Source: Cornus controversa (lineage: Eukaryota; Streptophyta; Magnoliopsida; Cornales; Cornaceae). From it: a stretch of DNA of 64,000 bases. Under the pieces are notes generated by a model, which saw only the letters and a list, made by a program, of their open reading frames with translations, was not told where the DNA came from and did not search any database. The DNA lies in the NCBI GenBank assembly GCA_026545225.1, contig CM048849.1, positions 32,622,336 through 32,686,335 on the forward strand. The letters are read 5' to 3'. Positions 1 through 64,000 of this stretch are shown here, in pieces. The first letter of the stretch is position 1, and each line of letters begins with the position of its first letter. The position numbers and the translations under genes are program-made.

Positions 1-1600
1 ATTATGATCAATCGGATCATATTACGATCGATCATATTGCAAATTACGACCGATCGTCTGTCACATTACGATCTATCGTATTTCCAAAAAACATAATTAT
101 TTCAAAATGACAGGGAATTAATGCCATGTGGTAATACTAATATGAAGAGTAAACTGGTTGCATGAATATCACTTGTCATCAACAAGAGGATGCAGTTACA
201 AATAAGGGATGAGTAAGAATGCATGAGATGCAATAGAATTGGCTTGAGGCAATTTCTCCTGATGTGTATAGATATCTCTATAAGGTGTATGGAAATCTCT
301 CCTCTATATATATATGTTATGAGAGCTAAGAGCTATTTATTCGGTGCTTAGATCCATTATTTTTTTTTTTAAATTCCTGTTTAAATATATTTGATCTAAA
401 AACAATTTCATGCATAATACTTATAAAAAAAAAATCATGCGTAATGAATCAAAACGTGTATGCATTGTGCATAATGATGCATGATTATGATCTTTTGATC
501 TCCAATTGCTTTCTCTTCATAGGCCGCAAGTTTGAGGTAAACTCTAACTCTAACTAATAAACCTACTTTTGAAAATAAACAAAAATTTTAGACTTTGATT
601 CTTTTATTTTTAAATAAATTTATCAACACTAAGTTCTAATAACTTCACATTTCCTCCCCCCCAATTTCATGATAGAACTAAAATAAAATGACGTTATATA
701 AAAAATATAGAAGACATAAAATCCTTAAATATTGCTTCTCTTCTTAAAAAAAAAGGCTAAAATCCTGCAAAACATAGACAAACAATTATACCTATGCATC
801 ATATCAACTTAATGAAAGAAATAAAAGATAAATGAAGCATGGAAGAAAGCATAAAATATAAATTCACAATTTAGATTTGCAGTCTCCCGCTCAAGCATAA
901 ATCATACGATAACTTTATCCTCTTTCTCTCTCTTTTTTTTTTGTAGGTCACAAAATTACAAATTAAGCAATGTAATACAATTTATATCAATTACATGTTA
1001 ATCATACAAATGAAATAGAATTTGTCCTTTAAAACACTAAGTTCTAATGACAAACATTGATAATTTTTAGAGTAAATTTATTGCTTTGAGGGTATTAACT
1101 AAAGAGGGAATTTTATTTTAAATTTGCTCCTTTAATATTTTTGTATTGTTTTATGTTTAACTTAACCAAATATATAAAAACTTTCTCAAATAAAATGTTT
1201 TTTGTGATTTTTTCGAAATTTTCAAGTTCTTTTAAATTAATTATGCCATTATTTCAAATTTGGTTATATCGTCATACAACATTCAAAAGCTCACACACTA
1301 GTCTCCACAAATTTTCTCAAAAATTGACCAAAATATTCCATTTAACAGTTTTGTTCACTTAGTAACTGATAGTAAATCATTCAAAAGCCCCATTGTGTTT
1401 TGTGCTTTAACTTCCAATAATTATAAGCACAATCCAATTTGTGTCCAAGATAATTTTTGAAATGAATTCTCAAATCTTTAGTGATACATGAATACATGTC
1501 ATGAAATATTTGAGGTAATTCATATAATGTAATTGTTTAGCACAAGCTCATCTCATTAATTATTATGGCGTCTTGCACACTAGTGAGTAGCCATTTCATT
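1..1600. other. AT-rich flank without a recognisable gene
   Basis: No open reading frame here resembles a known protein. The stretch is AT-rich with poly-A and poly-T runs. Positions 1-90 hold a cluster of imperfect GATCGAT-type palindromes, and 290-360 has a TATA-like run followed by a purine-rich stretch, which could be the tail of an LTR entering from the left. That reading is weak because no PBS or partner LTR is visible. Confidence 0.4.
4..85. repeat. Cluster of degenerate GATCGAT palindromes
   Basis: Five or six imperfect copies of a motif like TTACGATCGATCAT or GATCATATTACGATC follow each other within about 80 bases, in direct and inverted orientation. Clusters of the same style occur inside LTRs elsewhere in the window (9990-10215, 60460-60600 and 63060-63285), so this is probably also LTR-derived. 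The function is unknown. Confidence 0.45.
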
Positions 1601-1724
1601 TTTTCCCTTTCTAGTTGAAATTCACACGAGGGAAAAAAATAATTATGCATTGAACAATATAAATAGAATATCAATGATTCAACACATAGTTCGAAAAAGA
1701 TAATTTTTTTTCTAGTTGAAATTC

Positions 1725-1890
1725 ACACGAGGGTGGGCCTTGGCGCAACGGTAAGGTTGCTCGATTGTGACTTGGAGGTCACGGGTTCAAAACCAGAAAC
1801 AGTCTCTTCATGCATAAGCAAGGTTGCGTACATTTGACCCTCCCCAGACCTCGTAATGGCAGGAGCCTCGCGCACTGGGCTACCCCTTTT
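1725..1890 (+). mobile_element. tRNA-derived SINE (Au-SINE-like)
   Basis: The head GGTGGGCCTTGGCGCAACGG carries a pol III box A, and GGTTCAAAACC is a good box B about 35 bp further on. The body continues with the pyrimidine-rich, CCCCAGACC-type segment and ends in a short T-run, as in the plant Au SINE family. The element is flanked by the direct repeat TAGTTGAAATTC at 1713-1724 and 1891-1902, which fits a target-site duplication. It is non-coding and depends on LINE machinery. Confidence 0.85.
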
Positions 1891-1901
1891 TAGTTGAAAT
1901 T

Positions 1902-1962
1902 CCTCACCCACTATGCCCTTATAGGGACTTGAACCCTTGACTTTCTACTTTGAAAGGTGAGG
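1902..1962 (-). repeat. tRNA-like repeat fragment
   Basis: On the minus strand the ends CCTCACC and GGTGAGG can pair like an acceptor stem, and AGGGTTCAAGTCCCT forms a T-arm with a box-B-like loop. At about 61 bases it lacks room for normal D and anticodon arms, so it is not a functional tRNA. It looks like a tRNA-related repeat that the adjacent SINE may have inserted into. Confidence 0.4.
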
Positions 1963-1975
1963 AAGTATCACTAGT

Positions 1976-2395
1976 TTATAGTCTTTGGTGGTGGTAGACA
2001 GTTCTTTCCATAGATATAAGTACATACATATTCTTTTTCTTTATTATTATTATTTTTATTTTACCTGTATGGGTTGCTTCAGGTAATCCTATAGGTAGCC
2101 CTTTTCATGATTTCAACAGTCTTAAAGAGGTGCATGTACCTTTTTACCATTTCAATCTCCAATTGATTTCTCTTCATAATCCATGGATCTGAGGTACATT
2201 CTAACTAACTAAACCAACTTTTGAGAATAAAACCGAAGTTACAGACTCCAGCTTTTGTTACGAGATTTGTCAACACAAGTTCTAATAACTTCACAAATAT
2301 ATATATGAATCCGTGATTCTTAAACACAGAGAGTGGATTGTCATTGAGAAAAAATGGTTTTTACATTTTTGAGGGAAAAACGCAAGAATCATAGT
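1976..2395. other. Unannotated AT-rich stretch
   Basis: Nothing recognisable was seen here apart from short AT tracts. Part of it (around 2150-2290) loosely resembles 500-660, including TCTAACTAACTAA-like and TTCTAATAACTTCACA-like words, so an old segmental duplication is possible. Confidence 0.35.
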
Positions 2396-2856
2396 CATTG
2401 ATATATCAGATTCAAACTTTCTGTCTGATCTAGTTAATCATAGAGTGAGGAACAAAAAAAATCCTCATCAGTATTTACATGTGATCTCGACTAAAGTGTG
2501 GAACTCCAGCATTTATATCAACTGGCTTTTTCATCATCAACCATCCATCCATCAAGCATTGTTTTGGAGAATGAAGAACTTGCTTGTTTGATTCCAGAAG
2601 TACTCCAAGGGAGTGGTTGCACAAATCATTGATATATCGGATTCAAACTTTCTTTCTGATCTAGTTGATAGAGTGAGGAACATAAAAAATCCTCATCAGT
2701 ATTTACATGTGATCTCGACTAAAGTGTGGAACTTCAGCATTTATATCGACTGGCTTTTGCATGATCAACCATCCATCAAGGCTTGTTTTGGAGAATAAAG
2801 AACTAGCTTGTTTGATTTGAGAAGTACTCCAAGGGAGTGGTTGCACAAATCACTAG
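2396..2856 (+). repeat. Tandem duplication of a 231-bp unit
   Basis: The unit beginning CATTGATATATC occurs at 2396 and again at 2627, with small indels and substitutions, and ends near GTGGTTGCACAAATCA. The second copy keeps a 61-codon open frame (2613-2798) with a plausible protein-like composition, while the first copy is broken by indels. I do not recognise the product. It may be a decayed exon of an unrelated gene. Confidence 0.75.
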
Positions 2857-3881
2857 TGAAGAACAACAGGTTGTCAGGTTAGTAATGACATTGACTTGGA
2901 TAGCTGCAGTTGGTGATTTTGAAGGTACTAGAGTCTGTACTAGTTGTTAACTCGGTAATCAGAGGTAAATCAACAATGGGTATTCCTAGGGTTAGACATT
3001 GGTTTTCTAGGTTGTTCACTTTTTCTTTATGGTGGATTTAGTTGCTCTGGACTAGGTCCTCTAGGGGTTTTCCATGTAAAGAATCTGGTTTTCGACTTTA
3101 CGTTTGATTTGCTTCATTTTGCTTATGGTTGATGAATGATTGACTTCTTATTTGGTTTATCCCTACTAGGTTGTTTATTTATTTTTATTTTTTAATAAAA
3201 AAAGGGCAAGGAAAAATGGAGCAATAATCAATCATATCACAATTGACCTACTCAGAAAAAACCTATAACCTCATCCGTCAAGTAGATTAATAACTTAATA
3301 AACTCAAAGCCTTCTGCAACGCAAATCTTAGAGTTATTTATTTGAGTCCTATTTGTTATGTATTATTGCATCTTGTGTGGGACAAAGACAATAGACTGAT
3401 GCCGAGTCTTTGCATTGCCTGGGAAGTCGCAATTGGGACTGACACTTGAGACTTTAAACTGTGTTCAGCATCTTACTTGTTTGATTTTGCTTGAGAACTT
3501 CAGAAAGTGAGCTCTTGAATTTTCACCAGAGCTCTTCCAATTTTCTTATGGCTTGTAGGTTTGATGAAATGCTAGCTAGTTTGGTGTCACCTCTTCATTT
3601 CATGGTTTAAGATCACACTTCGATACAATGAACGCTTTTGTGTCTAATTGTTAAACTGGGGTTCCTCTTAAGGATTATCCTATCTTTTATGTTTCATTGT
3701 AGTTGGCTCATTTTCTTCGTTTTGCTTTTCAAGGGGCTAGAGATTCTGTTTAATGCAAATCTCACTTTTCTGATTTCCAAAAATAGAAAAAAAAGAACTG
3801 TATTTGTAGATTCTATATACCTAGAAAATTTTAATTTGCCTGTTGACTCAATCACTTGTGTTTTATTGTTTGGTTCTACAG
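2857..3881. other. Flank or intron upstream of the first recognised QTRT2 exon
   Basis: Mostly unremarkable AT-rich sequence. Positions 3584-3604 read VSPLHFM in frame. As I recall plant QTRT2 sequences, a motif like SPLHF directly precedes MEGLSS, so this may be the 3' end of the preceding coding exon. The bases CATGG occur both at 3601-3605 and at 3882-3886. No splice choice gives both GT-AG borders and an open frame. The remaining N-terminal coding sequence was not found. Confidence 0.4.
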
Positions 3882-4056
3882 CATGGAGGGTCTTTCCTCC
3901 AAAACAATAGCAAATATTGGAGGACTGCACAAGATGCTTGGTTTGCATGAATATGGATTTGCTGCAGTCCTAAGGGATTCTGTTGTATGTCTTCCAGAAT
4001 GCAATAGCACTAACAAGACTGGAGCGTCTTTTGAGACTCCTTGTGGTCGTCTCTTG
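3882..4056 (+). CDS. QTRT2: QTRT2 exon A
   Basis: The acceptor TTCTACAG precedes the exon and the donor GTACTT follows it. It encodes [14 protein letters not shown] through FETPCGRLL. The first base completes a codon from a missing upstream exon. The ATG at 3883 could act as an alternative start but would omit the conserved N-terminus. Confidence 0.88.
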
Positions 4057-7000
4057 GTACTTCTACTGGATTTTTTTCTTAATTGCATGAACTTCCCTTT
4101 TACTTGGTCTTTTTCTTTTTTGTTGGATTAATTGCTGGATTTTTCCAAATCATTGTATGCATACAGATAAAACCTGCAGAGTTTTTGGGACTGATTTCTT
4201 CCATGAAACCAAACTTATGGGCCTCTTTGGCCGATGAAGTACCGGCTTGGGTTTCCGAGAAGAGGAATAAAACCTCAGTAGATCGTACTGTGAGATGGCT
4301 TGATGATTGTATTAATTTAAACATGGTAAATACTGTCTGCATACTTGCGTCTTTTATTTTGACAAGTAGGATTTTATAGAAGGCGCTCAAGAGGGGAGCG
4401 CTCCCAAGAGGATACACAAAATTTTATTTTGGATTTAATAAGAATCATTGTTTGAAATCCATATTTAATATATTGGTAGTCACCATGTCATATAATATTG
4501 TTGTGAATTGCAGAATACATTCTTTGAGTTTAGATTTGAAATATTATTTCCTGACAAGAAGATGGTTTATAAACACCTTAGTGCATATTCATCAGATTCA
4601 AACTCCATCAATTTGGTAATTCATGACTAGTGTATTGATATTCAACTTGTGGAAGCCGAGAACTGGCCGTTTGTCCGAAACCTATTTGCATATAATTGAT
4701 AAAAATGTTATTGCAGTTGTGCTTTTGGGAAAAAAAGAAAAAGAAAATGATGTAGGACATAATTTTTGACAAAGTTATTTTGAACCGAGGAGACCCATTC
4801 TCAATTGGAAATGACCCAATGAGCAAAACCCAGACATCTAATCTCTTTATCATGTTGACAAGAGGATATGTGGGACCTTGCACCGCTTCGGGATTTGGCA
4901 TCTGCAATGCCTCCTCCATCTGAGCAACTCCACGTCTTGCTCCACCATGGCCGGCACCACCACGACCGGCACCATCGCGTCCACCACATCCATTGCCTCT
5001 ACCAGCTCCAGACATCCTATTTTTTGTAATGAATAACAAATTCATTAATCCAATGATTAATCATACTTGAAACTGGAGTATAGTAAGAAAATAAATAATC
5101 TATCCTTTAGCTGGGTAATCTTAAACCTAGGACTTATTATAGGACTTATTTGTCTTTTTAAGGGAAAAGTAGGACTTAGTGTTAATTTTCCCAATAATAT
5201 TTTACCTATGAATCTGTAAATCCTTTTGTGTTTATTCACTATTGGAACTAATGGTTAGTCTGGGTAGCCAATGGTTGAATTCAGAATTGTTTGGTGGAGC
5301 TAATGGTTTTGCTTTATCGTGCTTTTTATGCCCTATCTCGGTTTTGTATTCCAATTTGTTGACATTGAATTACTTACTGAGAAAAATAACATTGCACTTG
5401 TATTAATCTGTGAACTGTAGACAGGTGGAGATGTTTTTGGAGCCATTGTTGGAGGCTCTAGCATAGAAGAACGCCGACGTTGTGCACAGGAAGTTGTCAG
5501 GCGAAATGTATCAGGTTACTACAACTCTTTTTCATTTTTTGTTATCTTGCCTGTTTAGTTAGAAGTCCTTTTCATTTTTTGTTATCTTGCCTGTTTAGTT
5601 CGAAGTCCATTTCATGTTTAATCATGACACTCTGATCTATCACATTATTCATTATGTATAGAGAATAGTGACTGCGCATGAGTAAATCCATATTGTATAT
5701 TAGCAATATATGTGGACGTATCCTCATAGTACTTATATAATATTGTGAATGGTAAATTTCACTTAGACCCATGAATTTTGGCCTTTGGCAAGGGGTGGCC
5801 ACACATTGAGAAATAGGCAGGACTCCCCTGCCAACAACGGCTATAATGTTCGTTGCACAACAATTAAGAAATGAAAAAAGTAAAAAATGCTGGGCTGACC
5901 CTTCCACAAAGCTAGACTCTCTATTCCACATAATACAACACCATATTAATTTAGTCTATGTTATTTTTCCACTATTTTAAATCAGTGTAAAATGCATATA
6001 AATATATATATATATTTGTATTTTAGTGGTTTAACATTTGGTTAAATAAATTAATTAATTTAAACTTCTTCTATACAAGAAGTGTAAGAACTGTGAGCAT
6101 TTTTGGCCGATTTTCTTTTTATTTCATTTAAATACAAATAAATGATTTAAATAATTATAAATATGTTTTAAATGTAAAATACATGTTTAAGGACCTTTAT
6201 AAGTATTTGGAGAAGTTTTGAGAGTGTTTGACAAAAATTGACTTTTTAGGGTCAAGTGGGCCCGAAAAATCCGAAAGTGTCGGAATGACACCAAATTTAG
6301 AGAGTAGCTTAAATAAAATATTTGATGCGTTACGGAATCGATTTCGTGTTCATAGGAGTTACGGAAATTGAAAACGGAGTCCGGGAAGGTTAAGTGAAAG
6401 GCTAGTGACATTTCGTAAATAAGTGAACTAGGTCTATAAATAGTAAAGTAGAGAATTACTGAATTCATTTTCATTCTCATCAGTCGCATAGAGAAAACAA
6501 TATATATTTATATAGAGTAATATCATCTTCTTCCCTTCTCCATTGATTTTGAGAGGTTTGGATCCACAATTGGAAGACGCCAAAGAAGAAGTTGGTCTAC
6601 GCATTGAGGGCTCGAATTTGATCCATCCGAAATCGAATTTGGATAAAGTTGATTTTTTTGTGAGAAATTGGGAAAATCATTTGGAAGCTCTTTCGAATTG
6701 AGGTAGGGATGCCTAACTCATGAAATCCGAGGTTTTTGTGAGTATATTGGTTGTTTATGGCAACCAATTGGTTATGTGGGTATAATTAGATGTCTTTAAA
6801 GGTTAAAGCATGCTAGATTATACTACTTAGTGATTTATTAATGTTAAATGATGTAATTACATGTTTATAATTGCCTTAGATGATTATATAAGCTTGTTGA
6901 GGTTGAATTGTGAGCAATTATGTGTATTCATGTATAATTGTAAAGGTGACACTTATGTGCTTGATAAAATGTCTTGGAAGTATGTTTAAATGTGAAACAT

Positions 7001-10000
7001 GTTTAATTATCTATCTAAGTGATATGAAATATGCAATATGTGAATCATGTTCAATGTGAGAGTATGTGATGTTTATTCGAAAATTGTGCAAGTATGACAA
7101 TCAAATGCTACATTAACTTGAATTGCATGTGTACGATTAATATGAGCATTTTGAATCTATCTTTATTCATTGGGAAGTACATGGTGAGGGTGGTGAGTTC
7201 AATTGGGGTAGTAAAGTCCACTTGATGAATGGCGAGGTATTCCGGTAAAGGTAACCCTCATGGAGTGATCCGGTAAAGGAGCTCCAATTAGATGGAAGAG
7301 GATACTCCCTAAAACGGAGTCCTACGATGAGATGATCTGGCAAAGGAGCCTTTGTTAGGTGGGATTGGGTGGGCCGTAAAACCGGAACCCAATAAATGTG
7401 TAGAGAGTACGAGGGAGTTATGCAAATTGCTTATGATATGGTTGTGATGGACGGATATTTGCTTAACGTGATTAAATACAAATGTATATTTATGTGGTAT
7501 TCACGGAACTTGCGGAATTGTGTTTTAGACATTCCTACTGAGTGTGTTGTAGCTCATCCAACGAGTATTAACTCTTTTCAGGAAATGGGAAAGAAGTGGA
7601 GTCTCCCCAACGATAAAGTTGGCGTGAAGTGGTTTTGGTTCATTTAAAGACTTTAAACAACTTATTTAAATGCATGTCCGAATTGTGGACTATTTGCATG
7701 TGACAAACATGTTGTTAGGTTGACTCAAATTCCTATTGTGATTAGGTTTCCATTATAGAGTTGTGTCTTATTAGCTAATTTCTTAGAAGGTAAGTGTTGG
7801 TCTCAAGGAAGTAAAGTACTTGTTAGGCAAGTCTTGAGCTTTAAGGAATTTGTAATCCTTTTCCACCAAGGAATTGGGTTTTGGGCACTATAAATAGTTA
7901 CCTATGTTATAGGTTGAGACAAGTGAGAAAAAAGATGCAATACTCTCATTGTATTTGAGAGGTCTATTGTTTTGAAAGGGCAACTCTTGCGTAGAGGTAA
8001 TATTCTCATTGTTATTGGGAGGAGACTTAGAGAGAGAATTCTTGTTTAGAATTTGTGATTTTCTTTTGAGTGAGATTGGGTGTACAAGGGTTGAGAGTTG
8101 AGTGTACTCTTGATACAATTCTTCAACTTGTATTGTTACAATCTATATAGTGAAATCGAGCTCTCCGTGGACGTAGACTTGTTTAGCCGAACCACGTATA
8201 ATTCTTGGTGTGTTCTTGTAAATTTCTTCGTGCTTGTTTACTTATCATCACATCGTAATATTTGGTGATTCGTGATTAGAGGCTTATTTCTCAATAAATT
8301 GGTATTAGAGTTTCAAGGTTACACACAAGGTGTTTGATAAAAGTCTTGTCTAGATTTTTCTTTATAATACAAGTGTTGTTCATCTTGGGCACTTGTGACA
8401 ATCATGGCCAGTAATATTGCCACACAGTACAAGATGGAGAGATTTGATGGTAAGGGTAGCTTCACTCTATGGCAAAAGAGGGTGAAGGACATCCTAGTTC
8501 AACAAGGCTTAGCGCTGGCATTGAAAGGGAAGGATGGAATCATGGAAAGTCGAAAAAAATGTCAGGTGATGATTGGCAGGATATAGAGTTAAGGTGTGTT
8601 AGCACTATTCGACTCTGTATTGGGGATGTTCTCACAATTTACAAATGTGACTCTTACTTAACATGAGTGGTTTTTAGATTCACCTAAGTTGCGGTGTAAT
8701 TTAATTTTCTTGAGCCGGTTGGACTCCATGCAAGTGGCCCATTGTAGGGGAGTCATGATAACCATGGGTTGCATGGTATTAATACAAAGAGAACAAAGTA
8801 GAGGTTTGTTCCGTCTGGTAGGGAGTGCCAATGGCACTTAGGCCTCGATTGTGGATAGGAAACGAGGTGCACATGGTAACAAGATCTTGAGATGTGTTTC
8901 GTTTGATTTATCGAAGACACGGGTTGCACGTTTTCCGACAAACGTGGGTGAGAAGAAAGTTCCTGCTTGGAGAAGGGTTGCATCGAAGCCCCCTTCCAAA
9001 GTCACTTGATAGTGTTGACTTGATACAATTGCATGAATACATTGGCCGTGTGGATCAAGGGGAGTATTGTTTCATACTTGATTCGGGTTATGTAGCTGGA
9101 GTTGAAAGGTTGATGGATTGTTTGTGGATTTGTAGACGGAAGTCTCGTGTATTGAAGATTTGTCAAAATTTTTGCCAAGGGGGAGATTTGTTAGGTTGGC
9201 TCAAATTCCTATTGTGATTAGGTTTCCATTATAGAGTTGTGTCTTATTAGGTAATTTCTTTTAAGGAAAGTCTTAGTCTCAAGGAAGGAAAGTACTTGTT
9301 AGGCAAGTCTTGAGCTCTAAGGAATTGTAATCCTCATCCACCAAGGAATTCGGTTTTGGGCTCTATTACCTATGTTGTAGGTTGAGACAAGTGAGAAGAA
9401 AAGATGTAATACTCTCATTGTATTTGAGAGGTCATTCTTATTGTTATTGAGAGAACACTTAGGGAGAGAATTCTTGTTTACAATTTGTGATTTCCTTTTG
9501 AGTGAGATTGGGTGTACAAGGGTTAAGGGTCGAGAGTTGAGTGTACTCTTGATACAATTCTTCAACTTGTACTGTTACAATCTATATAGTGAAATTGGGC
9601 TCTCCGTGGACGTAGGCTTGTTTAGCCAAACCACGTATAATTCTTGGTGTGTTCTTGTAAATTTCTTCGTACTTATTTACTCATCATCACATCGTAATAT
9701 TTGGTGGTTCGTGATTGGGGGCTTATTTCTCAACACATATAATCACCATTTATGTTTCGGAAACATGTACTATTTATGCCTTATGATTTCATACATTATG
9801 GGCATGGTTTTTGAGCATGGTAGAATGCTAGACGATTTAAATGACGATCCTTTGTTTATGTTTATTTCTATATGTATAAACTCGTGGGAATGATTGTGTT
9901 GATGTAGTGGTGAAATGAGAGGTATGTATGCTAAGAATGGGGACCAAAGTGTGAGAATGACACTTAGAAAAATTCTGCAGAGTATCAGTATTTGAGGATT

Positions 10001-13000
10001 TCGATTATGTGAAACCTCTGTTTCGCTTAATCAAAATGCCTACGATCATGCGAACTTGGTTGCGAAATTTTTGATTGAAGAAAGGTTAAATTCCAGTAGA
10101 ATCTCAATAGTACTTTACAAGTACTTTGATCATGCGAAACCATCATTTCAATTAATCGAAATGCACTTTGCACAATCGAAAGGTGCATTTCGATTATGTG
10201 AAATGGGTTCCCACTGTGTTTTAAAAAGACTTATGCATGCTTGTTTTCAATAAAGGACACGTATAATAGACTTGAACTACATATGTATGCATGTACCCAT
10301 TGTAACAAGGGTATGAGGAATGCTTCCGCTAAACTTGAGATCACAACTTAGATTGTTGATCATTGTGGTATATCCGGTGAGGGATTGATGTATTTGACAA
10401 ATGTAAAGACTTCCGTTGTATGTAATGAGCTCGGTGATTCAAATAGGAACTGAGGGTGATGTTGGTAGAAGATTGCTATGGTTGTCCGGGTTGTGGAGTG
10501 ACGATTGGGCGATCATGACACCTCACTACCCTGAAGTTTGGGCTCGGACCGTGGGAGTCCCGGCGGTCCGATTTTCGGGGCGTGACAAGAAGTGGCTCAA
10601 CGAGTTACCTATGCATTCTCACGTCAGGTCATGGGTTCAATTGCATCCCTAACTTTTCTGGTCAATTTTGCATATTATAAAACAATTAGAGCAGAACAGT
10701 TGGAATGCGCGTGTGATTAGGAAGTTAATTGATCCATTACTCTAAGGATGGGTACAGGTGTAAAAGGACACCTAGGCCATTATAGTGATTTTATCTCTTT
10801 GGCCCAATTTTTTTTTTTTTTGATAAATAATAATTCATTAAAGGTGCTTAAGAGGGGAGCGCTCTCGATAAACTACAAAAAGCGGGACACAGCCAACTAT
10901 AAGCTTAAGCTATCAATGAAATACACAACATGACCACTAGATGTACAATTTTTTCCATTTATCGAAAAAAATAAAGAACTCAATATATCGTATTTGAGAG
11001 ACCATATAGGAGACTCCATGTCCTCAGAACGTCTCCTATTCCTCTCTTGCCACAAACCCCACCATAAACAAAGGGGAGTGGCACTCCAAGCATCTCTAGC
11101 TCGGCTATCCACTATACACTCTCTCCAAGTCTTGATCATATCCATCGTGGAATTGGGAAACACCCAGACCATACCAAATGTAGCCAAGAACACAGACCAA
11201 ACGTCCCTCGCCACTGGACAATGTAGAAGAAGATGATTCACTGTTTCTTCCGACTTCTTACACATGCAATACCAAGTCACCATAATCCATCCCCTCCTCT
11301 TGAGATTATCTATGGTAAGAATCCTACCTAAGGCAGCAGTCTAAGTAAAGAAGGCACTTTCAAGGGGGCCTTTGTTCTCCAAATTGCCTTGCAAGGGAAG
11401 GTGGAACCTGTGATATCCGAATGGCTCCTATAAAAGGAACGTACCTCAAAGGTTCCCCTTGTGGAGCCTATCCATACCATCTTGTCCATCCCCTCCCCCT
11501 CAACCGCCTGACTATATAGTATGGCTAAAAACTCCGCTACCTCTATAAGCTCCCGGTTATGGAATACCCTCCGAAAACGCACATCCCAAGTCAATCTTCC
11601 GCTATCAAGCTTGTAAACGAATATTAAAACTTATATATCTTTGAGGTAAAACGATACAAATATATAGAGTACAATGTCTACTATTTTAGGAAACTAATTG
11701 TATATAAAAACAGAAAACAATTCCTAGAAATTAGGTCCTAATTAACAGCACCTAAAGAAAGAAAAAATATACAGATTTTACAGCTGTTCAATCTCGCCTT
11801 TTAAAGGGAATTAAATTCCCTGATTTTCAGGGTCAACTAAATCCCTAAGGATTCGTTAACACTCCCCCTCAAGCTGGTGAATAGATATTGTCCATTCCTA
11901 GCTTGCTTGTAATGTGTTGAAACGAATGACTTGATAGTCCTTTAGCGAGGATGTCCGCAAGTTGTCCATTTGTTGAAACATAGGGAGTACAAATTAAGCC
12001 ACTATCCAAGTTCTCTTTGATGAAACGCCGATCTACTTCCACATGTTTTGTGCGATCATGTTGTACCGGATTGTGAGCTATATTGATTGCTGACTTGTTA
12101 TCGTAGTACAACTTCATACTTCCTTCCCACTTGATTCCTAAATAATCTTTAGCCACAAGAGTTCACAAATTCCATGTGCCATAGCTCTGAATTCTGCTTC
12201 AGCACTTGATCTAGCCACCACAACCTGTTTTTTACTTCTCCAAGTCACCAGATTTCCTCCTATAAAGGTACAGTAGCCAGATGTTGACCTGCGATCCACT
12301 ACTGATCCAGCCCAATCTGCATCTGTGTAGGCTTCTAGACTTAGTTCTCCATTATTCTTGAAGAGAACACCTTTCCCAGGGGTAGATTTCAAGTATTGTA
12401 GGACTCGGTAAACAGCTTGCAAGTGGGAATCCTTCGGAGAGTGCATGAACTGACTCACTACACTCACAGCATAGCAATGTCGGGTCTTGTGTGAGATAAG
12501 TAAATTAGTTTTCCAACTAACCTTTGATATCTCCCCCTATCTATCATCACATCATCATCTGCAGCTTTTCCTAGTTTGTGATTTTGCTCAATTGGAGTGT
12601 CTGAAGGTTTGCAGCTGAGCATACCTGTCTCCCTAAGGAGATCAAGGATATATTTCTGTTGGGAAATAAAGATGCCATTTCTAGAATATGTTACTTCAAT
12701 TCCCAAGAAATATTTTAGTTTTCTCAATTCTTTTGTTTCAAATTCTTTGGCCAACTGCTTCCTGAGTTTCTCAATCCCTTCAAAGTTATCTCTAGTTACA
12801 ATAATATCATCAACATAAACAATTAGGACTGTAATTTTACCTGCATTTGATCGTTTGATGAACAGGGTATGATCACCGTGGCTCTGCTTGAAATTCAGTT
12901 CTTCATTACACTTGTAAATCTCCCAAACCATTCTCTAGGGGACTGCTTTAACCCATATAGAGCTTTCTTTAACCTGCACACACTGTTATTTCTAAAATTC

Positions 13001-16000
13001 TCAGTGAAACCCGGAGGTGCCTCCATGTAGACTTCTTCCTTTAAATCACTATGCAAGAATGCATTCTTAACGTCAAATTGTTGCAAGGACCACCCAAGAT
13101 TAGCTGCTAAAGATAATAAGACTCTAATAGTGTTCATTTTAGCAACTGGGGCAAATGTCTCCTGATAGTCTACTCCATATGTCTGAGTGTAGCCTTTGGC
13201 CACAAGCCTAACTTTATATCTCTCTAAGGTTCCATCAGCTTTATACTTCACTGTAAACACCCATTTACACCTTACTAGTTTCTTCCCTTTTGGCAACTCA
13301 ACTATATCCCATGTCTCATTTTTTTCTAGTGCTCTCATTTCCTCACTCATTGCTTTTTCCATTTCTCATCCCTAAATGCCTCTTGGACTGTTTTTGGAAT
13401 TTTAATGTTATGTAAATCTGTGAGAAATGCTTTGTGTAGCGAAGAGAGTCTATCAAAGGAGATAAAGTTTGCTATGGGGTGTTGAGTGCATTTTCGTGTT
13501 TCTTTCCTAAGGGCAATTGGTATATCAAGGTCTGTGGGCTTGGGTTGTGAGTCATTTTTAGATGGAGAAAAATCAACAGTACTTGGTTCGTCTTCATGGG
13601 CTTGCATCGGTTCATGTTGAAACTTTTTCTTCCTGGAATACACTTGTAATGGCAGGGTAGTACCATCATTACCTGTTTTCTCATTAGGATTATTTTTGTT
13701 GGTTTCTGCAGAAGACAAGGATGCTTCTGCTGGAACAAGAGAACCATCAGAAGGAACATGTGTTTTAGGGGTTGAAATGGCTGAAATATCAAGATTATCA
13801 AATACGAGACTCGAATCAAACTTATCTTCCAATAAATGCTCCCCCTGAAGATAAGTTTCACCAAGAAAAGACATTTTCAGCAAAGGTAACATCTTTGGAG
13901 ACAAAAAACTTTTTTGAACTAGGATGATAGCATTTATACCCCTTTTTGGTTGAGGAATAACCAAGGAAGACACATTTAAGGGCTCTAAGATCCAATTTAC
14001 CCCGGTTCTGTGCATGAACGTGAACATAAGAGACAACCGAATATTCTAGGTGGTAATTGGATAGACTTGTTGAATTCAGGATAGAATTGAGAAAGGACAC
14101 TTACCGGAGTTTTATTTCCCAATACCCTTGAAGGTAGTCGGTTTATAAGATAAGCTGCAGTCAACACATCTTCTCCCCAATAGGATTTAGACACCTGTTT
14201 CCCAAATAAAAGTGCTCGGGTTGTTTCAAGAAGATGACGGTTTTTTCGTTCTGCAACCCCATTCTGTTGTGGAGTATCTGTACATGAAGATTGGTGTATT
14301 ATCCCCTCCTTTTGAAAAAATGGTGAAAGAATCTGGTTAAAGTATTATTTCTCGTTGTCAGATCTAATATTTTTAATTTGAACACCAAACTGATTTTGAA
14401 TCATTTTAAGAAACATAGGAAAAACAGAACTAACATCAGATTTGTTTTTCATAAGAAACAACCAAGTGACTCGAGTACAGTCATCAATGAAGGAAATAAA
14501 CCACCGAGCTCCAGTAATATTTGGAATCCTAGAAGGCCCCACACATTAGTATGAACCAAAGAGAAAGGATATAAAGATTTATTATCACTCAATGGGAATG
14601 AAACGCGATGATGTTTGGCAAACTCACAGATTTCACAATGAAATGACTTAACATCCAAATTATGAAATAAAACAGGAAATATAGTCTTTAACACAAAAAA
14701 GAAGGATGTCCTAAACGAAAATGATGAAGCCAAATTTGTGCTTTATTTGGTGAGAAATTTTCAGAGAAATGAGATAGAGGTAGACAGCCACTGCCGTTGT
14801 CATCACAGATATCCAGAAAGTAGAGTCCTTCCTTCTCTTTAGCAAGCCCAATCGTCCTCCCCATAACCGGTTCCTGAAAGACACAATGATTGGGAAAAAA
14901 TGTCACTTTACAGTGTAGGTCTTTTGTAATCTGATGTATTGACAAAAGATTTACAGAAAGCTTAGGCACATGAAGAACAGATTTACAGAAAGCTTAGGCA
15001 CATGAAGAACAGATTTCAAAGAAAGAGAAGGTGTAAGATTGATGGTACCTTTTCCTGCCACGGATGCGAAAGTTCCATCGGCAATTCGTATTTTTTGATT
15101 TCCAGGGCATGGGGTGTATGTTGTGAAATGATGTGGTGAATTGGTCATGTGGTCTGTGGCACCTGAATCTATTACCCAGGTTGCATGAAAATTACAGTCC
15201 TTTGAGACACCAAGCGCTTGAGATATGGAATACTTACCTGAGTGTGCCATTGAACATGAACCAATTGGTTTGTCAATTGAAGTGAGGAGGCTCCGAATTT
15301 TCTCAATTTCCTCCTTTTTTAGTGCACTAATCTCTAGGATGCTGCTAGTTGAATCTTGTTTAGGTTTGTCATCAGCAAGGGCAATATTTGCTAGGTTGCC
15401 TTGTGGGTTGAACCGCTGCCGAGAGTTGTTTATGTGAAAAGGTGGTTTTCCATTCAATTTCCAGCACATCTCCTTAGTATGCCTTGGTTTCTTGCAATAG
15501 TTGCACCTAAGGTCGTCTTTATTGACTGGTGGCTTTTTCTCATTGTTTGAGGCCATGTCGTTGAATTTGTTTGAGTATGATGACTTAACAACAACCAGGG
15601 CAGATCCTTCATTATTAGGATTGTCTAACATCACAATCCTCCTTCCCTCTTCAGCACGTATGATAGAGAATACCTCATTTAAAGGAGGTAAAGCTTCCTT
15701 TCCCAGCACTTGCACCCGAATCTGGTCAAACTCCACATTGAGTCCAGCCAAGAACTCATAAACCCTTTCACTTTCCACAAATTTCAACATCATGGTGGCA
15801 TCATCACTACACTGCATCTTAACATTTTGATAGTAATCGAGTTCAAGCCATAAACCTTTCAAAGTGTTATAATACTCGGTAACAGACATTGTACCTTGTT
15901 TTGTCGAGTGAATCTTGGTTTTTGTTTCATAAACCAAGGTTGCATCCTTAACTTTGGAGTAGGTCTGTTTCACGGTGTCCCATATGTCTTTGGCAGTTGT

Positions 16001-19000
16001 CAAAAACATGCAGGTTCCACTTATCTCTGGTTGCATTGAATTCCAGAGCCATGACATAATTGAGGAGTCTTCCACATCCCAAGCATTAAACTTTGGATCA
16101 TCTTTCCCTGGTATAGGGCCAATTAAGTGGTTGAGTTTTCCCTTCCCCTTTAGATATGTCCTCACCCATTGAAACCATATCAGATAGTTTTTTCCATTGA
16201 ATCGATATAATGGCTGTAGGATCTGATATTCACCAAGTGAGGTCTGTACAGTGTTAGTTGAGATAGTAGCAGTTTCAGATGTGACAGACATGGTGGGATT
16301 TTTCTGGGCAAAGATTGAAGTGTTTGAAGGGAATCAGAAGGCAGGGTTTAAAGGCAATGAAGGCCAAAGAAATATTCTGCAATCAGCAATGAAGGCTGTG
16401 CAGAAAGGAAAAAGAACCCCAGGGAAAAAAAAATTATATTCTTCAATCAACAATGAAGGATGTGCAGAAAGGAAAAAAAAGAACCCCAGGAAAAAATTAT
16501 TGCTCTGATAGTCTGATACCATGTAAACGAATATTAAAACTTATATATCTTTGAGGTAAAACAATACAAATATATAGAGTACAATGTCCACTATTTTAGG
16601 AAACTAATTCTATATAAAAACAGAAAACAATTCCTAGAAATTAGGTCCTAATTAACAGCACCTAAAGAAGGAAAAAATATATAGATTTTACAGCTGTTCA
16701 ATCTCGCCTTTTAAAGGGAATTAAATTCCCTGATTTTCAGGGTCAACTAAATCCCTAAGGATTCGTTAACAAAGCTAATAGCAGTCGGCAACTAAGGCAT
16801 GCCTGTTCGTAGCAATCCTGAAGAGTCTAGGAAATTACAGGCCAAAGTTGTGTCCCCGCACCAAAGATCCTCCCAAAAGCTGATATGTCTCCCATTCCTC
16901 ACCCTAAAGCGAATGTGTTTGGAAAACTCATCTCAGCCTCTATGAATACATTTCCAAACCCCCACCCCAGAGGGAAGTTCACCTCCCTAGACCACCAACC
17001 ACCAACTACTTCCCTACTTCGACAAACAACAACCCTCCTCCATAATCTAGATCTCTTACCTCCGAATTGCCAAAGCCATTTGCCTAATAACGCCTTATTG
17101 AACAATTCCAACCTCCTAATTCCCAATCCCCCTTTCTGTATCGGGGTATACACCTTCCCCCAATTCACCAAGTGGTATTTGAACTCATCTCCCATTCCGC
17201 CCCACAAAAACTTACTTTGAATCTTCTCTAGACTCCTGACAACTGACATAGGCATAAAAAAAGAGACATGAAATATGTTGGGAGATTCGAAAGAGTGCTC
17301 TTTATGAGAGTAATGCGCCCCCCTTTCGATAGATACTGCCTCTTCTAGCTGGTAAGTTTCCTCTCAAACCGCTCTATCACTGGATCCCAAATGGAGACCA
17401 TCCTCAACAAGGCTCCCAATGGCAACCCCAAATAAGTGGTCGGGAAAGAGCCAACCCCACACCCAAGAATGTCAGCAAAATTGTGAATTTCCTCCACTAC
17501 CCCAACTGGCATTAACTCGCTCTTTTCGATATTAATTTCCAGGCTCGACATTGCTTGGAAGCATATCAAAATGTATTTCAAATGCCTCAACTGATCCTCC
17601 CTCGCATCACAGAAGACAGTGGTATCATCTGCATAAAGTAAATGAGAAACCACTAATTGATTGGGCTCTCTTCCTACTGGGAATCCTCTAATAATCCCCA
17701 AATCCTCCGCCCTCTTCATCATCTTACTGAAGGCCTCCATGACGATGATAAACAGGAAAGAAGAAAGTGGATCACCCTGCCTCAAACCTTGCGAACTAGG
17801 AAAGAAACCAGCTGGGGATCCATTCACCCAAACTGAGAATCGAGCTGTCGAGATATAGTGGTGGATCCATATTCTCCATCTGTGCCCAAACCCCATCCTC
17901 TCTAGCATATACAACAAGAAGTCCCAGCTCACATGATCGTATGCCTTCTCAATTTCCAACTTGTAAGCGATTTCCAGCATTCCACTTCTAATCCTTGCCT
18001 CCACACACTCACTAGCAATCAACACTAAATCTAGAATCTGTTTGCCTCCCACAAATGAATTCTGAGTGTCCGAGATCACCACATCCAATACCCTCCTCAA
18101 CCGATTGGCTAGGATTTTAGCAAAAAGCTTGTAAATAACACCCACCAAGCTAATTGGCCTAAAATCCTTAGCATTTATAGCTCCACCCTTCTTTGGGATG
18201 ACGACAATGAAGGATGCATTGAGGCTCCTCTCAAAGTATCGTGTTGAATTGAACACGCTGAGGGCCTCCATCACCTCTGCCTTAACCATTTCCCAGTTCT
18301 GATGCATGAAAGCAATTGTGAAGCCATCAAGCCTAGGAGCTTTATCTTCGGCACAACTCCTCAAAGCCTCCACCACCTCTTTCTCCTCGAAAGGCCTCTC
18401 CACCCAAGCGCTCTCCTCCTCTGATATGCTTGCAAACTCATGACCACCAAGCAAAGGCTTGTGTCTAGTGGTCTCCGTATAAAGCTGTTGATAGTAAGAC
18501 ACAATCCCTCTCTAAATGTCTTCCCCTCTAGTTAACAGGTTCCCATCAATGCGAATCCTGCCAATGTGATTTCCCCTTCTGTGAGCATTTGCAAGTCTAT
18601 GAAAGAATTTCGTGTTCCGATCTCCTTTCAACCACAGTGCTTTGGACTTCTGTCTCCAAGAAATTTCTATCACCACAATATCCCCATACTCACCCTTACA
18701 CTCCCTCTTGCATGCCTCCATGTCACTGAGACCCCCTTCCCCCTCCTTACGATTAAGTTCTGAAATTTTAGAAAGAACTCTAGCCTTACGCCAATTTAGG
18801 TTACCGAAGACTTCCTTGTTCCACTTGTTAATATCTTCCTTCAACCGCTTTAGTTTGTTCGCCAAACGAAAGCTTGGGCTACCCCTACAATCATAACTTA
18901 CCCTCCAATTTTGAACTCTTTCCTTAAAATCCTCCGCTTTTAGCCAAATGTTCTCAAACCGAAAAAGGGATCGCCCTCTTCTCAACCCCCCACAATCCAA

Positions 19001-22000
19001 GAGAATGGGAATGTGATCTGACGCCGCTCTAGCCCTCCCTCCATCGGAAGGTCAATAAGCTGATGAGCATCAATGAATTCCGAGAACTCTAACATAGCTA
19101 ATGTCCTTCTCCCCCCTGAAGATCTCTCACTAGGATCCCTGATCTCATTAAAGTCCCCTCCCACACACCACTGGCCTGACCACCTCAATTTGATAGACTC
19201 GAGCTCCCCCCACAGTCCTCTCCTCTCCACATCCCCAACCGGCTCATACACCCCCGAGAAAATCAAGTGGGACCCATCCTCCTCTAAAGAAAACAAAAGA
19301 GAGATAGATGACCTCCCTTTTCACACATCAACTTTTGAGACCCATCTCTTGTCCCAAAGAACCACAATACCCCCCGAAGTCCCCATCGCTTCAAGAGCAT
19401 TCACTCAATAAATCTACCTCCCCAAAGGCCCCTCATCAACCCATCCGACACATTTGCCAGCTTAGATTCTTGCAAGCAAAGCAGTAGCAAACAACATGCG
19501 CCTCCCACATACGTATCAAAGTCTTCACCACTCTCCTCTTGTCCGGGTCATTCAACCCCCTGGACATTCCAAGACACTATTTTGAGCTTCATAAACACAC
19601 CAATTCTCCCCCCCCCCCCACTCCTCCCGCTCCCCCCCTCCACTCCTCTCGTCATAGTTCACATAGGAAATCAAGTTCCTAAATTCTCTCTCCTCCTTCC
19701 AGGATGAACTCTTCTTGCGATTAGTTAGATCCCACCTATGCTCGAGAGAATGTAACGTGTCAAGGTCTAACCCATCATCCCTGGTGTAGGTAAGACCCAT
19801 CAACCCTCCCATTTCCTCAACACCTCTCACAATTCGGTCCCCATGTGATTCTGCCATATACGGAATTATTCTTCTATCCTCCACCCTTACTCCCCTAGCT
19901 GCTGCCAAAGGAGTGTCAAACCCTGGCTCCTCATTGCACTCCCACACTGGCGGTGGAAGAAACAAAGATTCAAAATCAAACCCTGCTTCGACATCTTCTT
20001 CACTATTGCTGATCGGGAAATCCCTCCTTGTCCCTTCCATTATTCTGCAGTAACCACTACCTTCACAGACTTCTCCTTCCCCAGCTTCTTAGACTCGCCT
20101 GAACTCGCCTCAAAAGAGCTTTTAGTTCCAATCACATCTGTAGCAAATGGTAAAATCCCGTTTGTACCCTTCCCCGAATGCTCAATCCCTCTGCACAACC
20201 TCAACTCTGCCAGCAGAGCAGCTGCCATTTCTTTCCTCAAGTTCATCCTAACCCCCTGGCCAATACATAGAATCAGCTCATCCTTTTCCTTCCTACTGCA
20301 TATATGGACATCCTCAACAACATCTTTTAGTGGATTACTGGCCACCACTCTACTGTTTTCCACAGTCGCCAGGTTCTCAACACAATGTATTGCGTCATTC
20401 TCATTTCGCCCGCTCCCAAACTCCGCACTCTTCGATGTGCCCAAACCCACTAGAGAAGAGGAAGAAGGAGAGGGGTCAGAATTAGAACAACTTGCCTTGA
20501 AATTTACTGATTTTCCAAAGCTTGCTTGAGTCTCCGTCTTCGACTTCGATCCTTCTTTCAAACCCATTTTTGGTTCTTTGTCTTTGACCACTTTAGTCTC
20601 TTCTTGAGTCTTCTGTGCTGGGTCATGCTCTGTTTCTCGTGCCCAACCCAAGCTGTCTAGATCGACGTTCCAACTCCTCCCTTATTGTCTCTTGATCGAC
20701 TCCTGTGAAATCCTTTTTGCATCGTTAACTTGTTTCCTCCCATCGCAAAGCTATGTTACCCAGACTCAGGTGCGTGTCTAGAGGTCTAGAGGTCAGATTC
20801 GTCTATCTAACAATATACTGGGTACGGGGACTCGGCTAAAAAGCTAAAGAAAAAAAATTGTAAGCTTTTGTATGCACAAGACATCAGTTTTCTGACAGAA
20901 ATAAAAAATAAATAAATATTTCAGCTGTATTTTTTATAAGAAAATTTACTCCTAGTTTATTACTTTATTTGCTTAGCTCCTTTGCAAATCAAAGCATCAT
21001 TTAAAGGTAAGTCAAAGTTGTACATATACACGATATATATTACTTAAAAAGTTAAATGAAAGGACAGGACAGCTGTAACCATTATCTGCAACTGTAGATA
21101 ATGGTTTATAGCATGTAAAGTGTAAACCTTTACTTTTCGCCTATTTCATTGGTTATGGAATTGACCAACCAGGACATGACCATATTATTTTTTGTCTTCC
21201 AGAGTTTGAATTTGGGATCTCCTGCCTTTGGAGTAGTGACTTCGCCGGTGAGATATTCATCCTTCCCTTTTTTATAGATATACAACATGACGGACTGCGA
21301 CCATTGAAGGTAATTGTTCCCATTCAGTTTATGCCCTGTAATGGGAAGCGGGGAACTATCTGTAATGTCATGGATACTCGTGGAACCCAAATTAACTTCG
21401 GATATAGAAGAGACTTTTTCTGTGGACATGACGAATTTTGGTCACTAGAAAAATAATGCAGAATTGGTTTTAGAGACGAGGCTTTGATACCATGTAGAAA
21501 AATGAGATTGAATTCTTTAATAATCTCATTACATTCTGAACAGTATTTACATGACTATATATAGAGGAAGGAGAGAGTCTTTTCCTCAAATCAAGTAACT
21601 AATTACACTACTAATCTAGCAAGCTAAAAATAGGAAAGTTATAAAATAGGAAACAACTAATCAGGCAGAGATTCAGCAACTAATCTTAGCCACTAATTCC
21701 TAGGAATCAGGCAGAGAATCCACAACTAATTCCTAGGAATCAGGTAGAGAATCATGGATTTCCACAGATATACAAGAACACAACAATATATATATATATA
21801 TATAGATATGTATAAAAATCAATTTATATATATGTATCCATGGATAAATTTAAATAATAGTTATTTATGTTTTATATTGTTATTAACGTTTCTCTCTAAA
21901 ATCTTATAATTAACAAATAAAATAAGAGTTATATTGCATAATTTGCATGGATAAGTTTTGTACAAAATCATGAAAATAATTCTTTTTTAGATAAATTTAA

Positions 22001-24933
22001 AATTTTTTAAACAACTATACTATGATATTATTGTTGAGAAAGTTACATTTTAATCTTCAAAACTTGTTAAAAACATTTCTTGAAATATCTGTGAAGCATC
22101 GAATATGTGGTCGAAGTATTTGAGAAGTATCGGATACATGTTACAAATAAAAATATATATTTTAAAATTATAGATATATTTAGGAAGTATCAGACACGTC
22201 TCAATGAGTATTTGAGGAGTATCGGTATCTGATATGGACACGATACTGGTACATCACTCTTGTAAAAGTATCCGTACTTCCTAGGTTTTGGGTGGGTAGG
22301 GATCTTGGAGATCTCTCACTTGTTGTTTGCTGATGACACTGTAATTTTATGTGATGTAGACGAGTCTTAGTTGAGATATTTGAATTATGTTTTGATATGC
22401 TTTCAGACAGTCTGGTCTGAAAGTCAATGTGGGGAAGAGTGATGGTTCCGGTGGGGGAGGTTGCAAAGATTTTTGAGACATCCTTGGCTATGGAGTTGGA
22501 TTTTTCCCTATTTTGTATTTGGGCTTACCTTTGGGGTTGCCTTCGAGGAGAGTGGGAGGTTGGGATCCTGTGGTTGAGAGGAGGCTCGCGGGGTGGAAGA
22601 AGCAGTATCTTTTGAAGGGTGGGATGGTCACCCTAATGAAGAGGATGCGGTTGAGTCTTCCTTCCTACTTCTTATCTCTCTTTCATATTCTCTCTTTGGT
22701 GGCTAGGAGGATAGAGAGGTTTCAGCGAAACTTTCTATGGAATGATATGGGGGAGGAGTTCAAGTACGATCTTGTTTGCTGGGAGCAAGTTTGTAGTTCG
22801 ATTCAGACGGGTGGCCTGGGGATCAGGAGATTGGAGCCTTTTAATAAGGCTCTTCTGGGGAAGTGGTTGTGGAGATTTGGTGTGGAGAGGCATAGACTAT
22901 GGAGGAGGGTTCTTTCTTACAGATTTGGGGAGGAGAGGGTTGGTTGGTTCTCTTTCGAAGTGAGCATGCCTGGAGGGGTAGGTGTTTGGAAAATTTTCAG
23001 GAAATGTTAGGAAAGGTTGGGATGAATTTTCTAAACATGTCAGATTTAGGGTTTGGGATGGCAGGGATATATGCTTTTGGGAGTACATTTGTTGTGGTGA
23101 CCGATCCCTCGACTTTTTTGGATTGCTTTGAATAGACATGCCTTGGTTTCTAACTGTTATTGGCTGATAGTGGGAGGACGACCTAGGAAGTGCGCTTTGT
23201 GAGACATTTCCAAGATTGGGAGCTGGAGGATGCCATCGGGTTCTTGGAGTAGTTGTACCTCCAAGAGGTCTTTGATGGATGGCTTGATTCCTAGGTTTGG
23301 GTGCCCTCATCTCAGGGGATGTTCGCTTTTTCTATAGGAGCCATTCGGATGTTTCCGGGCCTGCTTTTCTATGGAAGGCTGTATGGCGCTCAAAGGCCCC
23401 TCTTAAGGTGGCCTTTTTTGTTTGAACAACAGTTCTGGGGAGGATTTGTTGGACAACCTGAGGAGGAGGAGGAGACTGGTTATTGTTAACTGGTGTTACA
23501 TGTGTAAAAGAGATGAAGAGTTGGTAGATCATCTTCTTTTGCATTGCCTAATGTTCCAGGACAGTTGGGGCTTGTTTTTGGGTCTATTCATGATCTAGTG
23601 GTTTATGCCTCGGTCCTCGAGAGGCATGATAGAGGCTTTGAGAGGTTGTACAGTGGCCTTCCAAGTCCGTGACTTTTGGAGGGTAGCGCCCTTGTGTGTT
23701 TGGCGGTAGTTGTCTAGGGAAAGAAATAGGAGATCCTTCAATGGCGAGGAGAATTCTATTGGGGTGCTGAAATTCTATATTATTAGTTCTCTTTTTTGTT
23801 GGGTTCTTGGGAGAAATTTTAAATCTTTGGGGAGATAGCTTATTTTTTGGATATATTGAGAGTTTAAGGGTCCTATTTGGACCTTGTGTAGCTTTTGTGG
23901 GATGCATTCCCCGTTTAAATGCTTTCTAATGATATCTTACTTATCACACAAAAAAAAAAAAAAAAACTTGTGTGTTTATTCATTTTGATCATGTTTCTTA
24001 TTGTTGAAAAATTTTACAATTGCGATGGCCGACACGCATTATGTAACCCCTGTTAAAACCTTGGCTATTCCTATTTGTTCTTGTTTAAAGATGCCATGGA
24101 TTATTTGTTCGTGTTAATATATTGAATTCAATTTGAAGTTCATTTTTGTTATCTCTGTCTTAAATTGTGTTCAAATGTTGTATGCAGGTTACTGGATTGG
24201 GGGGTTTGGGCTTGGAGAGAGCATGGATGAGCGCACTGCTCTTCTTAATGCAGTTATAGTAAGATTATATTCTAGTATAAAAGCTTCATTTCTTTTCTTA
24301 ATTTTGTTAGGAATTTCATTACTTCTGGAAAATGAAAGCAGCATTCTTTTATCATATAGAAATGTCTTCGAAGCTGAATATTTTTTTTCCCTAAATGTGA
24401 AATTTTATATTATTAACAAGAAAACTACTTCTCCCAATTTAAAAGAATATAAGTTTGGCAACAATGTTTTGCATTACTGTTTTCTATTGCCAACCTGGAT
24501 TCTTTTCACATTTGAGCTTGTCAATAGGATTAGTGGTGGAGCCATGTGGGTCACAGTGGGGGTAGCTGCCCCCACCCAATTCTTTTAATTTTAATTTTGT
24601 ATATGTGTGTGTGTCTATATATATATTACTTTGTATTGTAAACATGCCCTCATCAAAAGTGTCTAAAAATAATAGTTTTACACTGTATTTGGTGGGAGGG
24701 AAGGGAGGGAATAGAGGAGGGATGGAGCAAGTCTCTGTTGTGTAGTACAAGGGAAAATTAGAGAAAAGGGAAGGATGGATAGCTGAGGCATCGCTCATCC
24801 TCACCAATTTTCATCCCTCCAAAATGGGACTAGAAAGAGGAGGAGGAAGAGAAGGATAAGTATTATATATTATGTAAAGTGACATTATTACCCTTCATCA
24901 ATTTTTTCCAATTATATAATGATGTTATGATTG

Positions 24934-24974
<41 letters not shown>

Positions 24975-27900
24975 CCTTTCCTTCCCTTCACTCTTACCAA
25001 ATAATGGAAAGTGTCACCTCCTATTCCCTTCTACTCAATCAAACAAAAAGGGGGTAGGGATGTCTCATCCATCCTTTTTAGCATCCCTTTCACACAATTT
25101 TTAATCATTCGTACCAAACAGCATTAACTATTTCCACTCCTTTGTTTTCTCAATTAGTTCATCTTCACTTCAACCGCTGATATCTCTCTTTTACTCTGAT
25201 CTCTGTCAGAAGCAAAAGCACGAAGAGGAAGAATTATTGATGTCTTCTTTTAGTCTATTTAGTCATGTTGTTTTCCATCTAGCCATTGTACAAGGAGCTC
25301 CATTCTTCGGAAGATATGATTTTCGCGAAATAAATTTTTTAATATATTTTTTCAAAATATAATTAAGGTTCTTGACCCAATGGTAGTACACAAGAAACCT
25401 TAATCAACTTTTTTCACCTAATAGATTGTTAACATCACTAGATTGTTTGATTGCATATATTGGGAAATACATATTTAGTGCCATTGATAATGAGTTTATT
25501 ATGCAACACTTTCAAAACATGAAAACTCATTGAGGAAAACTATAAATGTATTAAATGGAAATGTATCACGACCCAATTTCTCGGATCCAATCCTGGCACA
25601 AAACCTTTTAAATGATGAACCTCAAAATAACAAATGCGGAAGCAATCCGCAAATTGAGCTCATTTCATAAAACTTCTACAACAACATTCATTTACATAGC
25701 AATGTCACACAAACTAAGTCATTTTCTCAAGTTTATAATCCAGACATTATAACATTAACAAAGTCCTATGATATAACCACCTCAAAAAGACAATGTCCTC
25801 AATTGGTACAATTAACCATACAAATCCAATTGTTACATAACAACAACCCAATAAAAAAATAAATAAAGGTACAACGCCCATTATTTTTAGACACTTTTGA
25901 TGAGAGTGGATTGGGAGGTGCTCTGTAGGGAGGAAGAGGTGGGAAGTGGGGTGTCCGCTTTCTTTTAGGGTCTGTACACGAAGGAGTTTAGATGGAGACC
26001 TCTTCTTGGTGGGTTGCATTTTGATACAATCTCAGTGGAGGATAGAGATGGGATGGAGAGGCCTTTTAGCGAGGAGGAGGTGTGTCGACTTTGAAGAGTT
26101 GTAACCGGGATAAAGCTCTAGGCCCAGACGACTTTAACTCTGGATTCCAATTTGAAAATTAGGAGAGGTGATGAGCACTTTTTATGCTTTCCACTCTCAT
26201 TGCAGGTTTGAGAAAAGCTTGAATGCCTCTTTCGTCGCCCTTATCCCTAAGAAGGGAGGCGTCTTTGATGTTAGATATTTTAGACCTATTAGTTTGGTGT
26301 GGTGCATCTACAAGCTTATGTCGAAAGTCCTAGCGACAAGGTTGAGGTGAGTGATGGACGGTATCATTTCGGACTCCCAAAATGCTTTTGTTAGGGGTTG
26401 CCAGATTTTGGATTCTGCTCTCGTTGCCAGTGAGTGTGGATTCTAGGCTGAGTAGAGGCTCTTCCATGGGGTCGGGTTTATTCTATTAGGCGAAAACCAG
26501 CAGCGTCGGTACTAGATCGACTAAGTTGGAGGGAGATATCAAGCAAAAAGTGATTTATTTGCATTGATCATCATTCGAGGACCAATAATGAGGTGAGGGG
26601 GTCCTATGCAAGCTTAACATTGAGAAAGCTTATGATCATGTGAGTTGGAGTTTTCTAATGTATATGATGGAGAGGATGGGGTTTGGGGAGCAGTGGAGGC
26701 GGTGGATTGAGTTCTCTATCTCTTCTGTTCGTTTCTCAATTCTAGTGAGTGGGTCGTCGACTGGCTTTTTTAGCAACTCTCGGGGATTAAGCAGGGGGAT
26801 CCGCTTTCCTCCTTGTTTCTTATTGTGATGGAGGCTCTTAGTAGATTAATGAGGAGAGCCGTTGATTTGGGGTTCATTAGAGGTTTCAAGGTGGGTAGGG
26901 ATGCTTCCCGTCAGTTGGAGATCTCCCATTTGCTATTTGCCGATGATACTCTCATCTTTTGTGATGTCGATGAGTCGCAAATGAGATATCTGAGGTGTGT
27001 GCTAATTTGCTTTCAGGCTGTCTTTGGGCTAAAAATCAATTTTGGTAAGAGTGTGTTGGTTCCGGTGGGGAATGTATCAGATATCTATGTTCTTGCCGAC
27101 ATTCTTGACTGCAAAGTTGGTTCTTTCCCTATCTCGTATTTGATATTGCCTTTGGGAGCTCCATCGAGGAGTGTGGGTGGCTGGGATCTAGTTATTGAGA
27201 GATTTGAGAGGAGACTTGCTGGATGGAAGAAGCAGTACCTTTCGAAAGGAGGACGGGTTACCTTGTTCAAGAGCACACTGTCTAGCCTCCTTACTTATTT
27301 CCTATCCCTCTTTCAGATTCCTTCTTTAGTGATCGACAGGATTGAGAGGCTCCATTGGAACTTTTTGTGGGGCAGCTTGGGAGATGAGTTCAAATACCAC
27401 TTAGTAGATTGGGATTAGGTTTGTAAGCCGATTCAGTTGGGTGGCGTGGGGATCAGATGGTTGAAGCCTTTCAATAAGGCCCTCCTTGGGAAGTGGTTGT
27501 GGAGGTTTGGCAGAGAGAGAGTAATGCAATAAGCTATGAAAGAAAGACTGAAATCTATAAGGAAAAACATAGAGCTAGATCAAGCTAGAGAATAGCTTAA
27601 ACACCCACAACTCAATCCTGAAAGAAAGGGAGAGGTAGAAAGCTGCGATAGCAAGCTAAATATATTGATAATATCAAAAAAACTGTTGAATACAACTTGG
27701 AACAACCCTTTTATAAGCCACAAGGGATGCCCTAGCAAATATTCAATCCTAGCCCTTCATATAAATATAATCTAAGCGCTAATATTCTGTCCAGTAGAAT
27801 AAAAGGTCCTAAAATGACAAAACAGCCATTAAATGGTCACATGACTCATTTAATAGGCACATGACTTATTAAATAGAAGCAAAAACAAAAAATTAAAATA

Positions 27901-30900
27901 GATTTAAGACTTAAATAACGACTTAAAACCCATAAAGCAATTAATGCACTCTCAGCCTAGAGTTCTTGCGATGTTCAACTGTTTGAAGAAATTCCTCTTC
28001 CACTTGCTCTGCACCAGTCCCTCCAGGTGAGAGAAAACTCGACCTCGAGTTAGCATCGTCCTCGCTTGAAGAGTCACCTTGATAAGGAATCAAATAACGA
28101 ACATTGAAAACATCGGATGTCTTGATGTGGCTTGGAAGCTTCAACCTGTATGCATTGTCGTTAATCCTCTCAAGTACTTCACACGGTCCAATCTTTCTTG
28201 CACTCAGCTTATTGTATTCACCAGCCGGATATCAATCCCTAGTTAAAACAACCCATACATAATCTCCCACATCAAAGATCACACGCCTTCTACCCTTGTT
28301 GGCATGTTCTTTATACTTATGATTGCTCTCCTCGATTTGTTGCCGCACCTTCTGGTGAATTTCTTTGATCTGATCCACTAATTCGTCAGCTTTAGAACTC
28401 ACACGACCCATGATCTCTTAAGGAGCAATTAGGAATACACAATTTTGCTCCTTTAAAGAGAAAACCAGATTGCAAACAGTAGTCAGTCCTCTTACCTTCC
28501 ACTACCTCTTCATGAATCCTCCCAAAGAATGGATCAACAACATACAGATCCTTGAAAGTGTCAAAACCCACAACTTGAACTTGTATAGTAGATAGTAAAT
28601 GAGACCTTCGACTTAAAGCATCAGCCACCTTATTTTGGACACCTAACTTATGCTTCAAAGTAAAAGTAAACTGCTGCAAGTATGCTGCCCATTTGGCATG
28701 CCGACGGTTCAACGTATGCTGCCCATTTATGTACTTCAATGCCTCATGGTCAGAATACAAAACAAACTCTTTTTGGATCAAATAATGCTCCCAATGGCGG
28801 AGTGTCTGCACAATAGCATAGAATTCCACATCATATGTAGAATAATACAACCTTGCACCACTTAATTTCTCGCTAAAGAATGCCACTGGACTCCTTCCTT
28901 GGCTAAGCATTGCTCCTATGCCGATTCTAGAAGCATCACAATGGACTTCAAAGAGTTTGTCAAAATCTGGTAGAACAAGGATAGGAGCTTCAGAAAGCTT
29001 TTTCTTAAGTAACTTGAAACTTTCTTCGGCCTCATTAGTCCACTTAAATGGTCCTTTCTTCATGCAACTCGTAATTGGTGCTGTAAGTGAGCTGAAATCC
29101 CTGATAAAACGACGATAGAATGAGGCTAAACCATGAAAGTTGCGAACCTCGTGAACATTTGCTGGACTTGGCCACTCAATGATAGCTTGCACTTTGGACT
29201 GATCCACTTGGATTCCTCCTGAGGAGACTTCATACCCCAAAAACAACACTTGATCTGTCATAAAGCTGCACTTTTGGAAGTTGATGAACAATTTTTCCTC
29301 CCTTAGATTAGTCAAGAGGGCTTGTAAGTGTTCAAGATGTTTCTCTTCGGAAGGGCTGTACACAAGAATATCATCAAAATACACCACAACAAACTTCCCA
29401 ATATAAGGTTTCAGCACATGATTCATCACACGCATAAAAGTGCTCGGTGCATTTGATAAACCAAATGGCATAACCAGCCATTCATACAACCCCTCACGAG
29501 TTTTGAAAGCTATCTTCCACTCGTCCCCGGGTCGAATTCTAATCTGATGGTATCCACTTTTGAGATCAATTTTTGAGTAAACTTTGGCTCCCGAAAGATG
29601 ATCTAGCATGTCTTCTAAACGAGGAATAGGAAATCTATATTTTACAGTAATTTTGTTGGCTCTGCTGTCAGTACACATTCTCCAACTCCCATCTTTCTTT
29701 GGAACTAATAAAGCTGGTACAGCACATGGACTCATGCTTTCACGCACATAACCCATCTTTAATGACTCTGAAACCTGCCTATTAAGCTCTTCATGATCTT
29801 TAGGACTCATTCAGTAATGTGGCTTATTTGGTAAACTAGTTCCGGGGATTAGATCAATGTGGTGTTGGATGTCCCGCATGGGAGGTAATCCATAAGGTAA
29901 ATTCTGAGGCATAACATTAGCAAACTCCTCTAAAAGTGGCTAAACAGCAGCTGGAATCTGATCCTGCAAGCTTCTCTTTGCCAATTAAAACATAAACCAT
30001 GCCACTCTCCTCCAATTCCTCCTCAAAATTGGCCATAGAGAGTAAATTAACACACTCCCCCAATTTAGGTTTAGATATAACTTCCTCTTTAGATGGAACC
30101 AATATTATCTTTATAGAAGGTATAAGTATTTTTGTAGCCATTATGTTGCACCTTATTATCAAATTGCCAAGGTCGACCAAATAAGACATGACATGCATCC
30201 ATTGCCACAACATCACACCATACTTTATCGAAATACCTATTACCAATAGATAAATTAACCAAGCATCGTTTAGTGACTGATACCTCATTGCCTTTCTTGA
30301 ACCAAGAGAGTTTGTGAGGTTGAGGATGTGCTTCCATGGATAGATTTAACTTTGACACCGCTTCTTGAGAAATGATGTTTTCACAACTTCCACTATCTAT
30401 AATCAACTTGTAAACACGACCACCAACGGTACAAGTGGTTTGGAAAATATTATGTCGCAGCCAATCCTCAGGATCTTCGTGTCGTGGTGCTATGAAGGCC
30501 TTTCGCATCACAAGAGAAAACCCCGTATCTCCTCTAACAATAGCATCCTCGTCATCATCATCATAAATAGGTTCATTTTCTTCTTGTGACTGATCTTCTT
30601 CTTCACATTCTTCAATGAGAAGTTGTTTTCCTTCACAGCTATTTGCTTTTCGACATTCAGCCGACTTGTGTCCTGGTACTCCACATTTGAAGCATTTAAC
30701 TCCTGCCCCACTAGGTTGCGGTTTAATAACAGATGCTCCACCACCTAGTCGTGATTGAGGGGCTGTATTGCTGCCACTCTGAGGCAGTGTTGTTGTTGGT
30801 CGATTTCTAGCAACCGTCCCATGAGATTGCCCCTTAGAATTAGTAACCCGATTAGAATTAACCGGATTATTTGGTGCTCTATGCGTCCCTCTAGCTTGCT

Positions 30901-33900
30901 GAATTTCTGCGACTTTGGCACGCTGATAAGCTTGAGAAACATTCCAAATATCCTGCTGGTTCAATATATCTTGCAAGTTAACACATAATCCCCCTATATA
31001 CCGTGCAACCTTCTGTTCCTCACTTTCATTTAACTCATTCCCGAGAACAAGTTCAAAGTATTCCTCAGTGTATTCGTCAAGAATCCTGCTTCCTTGTCGA
31101 CAATTTTGCAGCCTTTGAAACATTGATTGGGTATAGTTGTAAGGAAGAAAAGTCTCCCTTAGCTTCTTTCGCATCTTTTCCCAATCAACATTCTTGGGCT
31201 TTTCTTGTCTTTGTCGTGTCATAACGAATTGATCCCACCAAGCTGATGCTCTTCTCCTTAATTTCATTGCGACCAATTTCACCCTTTTGTCTTCGGGTAC
31301 ATCCTTTAGGTCAAAGACTCTTTCCACAGCAGATAACCAATCAATGAAGCTTTCTCCATTAAGATCTCATGCAAATTCAGGAATTTCCACCTTGAAACCA
31401 CCATCCCAACGCATTTCATAAAATGGGATAGGTGCGGGTCTGGGTGCTGCGTTTCTACGAAAAGGATTAACAAAATCCTCTTCCAAATCGTTGTCCTCCT
31501 TAGATTCAATGCCATCTTGAGAAGGGGCTGGGGTTTGCGCAACGCGCTGGGCTAAAGCTTCAATTTGCCTTCTTGGATCTTCTACCACAACAAGCACTTG
31601 TTGTTGATCAACCGCTGCGTTCTGATCAGGCCCAATGGCTGGTCTGCGAGGTGGATTTCTTCTCCTTAGTGGCATGTTGCAAAACCTAAGAGAGAGATCT
31701 GATAAACCTAACACAAACCCAGTGGACCAGAACTTGCTCTGATACCAACTAATGCAATCAGCTATGAAAGAAAGGCTAAAATCTATAAGAAGGAAAAACA
31801 GAGAGCTAGATCAAGCTAGGGAATAGCTTAAACACCCACAACTCAATCCTGAAAGAAAGGGAGAGGTAGAAAGCTATGATAGCAAGCTAAATATATTGAT
31901 AATATCAAAAAAACTGTTGAATACAACTTGGAACAACCCTTTTATAAGCCACAAGGGATGCCCTAGCAAATATTCAATCCTAGCCCTTCATATAAATATA
32001 ATCTAAGCGCTAATATTCTGTCCAGCAGAATAAAAGGTCTTAAAATGACAAAACAACCATTAAATGGTCACATGACTCATTTAATAGGCACATGACTTAT
32101 TAAATAGAAGCAAAAACAAAAAATTAAAATAGATTTAAGACTTAAATAATGACTTAAAACCCATAAAGCAATTAATGCACTCTCAGCCTAGACTTCTTGC
32201 GATGTTCAACTGTTTGAAGAAATTCCTCTTCCACTTGCTCTACATCAGAGAGAGAGGCTATGGAGGAGGGTCATCTCTAGTAGGTATGGAGAGGAGAGGA
32301 GTGGTTGGTGTTCAGCGGAGGTGAGGATCCCTGGTGGCGTAGGTGTTTGGAAATTCATTCGTAAGGGGTGGGATGAGTTTTCGAAACACATCAGATTCAG
32401 GATTGGAAACGGTAGAGATATTCGTTTCTGGGAGGATTGGTGGTGCGGTGACAGATCATTGGTGCTCTTTTCCTCATCTTGTCCGCATTGCTCAACACCG
32501 ACATGATTTTATGTCGGACTATTATCATCTTGATAGTGGTAGGACGACTTGGGGTGTGGGCTTCTGGAGGCATTTTCAAGATTGGAAATTGGAGGATGCA
32601 TTCGTTTCTTGGAGATGATCTATCTTCTAGTGTTTAATGTCGGAAGAGACAACTCTTTGGTATGGGTGTCTTCGTCTCAGGGGAGGTTTGATGTTCGATC
32701 TTTCTATAGGTGCCTCTCCAAGAATGCTGGGACAATCTTCCCGTGGAAGGCTGTGTGGCGCTCTAAGGCTTCCCCCTAGGGTGGCTTTCTTTGGGTGGAC
32801 TGCTGTCCATGGAAAGATATTGACATTAGACAACTTGAGGAAAAGGAAAAGGATTGCTAACTGGTGCTGTATGTGTAAGAGAGATGGGGAGTCCGTTGAC
32901 CATCTTTTACTCCATTGCTCAGTGGCCCGAGATTGTTGGAGTTTGCTTTTGGGATTGTTCGGGATTCAGTGGGTTATGCCAAGCTCCACTATTACATCAC
33001 GCATTCCCAAAGAGCATCAAAAGCTTATGGTAATTTATCTCCAACTTGCTATTATTGAATTATATATAGAATTTCAGGCACTACTAGCTCTGTATCGGAC
33101 TCCATATTTGAAAATTAAAGGCTTCAACTGGTGGTACATAAAACGGTACCTACTCTAGTCCACACATGAGGACTAAAACGTCATGATGCAGAATATGACA
33201 ATTGGCCACTACTACAACCGATGTCTAGCAAAATTTAAAATTACAAAAACACTATTTGACTCATAAAATATAAGAAAAATGAAAACATATATAAATTTAA
33301 ACCAACTGCCGACGAACTTAACCCATAATATAGGACTTGACTTAAAATGGTACATGATTCTAGGAGTTTTCCATATAGATAGCTGCTTGAGATCAGACCA
33401 ATTTGCAATATTTTTCTCTTTAAATTTCCTTTTTTGGAGCCTCATATGGTCCATCTTTCTTAACAAATATATTTGTATATATACAAATTTGTGTTGACTC
33501 CAGCTCAAAACTAGACTAAGTTCTTTCATGTAGTATATCCATTTGGGCTTTGGTTCTTTTGAGACTGGTTAGCAAGTTTGACATGTTTTGCTTCAGAAAA
33601 TGGTTGCATCATTATTGACATTTACATGGTGCGAGTCTTGTACTTTTTCTCACAATTTTGAATTGCTTCAATTATGTAACAATACCTAAGGGGGAAATCT
33701 TGTGATAGGCCAATATATAAAAATGGAAACCTGGAAAAATGCATTATGGTCAAAGAGTTTGAAAATTCGAACTAAAACAGTATATATGAAATGTAGTTGC
33801 ACAATTATATACTTTATGGCAATGTAATGATAACAATTTATGGTTAGAGGATTATTCAAAAAAAGATTTGGTATTTAGGACTGATAATATAAATTGACAG

Positions 33901-36900
33901 GGAAATAGATGACAATATTGGAACAGCTTGGGAAAATTTTGTTATAAGCCAGTGGTTTTGTATATGATTGGAGAATACCAAATATATTAAAAGAGAAGGC
34001 TCTGGCAGGGGCGGGAGTGTGGAAGGTATCCGGAAATGATGGGGTGAGTTCTCTAAACATTCGGTTTAGAGTGAAGAGTGAAAGAAATATCCAGTTCTGG
34101 GTGAATGTTTGGTGCGGAGGGTGGCCCTTAGCGGGAGCTTTTCCTGGCAACCGAGCCTCTATCGGATTGCTTCTCATACTCTCTTCAGTGGCTGATTGCT
34201 ATTGTTTTGATAGCGGGAGCTTGGTTTGGGATATTTGGTTCGTGAGGCATCCCCAGGACTGGAAGGTGGAGGATTTTGTTCAGTTTTTGGCTTTGTTATA
34301 TAGTCAGCAGAGAGTTGGTGACGGGGAGGATGAGTGGATCCGGGCAGCAACCTCTCACGGGAGGTTTGAGGTCTCCTCCTTCTATAGTAGATTGGTTGGT
34401 GTGCAAGGGCTTCATTCCATTGGAAGGCCATTTGGTGCACAAAAGCCCTATTAAAGGCGGTTTTCTTTGGGCGGGCGACAACCTTGGGGAGAATCTTGAC
34501 GATCGACAACCTAAGAAGAAGAAGACAGATCATTGTCAAGTGGTGTTGCATGTGCAAGAGAGATGAGAAGTCCGTTAATCATCTTCTTTTGCATCGCCCA
34601 GTGGCTCAGGACGATTAATTTGATTCTTGCCGTGTTCGGTGTTTGTTGGGTCATGCCTTTTGCCACGAAAGATCTGCTCCAAGCTTGGCGAGGTTGTATA
34701 GTGGGGAAGCAAGCTTGAGATGCTTGGAGGGTGGCACCTCTTTGTTTGTGGTGGGTCTTTGGCAGAAAAGGAATAGGAGATCCTTTGAAGGGAAGGAGAC
34801 TCCTATTTGGGCTTTAAAATTCTTTATACTTAATTTCTTATTTTATTTTTTGAATTCATGGTAGATTTTGTAAATTAGTGGAGGATCTCTTATAGCTTGA
34901 GGATATAGTGCTTTTTGTATATGGGACGCTCTCCCCATTTGAGCGCCTTTCTATGAATTTATACTTGTATTAGAGTAGCTATCTTATACGGAACATAATG
35001 CAAGACTTTGAAAAGAATAAAAAAGAACACATTCACATTACTGAAATGAGGATGTTGAGATAGATGCTACGAGTAACTTGAAGAGATGAGATTGGTAACC
35101 AACATGTTAGATTAAAATTAGGCGTTGACACTTATTAGTGATAAAATAAGTGAAATTAGGCTTAGATGATATGGTCACATAGAAAGTAGGTCTGAAGTGC
35201 ATCAGTCAAGGAACACTAGTTAAATAAATGGTATGAGGCAAAGAGGCAGACCAAAATGAACTTGGCATGAAGTTATAGGGAAATAGATGACATTAAAAAA
35301 TTATATATAGCAAGAGACATGGCTTTTAACATAGAAGAATGGAAAAGAGTAGTTCTTGTGGCTGACCCCATTTGAACGGGATCAAGGCAATGATGATGAT
35401 ATTACCATGTTTAAGAGTCAAAGCCATTAGTAAGTATAATGATAATGTTTCCATTCTGAACATCCTCCACTCAAAGAGAGTACTAATAAAATGTTTTCTT
35501 GAAAATTCTTATAAATGGCTTTTGGTATTGTGGGAGCTACATATCAAGTAGTGAAGTAGATGATCAGAATGGAAAATCTGCTTTATTCAGTTCAACTACT
35601 TGTTAATTGAAGATAAAAAGGTTAACGATTAAATACATGTTGACTGGGTTATTTTCACTTTGATTCTTCATCAGCAATATTATCCATATACCAATCTTTC
35701 TATTTAGGTAATGATTTCACTTTTACAAAGTAGAAAATGATGTTCTCCTTAACTACGTATGACATGTAATGCTCAGGATAATTTAACAGAAGAAAAGCCG
35801 CGGCATGTTTCTGGCCTTGGACTTCCAGGTATCAGATGTTCGTTACTCTTTATAGTTGTATTTAAGTTCGTTTCTCTTTTCTTTTTTCTTTTCTTAGGGG
35901 ATGAGTCGAACTCTATTTAAACATATTGTTACGATTGGAAAGCATAACTATGTAGTGCCTCACACACTGCTAGAATGAATGTCAATTTCAGTTTAGGTTC
36001 TCGTGCAGATTGAGGTCTAATGTTGATCACCTGATCCTTTAAGTTGGCTCGGATTTGGTCAGGGCAACGGGGTTCATAACTTGCGACTCACTTCATGTAG
36101 ACCATCTAATGCTGCTATATATTTTTATTTTTTTGGGTGAAATGAAGCAGCAGTTCAGATTTAGCCACCTTATCCCAGTTGTCAATACTCGATTGCATCC
36201 ATTTTTTTTTTTTTGGTGTGTGTGAGTATGTGTTGGTGGAGGGGGTAGCATCTTGGTAAATCTGTTCTTTTTTCTTGCAGAGGAGGTCTTGCAGGGTGTT
36301 GCTGCAGGCATTGATCTCTTTGACTCCACGTATGTTGCTCATTCCACACTGGTTGTCTTGAGAGTCTCTCTCTTTGATGTGTTTCTTGTTAAATTTTGAG
36401 TGCCTCTGTACTCTTTTAAGGTATATTTATCATCTTACACTTGGAGGCTTTGCACTTACCTTTCCGCTCTCCAAAACCGAGAGACATGCGTCTTATTCAC
36501 AGCTCAGTGATATAGGAAGTGACCACACCAAGATTAATCTGAAAGCAACAATATACAGGTATCTGAATAAATCTTGTTATATTTCTTTAACTTGCTCGAG
36601 GAACTTGCAATTTCTTGTTCTTTCGTTCTGGCTATCAAGGTTTAGACTTTCTATTGAAATCACAATTGAATTTTCTTTTTCTATGGAGATTGGTTCAGTT
36701 TCTTATTGTTCCTTTTTTTCTTCTTTATTTAAATACTCTTTTGAAATATAGAAAATTAATACTCCACTGATATTTCATGAAATTTTAAAACTTTATCTTT
36801 GATGTTGTTCCAACAAATTTCAAAATTTTGACTAATTTTTTTAAAAGTTCTTTAAGAAGCATGAACACTTTTGTGGAAGTGCTGTGTCTGTGTTGAACAT

Positions 36901-39900
36901 CTGACACTTCATGAACACTTCAAGCACATGTCCGACATTTCATAGATGTGTCCACAATTTAAAAATAAATCTTATTATTTCTTACACTTAATAGCACGAT
37001 ACTCAGCCTCATTAGAGGAGCGAGAAACAATTGTTTGCTTCTTGCTTTTGCAGGAGATGATAAAATCACCTAGAAAAACACAAAAGTCAGTAGTTGACTT
37101 GCGATCGGTGGAGTGTCCAACCCAGTCAGCATAAGAAAAGGCTTGAAGTTCCACAGCAGATGTAGAGGAAAACAACAAATTCTGATGTAAAGTACCCCGG
37201 AGATAACAACAGCCTATTGAACAGTAGTAGGAGAAGACACAAACTGACTGACAATATAACTGCATAGGTATGGTCAGGCTACGTACCTGTGAGATACAAT
37301 AATCTGCCAACCAAAACTTGATACAAAGTAGGATCAACTAAGGAAACACCATCTGAGGAAGTCTGATGAACATTGAGCTCTAGGGGGGTCTCAATTGTTC
37401 GGGAATCTATGAGACAAGCTTTGCGAATAACTTTCTCTGCATCCTTGGACTGAGAAAGAAGATAACCTTTGGGAGAAGTGGCTACTTCAATACCAAGGAA
37501 ATAGCAGAGAGGACTAAGATCCTTAATTCAAATTGTTGTTGAAACTGTGACTTTTTTTTTCCCTGAATGGGTTTGTTTTATAACTAAAAGGCAACAGAGC
37601 TACAAGGATAAAATGGAGGCAGACCTCCATTTCAATTATTCCAGTACAACACCAACGCAAGCAAAAAAGAAACTAAGGAAAGCACATACATATACATCAG
37701 ACATTGACAGTAGACACGCATTTGAGGAGACATCAGAAAATGATTTGGAAGTCTGACATTTGAAGGCTTCTTAACTGCATGCACTCCCAAATGACAGAGT
37801 GCACCACCTCCTTTACAGAATCTTTCAATCCCTCGTGAAGAGCTCTATTTCTTTGTTTCCAAATGGTCCATAGAACAGTAGGAAACGACCATTTGGAAAC
37901 AAGCATGATAAAAATTTTGGTTTTTAAGTGGAGCTCCTTGTAAGGTTAAGGAAGCATTGAGTAAGTTGGTTCAAGTTTTGGAACTGAGGCAATGTAAGAT
38001 TCAAAACATCCCGGATCAACAACCAAATGGCCCTTGGATAGGGGCAAGACACAAAAACATGATCGATCGAATCAAGGCCCTCATAACAGCAATGACAAAT
38101 GGGAGAGAGGGGGAGGCCTCGTTTTTGCAAATTAGCAAAGCTGGGGATTGCATTTTGCTGCACAAGAGCAGAGGTCATAGTGGCCCGTGGCTTGTAATAC
38201 CTCCAAACAACCTTATGTCATGGAAGCAATTCAAAAGAGGCCCTGCTTTGATTCCAAATGGATTTAAAACTAATCAAACCGTGCTTCCATTTGATGACAT
38301 CAGTGTAATTATGTAAAGGAATGGACATGATGTACTCTTTAACATTCTGAGGCATAAAAGGAGGGCTGCACCATTGGTTATTCTGAATAAGATGAGAAAT
38401 GGTAGAAGCTCTATCAAAGTCTCTACACATCCTCCAGCCAATTCTTTGTGAGAGGGTCAACCCCTCACACCAAGGATCGATGAGAGTTCGAAACATTGAG
38501 CCATTTCCAATATGAAAATGCAATTATTAATCATAAATTGTCTGACCTGGAGGATATTAGACCAACTAGTAGAGTGGTGAGGCTGAGAAGTACAACTCCA
38601 GAAGTCGGTTCTTCATAGGTATCTTCTGTTGAACCATTGAACCCACAATTTGTTTTTATGTTGAATAAAGTCCCAACATTACAAACACTTTGAGCAAAAA
38701 TCGATATCTTGTATTCTTCTAATGCCAAAGCCACCTTCGATAGTAGGGAGAGTAACCTTTGACCATTTTAGAAAATGCAGCTTCCTTGTTGATTCAGGAT
38801 GCCCCCATAAAAAGCACCTTATTTTCCTTTCAATGAGAGATTTGCAACCCCATGGGATCTTAAATCCAAAAGCCCAGTAATATATAAAAGACAAGAGCAC
38901 AGACTTGATTAGTTCCGTTCTACCAGCAAGAGAGAGATTTAGAGAATTCCAATGAGTTAATCTGGCATTGATCTTGTCAATCAAAGGGTTAAAATGAACT
39001 CTCTTTAGCTTTTTATCAGATAGAGGTAGACCCAAATAATCAAAAGGAAATGTGCCTCTCCTGAACTGCAAAATTCTATCAATTGATCTTCTACGCCTAA
39101 CCGACTTTGAATAGATAATTAGGCTCTATTTTTTGCTGACCATCAAACCAGTATCAAGATAGAATTGTTTAAAAATAGAGTCAACACCCTGTGTTGTTCC
39201 CACATCAGCATTTACCATAATAAATAGATCATCAGCATAGAAAATATGAGAGAAGTTCATCCCAGCCTTGGTCACATTTTTTGACAAGGTAATAGCTCCT
39301 CTCAAGACAGCATTCTCCATAAGGCAATTGAAATGTTCAGTAACTAGGGTAAAAAGGAGGGGAGATAATGGGCAACCTTGCCTAATACCTCTGCTAGAGC
39401 TGAAAATTTACTCAGGCACACCATTAACTAATAGAGAGTACTTGACTGAACTAATGGAGGCCTCGACCCAACCAATCCACTTATCCCCAAACCCCTGAAG
39501 TTTTAAAATCTACAGCAGGAAAGATCAGGATAATGAATCATATGCCTTTTTGAGATCCACTTTCAAAGCCATGGCCCCGTTTATTGTTAAAACCCTTCAC
39601 CATGTCTGTTGACAGCAGGATGTTGTCATGAATCCTTCTACCTTTGATAAAAGCAACTTGCTCCTGCCCCACTAATTTGTCCAGCACCCTGCTAAGCCTA
39701 TATGCCATAACCTTGGTAATAATTTTATAAAGAGTATTACAAAGAGATATAGGCCTGTAATCCGCTGGAGACAATCCATGATCTTTCTTTAGAATCAAAG
39801 TGATGAAAGTGCTATTTATACCTTGAGGGAGTCCGGAAGTGGTAAAGTGTTGCACAGCCTTGACTACATCATCGCCAACCACATGTCAGAACTTCTGAAA

Positions 39901-42900
39901 GTATCTAGGAGGATAACCATCTGCACGGGGAGCTTTATCAGGATTAAGGGCCATCACCACATTTTTTATTTCAGAAGCATCCACCCCAATCTCAAGGGCG
40001 TCCTTGTCGAGGGTAGACAAAACCTTTCTAGGAGGTATAAGGTTCGAGATCATGGGGAAGTTTGATTATAAAGATCATGGTAGAACTGAACTAACCAATC
40101 CTTGATGGTATCAGGATTCTCAGTAACATGCCCTTCAATGTTCTGCAGAGAGGTAATAGAATTCCTATTTCGCTTTTGTTGAACCTTGTGGTGAAAGAAT
40201 GTAGTGTACTTGTCATTCTCTTTCAGCCAAGATAGCCTTGCTTTCTGGGCCCACACCATTTCCTCCAAATGGAGTAAGTTCTCTAACTAGGCATCCATTT
40301 CCTTTTCCGACTGAAGCAACATATCGTTCAAAGGATCATTTTGAATCTGGAATTGAATAGAACTAAGATCTCTTCTGGCATCAGTAATCTGCTTGTTGAC
40401 AGTGCCTTTGTCTTTATTCCAATTCTTAATCCTGTCTTTGAGAATTCTCAGTTTTTTCACAAGCTAGTGAATAGGATTGCCGAACACCACAGAGTTCCAA
40501 GCATTTACAACTATACTTCCACTTCAGGAATGCAACACCAAATCTTCAGAAATCTGAAAGATTTTGGACCTTGAGAGCATGAAGGAGACCACCTCACAGC
40601 CATACCGTAGTGGTCCGAAATAGAGGCAGCAGTAAGGGATAATTTAGAATCTGTAAATTGCATTAACCAGTCTGAATTAACAACAGCTCCATCTAATTTT
40701 GCCAAAATCCTCCTGATATAACCTGCTTGTTTGACAAATACCATGTGCCATTAATAACAGGAAGATCATCCAGGCCCACAGCATTAAGGAACTCATTGAA
40801 CTCATCTATAAGAGCTTGAGGCACCCTCAACCCTCCAGTTTTCTCATGGTTAAATCTAATAATGTTCCAATCGCCCATAGCCAACCAAGGGGCATCAATT
40901 AAGCTAACATGGCCAGACAGACTCCGCCAAAGCAGCTTTCTTTCGGATACTGTGTTTGCAGCATAAATAGCAGAGACAAAGAAAACAATCTGAGTAGAAA
41001 TCACCTTGCACTTCAGCAGAATCAGCAGAATGTGATGTGAGTCCAAATGCAAGATATCAACTGAGAAGATAGAGGGATTCCAGCCCACCCATATCTTTCC
41101 AATTGGGCTGGAAGTATAGTATGCTGTCCAACACCAAGAAGGAATAATTTTCCTAGATATTTATTGAATTTAGTCTCCCTGACTCTAGTTTCAACCAGGA
41201 TAGCCAAGAAACAGTGCTCCGAAGTTATCCACTTCTTGACTTCCTTTTGCATTTGAGGTCTATTCAGACCTCGAACATTCCAACACCCAATCATTGAGAA
41301 GGATTGGGTGGTGGTTCAGCCCCACCAGCATATCTAGCTCTAGTAACCCTCATTGAGGCCTCTGAAATTTCTTTCTTCTTTTTCTTTCCTTGTTTGTTTA
41401 TTTTCTGACTTTGGAGATAATGAGCTAATGTATCCATGTCACCAGATCCAGTCTGATGAGACTTTAGACTAGCAGCAATAACTTTTCCAGGAGATGTACC
41501 ATTAAAAGGATGTTTAAGATATTTGGCATTCCGACTCACATCCGCAGCAGGTTGTTCTTCTTCAGTATCATGACAGGCACTCTGTAGGTTATCCTCATTT
41601 TCATCTTCTGATGTATAAGCATCCTCTATGTCATCTTTATCGCATTTGTCATCCACTCCCATTTCAACATCTGTAGCATCGTTGTTGATGTTCACTCCCA
41701 TTTCAACATCTGTGACTTCAAAAGAGTGATTCCATCTGGTGTCATCACCAGTCAGTATCCTGTCATCAACATATAAGAGGAGAATAATACTTCTAGCAGA
41801 AGTAGAACAAAGAAAGAGAGTTGAATCATGATTACTGTAATGAAATCCTAAGCCACAAATTACTGTAGATAATTTCTCAAACCAAGCCCTAGAAGCTTGT
41901 TTGAGACCATACAATGCCTTCTTGAGTTTACACACCTCCCCAAGATTATGAGAAAGACCAGGGGGAGGAACCATAAACTTCCTTAGCCAAATCCCCATTT
42001 TAAAAAGCATTCTTAACATCCATCTGTGAAAGACCCCCATTGGCGAACTACTGCTACAACAAATAATGTGCAAACAATCGTCATTTTAGCAACAGGAGCA
42101 AAAATGATGCGGAACAGGTAAGGGCTGCTTTGAAATCAATAGGACAAGAGAGAATGAGAGAGAAGAGAGGAAGAAGAATGAGAGGGAATAAATAATCACT
42201 TAATATTCAATTATCAATATTCATCAAAAGTGACTATTTTGAGTAAATATGAGCCTTTATATAGGCAAAAATATAAGAAAACCCTAATAATCCCTAAAAC
42301 ATGAAAATTACCAAAATAACCTTAAACTTCAAACATTACCAAAATAATATTGGGTTAAGTGCAAAAAAACCCCTCACTATATACAGAATGTGCAAATACC
42401 CCCCCCCCCCCCCCCCCCCGAGGCGGCCACCCCAATGTTCAATTAATCTCCTAGAGTTTTCAAATTGTGCAAATAAGGACAAATCGTCAATTTGCCGATA
42501 CTAGAATTAGAAAATGACAAAAATACCCTTACAGTATTAAAAAAAAGAGATGTAAAATTTCCTAAATGGACAAGGGGTTTTTCGAACAACAGGGGGCTAT
42601 TTGCACTTTTTTTATATAGCGAGGGGGTTTTCTACACTTTATAAGGTAAAGTGCAAATGGTAGTTTTAGAATTTAAAAAAAAAAAAAAAGTCAAATATGA
42701 CAGTCAACGGTTATTTTTGACCGAAAATTTGCTCATCGGAGACAACTAGTGGGGGGGTTATATGAGCATACTAAACTGCAAGAGTGTTTTTTGCACATTC
42801 TGTATATAGCAAGGGTGTTTTTTTCACTTAACCCTAACAATAAATGTAAGTAAAAACCCTAATTAACTAAAATTCCTAATTTTATTTCTCTTTCCATCTC

Positions 42901-44951
42901 CTCTATAAATAATGTTGAAGCGCGTTCAACTCATGTGTACGAATCATATCTCGTTATGCATCAAAAAGTCTCTTTATAGTCAATTCCATACTCCTGTGTG
43001 AACCCACCCTTGTAACTAGATGGGCCTTATACCTCTCAATAGAACCATCAAACTTGGTCTTGATTTTATTGACTCACTTGCAACCAACTGCACGTTTATC
43101 AGAGGTAAAAGCACCAAGTCCCATGTGCCAATCTTATGCAAAGCAGAGAACTCTTCATCCATAGCCTGATGCTAGTGAGAATCAAGAACAACCTCCTTAT
43201 AGGAGTTAGGTTCAGAAAGAGAATGAATAATAGATGCCAAAAGGGAACAAAAATTTGCAAATAACAAGAATTAGAGAAACCAAAACGATCAGGACACTTA
43301 CGAACTTCAGAAAGCAAATGAATAATAGATGCCAAAAGGGAACACAAATTTGCAAAATAACAAGAATTAGAGAAACCAAAACGATCAGGACACTTATGAA
43401 CTCGCTGAGGATAGTGAGGAGGTGCGAGATCCACATTATCAGAATCCAATGGAGAGTCAGCCGAAAGAGAAGGAGATGTACCTGTAGAAGAGACATTTTT
43501 ATTCCTACGAGTGCAAGTGTGAATGATAGGAGGAGGGACAACAGAAGTGGTTGTAGGAGTAGAGGAAGACAAAACATCTTAAAGTGTACTAAAAATGTCA
43601 TCAGGAAGGAGATCAATGTGAAGGAGATCAGGCTTATTCAAAATGCTAGGACTAGCAGGAATAGAGAAGAAAGGAATGCAATTGAATTCTGAGACATTTC
43701 TTCATTTTTGTCATGGAATATGCACACATTGGTTTCCCCAAAGCACTTGACATATAACTTAGGCTAAAATTCATTCCAATATTCCGGAGAAATGTGATAG
43801 AGTTTCACCCAAATTGGAAATTTGTCCAGCTTTTCATTATCTAGAGTCCTCCCCTTCTCCCATTTTTTCAGAACCAGAATTATGTTGAGGAAATGCTAGA
43901 CCCCAATCAAATATAGCATCCCTCCTAGCTTCTGAAGCAAATCTCAAGAAAGAAAAAAAAACACCTTATTGTTGTATAGAACCTCTGTTTCCCTCATTTC
44001 CCCAGATCTTTTGTGCCATTGATTTAAGAGTAAGAAAGGGTAATTTCTTGTCAATGAAGCAGCCAACCAAGCAGCTGGACCACTCCATTTCACCATCATC
44101 AGCCATGCAGGTGGGAGGTTCCACATCCAATCTATTATCCAACTTTGAGGTGTGAAAAACTGCAGAGCCATTCTTCTGTTATAGTTAGATAGATTTGATT
44201 TGAGAATATTGGCCCCAGTTTGATTGCATCTTGTGTCACGTCTCAAATTCCAACACTCGGAAGGGCATGGGAAATGGAGGAGATTAAATAAAACCTCAAC
44301 ACCTTACAACTACAAACAAGCTTTGATACTAAGCTGTCACCCCGACTTCTGACACCAAAACAATTATAGGAAATTAGGTGTGAATATAGGATGGAATTAC
44401 CAAAATACCCCTCTTGAGACCACTCTCATCCAAACAGAGTCCCAATACCACAGAAGCGACTTTTAAAACACATTTACACCATTAAAACTAAAATATAACC
44501 AAGTTATATATATACATCAAAATGTAACTTGTCCAACCATATCCAGATATACACAATTGTCCAACATAGAGAAGACTAAAGGAACCACTACTTAACAATA
44601 TAAAAGTACCCATGTCTAAAATGCTAATACATCCGTTCCACATACAAAATATATAGTTCTTCTCCAAATACCCACACATGGCATATATATATATACCATA
44701 AAAACATCCAAAGCCCAAAAGAAGGCCCGAGGCCTTTACCACTGTAATCAAACGTTATCCACAACCAACGCTTTATCTGTAAAAAAGTTTATAAGGACGG
44801 GGTGAGCAACCGACTAGCTCAATAGAGACATCCAAACCCCCTATGCACCGACTCGATGCAACCTACATGAAATGCAGTCATAGCATTCCTATACACTACA
44901 TGACATATTTTCAATGCTCATAACATCGACAATATAGTGCACAAATCATGC

Positions 44952-44997
<46 letters not shown>

Positions 44998-47900
44998 CAT
45001 GCTTAATTTACCATAAGTAAACACAAAGCATTTCACAACTATACAAGTTAAACAATAACCATGAATATCACGATTCATAACAAAGCTTGAAACATAAAGT
45101 TAAATAAGCTCAAAATCAATCCATGAGTAGGGAGTATTCGTAGTAACCAGATAAGTACCCTTGGGTTAAATATCTATCTTCCTATCTTTATGGGTTGCTA
45201 ACCCGATGGTCTAGAAGAAACCACTTGGCCAAGGTTGAGGTCTTGCATCCTTGAGCATTGAGCTCATCTTACTTTATTCCGACCTTTCCCCAAAATCATT
45301 AAACATTACATAGTTTCAAAGAAGTGCTTCATAAGCCACTTAAATCACGTTCAATATAAGTACATCATAAGCTACTTATATTAAAGCATGCATATACAAT
45401 GCAACGACCTTTCTTTCACAAGAAATCATACAAATGCAAAAATGACGATATTGTCATTTATATGCTTTTAATTAATACATAGCGTGCAACACGTACCCCT
45501 GCTATTCCAATAACTCATACATGATTCTAAATGGATATCATGCATTTCCAAACTAGCGCATAAGACATACATGCTCAAAATATAATTCTAGTGCAAGAAT
45601 CACATACTTTTAACACACTTTAATTACCGAGATCAACAATATACACATACAATGCATATATAATTCAAAGACATCATATAGAACATATAAAAACCACTTT
45701 TAACACATGCTTATTCCAAAAAAAGAAAGAAAGAAATCAAAACAGAATTCTTTAAGTCTTTTCTACCATGTTAACCCACTAAAATTCACCCGAAACCCTA
45801 AGGAATCAATGATAAGAAAGAGAGAACACCCCTACCTCGAATTCAAGCTCAAAAACCAAGAGAGCTCCAAGCCCTAGAATCTGCCCTAGCCCAAAAACAC
45901 TTGAAAATTTGTCGAAAAGAATTTTAATCGGTGTAGAACGTAGGCAATCCCAAGGGGAACAACTATCGTGTAAAGTCCCGAGGCCCGAATCACACTTCTA
46001 AGCCTCCAAAACTAAGATCAACCAAAAAGATGAAAGAGGGGAGAAGGAAGAGCTCTAGAGCTGATCTCTAGATAGAGAAATCTGATTTGAGTTATGACCA
46101 AGTCAACCATTTTGGGATATTTATAAAAAAAGTCTCTCAAAATTGCACATTAACCCCTCATCTCTTTAGTTTTGCTCCTCTACCCTTTTCTAATTCCATT
46201 TAATCGCAAAATGGCACTCCCTCATTTCAACAAACTTCACTAAAGCCCCTCAAAGTTCATTCGTACCCCTACGTCACTTAAGTGATCCGTAGTTATTTTT
46301 TGAAAAACCCGAACCATGAATAGTAACTTTTCGTAAAAATTCAAAAAAATTACCCGAACCTTGGTTCCATCCCATTATGGTCCTAAGGTACTTTAAAACC
46401 CTTTTTAGAACTTTAAAGTAGTCCCGAAACCCACACACATAAGCATGCAATTACTATATTATCATGTTTAACAATTAATTAACCACGTAATTAAATAAAT
46501 AAAAAATCTGAGGTTTTACATCTTGTCTGGAACCAGGTTTATTATTTGGGTCTAAACTCAATTCCACATCTACCCTAGGAATATTAGTTTTGTAGCCTTA
46601 TCCAAAAAGGAAATTGGAGGTTTTTTTTGGGGGGGGATTTGCACAACTTTGTTTCTCACTTTCATGGGTGGCATGTGTTCAGCAAGTGCCTTCTCATCTT
46701 GAAGTTTATTTCTGACTAACACAAATGGACTAGCAAATCAAGGTCTTGATCTCAATCTTGAGTTGTATCTCTAACCATTTCTACCTTGACCTCGAGCACC
46801 TTCCCAACTCTATTGGTTTTCCCCTTGATTTCCTGCTATCGTTTCTTCAAATAAGCAATTTCCTTTTATAGAATAATATAAGAGAAAAATTTTCTCACAT
46901 CGTTGTATTAGGATAGATAATAATACAAGAATAAATAGGAGAGCATACCAACACAATTAGGTAACTCAACTCCTTGATTCTAGGAAGTAAAAACAGAAAC
47001 TCCTTGATTCTAGGAAGTGACTAAGCCATAAATCATGAAGATTTGGACACTAATTATCCTCCTCTCTTTATTTGGAAACTAACAAATAAGGAAATGCAAT
47101 CCGAGATTTTCTCTGATTGCACATCCGAAATTCCACACTCCCCCTTAATCTGGGTAGTAAATGTCAATCATTCCCAGCTTGGAAAGAAGAACCTCAAAGT
47201 GATCTCGGTTGATAGCCTTGGTGAGGATATCTGCGGTTTGGAGAGTTGAAGGAGTATAGATCATCTTGATGATTCTCTGATCGATCTTCTCTTTGATGAA
47301 GTGACGATCAATTTCAACATGTTTAGTTCTGTCATGGTGAACCAGATTCTTTGCATTATTGATAGCAACCTGACTGTCACACAACATTTTTATTGGGCTT
47401 TCAGTCGGAATTGTCAATTCATCTAGGAGAATTTTAAGCCACATTCCTTCACATATTCCGTGAGCCATAGCCCTGAATTTGGCCTTGGCACTGCTTCGAG
47501 CAACTACTGACTGTTTCTTACTTCTCCATGTAACGAGGTTTCCCCACACATAGGAACAGTAGCCTGAGGTAGATCTTCGGTCAGTTAGGGATCCAGCCCA
47601 GTCTGCATCTGAGAAGATTTCTATGCTACGGTTTGTCCCATTTTTGAAAAACAGCCCTTTCCGTGGAGTCTTTTTGAGATATTTGAGAATTTTGTAAACT
47701 GCTTCAAGGTGCTCATTAATAGGGTTGTTCATAAACTGACTAACCACACTAACAGGAAAACTAATATCTGGTCTTGTGTGGGACAGGTAAATTAGTTTAC
47801 CTAGTAGTCTTTGATACCTCCCTTTGGTACATGAGTAGAGCTTCCTTTTAGCTCGAGTTTGTTAGAAGGGTCCATAGATGTATCTCAAGGCTTACAATCG

Positions 47901-50900
47901 AGCATACTTGTTTCTTTGAGCGAATCAAGTGTATACTTCCGTTGAGAGACAGAAATGTCTTTGCTGGAACAAGCTACTTTCATGCCAAGAAAATATCTCA
48001 ATGCACCGAGATCCTTGATTTCAAATTCCTTTGTAAGAGTACTCTTTAACCGTTTCATCTCTTCTTCATGATCTCCTGTCAAGATAATATCATTCACATA
48101 TACAATGAGGATAGTAAGTTTTCCTTCAAGAGATTTCTTGATAAACAAGGTGTGATCTGACTAGCCTCGATTGTATCCATGCTTCTTGACTGCTATAGTA
48201 AACCTCTCAAACCAAGCCCTTGGTGACTGTTGAAGTCTATAAAGAGATTTCCTTAGTCTGCAAACACGGTTGGTATTGCTTAAGTCCTCAAAACTAGGAG
48301 GAATCTCCATGTAGACTTCATTTTCCAAGACTCCATTAAGGAATGTATTCTTGACATTAAGTTGGTGTAGAGGCCAACCTAAATTAGTTGCCAAGGATAG
48401 AAGTACCTACACTGTATTTAACTTAGCGACTGGGGAGAATGTTTCCTGATAATCAATCCCGTAAGTTTGATTGAATCCCTTGGCTATAAATCTCGCCTTG
48501 TATCGATCAACACTTCCATATGCCTTCTACTTAACATTGAATATCCACTTGCATCTCACAGGTTGTTTGTCTTCGGGAAGTTCTGTGAGTTCCCAAGTAC
48601 CATTCTTCTCTAAGAGCCCGAATTTCTTTATCAACTGCTTCCTTCCATTCAGGGTGCTTTAGAGCCTCTTGTATGCAGCTTGGAACATCTATGCTGGACA
48701 GATTCGAGGTAAAAGCACAGGAGGAGGGAGACAGTCTCTCATATGTCACAAAATTTGAGATCGGGTGCCAAGTGCATGACCTAACACCTTTCCTTTGAGC
48801 AATAGGAATATCAATATCCTTACTAGAATAAGAATTTATGTTACCTTGAGTAGGAGTGGCTGGATTTGGGGCGGACGCTTGGTAGGTCCCTTTGAGCGGT
48901 GGTCTGCTTTCTTGAATAAACAATCCCTTTAAATATCCTTGATTTTTCTTGTTGGGTCAAAACCTGAGGACTTTTTGGAGTGGGTTCAAAATGAATGGAT
49001 GGTTCGGGTGTTGACTCGATTAGAACAGGCACATTTGGAAGAGTGGTGGAGTTACCCAGAGGGGATGAACTTGAGTCGGTGGAAGGTACGGATGGGGTAT
49101 CCACATCTTGCCAAAACTAATATTCTTCTGGCACTATAGAATCTCCCCCTGAATATGAGTTTTGGAGTAGAAGGGCTGATTCTTAAAGAAGGTGACATCC
49201 ATTGAATTATAGAACTTCTGAGTAGTGGGAGAGTAACATTTGTAACCTTTTTGGTGAGGAGAGTATCCAAGGAATAGACATTTTATGGCTTTGGGATCTA
49301 GTTTGCTTCTCTGATGTGGAGGTATGTGGACAAACGTTGAACAACTAAAGACTTTTACTAGCAAGGACGAGATGAGTCTGGATTGAGGATAGACTTGAGT
49401 ACCTGGCACGAAGTTTGGAATTTCAAGACTTTTGAAGGCATACGATTTATGAGATAGGCAGCGGTAAGGACAGCTTCCCCCCAGAAATGTTTTGGGACAT
49501 GACTTGTGAACATGACAGAACGAGAAACTTCTAACAGGTGTCGATTTTTCTTCTCAGCTATCCCATTTTGTTGTGGTGCGTTTATGCAAGAACTCTGATG
49601 AACTATCCCATGATCTAGGAAGCACGGACACACCTAAAAGGTTGAAGAATCCGTGTCGGACACGTATCGGACACCGACACGCCCCGACACGTGTCGGACA
49701 CACCAAAATACGTGTCCTAATTTTTTTTATTTTTGGACACACCACGGACACGGCATAGACACACTATGGACACGTGTCCGACACGCGTGTCATATCGTTA
49801 GAGAGTTTTTAGAAAGTTTTAAAAAGAAAGATAGTTTAAAATGTAAATATGATGACTTCTTTGAATTTTTTTAATAAAATATAGCAGTCATATTATATAA
49901 TATTTCATTTTTTTTTTTAGAAAACAACTATTATCATTATTGTGGAGTAGATTCAATTGTGTAGTTCTTTAAACGATAAACTAATTGTTTTTATAGCTCA
50001 TTAATTATTATGATTTGTGAATTTTTCATTGTTAGGTTGATCTCATATATATAAAAAGATATAATTATTAGTCGCGTGTCCCCGCCGTGTCCGTATCCTA
50101 GTTTTTTAGGATCTGCTGTGTCGCTGTGTCCGTGTCGTGTCGTATCCGTGTCCCGTATCCGTATCTGTGCTTCTTAGCCCATGATCAAGAAGGTAATCCC
50201 CAGGAATAGAATGAAAGTATTCATTGGCATTGTCCGTTCTGAAAATCTGAACGTTGGCTAGGAATTGAGTTTGGATCATTGAATGAAATTTTTTAAAGAT
50301 TGGTCCTGCTTCAGATTTTTCTTTCATAAGGAATATCCAGGTAACTCTAGAATGATCATCAACAAAAGAGATAAACCATCATGTTCCTGTAATACTATTG
50401 ACTCGAGAGGGTCCCCAAATATTGCTATGTATAACTGAGAATGGTTGTGATTCCTTTTATGGTTGAATTGGGTAAGTATTTCGAATATGTTTGGACAATT
50501 GACAAATTTCACACTGGAAAGACTAAGTTTTTCCTAATAAATAAAGAATGAAACAACTCTTCAAGATACATGAAACTTGAGTGACCTAATCAAAAATGCC
50601 ACAACATAATTGCACTTTCATTATTGGAAACTGGAACAGAATTGGAATTTATAACAGACTAACTCTCTGCACAATGAGCACTTTGAGATTGTTTTCCAAG
50701 TTGATTTTCACTCTTGAGGAGGTAGAGCCCTTCACTTTTTTTAGCATTGCCAATTGTCCTCCCCAAATCCAAGTCCTGAAATTCACAATGAGTGGAAAAG
50801 AATTTAGCAACACAATTCATATCTCTAGTAATTTTGGTAATGGATAAGAGGTTATAAGTCAGATTAGGAACCAATAACACCGAATTTAATACAAGGGTTT

Positions 50901-52143
50901 TTGAGATGCTAATTGACCCAATACTAGCCACAGTGGATAGAGAACCATTTGCTATTCTCACTTCGTATTTTTCAGAACTCGGGTTGCACTTTTGAAATAA
51001 GGAAGCATCCCTAGTTATGTGATCAGATGCTCCAGAGTCAATAATCCATGAAGTTAGATTCTCGGTTTTGGATATGACTTTTGTTTTTATAATTTGACAA
51101 TGATTATAGCAGCTGAAATATTTCTTATTGCTTTATTCTCTTTATTATATATATATATGGATTGTAAATCCTTCCTCAAATGATGCATTTCCACCTACTT
51201 GGCTGCTGCTTATTCTCATTGCCAGTACTTGTCAGATAGATGATTTTTTCTTTTTCTTTTTTTTTTTAATGTTTTCTGAAAATAATATATATTATGTCCC
51301 ATGGAACCTCCCTGAAGTTTCTAAGATAACTTTGGCCATTCCTCATGTTTACTGAAATTATCCCATTCTTTTTTCTATTAGTTAATGACCAAATATAGTA
51401 AAGAAGGATGAAGATCTCACTTGTAATTTGATTTGGTTATTATTTTTGGAGGTAAGTGATACAGAAAAGTTTTATTCATGAAAATCCTAACGTCATTTCC
51501 ATCCTACAGCACGAGCGCCTCTATACTGCCAAAGAATGATACACACTAAAACACACCTCAATATCATTTGACATGTTACTGAGCTATTGATTATGGCATC
51601 TGTTTGTATTTTGGGTTTTACAACCATTTGATATTTAGACCAGACCTCTGTCAAGAGTTTTTTTTTTTTAGGTTAATGTAATAAGTTGTGAATTGCAGTT
51701 TATTTTCTTTCTTCCAAGTTTTTCTTCGTTCTCTGTCAATTAATTATCAGTAAAGATTAATTATTGTGCGGTGATATATTTTTCAAATTTCTTTCTTTTG
51801 GCAGGAAAGATACATCACCAATTCTTGATAGTTGTGACTGCTATACTTGCCAGAATCATACAAGAGCATACATTAATCACCTACTCAATGTCCATGAAAT
51901 GCTGGCTCAAATTCTACTAGAAATGTGCAACTTCTTTCTCACCTTTTGCTGTTGTTGATTTTTTTTCTTCTTGATTGTATGATACAAGTTTTTAATATAT
52001 TTTGCAGACATAACACTCACCATTATCTGGGGTTCTTCCGCGCAATCAGGGGAGCAATCCACGAAGGGAAGTTTGAGGAATTTCGGCAAAAGTTCATTGA
52101 AAGTAGGTGTGATAATCTTTTCACAGCTTCTCTATGTGCATGA
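3882..52143 (+). CDS. QTRT2: Queuine tRNA-ribosyltransferase accessory subunit 2 (nine exons, N-terminus missing)
   Basis: QTRT2 is the non-catalytic partner of QTRT1. Together they exchange guanine-34 for queuine in tRNAs with GUN anticodons (Asp, Asn, His, Tyr). Nine exons at 3882-4056, 4167-4325, 5421-5514, 24188-24258, 35777-35828, 36281-36329, 36421-36558, 51805-51924 and 52008-52143 total 994 nt. All joins keep phase and give 330 residues plus a stop. Diagnostic stretches are [59 protein letters not shown] and the zinc site CDCYTC with a downstream His in LLEIHNTHHY, as in TGT-family enzymes. Introns around the middle exons are 11-19 kb and full of transposons. The first 70-80 residues expected for the family are not visible, so the gene is 5'-incomplete here or begins upstream of the window. 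No frameshift or stop was found, so it looks functional or only recently lost. Confidence 0.88.
4167..4325 (+). CDS. QTRT2: QTRT2 exon B
   Basis: Acceptor GCATACAG and donor GTAAAT bound 53 complete codons running from [15 protein letters not shown] through [15 protein letters not shown]. The intron before it is only 110 bp. Confidence 0.9.
4372..4425 (-). mobile_element. Short LINE 3'-end remnant
   Basis: GGCGCTCAAGAGGGGAGCGC is nearly the same, in reverse orientation, as the 3' untranslated end of the L1-like family seen at 10846-10870 (minus strand) and 34925-34950 (plus strand). Only about 50 bases remain, so this is a severely 5'-truncated or eroded copy within the intron. Confidence 0.5.
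4608..5015 (-). other. Gly/Arg-rich open frame of unknown origin
   Basis: A 135-codon minus-strand frame starts [12 protein letters not shown] and has a run of GR/GG repeats before a plainer segment containing [10 protein letters not shown] and PRFKITLSK. The composition resembles the start of some retrotransposon gag or RNA-binding proteins, but no diagnostic motif is visible. It lies antisense inside a QTRT2 intron and its last third is low-complexity. A PRFKIT-like stretch recurs in the adjacent minus-strand frame near 5130. I do not recognise it and give no function. Confidence 0.3.
5421..5514 (+). CDS. QTRT2: QTRT2 exon C
   Basis: The acceptor ends CTGTAG and the donor is GTTACT. The exon encodes [20 protein letters not shown] through VVRRNVS and leaves one base of the next Gly codon. 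It is followed by the largest intron of the gene. Confidence 0.88.
5531..5608. repeat. 40-bp tandem duplication at the start of the large intron
   Basis: TTCATTTTTTGTTATCTTGC begins at 5531 and again at 5571, with the rest of the 40-bp unit conserved apart from one or two substitutions. Confidence 0.8.
5609..6077. other. Intron sequence, nothing recognised
   Basis: AT-rich intronic sequence with a short TA repeat near 6003-6015. No element boundaries or coding signals were seen. Confidence 0.4.
7713..8296 (+). repeat. 5' LTR of the gag-only copia element
   Basis: 584 bp, beginning TGTTAGGTTGACTC. It has a TATA-like GCACTATAAATAG about 170 bp in. It differs from its partner by a deletion of a few tens of bases and scattered substitutions, so the insertion is not very recent. 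Confidence 0.85.
8404..8666 (+). pseudogene. Copia gag N-terminal fragment
   Basis: The ATG at 8404 opens [16 protein letters not shown], followed by [20 protein letters not shown], the typical start of a copia gag. The frame is lost after KGKDGIMES and continues one frame over as [14 protein letters not shown] through [10 protein letters not shown], so one frameshift splits it. There is no zinc knuckle, protease, integrase or reverse transcriptase. The remaining internal sequence to 9188 carries no recognisable domain. Confidence 0.8.
9189..9735 (+). repeat. 3' LTR of the gag-only copia element
   Basis: 547 bp, preceded immediately by a polypurine tract. It is colinear with 7713-8296. Confidence 0.85.
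9990..10215. repeat. LTR-internal cluster of TTTCGATTATGCGAAA-like motifs
   Basis: At least six copies of a 10-16 bp motif of the form TTTCGATTATGTGAAA, GATCATGCGAA or AATCGAAATGC occur here in direct and inverted orientation. The same style of cluster is at 63060-63285 in the related LTR. Being kept in two diverged LTRs suggests an element-specific regulatory or structural role. That role is inference. Confidence 0.6.
10593..10807. other. Intron sequence between the solo LTR and the LINE
   Basis: No gene or repeat boundary was recognised in this short stretch. Confidence 0.35.
10897..11594 (-). pseudogene. LINE ORF2 C-terminus with zinc-binding RT tail
   Basis: The minus-strand reading has [22 protein letters not shown], a Cys-X2-Cys...His...Cys pattern of the zf-RVT domain found after LINE reverse transcriptases, preceded by a [14 protein letters not shown] segment. 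It is broken by a frame change near 11290-11330. It is the 3' continuation of the RT at 16786-18502. Confidence 0.8.
11612..11861 (-). repeat. 3' LTR of the copia element at 11612-16771
   Basis: On the plus strand it begins TGTAAACGAATATT and ends ATTCGTTAACA, giving the short inverted termini usual for LTRs. A polypurine tract adjoins on the internal side. Confidence 0.93.
11869..12467 (-). pseudogene. Copia RNase H
   Basis: The minus-strand reading has [32 protein letters not shown] and [20 protein letters not shown], the conserved acidic and histidine blocks of copia RNase H. It is divided by a frame change near 12140. It ends a few codons before the polypurine tract. Confidence 0.88.
12464..13362 (-). 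pseudogene. Copia reverse transcriptase
   Basis: [60 protein letters not shown] and the catalytic [12 protein letters not shown] are all present in order. A frameshift around 12900-12930 separates the palm halves and another lies near 12465. The residues needed for catalysis are present, but no continuous protein can be made. Confidence 0.9.
13347..14969 (-). pseudogene. Copia integrase and linker region
   Basis: The zinc-binding HHCC part is split between frames (HHFRLGHPS near 14700 and [11 protein letters not shown] near 14620). The catalytic core shows [13 protein letters not shown] near 14490 and [19 protein letters not shown] near 14140. The C-terminal part includes [17 protein letters not shown] near 13940, followed by an acidic linker into the RT. 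There are at least four frame changes. The protein would have joined element cDNA to host DNA. Confidence 0.85.
14948..15011 (-). repeat. 32-bp tandem duplication in the copia pol region
   Basis: GATTTACAGAAAGCTTAGGC begins at 14948 and again at 14980, and the full 32-bp unit is repeated exactly. Since 32 is not a multiple of three, it shifts the frame just downstream of the protease. Confidence 0.92.
14951..16291 (-). pseudogene. Copia gag-protease open frame (446 codons)
   Basis: It starts [14 protein letters not shown] and has a typical copia gag body ([47 protein letters not shown]). The zinc knuckle [14 protein letters not shown] lies near residue 265, with Arg in place of the usual Gly. 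The protease motif [11 protein letters not shown] is near residue 370. Gag packages element RNA and the protease matures the polyprotein. The frame is open from gag into protease and is then cut short by the 32-bp tandem duplication, so the pol part is not translated in frame. Confidence 0.88.
16501..16521 (-). promoter_or_regulatory. Primer-binding site of the copia element
   Basis: The minus strand reads TGGTATCAGAC immediately inside the 5' LTR, matching the 3' end of initiator methionine tRNA for most positions. This is where first-strand cDNA synthesis would start. Confidence 0.8.
16522..16771 (-). repeat. 5' LTR of the copia element at 11612-16771
   Basis: 250 bp, about 98% identical by eye to 11612-11861, followed by the AAGCT target duplication. 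Confidence 0.93.
16786..18502 (-). pseudogene. LINE reverse transcriptase
   Basis: A 385-codon frame (17345-18502) carries [62 protein letters not shown] and the catalytic [14 protein letters not shown], the ordered blocks of an L1-clade reverse transcriptase. The thumb and connection continue at 16899-17255 ([19 protein letters not shown]) in another frame. The domain primes on nicked target DNA. Frame changes near 18505 and 17300 break ORF2. Confidence 0.9.
18512..19592 (-). pseudogene. LINE AP-type endonuclease
   Basis: Minus-strand reading: KIVSWNVQG near 19580, a broken middle, [19 protein letters not shown] near 19170, and [20 protein letters not shown] spanning about 18955-19020. These are the nuclease metal- and phosphate-contacting blocks. 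A frame change after SWNVQG, in-frame stops near 19400, and another frame change near 18990 make it inactive. Confidence 0.8.
19552..20651 (-). pseudogene. LINE ORF1-like region
   Basis: Two frames lie upstream of the endonuclease: 20040-20651, which is Ser/Lys/Glu-rich and starts [13 protein letters not shown], and 19552-20040, which starts [16 protein letters not shown]. Their position and hydrophilic composition fit the C-terminal, variable part of a plant LINE ORF1, but no RNA-binding motif or zinc knuckle is visible, so the call rests mainly on position. Confidence 0.55.
20746..21124. other. Intron sequence, nothing firm
   Basis: It contains GTTACCCAGACTCAGG and CTGGGTACGGGGACTCGG in loose inverted arrangement near 20754-20838, which may be a MITE remnant. 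No target duplication was found. Confidence 0.3.
21125..21785 (-). mobile_element. Copia 5' end fragment (LTR, PBS, start of gag)
   Basis: An LTR-like segment at 21493-21785 starts TGTAGAAAAATGAG and ends ACACAACA on the plus strand. It is joined internally to a PBS complement (GGCTTTGATACCATG) and a gag start at 21429. The rest of the element is missing, so it is truncated after about 100 gag codons. The LTR contains an internal tandem repeat around AATTCCTAGGAATCAGGCAG (about 21695-21755). Confidence 0.8.
21130..21429 (-). pseudogene. Copia gag N-terminus, truncated
   Basis: It starts [15 protein letters not shown] and continues [41 protein letters not shown] and [12 protein letters not shown], which is typical for a copia gag of the family with a UBN2-like domain. 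It ends by stop after 99 codons, where homology also stops. Confidence 0.82.
22050..22284. mobile_element. MITE remnant related to the element at 49615-50177
   Basis: The repeated GTATCGGATACATG, GTATCAGACACGTC and GTATCCGTACTTCCTAG words match in style the right half and right terminus (CCGTATCTGTGCTTCTTAG) of the hAT-type MITE at 49615-50177. The left end was not found. The LINE fragment at 22285 begins right at its terminus. Confidence 0.45.
22285..23966 (+). mobile_element. 5'-truncated L1-like LINE
   Basis: It opens inside the reverse transcriptase (a [18 protein letters not shown] reading near 22310-22370). It continues with [51 protein letters not shown] and GGVGVWKIF, then a decayed zinc-binding tail, and ends in a 17-base poly-A at 23950-23966. 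The order and wording match the LINE at 10808-20745, so it is the same family in the opposite orientation. Multiple stops and frame changes are present. Confidence 0.85.
24188..24258 (+). CDS. QTRT2: QTRT2 exon D
   Basis: The acceptor TTGTATGCAG and donor GTAAGATT border 71 bases. Two bases complete the Gly codon from exon C, then [20 protein letters not shown] and AVI follow. This exon sits alone between introns of 18.7 and 11.5 kb. Confidence 0.9.
24259..24677. other. Start of the 11.5-kb intron, nothing recognised
   Basis: AT-rich intron with a short TG/TA microsatellite near 24602-24625. No mobile-element boundaries were seen. Confidence 0.4.
24681..25123. mobile_element. Harbinger-like MITE (443 bp)
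   Basis: The left end CACTGTATTTGGTGGGAGGG and the right end, read inverted as TGCTGTTTGGTACGA, form imperfect terminal inverted repeats flanked by TTA at 24678-24680 and 25124-25126. A 3-bp TTA/TAA target and a CTGTTTGGT-like terminus are typical of PIF/Harbinger MITEs. It has no coding capacity and contains a long (AT)n tract. Confidence 0.55.
24938..24974. repeat. (AT)n microsatellite
   Basis: An uninterrupted run of AT dinucleotides of about 37 bases lies inside the MITE. Confidence 0.9.
25127..25560. other. Intron sequence, nothing recognised
   Basis: AT-rich intron without coding signals or repeat termini. Confidence 0.4.
25562..25890 (-). mobile_element. Probable gypsy LTR fragment
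   Basis: The plus strand begins TGTATCACGACCCAATTTC, which resembles the inverted 3' terminus of gypsy LTRs such as TGTCACGTCTCAAATTCC at 44234. Only about 330 bases remain and the other end was not found, so the call is tentative. Confidence 0.42.
26040..27418 (+). pseudogene. LINE reverse transcriptase fragment
   Basis: Blocks in order are [50 protein letters not shown], the catalytic [19 protein letters not shown] (near 26930) and [15 protein letters not shown]. The segment between the second and third blocks (about 26450-26600) contains roughly 110-150 bases that do not match the family. The longest surviving open frame is 26813-27418, ending at a stop within the palm/thumb region. Confidence 0.85.
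27522..28016 (-). repeat. 3' LTR of the gypsy element
   Basis: 495 bp. The internal end carries TGGTGCAGAGCAAG on the minus strand, preceded by a GGAGGGA purine tract. The outer end reads TTGCATTA, an unusual LTR terminus that does not end in CA. Confidence 0.85.
27941..28395 (-). pseudogene. Gypsy integrase C-terminal remnant
   Basis: The minus-strand reading [34 protein letters not shown] and [18 protein letters not shown] corresponds to the end of a gypsy integrase (GPY/F-like segment). It follows the RNase H frame directly, with the catalytic DDE core missing. At least one stop or frame change lies near 28230. Confidence 0.82.
28392..29810 (-). CDS. Gypsy reverse transcriptase-RNase H, open frame
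   Basis: A continuous 472-codon frame carries [49 protein letters not shown], the catalytic [13 protein letters not shown] (near residue 145) and then RNase H blocks [16 protein letters not shown] and [15 protein letters not shown] copies element RNA and RNase H removes the template strand. The frame enters the start of integrase ([11 protein letters not shown]) and then hits a stop at the deletion junction near 28404. Upstream it is separated from protease by stops near 29812. The domain itself looks intact. Confidence 0.9.
30089..31714 (-). pseudogene. Gypsy gag and protease
   Basis: The start [18 protein letters not shown] (31714) is in one frame. The main body is a 412-codon frame (30089-31327) with the capsid-like stretch [13 protein letters not shown] and [14 protein letters not shown], the zinc knuckle [14 protein letters not shown] and the aspartic protease motif [13 protein letters not shown]. 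The two frames meet near 31340-31370, so gag carries one lesion. The function would be RNA packaging and polyprotein processing. Confidence 0.88.
31736..31747 (-). promoter_or_regulatory. Primer-binding site of the gypsy element
   Basis: The minus strand reads TGGTATCAGAGC, a perfect match to the 3' end of plant initiator methionine tRNA, two bases inside the 5' LTR. Confidence 0.92.
31750..32247 (-). repeat. 5' LTR of the gypsy element
   Basis: 498 bp, colinear with 27522-28016, followed by the GAGAG target duplication. Confidence 0.87.
33006..33988. other. Intron sequence between two LINE pieces
   Basis: AT-rich, without coding or repeat signals that I can recognise. Confidence 0.4.
33990..34985 (+). 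mobile_element. 5'-truncated L1-like LINE tail
   Basis: The reading has [32 protein letters not shown] and [20 protein letters not shown]. It then has a degenerate zinc-binding segment ([22 protein letters not shown], with one Cys replaced by Arg) and a 3' untranslated end GACGCTCTCCCCATTTGAGC. It corresponds to the last 20% of the family seen at 10808-20745. No poly-A is visible at its end. Confidence 0.82.
35020..35405 (+). mobile_element. RTE-clade LINE 3' end
   Basis: The plus-strand reading EMRMLR*MLRVT, then [26 protein letters not shown] and VADPI followed by ATGATGATGAT is the characteristic C-terminus and trinucleotide-like tail of plant RTE elements. It is decayed, with several stops. 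It is a different LINE type from the L1-like copies around it. Confidence 0.72.
35406..35776. other. End of the 11.5-kb intron
   Basis: AT-rich intron ending in the acceptor GTAATGCTCAG. No other feature was seen. Confidence 0.4.
35777..35828 (+). CDS. QTRT2: QTRT2 exon E
   Basis: 52 bases between AATGCTCAG and GTATCAG encode [17 protein letters not shown] and one base of the following Glu codon. This matches the EDKPR(L/V)ISG-type loop of the family. Confidence 0.9.
36281..36329 (+). CDS. QTRT2: QTRT2 exon F
   Basis: 49 bases after TTTCTTGCAG and before GTATGTTG. They encode [16 protein letters not shown], the strand and helix that in TGT enzymes lines the base-exchange pocket region, and leave two bases of a Thr codon. 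Confidence 0.9.
36421..36558 (+). CDS. QTRT2: QTRT2 exon G
   Basis: The acceptor CTCTTTTAAG and donor GTATCTGA bound 138 bases. They encode [18 protein letters not shown] through [11 protein letters not shown], with two bases of an Arg codon left for exon H after the 15.2-kb intron. Confidence 0.9.
36850..36962. mobile_element. MITE remnant of the GAAGCACGGACAC family
   Basis: TTTAAGAAGCATGAACAC, repeated GACACTTCATGAACAC-like words and ATGTGTCCACAA resemble a decayed left half of the element at 49615-50177. There is no right terminus, because copia-derived sequence starts at about 36963. Confidence 0.35.
38531..40268 (-). pseudogene. LINE reverse transcriptase (second family)
   Basis: Blocks read in order are [76 protein letters not shown], the catalytic [18 protein letters not shown] (near 39250) and [19 protein letters not shown]. 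The frame is broken at several places (around 39510, 39325, 39100 and 40050). The enzyme would prime reverse transcription on nicked target DNA. Confidence 0.87.
40511..41294 (-). pseudogene. LINE endonuclease (second family)
   Basis: It starts [20 protein letters not shown] at 41294, with [10 protein letters not shown], then [21 protein letters not shown] (near 40880) and [15 protein letters not shown] (near 40620), the ordered nuclease motifs including the Asn and the terminal Ser-Asp-His. A frame change near 41060 and another near 40730 disrupt it. Confidence 0.85.
42352..42834. mobile_element. MITE-like inverted-repeat element within the solo LTR
   Basis: The left arm GGGTTAAGTGCAAAAAAACC and the inverse of the right arm GGGTTAAGTGAAAAAAACAC continue in similarity for about 45 bp through CTATATACAGAATGTGCAAA, giving long terminal inverted repeats. 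The target duplication was not resolved. It has no coding capacity. Confidence 0.65.
42399..42419. repeat. 21-base poly-C tract
   Basis: An uninterrupted run of 21 cytosines followed by GAGGCGGCC. Its length may be unstable or mis-assembled. Confidence 0.9.
43211..43400. repeat. 95-bp tandem duplication in the copia linker
   Basis: The unit TTCAGAAAG...GATCAGGACACTTA occurs at 43211 and 43306 with a few changes. On the minus strand it duplicates the [14 protein letters not shown] segment of the integrase-RT linker. Confidence 0.88.
44234..46520 (-). mobile_element. Ty3/gypsy solo LTR
   Basis: 2287 bp between TGTCACGTCTCAAATTCC and GATTTTTTATT-type sequence ending GAGGTTTTACA (plus strand), flanked by the perfect 5-bp duplication TCTTG at 44229-44233 and 46521-46525. 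It shares the GGGTTAGTAACCCATAAAG-like segment with the LTR at 61155-63592. There is no PBS, coding region or second LTR. It carries an (AT)n tract at 44957-44992. Confidence 0.87.
44957..44992. repeat. (AT)n microsatellite
   Basis: About 36 bases of uninterrupted AT/TA repeats inside the solo LTR. Confidence 0.9.
46871..47137 (-). repeat. 3' LTR of the copia element at 46871-51085
   Basis: On the minus strand it starts TGTGGAATTTCGG right after the purine tract. The outer border near 46871 is approximate. It contains a tandem repeat of AACTCCTTGATTCTAGGAAG at about 46968 and 46999. Confidence 0.6.
47145..48600 (-). pseudogene. Copia reverse transcriptase-RNase H
   Basis: RT blocks [40 protein letters not shown] and the catalytic [15 protein letters not shown] (VNDD-like: the usual YVDD reads YVND, so one catalytic Asp is replaced by Asn) are followed by RNase [20 protein letters not shown] and [20 protein letters not shown] in a clean 200-codon frame (47145-47747). 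The Asn substitution alone would be expected to disable polymerisation. Confidence 0.88.
48531..50961 (-). pseudogene. Copia protease end and integrase, split by a MITE
   Basis: Pieces read in order are [20 protein letters not shown] near 50850, [13 protein letters not shown] sequence near 50500, a [12 protein letters not shown] segment near 50370, [20 protein letters not shown] near 50270, [20 protein letters not shown] near 49570, [20 protein letters not shown] near 49470 and [18 protein letters not shown] near 49300. The MITE at 49615-50177 lies between the second and third catalytic regions. Confidence 0.82.
49615..50177. mobile_element. hAT-type MITE (563 bp) in copia integrase
   Basis: The left end CTAGGAAGCACGGACAC and the inverted right end CTAAGAAGCACAGATAC are terminal inverted repeats, flanked by a perfect 8-bp duplication CCCATGAT at 49607-49614 and 50178-50185. 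An 8-bp target is characteristic of hAT elements. Both subterminal regions are packed with GTGTCCG/CGGACAC words. It has no coding capacity. The open frames across it are chance. Confidence 0.9.
51086..51804. other. Last part of the 15.2-kb intron
   Basis: AT-rich intron with poly-T runs and the acceptor TTTTGGCAG. Nothing else was recognised. Confidence 0.4.
51805..51924 (+). CDS. QTRT2: QTRT2 exon H (zinc-binding cysteines)
   Basis: 120 bases encode [18 protein letters not shown] through [13 protein letters not shown] and AQILLE, with two bases of an Ile codon left. The three cysteines (codons at 51833, 51839 and 51848) form the C-X-C-X2-C part of the TGT-family zinc site. Confidence 0.93.
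52008..52143 (+). CDS. QTRT2: QTRT2 exon I (C-terminus)
   Basis: After an 83-bp intron, the exon completes Ile and encodes [20 protein letters not shown] through KFIESRCDN and LFTASLCA, with the stop TGA at 52141-52143. The first His is the expected fourth zinc ligand. Confidence 0.93.
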
Positions 52144-52172
52144 AATATAATATTATCTGGGCAAATTTTAGT

Positions 52173-52821
52173 TCGGGATATACATTCTATTTTAGTAGAT
52201 TGTATCTCCTTTCAAATTACATGACTGATTAAGAGGAAATTGGTGAGTAACATAGATCATCTATTATACAGCAATACTCAGACTTGACGGTGTTTTTAGA
52301 TGGGATAATGATTTTTCTTCGGAATTCGACTGCTTCCGAATGTGTTTTGTGAGTGGGGTGGTGAGCCCCCCACATGACATGAGTTTGAAAACTGCTGAAT
52401 TTGGCATCTGTATCGTTACTCTTTAAGACGTAAGATGTGATTAATTAACACTGGTCATTCCAAATTATTACTATATAGTGCAATATCTCCCAATTTTTCT
52501 CAAACAAACCATCTCTACATGTCTCAAAAGTGTTTACACTATCACATTCTAAAAAAAATTGTGATACAATAAACATTCAGGTTTAGATCATGATGTAAAC
52601 TTACAGATTAAATTTATACTACTGTAAATAATAATTGAAAAAAAAACTACTGTTATGTCCAAATGTGGATGAGATTTAATTTTTTAAATTGGCAAATAAC
52701 AAGACAAGATATTTTTGTTCACAAACCAATATTTGTCCTCCTTGTGACCAAATTCTGTGATGTTGATTTCGTACACGTCTCTTTTACTCTCGTGATTTTG
52801 ATAGAATCTACCCATTTTGTC
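52173..52821. other. 3' flank of QTRT2
   Basis: AT-rich. AATATAATATTATC just after the stop and AATAAA-like words may serve polyadenylation, but none can be assigned with confidence. Confidence 0.35.
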
Positions 52822-53183
52822 ATGACAAAATACAATAAATAGAGTAAGGCTCTGTTTGGTAGAATTTTTGTTTTGACTTTTATACAAAAAAAAAAGATAA
52901 GCAGAAGCTAAATGAGGAAGTTGATATCCACTAACTTTCTTTAAATACTCTTTTTAGACTCTGAAGCTCTGCAGCCTTATCAATCCAAACACTTTTCAAA
53001 ATGACTTTTAAACTTGAAAAATTAAAAGTTACTTTTCAAAAGTCCATCCAATCAGGGCCTAAATAGTGATAAATAAATCTAACTAATGGAGCATAACTGA
53101 AAGAGAGAGAGAGAGAGAGAGAGAGACAAAATACAATAAATAGAGTAAGTAGTGATAAATAAATCTAACTAATGGAGCATAAC

Positions 53184-53217
<34 letters not shown>

Positions 53218-53300
53218 ACAAAATACAATAAATAGAGTAAGTAGTGATAAATAAATCTTACTAATGGTGCATAACTGCAAGAGAGGGAGAGGGAAAACAT
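52822..53300. repeat. Three-unit minisatellite with GA tracts, one unit split by a MITE
   Basis: The unit TGACAAAATACAATAAATAG ... GTAGTGATAAATAAATC ... GAGCATAACTG followed by (GA)n occurs three times. The first copy is interrupted by the element at 52848-53059. The second starts near 53126 and the third near 53217. GA tracts are at 53101-53125 and 53187-53213. Confidence 0.88.
52848..53059. mobile_element. Harbinger-like MITE (212 bp)
   Basis: The left end GGCTCTGTTTGGTAGA and the inverted right end GGCCCTGATTGGATGG are terminal inverted repeats, with TAA at 52845-52847 and 53060-53062. The intact neighbouring minisatellite units show the empty site (AGAGTAAGTAGTG), confirming the insertion and the 3-bp duplication. 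Confidence 0.85.
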
Positions 53301-53606
53301 GAGTGACTGCATTGTAGGAATGAAAACAAATCTTAATTCACAAATAACGTAGTGACCTAAAGAAGTAACTGTCCATCCCCTCAACCACAAGCATAGCAAC
53401 AACAAGCAATCTATGCAAAGAAAGATGTGAAATGGTCTTTTGAATTGAAATTTTGTCTAAAACTCCTATAACGTTGGCCATTTTTTTTTCTCTAGGATCC
53501 AGTTCCGCACCAAAATAACTCTCGAGAATCCGAAAAATAAGGTGAGAGAAGGTAAGGCGTTCCACTTCTTGTCAAGTTTGATGAGAATCATGTGCCTTGT
53601 CACGGA
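53301..53606. other. Short unannotated stretch
   Basis: No gene or repeat boundary was recognised. Confidence 0.35.
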
Positions 53607-53614
53607 TTTGGGCT

Positions 53615-54216
53615 ACACCCATGAATGAATTAGATTTTGATTCGAATACGGTCCGATAACTCGGATATGAATTGAATATTTAATCCGATAATCTATTAAT
53701 GATTTGAATTTGATAATTCGTTTAGTTAACAAATTAGATATAGACAAATATAATATATGATATACTATACACAATGTTATCTATCATTCAATTGGTGTGC
53801 ATTAATTTCACAAAAAAATCAATAAAAGATATTGGTTACATAGTAGTTTATTATAGTTATTTCAAACTTTCTTCCTACTTTTAATTATTTTCTCCCTCCT
53901 ATTGAATTTTTTTTTCACTCTATTATTTTCTCTTAAGTTAGAATCAAAAGTTAGATCTTTATTCTCTTTTCTTGTTCATATTTTTTTATCTTCTCTCTTT
54001 CTCTCACTTTTTCTAATTTATAGTTTCAAATTTTTAACAAATATTACAAATTTTAACAAATCGGATCAAATATCCAATAAACTGCAAATCGAATATGGAT
54101 TGAATAAGATATAATTTATGAGGTTAAGAGATCAGATCAGATCACATTTACTCCTTACCAGATTCGGATCATATCAGGTCAGATCTGGTCTAAATTCGAT
54201 CCATTGATAAGTTTAA
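53615..54216. mobile_element. hAT-type MITE (602 bp)
   Basis: Flanked by the perfect 8-bp repeat TTTGGGCT (53607-53614 and 54217-54224). The ends ACACCCATGAATGAATTAG and, inverted, TTAAACTTATCAATGGATCG are weakly matching inverted repeats. The interior is rich in TCCGATAATCCG-like words, similar to the element at 55402-56006. Confidence 0.78.
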
Positions 54217-54273
54217 TTTGGGCTCTTCTTATTCACACCCCTATAATAAAGAAACTCTAAGCGTTGTCGAGAC

Positions 54274-54910
54274 TAGGGGTGCACACGGTACGGTTCTTGG
54301 TGGAACCGGAACCGTTCCCAACGGTTCCTTAATTTTGGAACCGGAACCAGACCGTTGAGTTCGGTTCGATTCCGGTTCCTCAATGGTTCATTGTCAACTT
54401 TTTTTTTTTTTAAACATTAGCAAGATACACACTCATACTTTTGCACCCCTAGTTATAACAATAGATTAAAAGCTATTAGTATTTACTTATATATATATAT
54501 ATCTTATATTTTATAAATATATAGAACATTAGAACTTAGAAGCTAAATGTATTTATCTATATATTATATATTTTACTTTATAAATAAATAGAACACTATA
54601 ATTTAGAATGTATTAGTATTTATTTATATATTATCTATTTTATACTTTGTATATTTATTTATTTATATAGAACACTAGAAACTAGAAGCTATTATTATTC
54701 ATTTATATATTATATATATATTTTTTTCTAATGGTTCCAGTTCTGGTTCTGGTTCCTTGACTTGGAACCGGAACCGGAACCGGAACCGTAGTAAATGGTT
54801 CCTAAAATTTGGAACCTGAACCGTAGTGAACGGTTCAGTTCAATTCAGGTATGGTTTTTTACGGTTTCGATTTCGGTTCAAGTTCTACCGATTCTTTGTG
54901 CACACCCCTA
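54274..54910. mobile_element. hAT-type MITE (637 bp) with GGAACCGGAACC repeats
   Basis: The terminal inverted repeats TAGGGGTGCACAC and TAGGGGTGTGCACA (right end inverted) are flanked by a perfect 8-bp duplication GTCGAGAC at 54266-54273 and 54911-54918. Both subterminal parts are dense in GGAACCGGAACCG and its complement, so the element can fold on itself. Confidence 0.92.
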
Positions 54911-54918
54911 GTCGAGAC

Positions 54919-55393
54919 AACTTAGTGTGATCTTTTGTTTGGATTATGTGTTTTCCCTAGTTCTTGTTCCTGCGGTTATGGGTTCACCTATGGAGTTTTC
55001 TTGAAGCCTAAGAAGCAATGGAGTTAGTGTTCTTGAAGGTCACTTGGAGACCAAGAAGACTAGATTCTTTATTTTGATTTCTAGAATTTGGATCAATCCA
55101 TGAGACTTTGTTATTATTATGTTTTGATGATATTATTTTATTATTCATGCATAATAATATGTTAATGCATTTTTATCTATGAAATTAAAGTTATGATGTT
55201 ATTATTTGTTTTTTAATTAAATTTTGGGAGAATTGGATTGGAATTGAATTTCTAGAATTATTGGACATGCTTTCATATTAAAATAGTATTTAAAAAGATT
55301 TCTTAAAATATTTTGGAAATTTTTTATTCTTAAAAACTCTATTCTTGGAAAATTACCTGTTTTGAAAGTTACTACTTTAGAAATAGAAAGCAT
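54919..55393. other. Unclassified AT-rich sequence between MITEs
   Basis: It contains TTCTTGAAGGTCACTTGGAG and similar sequence that may belong to an old LTR. No PBS, coding region or partner repeat supports it. Confidence 0.3.
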
Positions 55394-55401
55394 GTGATAA
55401 T

Positions 55402-56006
55402 TAGACTTGTCAATGAATCGGATTTTGATTCAAATCTGATCCGAATCCAAGCCAATAATTAGGATATGAATTGGACATTCAATCCGATAATCCGTTAGCG
55501 ATCCGAATCCAATAATCCGTTAGCTAAACAAATCGGATATGAATTATGGTCAATCCAATCCGATAATAATCCGATCCGAAATAATTTATTTTAAATATAT
55601 TATTTAATGTTATAACATATAATATTTACATACTATTTAAATATTTTTTTTTCATTATTTCCTTTTTATTCTTCCTTCTCTCTATTTTGTCTTTCATTAT
55701 AGTTTTTTTCTTTAGTAAAAAGTCAAATACTTACATTTCTACTACTTTTGTCTTTATATTTTATTTTTCTTCCCTATTTTTTTCCTACTCATTATTTGTT
55801 AATCTCTTTTAAATTAATTTTTTTTAAATAAAAAAAATTATATTTTTTTCGAATCGGGTTATCAAATCAGATATCTAATTAATAAAAAATCGGATATGAA
55901 TTTAATTATATATAATTCGTCGGGTTATCGGATTGCCTATATTCCTTATCGGATTCGGATCTGATCAGGCCTGATCCGGTCTAAATCCGATCCGTTTACA
56001 GGTCTA
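55402..56006. mobile_element. hAT-type MITE (605 bp)
   Basis: The left end TAGACTTGTCAATGAATCGG and the inverted right end TAGACCTGTAAACGGATCGG are flanked by a perfect 8-bp repeat GTGATAAT at 55394-55401 and 56007-56014. The subterminal regions are rich in ATCCGATCCGA words. Confidence 0.92.
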
Positions 56007-56014
56007 GTGATAAT

Positions 56015-56989
56015 GTAGGTCCATTTCTCTCTAAATTTGATGAAAAATAAATAATAACATAATTATATATTTTTGCATGCATGGGATGTATGTTGGATAA
56101 ATGATAACTCTCGGTTGAAAATTTTAAGTGGAAGAGGGGTTTCAATACAAAACCTCACGACCTTTCATTATTTACCTATACAGTAAGATAATTAAATTAT
56201 TCACTGTACGGAGGATTTTTTTAATTATTGATTACAAATATGGTTTCTTAATGAATAGATATATATTTGATCTAAAAATAAATAATTTTCACCCTACGGA
56301 AGGAATTATTTATTTTTAGAAAGACAATATATTTTCATAAAGGAGTGATAATATTATACACTAGATCTAGACTTATGAAAAAATAATATTATTAATTGAG
56401 CAATGAAACACAATATGAAATTATTTCATGATTTTGTATCATGAATGATGTAACAGGTAACAATTCTATATTTATAAGAATCCCACAATCAATAAATCTC
56501 TATTTTTCATTATTATTTTCCATTATTTTAGGAGATAAAATTAAATGGTGAGTTAGTATTGGTGTGATTTTCCTATATACGGAGTCATGATGGTATTATT
56601 ACCTACTACATAGATTCGAGTTAAAATTGGTGAAATAAAATCGTAAAATTTAGCATTTCCCTTATTTATTTCTAGAAAGGCTTAGGTCAAATCAGGAGTC
56701 ATTTACATTTGGCATAAGATAGTCTAGATCGTGTCAAATGATGGGGGTAACACCTAACAAGTTAGTAATTGCATGTTTTCGCTACGGAAACAATGTATTC
56801 TAATTTGGTTATTAGTGGTTACGAGGATCCACTTGTGATTATTTGCATTTTTATGCTAATTTACCATTACTTATGTATGAACGATTTATTATTTAGATAT
56901 TAAATATATTGAATTCATTCAACCCACTTGTCACTGTTCCCTAAAAAAACATGTCAACTGGGCCTAATTGAGTTGACTAGAAGTACAAT
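56015..56989. other. Unclassified repeat-like sequence
   Basis: One 63-codon frame (56128-56319) and phrases such as GAAAATTTTAAGTGGAAGAG and CAAAACCTCACGACC look like non-coding retroelement sequence, but no defining feature is present. It could be part of the copia element whose gag resumes at 57410. Confidence 0.3.
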
Positions 56990-56997
56990 ATCAAAAT

Positions 56998-57401
56998 TAG
57001 GGTTATCAATTTAACTCACCCCGCCCCATCCCGTCCTGTCCCTAATGGGACAAGTTTGGAATCATACTAATCGGGTTAGGGGCTGATTTGGGAAGAGAGT
57101 TTAAAACCCGCTAAGCTAAATATATAAATAAATATTCTTTTATTAATTATAATTTTTATTTTTTTCCATTAGCTATGATAATTTTAAATTTTAACATTTT
57201 TTTATTATCATTTATAAATATTTGTCTATACTTAATTTTTTTTTATGAAGTTTATGATAAATTCGTTCAAGCTTGCATTATATTTCTTTAAAAATATATA
57301 TATCGGGACACCCCGAAGAGGATTTGGGAAAGATTTTTTATTCGTGGGACGAGTTTGGGAAAGGGGTACCCCGTCCCGAACCCACCTCGTTGACATCCCT
57401 A
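56998..57401. mobile_element. hAT-type MITE (404 bp)
   Basis: The left end TAGGGTTATCAATTTAACTC and the inverted right end TAGGGATGTCAACGAGGTGG are flanked by a perfect 8-bp duplication ATCAAAAT at 56990-56997 and 57402-57409. Subterminal CCCCGCCCCATCCCGTCC and its counterpart are GC-rich. It may have inserted into copia gag sequence. Confidence 0.9.
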
Positions 57402-57469
57402 ATCAAAATGCATTCACTTTTGATTGTTATGTTTTTCATCCTGTAGAGAATCCTGTAGAGCTAATGGGA

Positions 57470-57600
57470 AAGAGGAAGAAAAAATAGGAAGATTAGTCAC
57501 ACCAAAAGGGAAAGTGTTTCCTTTGTGGTGAAAAAGGGCACTGAAAGAAGATTGTGCTAAGTATCCGACAAAGAAAAGAATATAACTATCTTTGTCATTA
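57470..57600 (+). pseudogene. Copia gag zinc-knuckle remnant
   Basis: The reading KGKCFLCGEKGH, then a stop or lost base, then KKDCAKYPTKKRI in the next frame gives the CCHC knuckle Cys-X2-Cys-X4-His-X4-Cys of a copia gag with a frameshift inside it. Upstream Lys/Arg-rich residues (GKRKKK) fit the family. Confidence 0.78.
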
Positions 57601-57617
57601 AGGCATGTTAATCTTTA

Positions 57618-58010
57618 ACTAAAATTTGCCCAGATAATATTATATTTCATGCACATAGAGAAACTGGGAAAGGATTATCACACCTACTTTCAATGAATTT
57701 TTGTTGAAATTCCTCAAACTTCCCTTTGTGGATTGTTCCCCTGATTGCACAGAAGATACCCCAAATAATGGTGAGTGTTATGTCTGCAAAATATATTAAA
57801 AGCTTTGTGTCATATAAACATAAAAACAACAACAAAATGTGAGAAAGAAGTTGCACATTTCTAGTAGAATCTGAGCCAGCATTTCATAGACATTGAGTAG
57901 GTGATTAATGTATGCTCTTGTATGATTTTGGCAAGTATAGCTGTCACAGCTATCAAGAATTAGCGATGTATCTTTCCTACCAAAAGAAAGAAATCAGAAA
58001 AGTATATCAC
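57618..58010 (-). pseudogene. Inverted partial copy of QTRT2 (exons H-I and intron)
   Basis: The minus strand matches 51771-52172 from before the exon H acceptor to about 30 bp beyond the stop, including the short intron, so the copy arose from DNA or unspliced RNA. Exon H differs at about 7 of 120 positions. The codon at 57940-57942 changes the second zinc Cys to Ser, and NVHE becomes NVYE. In exon I one extra base near 57755 (GGGGTATCTTC for GGGGTTCTTC) shifts the frame. It has no start, promoter or upstream exons. It cannot encode a working protein, but it is antisense to the transcription direction of its copia host. Confidence 0.92.
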
Positions 58011-58011
58011 A

Positions 58012-59130
58012 TCACAAGCATCTCGGAGTTGGAACATACATTTTGATCAAGCAATCAAGTCCTTTGGTTTTGATCAAAATGTAGATGAACCTTGTGTGTA
58101 CAAGTAGATTCGGGATAGAATGGTAATATTTCTTGTTCTCTATGTTGATATATTACTCATTGAAAATGATGTAGGGGCATTGTCAACAATGAAGGTATGG
58201 TTGTCCAACCAATTTGATATGAAGAACTTGGAAGAAGCTAACTACATTCTTGCAATTAAGCTTTTGCGAGATCGCAAGAAAAAGATCATAGCTCTCTGCT
58301 AAGCTGCATATATTGATAAGATCTCAGGTTTGCAATGCTAGATTCCAAGAAGGGTTTCTTACCCCTTCAAACATAGAATCCCTCTATCCAATGATCATTG
58401 TTCTAAAACACCTAAGGAAAAAGAAGCAATGAGGCTAGTACCATATGCTTCAGCAGTTAGTAGTTTCATATATGCTATACTTTGCACTAGATCAAATATT
58501 AGTTATGCAGTTGTCATGATCAACATATATCAATCCAATCTTGAAAAGGAGCATTGGATAATAGTGAAACACATTCTCAAATATTTGAGAAACATCAAGG
58601 ATCACATGGTAGTTTATGGAGGATATGAGGTAGTTTCAGTCAATTACATAGATTTTGATTTTCAATGAGATAAGAATTCCAGAAAATCAACCTCTAGGTA
58701 TGTGTTTATGGTTAATGGAAGAGCTATCAGCTGAAAGAGTGTAAAATAATCTTATACTGCTGACTCTACCACGGAGGTTGAATATGTTGTCCCCTCGGAG
58801 ACAACTAAAGAAGTTATATGATTTAGAAATTTCCTCGTGGATCTAGAAGTTATACCAAGTCCTAGCTCGCCAGTTGTCATTTATTGTGATAATAATAGAG
58901 CAATAGCTCAGTGCAAAGATCCTAGATATCAAAAGTGTGGTAAGCACATAGAGATGAAGTATGATCTGATTAGAGAGAGTGCATAGAGGCAACATTGACA
59001 TGGCCAAAATAGCATTGGCGAACAACCTTACATATCCTTTTACGAATACACTGCTAGGAAAGTCTTTTGATCTTTATAGAGAGAGCATGAGTGTTAGATG
59101 TGAGAGTGATTGGTTTGAGTGCAAGTAGGA
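58012..59130 (+). pseudogene. Copia RT C-terminal half and RNase H
   Basis: The plus-strand reading QASRSWNIHFDQAIKSFGFD, VIFLVLYVDILLIENDVG (YVDD reads YVDI, so the second catalytic Asp is lost), MRLVPYASAVSSFIYAILCT, HILKYLRNIKDHMVVYGGYE, TADSTTEVEYV and VIYCDNNRAIAQCKDPRY covers the end of RT and RNase H. Several stops and frame changes break it. It ends just before GTGCAAGTAGGAGAT, the purine tract. Confidence 0.87.
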
Positions 59131-59133
59131 GAT

Positions 59134-61154
59134 TGTTAGGTTTGTATGTGCCCTACAAAGCAATTTTTTTGTAATTTTGATATTTATACTTGATAAATTT
59201 TGTTTATTTATCTTCTTACATATATAGTGAATGCTTGTATTGATTAATTCATGAGTTATGAATTAAGTGTCCATTAATTATGATAAGATGATTTATATAT
59301 ATATGGGGGTTTCCTAAGTATATTAGATATAAATCATCGATATTCATAACTATAAATTAGTTCACATTCTTTAATAGAATTGGGCTTTCTATTAGGAAGA
59401 ATGTAACACATTGGTTTCTACTTGTTAGGGTGACTTATCTTTATCATCCGAGTAGAAAACTCAAAACCATATGTGTTGGTGTGTTTGGACACACTGAACT
59501 GGATTAAGAATAAATAAAAAAATACTTGAGTCATCATGAATAATTTTTCTTATCATTACTAAAGCAAATAAACTCTTAATCTCGAGAGATTTATGGACTC
59601 TAATTCATGGTAATGGTTACTGTGATTTATATGAGTGACTTGCGGGTTAACACACTTGGGTGTTTTGAGTAATTAATGATTATAGACTTTGAAAAATACT
59701 TTTCAAGATGGAATCCATGTGGTGTTTATATTTTGGTTTGCTTTATTTTGTGATAGGACTTTAAGACTATGAAAATTGATTGTAATGATTATTAGAATCC
59801 TAGTCCTAGGGTTGACAAATTTCGTAGAACAAAACTCACTCAATGAATTGTAATTCTTATTATTTTTAGTGAGTCAAGTAATATAATAGGCTGTTAGATG
59901 TTGTTAAGAATGAAGACTACACTTGGTGAAGATCCTACTTCAAAGGGCAATCATGTCAATTTAGTCTACTCAAAGGACAATGGTGTTATCTTCTCAAATT
60001 TGAGGATATAAAGGTAAATATCACCCTTATATATATCATCTACCACCATCTAGGTTTATTCATACATATCTTATGTGTGTTACATACATCTAGAACCTTC
60101 AATTTTTTAAATATTTATATATATATGTTTATTTTTTACGACATTAAGAAAAATATGTCATTCATGTTTATATATGTGTGTGCGTGAGAGTATGTGTGTG
60201 TGACTCTTCAGAATTTTCTCATATATATTTACATAGATATTTTCCTTAATGTATTAAGAAAGGTTATATATATGCAAATAAACTATTTATGCTAAGTTTC
60301 TAAGTTGTCTTAACTTGCTAGGTAATTGTTTATGCATATAAGTAAAATTTTCCTTGCATTCACTTATGGTTAATTTGTCAAGTCCATAAAGTTTCTTAAA
60401 ATGTTTAGACATTGCTTGTGCATTAAGAAAATACCTTTGATTCAACAGACTTCATGATTGAAGTTCCGATTGATTGAAACTACTTGTAGCATCGACCGCC
60501 GAAACTTCAGTATAGTCTCGATCGATTGTAGCTTACGGTAGCTTCGATCGCAGAGACTTGTATATAGCTTGATCGAAGTATAGTAGGGTATCTATCGCAG
60601 AAAGTTAAGAACTCAGGATTACTTTCCAAAAAAGAGTTTTCTTATCCCAGAAGTATGTAGACTTATTTTCTAAGACAAGTTACATATAAATATTAGTGTT
60701 TAACATTAACCCTAGTATGTTATGTGGCCAAGAGTGCTAAGAACTACCTTATGCATTCAATTACTCTCTTGAATTAACATTTAGATTTGTAAGAATGTTT
60801 TATTTGTTTCTTTATCCACGAGAGTCTGTGTTCTTCACATACACATATTTTTGAGAGATCATCTTGTGAGATTAGAGGGCATACATATTGACAGGTTTAT
60901 ATCTATTATTTTTTATCATCATTCATTATATCATAAGTCTTAGATATAGATTAGCTTGGTGATATCATTCATCATGCATACATGGTAGAAATGATTTAAT
61001 CAACATATTTGAATGTTGATACAATTGTTGTGGTATTATGTTATAAACGACAACATCAACACTTTGTGTTTGAGTAAACGCATGATTACTCAATCGGTGG
61101 ACAATTAGTGGTAGAAAGTAGATTTAAAAGGAAGAAGCAAAGTTCAAGTGTACT
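59134..61154 (+). repeat. Copia 3' LTR (right end uncertain)
   Basis: It starts TGTTAGGTTTGTATG right after the purine tract. A candidate end AACATCAACA lies at 61052-61061, which would give a 1.93-kb LTR. A cluster of CGATCGAT-like motifs lies at 60460-60600. No partner LTR is in the window to fix the border. Confidence 0.6.
60460..60600. repeat. CGATCGAT motif cluster in the copia LTR
   Basis: TTCCGATTGATTG, GCATCGACCGCCGAAAC, TCTCGATCGATTGTAGC, GCTTCGATCGCAGAGAC and GCTTGATCGAAG follow in series. They have the same design as the clusters at 9990-10215 and 63060-63285 in gypsy LTRs, although the host element is different. Confidence 0.55.
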
Positions 61155-63592
61155 TGTAGAGACCGGGTTCAATTTTGATTGGTTTCCATTTTAATCATTA
61201 TTTTTGCCCTAATTGCATTTTAAATGATGTGTAGCATGTTTTAAATGTGAAAAACATGTTTAAAAAGTTGTTTAGAGGTTTTGGAAAGTTTTTAGAACAT
61301 TTGAGTGAATTTGAGATTTTTGGGACATGGGGCCCGGGACACGGTCCGGGTGGGCCCCGGAATCCGGAAGAATCCGAAAAAATTTTGAAAATATTATTTT
61401 TGATTTTGAACCAAACGAAATGTTAAATCAGTTAAGGAAGCGATTTCGGAGCCATAGCCGCTTTCGAAATCGAACGAAGATCGAGAGGGTGCGTTAAATG
61501 ACTCGGGGCATTTCAGTCATTCACACTCCAAGATATTATAAATATCTAAGGTAGAGATCTCAGCCATTATACATACAACTGATATATCTCTCTCACTTTC
61601 CTATCTTACCTCTCTTCTTCCTCTCTTCATTTCAGAAGTCTTGGGCTATGATTTGGCGAACGTCGAAGTCGAGTAGATTACTTTACTCGGCGAGGGCTAC
61701 GTATTGAACCGATCCAAATTCAATTTTGGTAAGATAGAAAGGGCTGAGATCTTGGAACCTTGCTAGAAAGACTTGAGACTTAAGGTAGAGGTGTGAATCC
61801 TCTCTTTATTTTGACTCCACAGGTTACATACTTGTGACATGAAACCTTTCTTTGAAAACTTATCTGAAATGTGATGTTTTGTATATGTAAATTTTCTAGC
61901 ATGCTCTGGATAGAATTTATATATATTATGTATGTTTAGTTGATGTTTATGAATGCAATACGTGACGTTGTGTTCATTTGGTGAGAAGTTGTGAAATTTG
62001 ACCCTATGTGAGAAGGCATGCATGAAAGAAGGTTTTCTTGAAAATGCATAAGTGTTAATTTTCATGAGATGAGTGGATTTGCATTGTGATAAGCACGAGT
62101 TGAAATTAAAAATGCATTCATTTGACAAATATTTTGCATTGGATAGAATTGGTGAAAATCATGGTTTCGTGCATTTGTGTGATTATATGCACTTTTATGA
62201 AAATGTGTGATTTTTGGGACATGTGTGAGAATTAATAAGGGCCCGGAGCCCTAGGGTGCAAGGCCCAAAACTTGGCCAAGCAGATGTTGTATCCGTCGGG
62301 TTAGTAACCCATAAAGCATAAGTAGAATATGTGGTCTTAAAACGGCCCTTACTATGGATTGTGACAAACAGAAGTCCTCAATTGAATTGATTTCGGAGTA
62401 TACATGGTGTCGAGTTCATTGGTGATATGTGATTCCTTATAAATTGTTTTTGTGTTGAGATGTGAAGTATCACTTATGATTTCTAAAACGTGTATCTTTA
62501 AGTATTAAAAGTATAGAAATATGTTATGTAGTCATGTAGAGACTGCATTGTGTATTCATACATTGCTGCCTGAGTTAAGGTAGAGTCGAGTGGATCATTC
62601 CTACTGGGCGTAGTTGTATTTTCACCCCCTTCCCCAAACTCTTTTTAAGATAAAGATCTTATGGAGGATGAGGCTTAGAGCTCTTGACTAGACATTTTAG
62701 TCTTTAGGGTGATATGTATATAGACATCCATGCCGGTTTGTGACATGTGGACTAATTTTTGTTAGAAATGTTGATTTATATTTGAAGAAGTTCTATGTAT
62801 TTACTTTAAATGAAATCTCTATATATGGCATGTATATAACCTTTGAGGAATGAATGAATAAATGATGAATCCTTTGAAATTAAAATGCGTATGAGATTGT
62901 AGAGGTGACTATTGGAGATTCGATTTATGTATTTTGAGCATGTGATTCATCTTATAGACTATTTAGGATGTTTATCATCTTATAAGAAATGTATATGTGT
63001 TGGAGAATAAGATTAGTGCGTAGAATGGACCAAAATGTGAAGTTTCAAGATTTTGCAGAAGAGGAATTTCGATTGTGCAAAATCCCTTTTTGCAAGATTT
63101 TGCACAATCAAAATCCTTTGATTGTGCGAAGCTTCTATTGGAAATTTTGATAGTATTGACCTCAAAGTCCAGTGCGGTCTCAATAGTACTTCGCACACAC
63201 TTCGATCAATCGAGAATTTTGATTGTGCGAAAGTTATATTTCGATCATGCAAAAAACACATTTCTATTGTGCGAAATGGCGGTCTATAGCTAGGTTTAGG
63301 TAAGTGTGGCCACGTGTGGGGCCTTAGTTAGAGATTGATGTTGAGTCATATGTGGACACACGTATGCATATAATTAAGCTTCCACATTGATTTAGAGGTT
63401 GATGTAGTTCATTAGGATTTAATGGACGAACTCACCCTCGATTCTCAAGAGTCAGAAATCAGGACGTGACAACTTGGTATCAGAGTGTGATATCAGAGTG
63501 AGATTGTACGTGGGTAGTATTGATATTTGATAATCACCGTTCACCCCCATTTCCCTCGCTCTTAACTGTGTGTTAGAAATCGGGGTGTGACA
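61155..63592 (+). repeat. 5' LTR of the gypsy element
   Basis: It contains a GC-rich patch (GGGCCCGGGACACGGTCCGG at about 61330), a TATA-like ATATTATAAATATC at about 61530 and a CT-rich leader. A second LTR-end-like junction, GGACGTGACA followed by TTGGTATCAGAG, occurs at about 63460-63490, so the true border may be either. Confidence 0.78.
63060..63285. repeat. CGATTGTGCGAA motif cluster in the gypsy LTR
   Basis: At least seven words such as TTTCGATTGTGCAAAA, TTTGCACAATCAAAA, TTTGATTGTGCGAAG, TTTTGATTGTGCGAAA and TTTCGATCATGC occur in both orientations, so the single strand could form many alternative hairpins. The cluster corresponds in position to 9990-10215. Confidence 0.65.
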
Positions 63593-63847
63593 AATTAGTA
63601 TCAGAGCAACTGAGTTTGAATACCGTTAGACGACGAGTGGGGTTGAATCATGTATGAATTTGAGGTTGTGATCATATATTTAAGGATAAGTACATATTAC
63701 ATGGAACATGCTTATGTGCGTACTTGTTTGGTATAACATGTTATTTATGAAGTGACTTAGCATGGTGTTGTGTATGCATGAAGAAAATTGGTCGAGTATA
63801 TTCATGCTTTGGATTTTAAAGTGTCTTCTTGTTATCAATATAGCAAG

Positions 63848-64000
63848 ATGCCCCCACGTAGAGCTCATGGAGGAGCACCGACAGCAGCTCCCATTGATGG
63901 AGAGAAATTTATGTGCGACGTGATTACTACTATACGGTAAATTGCTAGGGAAACGCAAAGGAAAACCCAATAGGAGACACAAGCTCCACAAAGAGCACAT
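63848..64000 (+). pseudogene. Gypsy gag start with two in-frame stops
   Basis: The ATG opens MPPRRAHGGAPTAAPIDGEK and FMCDVITTIR, followed by a TAA, then IARETQRKTQ, then TAG, then ETQAPQRAH to the window end. Both stops sit where CAA or CAG (Gln) would be natural, consistent with C-to-T changes at methylated cytosines. Gag would form the particle core. Confidence 0.78.

Follow-up and report, generated by a model that had tools for sequence, protein, structure and literature searches.

Repair patches and gene capture in transposable elements

Repair-mediated duplications of proximal DNA into vertebrate transposable elements were described by Pace et al. 2009 (PMC2671141). In that report, microhomology combined with a deletion and filler forms the largest class, accounting for 10 of 39 proximal events, while 58 of 1,136 cases have their match further off on the same chromosome, and distant cases were not classed with confidence. 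Plant filler DNA has been described at the maize p2/p1 genes (PMC2686159), at rice transposon excision sites (PMC4423477, PMC5023962) and in connection with gene movement in wheat (PMC3445842), with excision fillers defined up to several kb (PMC5023962). A different route is represented by elements of the maize Bs1 type, in which a piece of a host gene lies between LTR-element sequences (PMC13317346).

Here we describe a copia retrotransposon of Cornus controversa that is interrupted by an inverted, intron-containing piece of the neighbouring QTRT2 gene. The window, a 64-kb stretch at C5:32622336-32686335, was compared with the plant's own assembly (771,699,077 bases in 61 contigs). We consider it very probable that the element was patched by templated repair of a DNA break with the nearby QTRT2 end, through synthesis-dependent strand annealing (SDSA) or an equivalent replication template switch. 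On our best reading, the case is a well-resolved natural example of an already known repair process, and not a gene captured by a mobile element.

The locus shares much with the vertebrate events (PMC2671141). A transposable element is broken up by a piece that occurs at just one other place in the genome, the donor is nearby, and the breakpoints combine microhomology, filler and a deletion; chimeric patches occur occasionally in that set, and the 401 bp found here fall below the 619-bp maximum of its proximal events. Unlike those events, the present one is in a plant, and two further differences count against the repair reading: the donor distance of 5.4 kb falls just outside the 5-kb cut of the proximal class, and the deletion of 2.0 kb is far above the 1-15 nt of the human set. 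Plant fillers (PMC2686159, PMC4423477, PMC5023962, PMC3445842) resemble our case in their local templates, in complex filler drawn from two sites, and in deletions of hundreds to thousands of bp. However, most of them are much smaller than ours (50 bp; 1-131 bp; a mean of 13 bp with a maximum of 123 bp), and a patch of 400 bp, long beside the 1-131 bp of plant fillers (PMC2686159, PMC4423477), is again a point against repair. The Bs1 type (PMC13317346) is similar in having a host gene piece between LTR-element sequences, but here no second carrier element was found, and the piece is inverted, retains its intron, lies beside its source and has joints of the repair type.

The QTRT2 fragment and its source

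Two stretches of the window are related as donor and copy:

51764..52173, plus strand: donor, the QTRT2 3′ end (BLASTN, exon mapping, protein homology)
57617..58017, minus strand: copy of the donor, inverted and with its intron (BLASTN, exon comparison, genome search)

When 50000-54000 was compared with 55500-60500 by BLASTN, these stretches aligned in opposite orientation with 370 of 412 positions identical (90%), 13 gap columns and an E value of 7e-149. The preliminary description had paired 51771-52172 with 57618-58010 and proposed aligning the donor with the reverse complement of the copy; the alignment confirms that match and lengthens it slightly. On the BLASTN coordinates, 5,443 bp separate donor and copy, against the ad hoc proximal limit of 5 kb (PMC2671141). 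A second match between the two ranges covered 50 bp of A/T-rich DNA (E 0.001). A repeat finder recovered this pairing, split into three inverted arms (202, 157 and 48 nt), and comparison of the 64-kb window with itself (word size 11, at least 60 bp) returned no further copy.

The donor comprises 41 bp of intron, an exon at 51805-51924, an 83-bp GT-AG intron at 51925-52007, an exon with the stop codon at 52008-52143, and 30 bp 3′ of the stop. Exon mapping thus bears out what had been read from the letters, namely two exons separated by an 83-bp intron, and a further 30 bp after the stop codon. In the copy, the exons correspond to 57857-57976 and 57647-57783, the latter with a 1-bp insertion, and the intron to 57784-57856, where it measures 73 bp (11 bp deleted, 1 inserted).

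The spliced donor end is similar to PDB chains that carry the name queuine tRNA-ribosyltransferase accessory subunit 2, with a best E value of 6.6e-18. A stitched QTRT2 query found 127 homologues, with several named plant QTRT2 proteins among the 120 listed. Plant homologues place nine exon stretches between 3850 and 52140: approximately 3850-4050, 4167-4331, 5391-5522, 24163-24273, 35774-35833, 36274-36351 and 36422-36559, plus the last two exons. Because these stretches run from near 3850 to the last two exons, the gene as predicted by homology (3850-52143) is at least 48 kb long. Its introns contain reading frames that, from their translations, we take to be copia, gypsy-type and LINE-type relics. 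One intron also holds a direct duplication, 7712-8294 and 9188-9733, with 90-92% identity and copies about 1.45 kb apart, which are possibly the LTRs of a short element. Judged by eye, the last long intron carries a second copia relic (46900-51130, minus strand) with an apparent interruption near 49610-50180.

Of 399 aligned sites, 32 differ between donor and copy (24 transitions and 8 transversions; K2P 0.086), and three indels also separate the two. The differences include ten amino-acid changes, at nine of which plant homologues agree with the gene and at one with the copy; the other six codon differences are all silent. This comparison used the 52 of 62 homologues with at least 60 aligned residues, and a cysteine lost in the copy is cysteine in 52 of 52. 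The gene has five CpG sites and the copy one. Changes from C or G in the gene to T or A in the copy number 16 against 8 in the opposite direction, which is not significant alone (P 0.15) and points the same way. Since homologues side with the gene at nine of ten changes, the cysteine is universal among those compared, and CpG stands at five against one, QTRT2 is the source and the copy its decaying partner. The insert would have decayed since insertion as non-coding DNA. At the substitution rate of 1.3e-8 quoted in PMC2686159, a rate not calibrated for this plant, the divergence of 0.086 corresponds roughly to 3 to 7 million years.

The same differences bear on whether the duplicate is an artefact of assembly. 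If an error of assembly had doubled the stretch, the two versions should hardly differ, and the 32 substitutions and three indels leave an artefact with almost no probability.

The interrupted copia element

The copy lies within the following features:

54991..56997, plus strand: copia 5′ leader and start of gag (matches to the C7 relative)
56998..57401, no strand assigned: 404-bp non-autonomous hAT-like insertion in copia gag (inverted ends)
57410..57610, plus strand: C-terminus of copia gag with zinc knuckle, copia ending at 57610 (Pfam zf-CCHC, genomic relatives)
58015..59113, plus strand: second half of copia reverse transcriptase (RT) and RNase H (protein matches)
59134..59749, plus strand: 3′ LTR, reaching at least this far and starting TGTTAGG (matches to L023, L024, L025 and the C7 relative)

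On the left, pieces of leader and gag matching the C7 relative lie at 54991-55285, 56025-56068, 56118-56323 and 56662-56997; the protein match for the start of gag is weak alone (E 3e-4, with 1 of 20 shuffles reaching 1.6e-4). The zinc knuckle scores 25.6 bits against Pfam zf-CCHC (cut-off 20.8), using a 27-residue piece joined across a frame change, with X at a stop. On the right, the RT piece scores 23 bits against Pfam RVT_2, below the cut-off of 31.6, and has 7 in-frame stops in 321 codons (58015-58977). With stops written as X, the RT and RNase H query found 280 proteins, with Pfam RVT_2 in the 120 listed. When these 120 copia proteins were searched against the window by tblastn, 119 had a match on the RT side; 74 had one on the gag side, in many cases a weak one. 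From codon 58015 onwards, where similarity to RT sets in again, 119 of the 120 align, with alignment starts at 58003 or 57991. The placement of the fragment between the gag zinc knuckle and RT, as first described, therefore holds, with zf-CCHC on its left and RT resuming at 58015.

The distance between these landmarks shows what has been lost. Both the zinc knuckle and a YG[LI]KQ motif occur in 71 of the 120 listed proteins, spaced 676-691 residues apart in 50 of the 71 (range 47-724); in the window the corresponding DNA would make about 150 codons and consists mostly of QTRT2. Of the four same-genome relatives with a gag end, L035 gave no match to the motif; in the other three, the distance from that end to the RT Q codon is 1999, 2011 and 2029 bp, compared with 421 bp in the window (57594 to 58015). 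About 2.0 kb, comprising protease, integrase and half of RT, is thus missing from the element, in agreement with the earlier observation that copia coding sequence is absent at the insert. Of the Ty1/copia series (gag CCHC knuckle, protease, integrase, RT of RVT_2 type, RNase H), the knuckle, RT (RVT_2 below the Pfam cut-off) and RNase H are present here and protease and integrase are deleted, but in L050 the copia polyprotein match runs past gag to residue 595.

The 3′ LTR matches L023 to 59748, L024 to 59749, and L025 in two places. In the C7 relative, a match to the window's 3′ LTR (59217-59748, 82%) lies upstream of matches to 54991-56997 and then 57451-57610. Because the C7 relative holds LTR-, leader- and gag-matching stretches in order, the left and right halves are, by sequence similarity, of one family. 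The idea that the two sides came from different elements, raised by a 5′ leader without clear similarity to the 3′ LTR, was dropped, as the C7 relative has both. No 5′ LTR was recognised in the 64-kb window, where comparison with the C7 relative gave only matches of 34 and 49 bp (E 0.004 and 0.012). One scan of viral contigs for relatives found none.

The 8-bp target duplication that bounds the hAT-like insertion in gag is perfect: ATCAAAAT stands at both 56990-56997 and 57402-57409. In relative L044/L049 the two sides are adjacent. We presume it to be a hAT element from the 8-bp duplication. Its end lies about 0.2 kb upstream of the QTRT2 copy, and capture by a DNA transposon of Pack-MULE, hAT or Helitron type, involving this neighbour, might be entertained for that reason. 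The QTRT2 piece, however, lies outside the hAT-like element and is joined directly to copia, and no transposon ends were seen by eye in the junction sequences; such a capture is extremely unlikely.

Some 155 kb upstream, a relative from this copia family, L024 (C5:32525149-32525625), has an internal RT deletion of its own, with query positions 1-131 and 780-1109 lying 14 bp apart. L026 shows a small local duplication at about 3031-3180, where the RT segment's first 125 bp find two matches. At 54280-54910 in the window, GGAACC-rich stretches repeated at 54302 and 54776 resemble another short inserted element.

Junctions

Both joints between copia and the copy can be read at base level:

57611..57616, plus strand: six filler bases, ATCTTT, neither copia nor main donor (genomic relatives)
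58015..58017, plus strand: CAA common to donor and copia, the 3-bp microhomology of the right junction (eight relatives)
51751..51760, minus strand: possible second short template, with the sequence TTAATCTTTA that also stands at the copy's left junction

At the right junction, the Q codon is CAA in seven of eight readable relatives and CGA in one. The base before it is G in seven and C in one, differing from the donor's in all eight. The donor strand reads A-CAA-T at this point, so the overlap with copia is exactly CAA. The eight relatives are L010, L015, L017, L022, L023, L024, L026 and L027; L007 and L027 are one place and were counted once, L004 and L006 are the places of L023 and L026, and the count leaves out L005, L008, L009, L012, L014 and L020.

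At the left junction, matches from the gag search end at 57610 in four of five relatives and at 57608 in one, and the relatives there read TGTGG (L046 and L047 read alike). Four more relatives have TGTGG, TGTGA or CGTGG, from 20 loci examined, 16 of them without a match. The window instead has ATCTTT, followed by the donor copy from 57617. A left microhomology of AAC, guessed from protein relatives, was dropped, as the genomic relatives read TGTGG or similar.

Within the 64-kb window, TTAATCTTTA occurs only at 57608 (plus strand) and at 51751-51760 (minus strand). The latter ends at 51760, 4 bp outside the donor end at 51764, and is inverted like the copy. Three of its ten bases are copia, one is donor and six are new. 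In controls run once this match had been noticed, 5 of 5000 random 14-mers from the window matched the donor flanks equally well, and among 5000 random pairs of flanks 76 did so with the junction. As the match preceded its test, it is suggestive only, and hints at a second small template for the filler. No poly(A) was seen on reading the junction sequences. There is also no target-site duplication: the copia ends that meet the insert are 2.0 kb apart in relatives.

These joints weigh against a history that starts with an inverted segmental duplication of the QTRT2 end and only afterwards brings in copia pieces to its left and right. Local inverted duplication does occur in TE-rich plant DNA. 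Here, however, the flanks are parts of a single copia family in collinear order, with a gap of 6 bp to the copy at the left and an overlap of 3 bp at the right. Two such insertions are hard to credit, and we regard this order of events as very unlikely.

Search of the genome for other copies

A search of the 772-Mb assembly with the fragment yielded two candidates, both of which matched: the fragment itself and QTRT2. No third was returned by this search, which scores the best candidates only and skips very common words. The RT part has at least 42 matches in the assembly (140 candidates, 40 scored), and the gag part six including itself. The preliminary description had proposed looking for other copia copies with the fragment between gag and RT: none emerged from the assembly search, and the piece was in none of 46 fetched copia loci, some of which overlap and not all of which span gag to RT. 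Its suggestion of a local origin is upheld, the sole other match in the genome search being QTRT2, 5.4 kb away.

In a retrotransposon capture, reverse transcription would have switched to unspliced QTRT2 RNA and the chimera would then have inserted beside its source gene. Copia flanks the piece on both sides in the right order, and plant LTR elements do take up gene pieces (PMC13317346). Yet a piece common to several family copies, or paired LTRs, by which gene capture is recognised, was not found here, and capture by reverse transcription was set aside in view of the missing third match and the 46 loci without the piece. The intron, whose loss by splicing would mark an RNA origin, is also kept (its 83 bp are present as 73 bp), the joints show six foreign bases and microhomology, as in repair, and the element looks older than its insert. 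Moreover, we estimate the chance of landing within about 6 kb of the source to be of the order of 1e-5 in 772 Mb. Capture by the element is consequently a highly improbable account of the locus.

A proposed model of templated repair

Templated repair is favoured because it accounts at once for an inverted piece that kept its intron, a donor close by, the deletion, the microhomology and the six-base filler. The preliminary description had offered two origins; the filling of an internal deletion with local DNA has been retained, and capture by the element, from unspliced RNA or through template switching, has not. We infer that an already dead copia element suffered a break and lost about 2.0 kb. 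A free copia end would then have copied nearby DNA, perhaps taking its first few bases at 51760-51751, and next about 400 bases of the QTRT2 3′ end, from 52173 down to 51764, in inverted orientation. The new strand would finally have joined the other copia end through the 3-bp CAA match. The process could have been synthesis-dependent strand annealing on an ectopic template (filler DNA, or ‘repair-mediated duplication’) or replication template switching, and the same evidence fits either.

The age of the element is consistent with this order. Simulated decay at a divergence of 0.086 gives seven or more stops with P of 0.005, 0.022 and 0.028 under three mutation biases, stops that may come from a defective parent. 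Against L023 the window has a K2P of 0.19 over 1710 sites, against L024 values of 0.116, 0.186 and 0.241 in three pieces, and across ten alignments to five loci values from 0.116 to 0.363; such distances date the split of copies, not the insertion. Both results suggest that the copia element is older than the insert, but a parent that was already defective, or copies that separated long ago, would produce the same picture.

Implications

At base level, the locus illustrates how a retrotransposon can come to contain an intron-bearing gene piece that it did not capture. Some gene fragments counted as ‘captured by LTR elements’ could be repair cases of this kind. A simple test, whether a piece is genomically unique and has its source close by, helps to separate repair from capture. 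Junctions resolved to the base from same-genome relatives, together with the possible second patch, also make this a good teaching case.

The patch leaves two inverted copies of the QTRT2 3′ end, each of about 400 nt, 5.4 kb apart. If both arms were co-transcribed, they could form a hairpin giving rise to putative small RNAs that would dampen QTRT2 and thus queuosine modification of tRNA. We think this a very slim prospect, drawn from the arrangement of the arms; if true, a repair scar would be acting as a young small-RNA locus.
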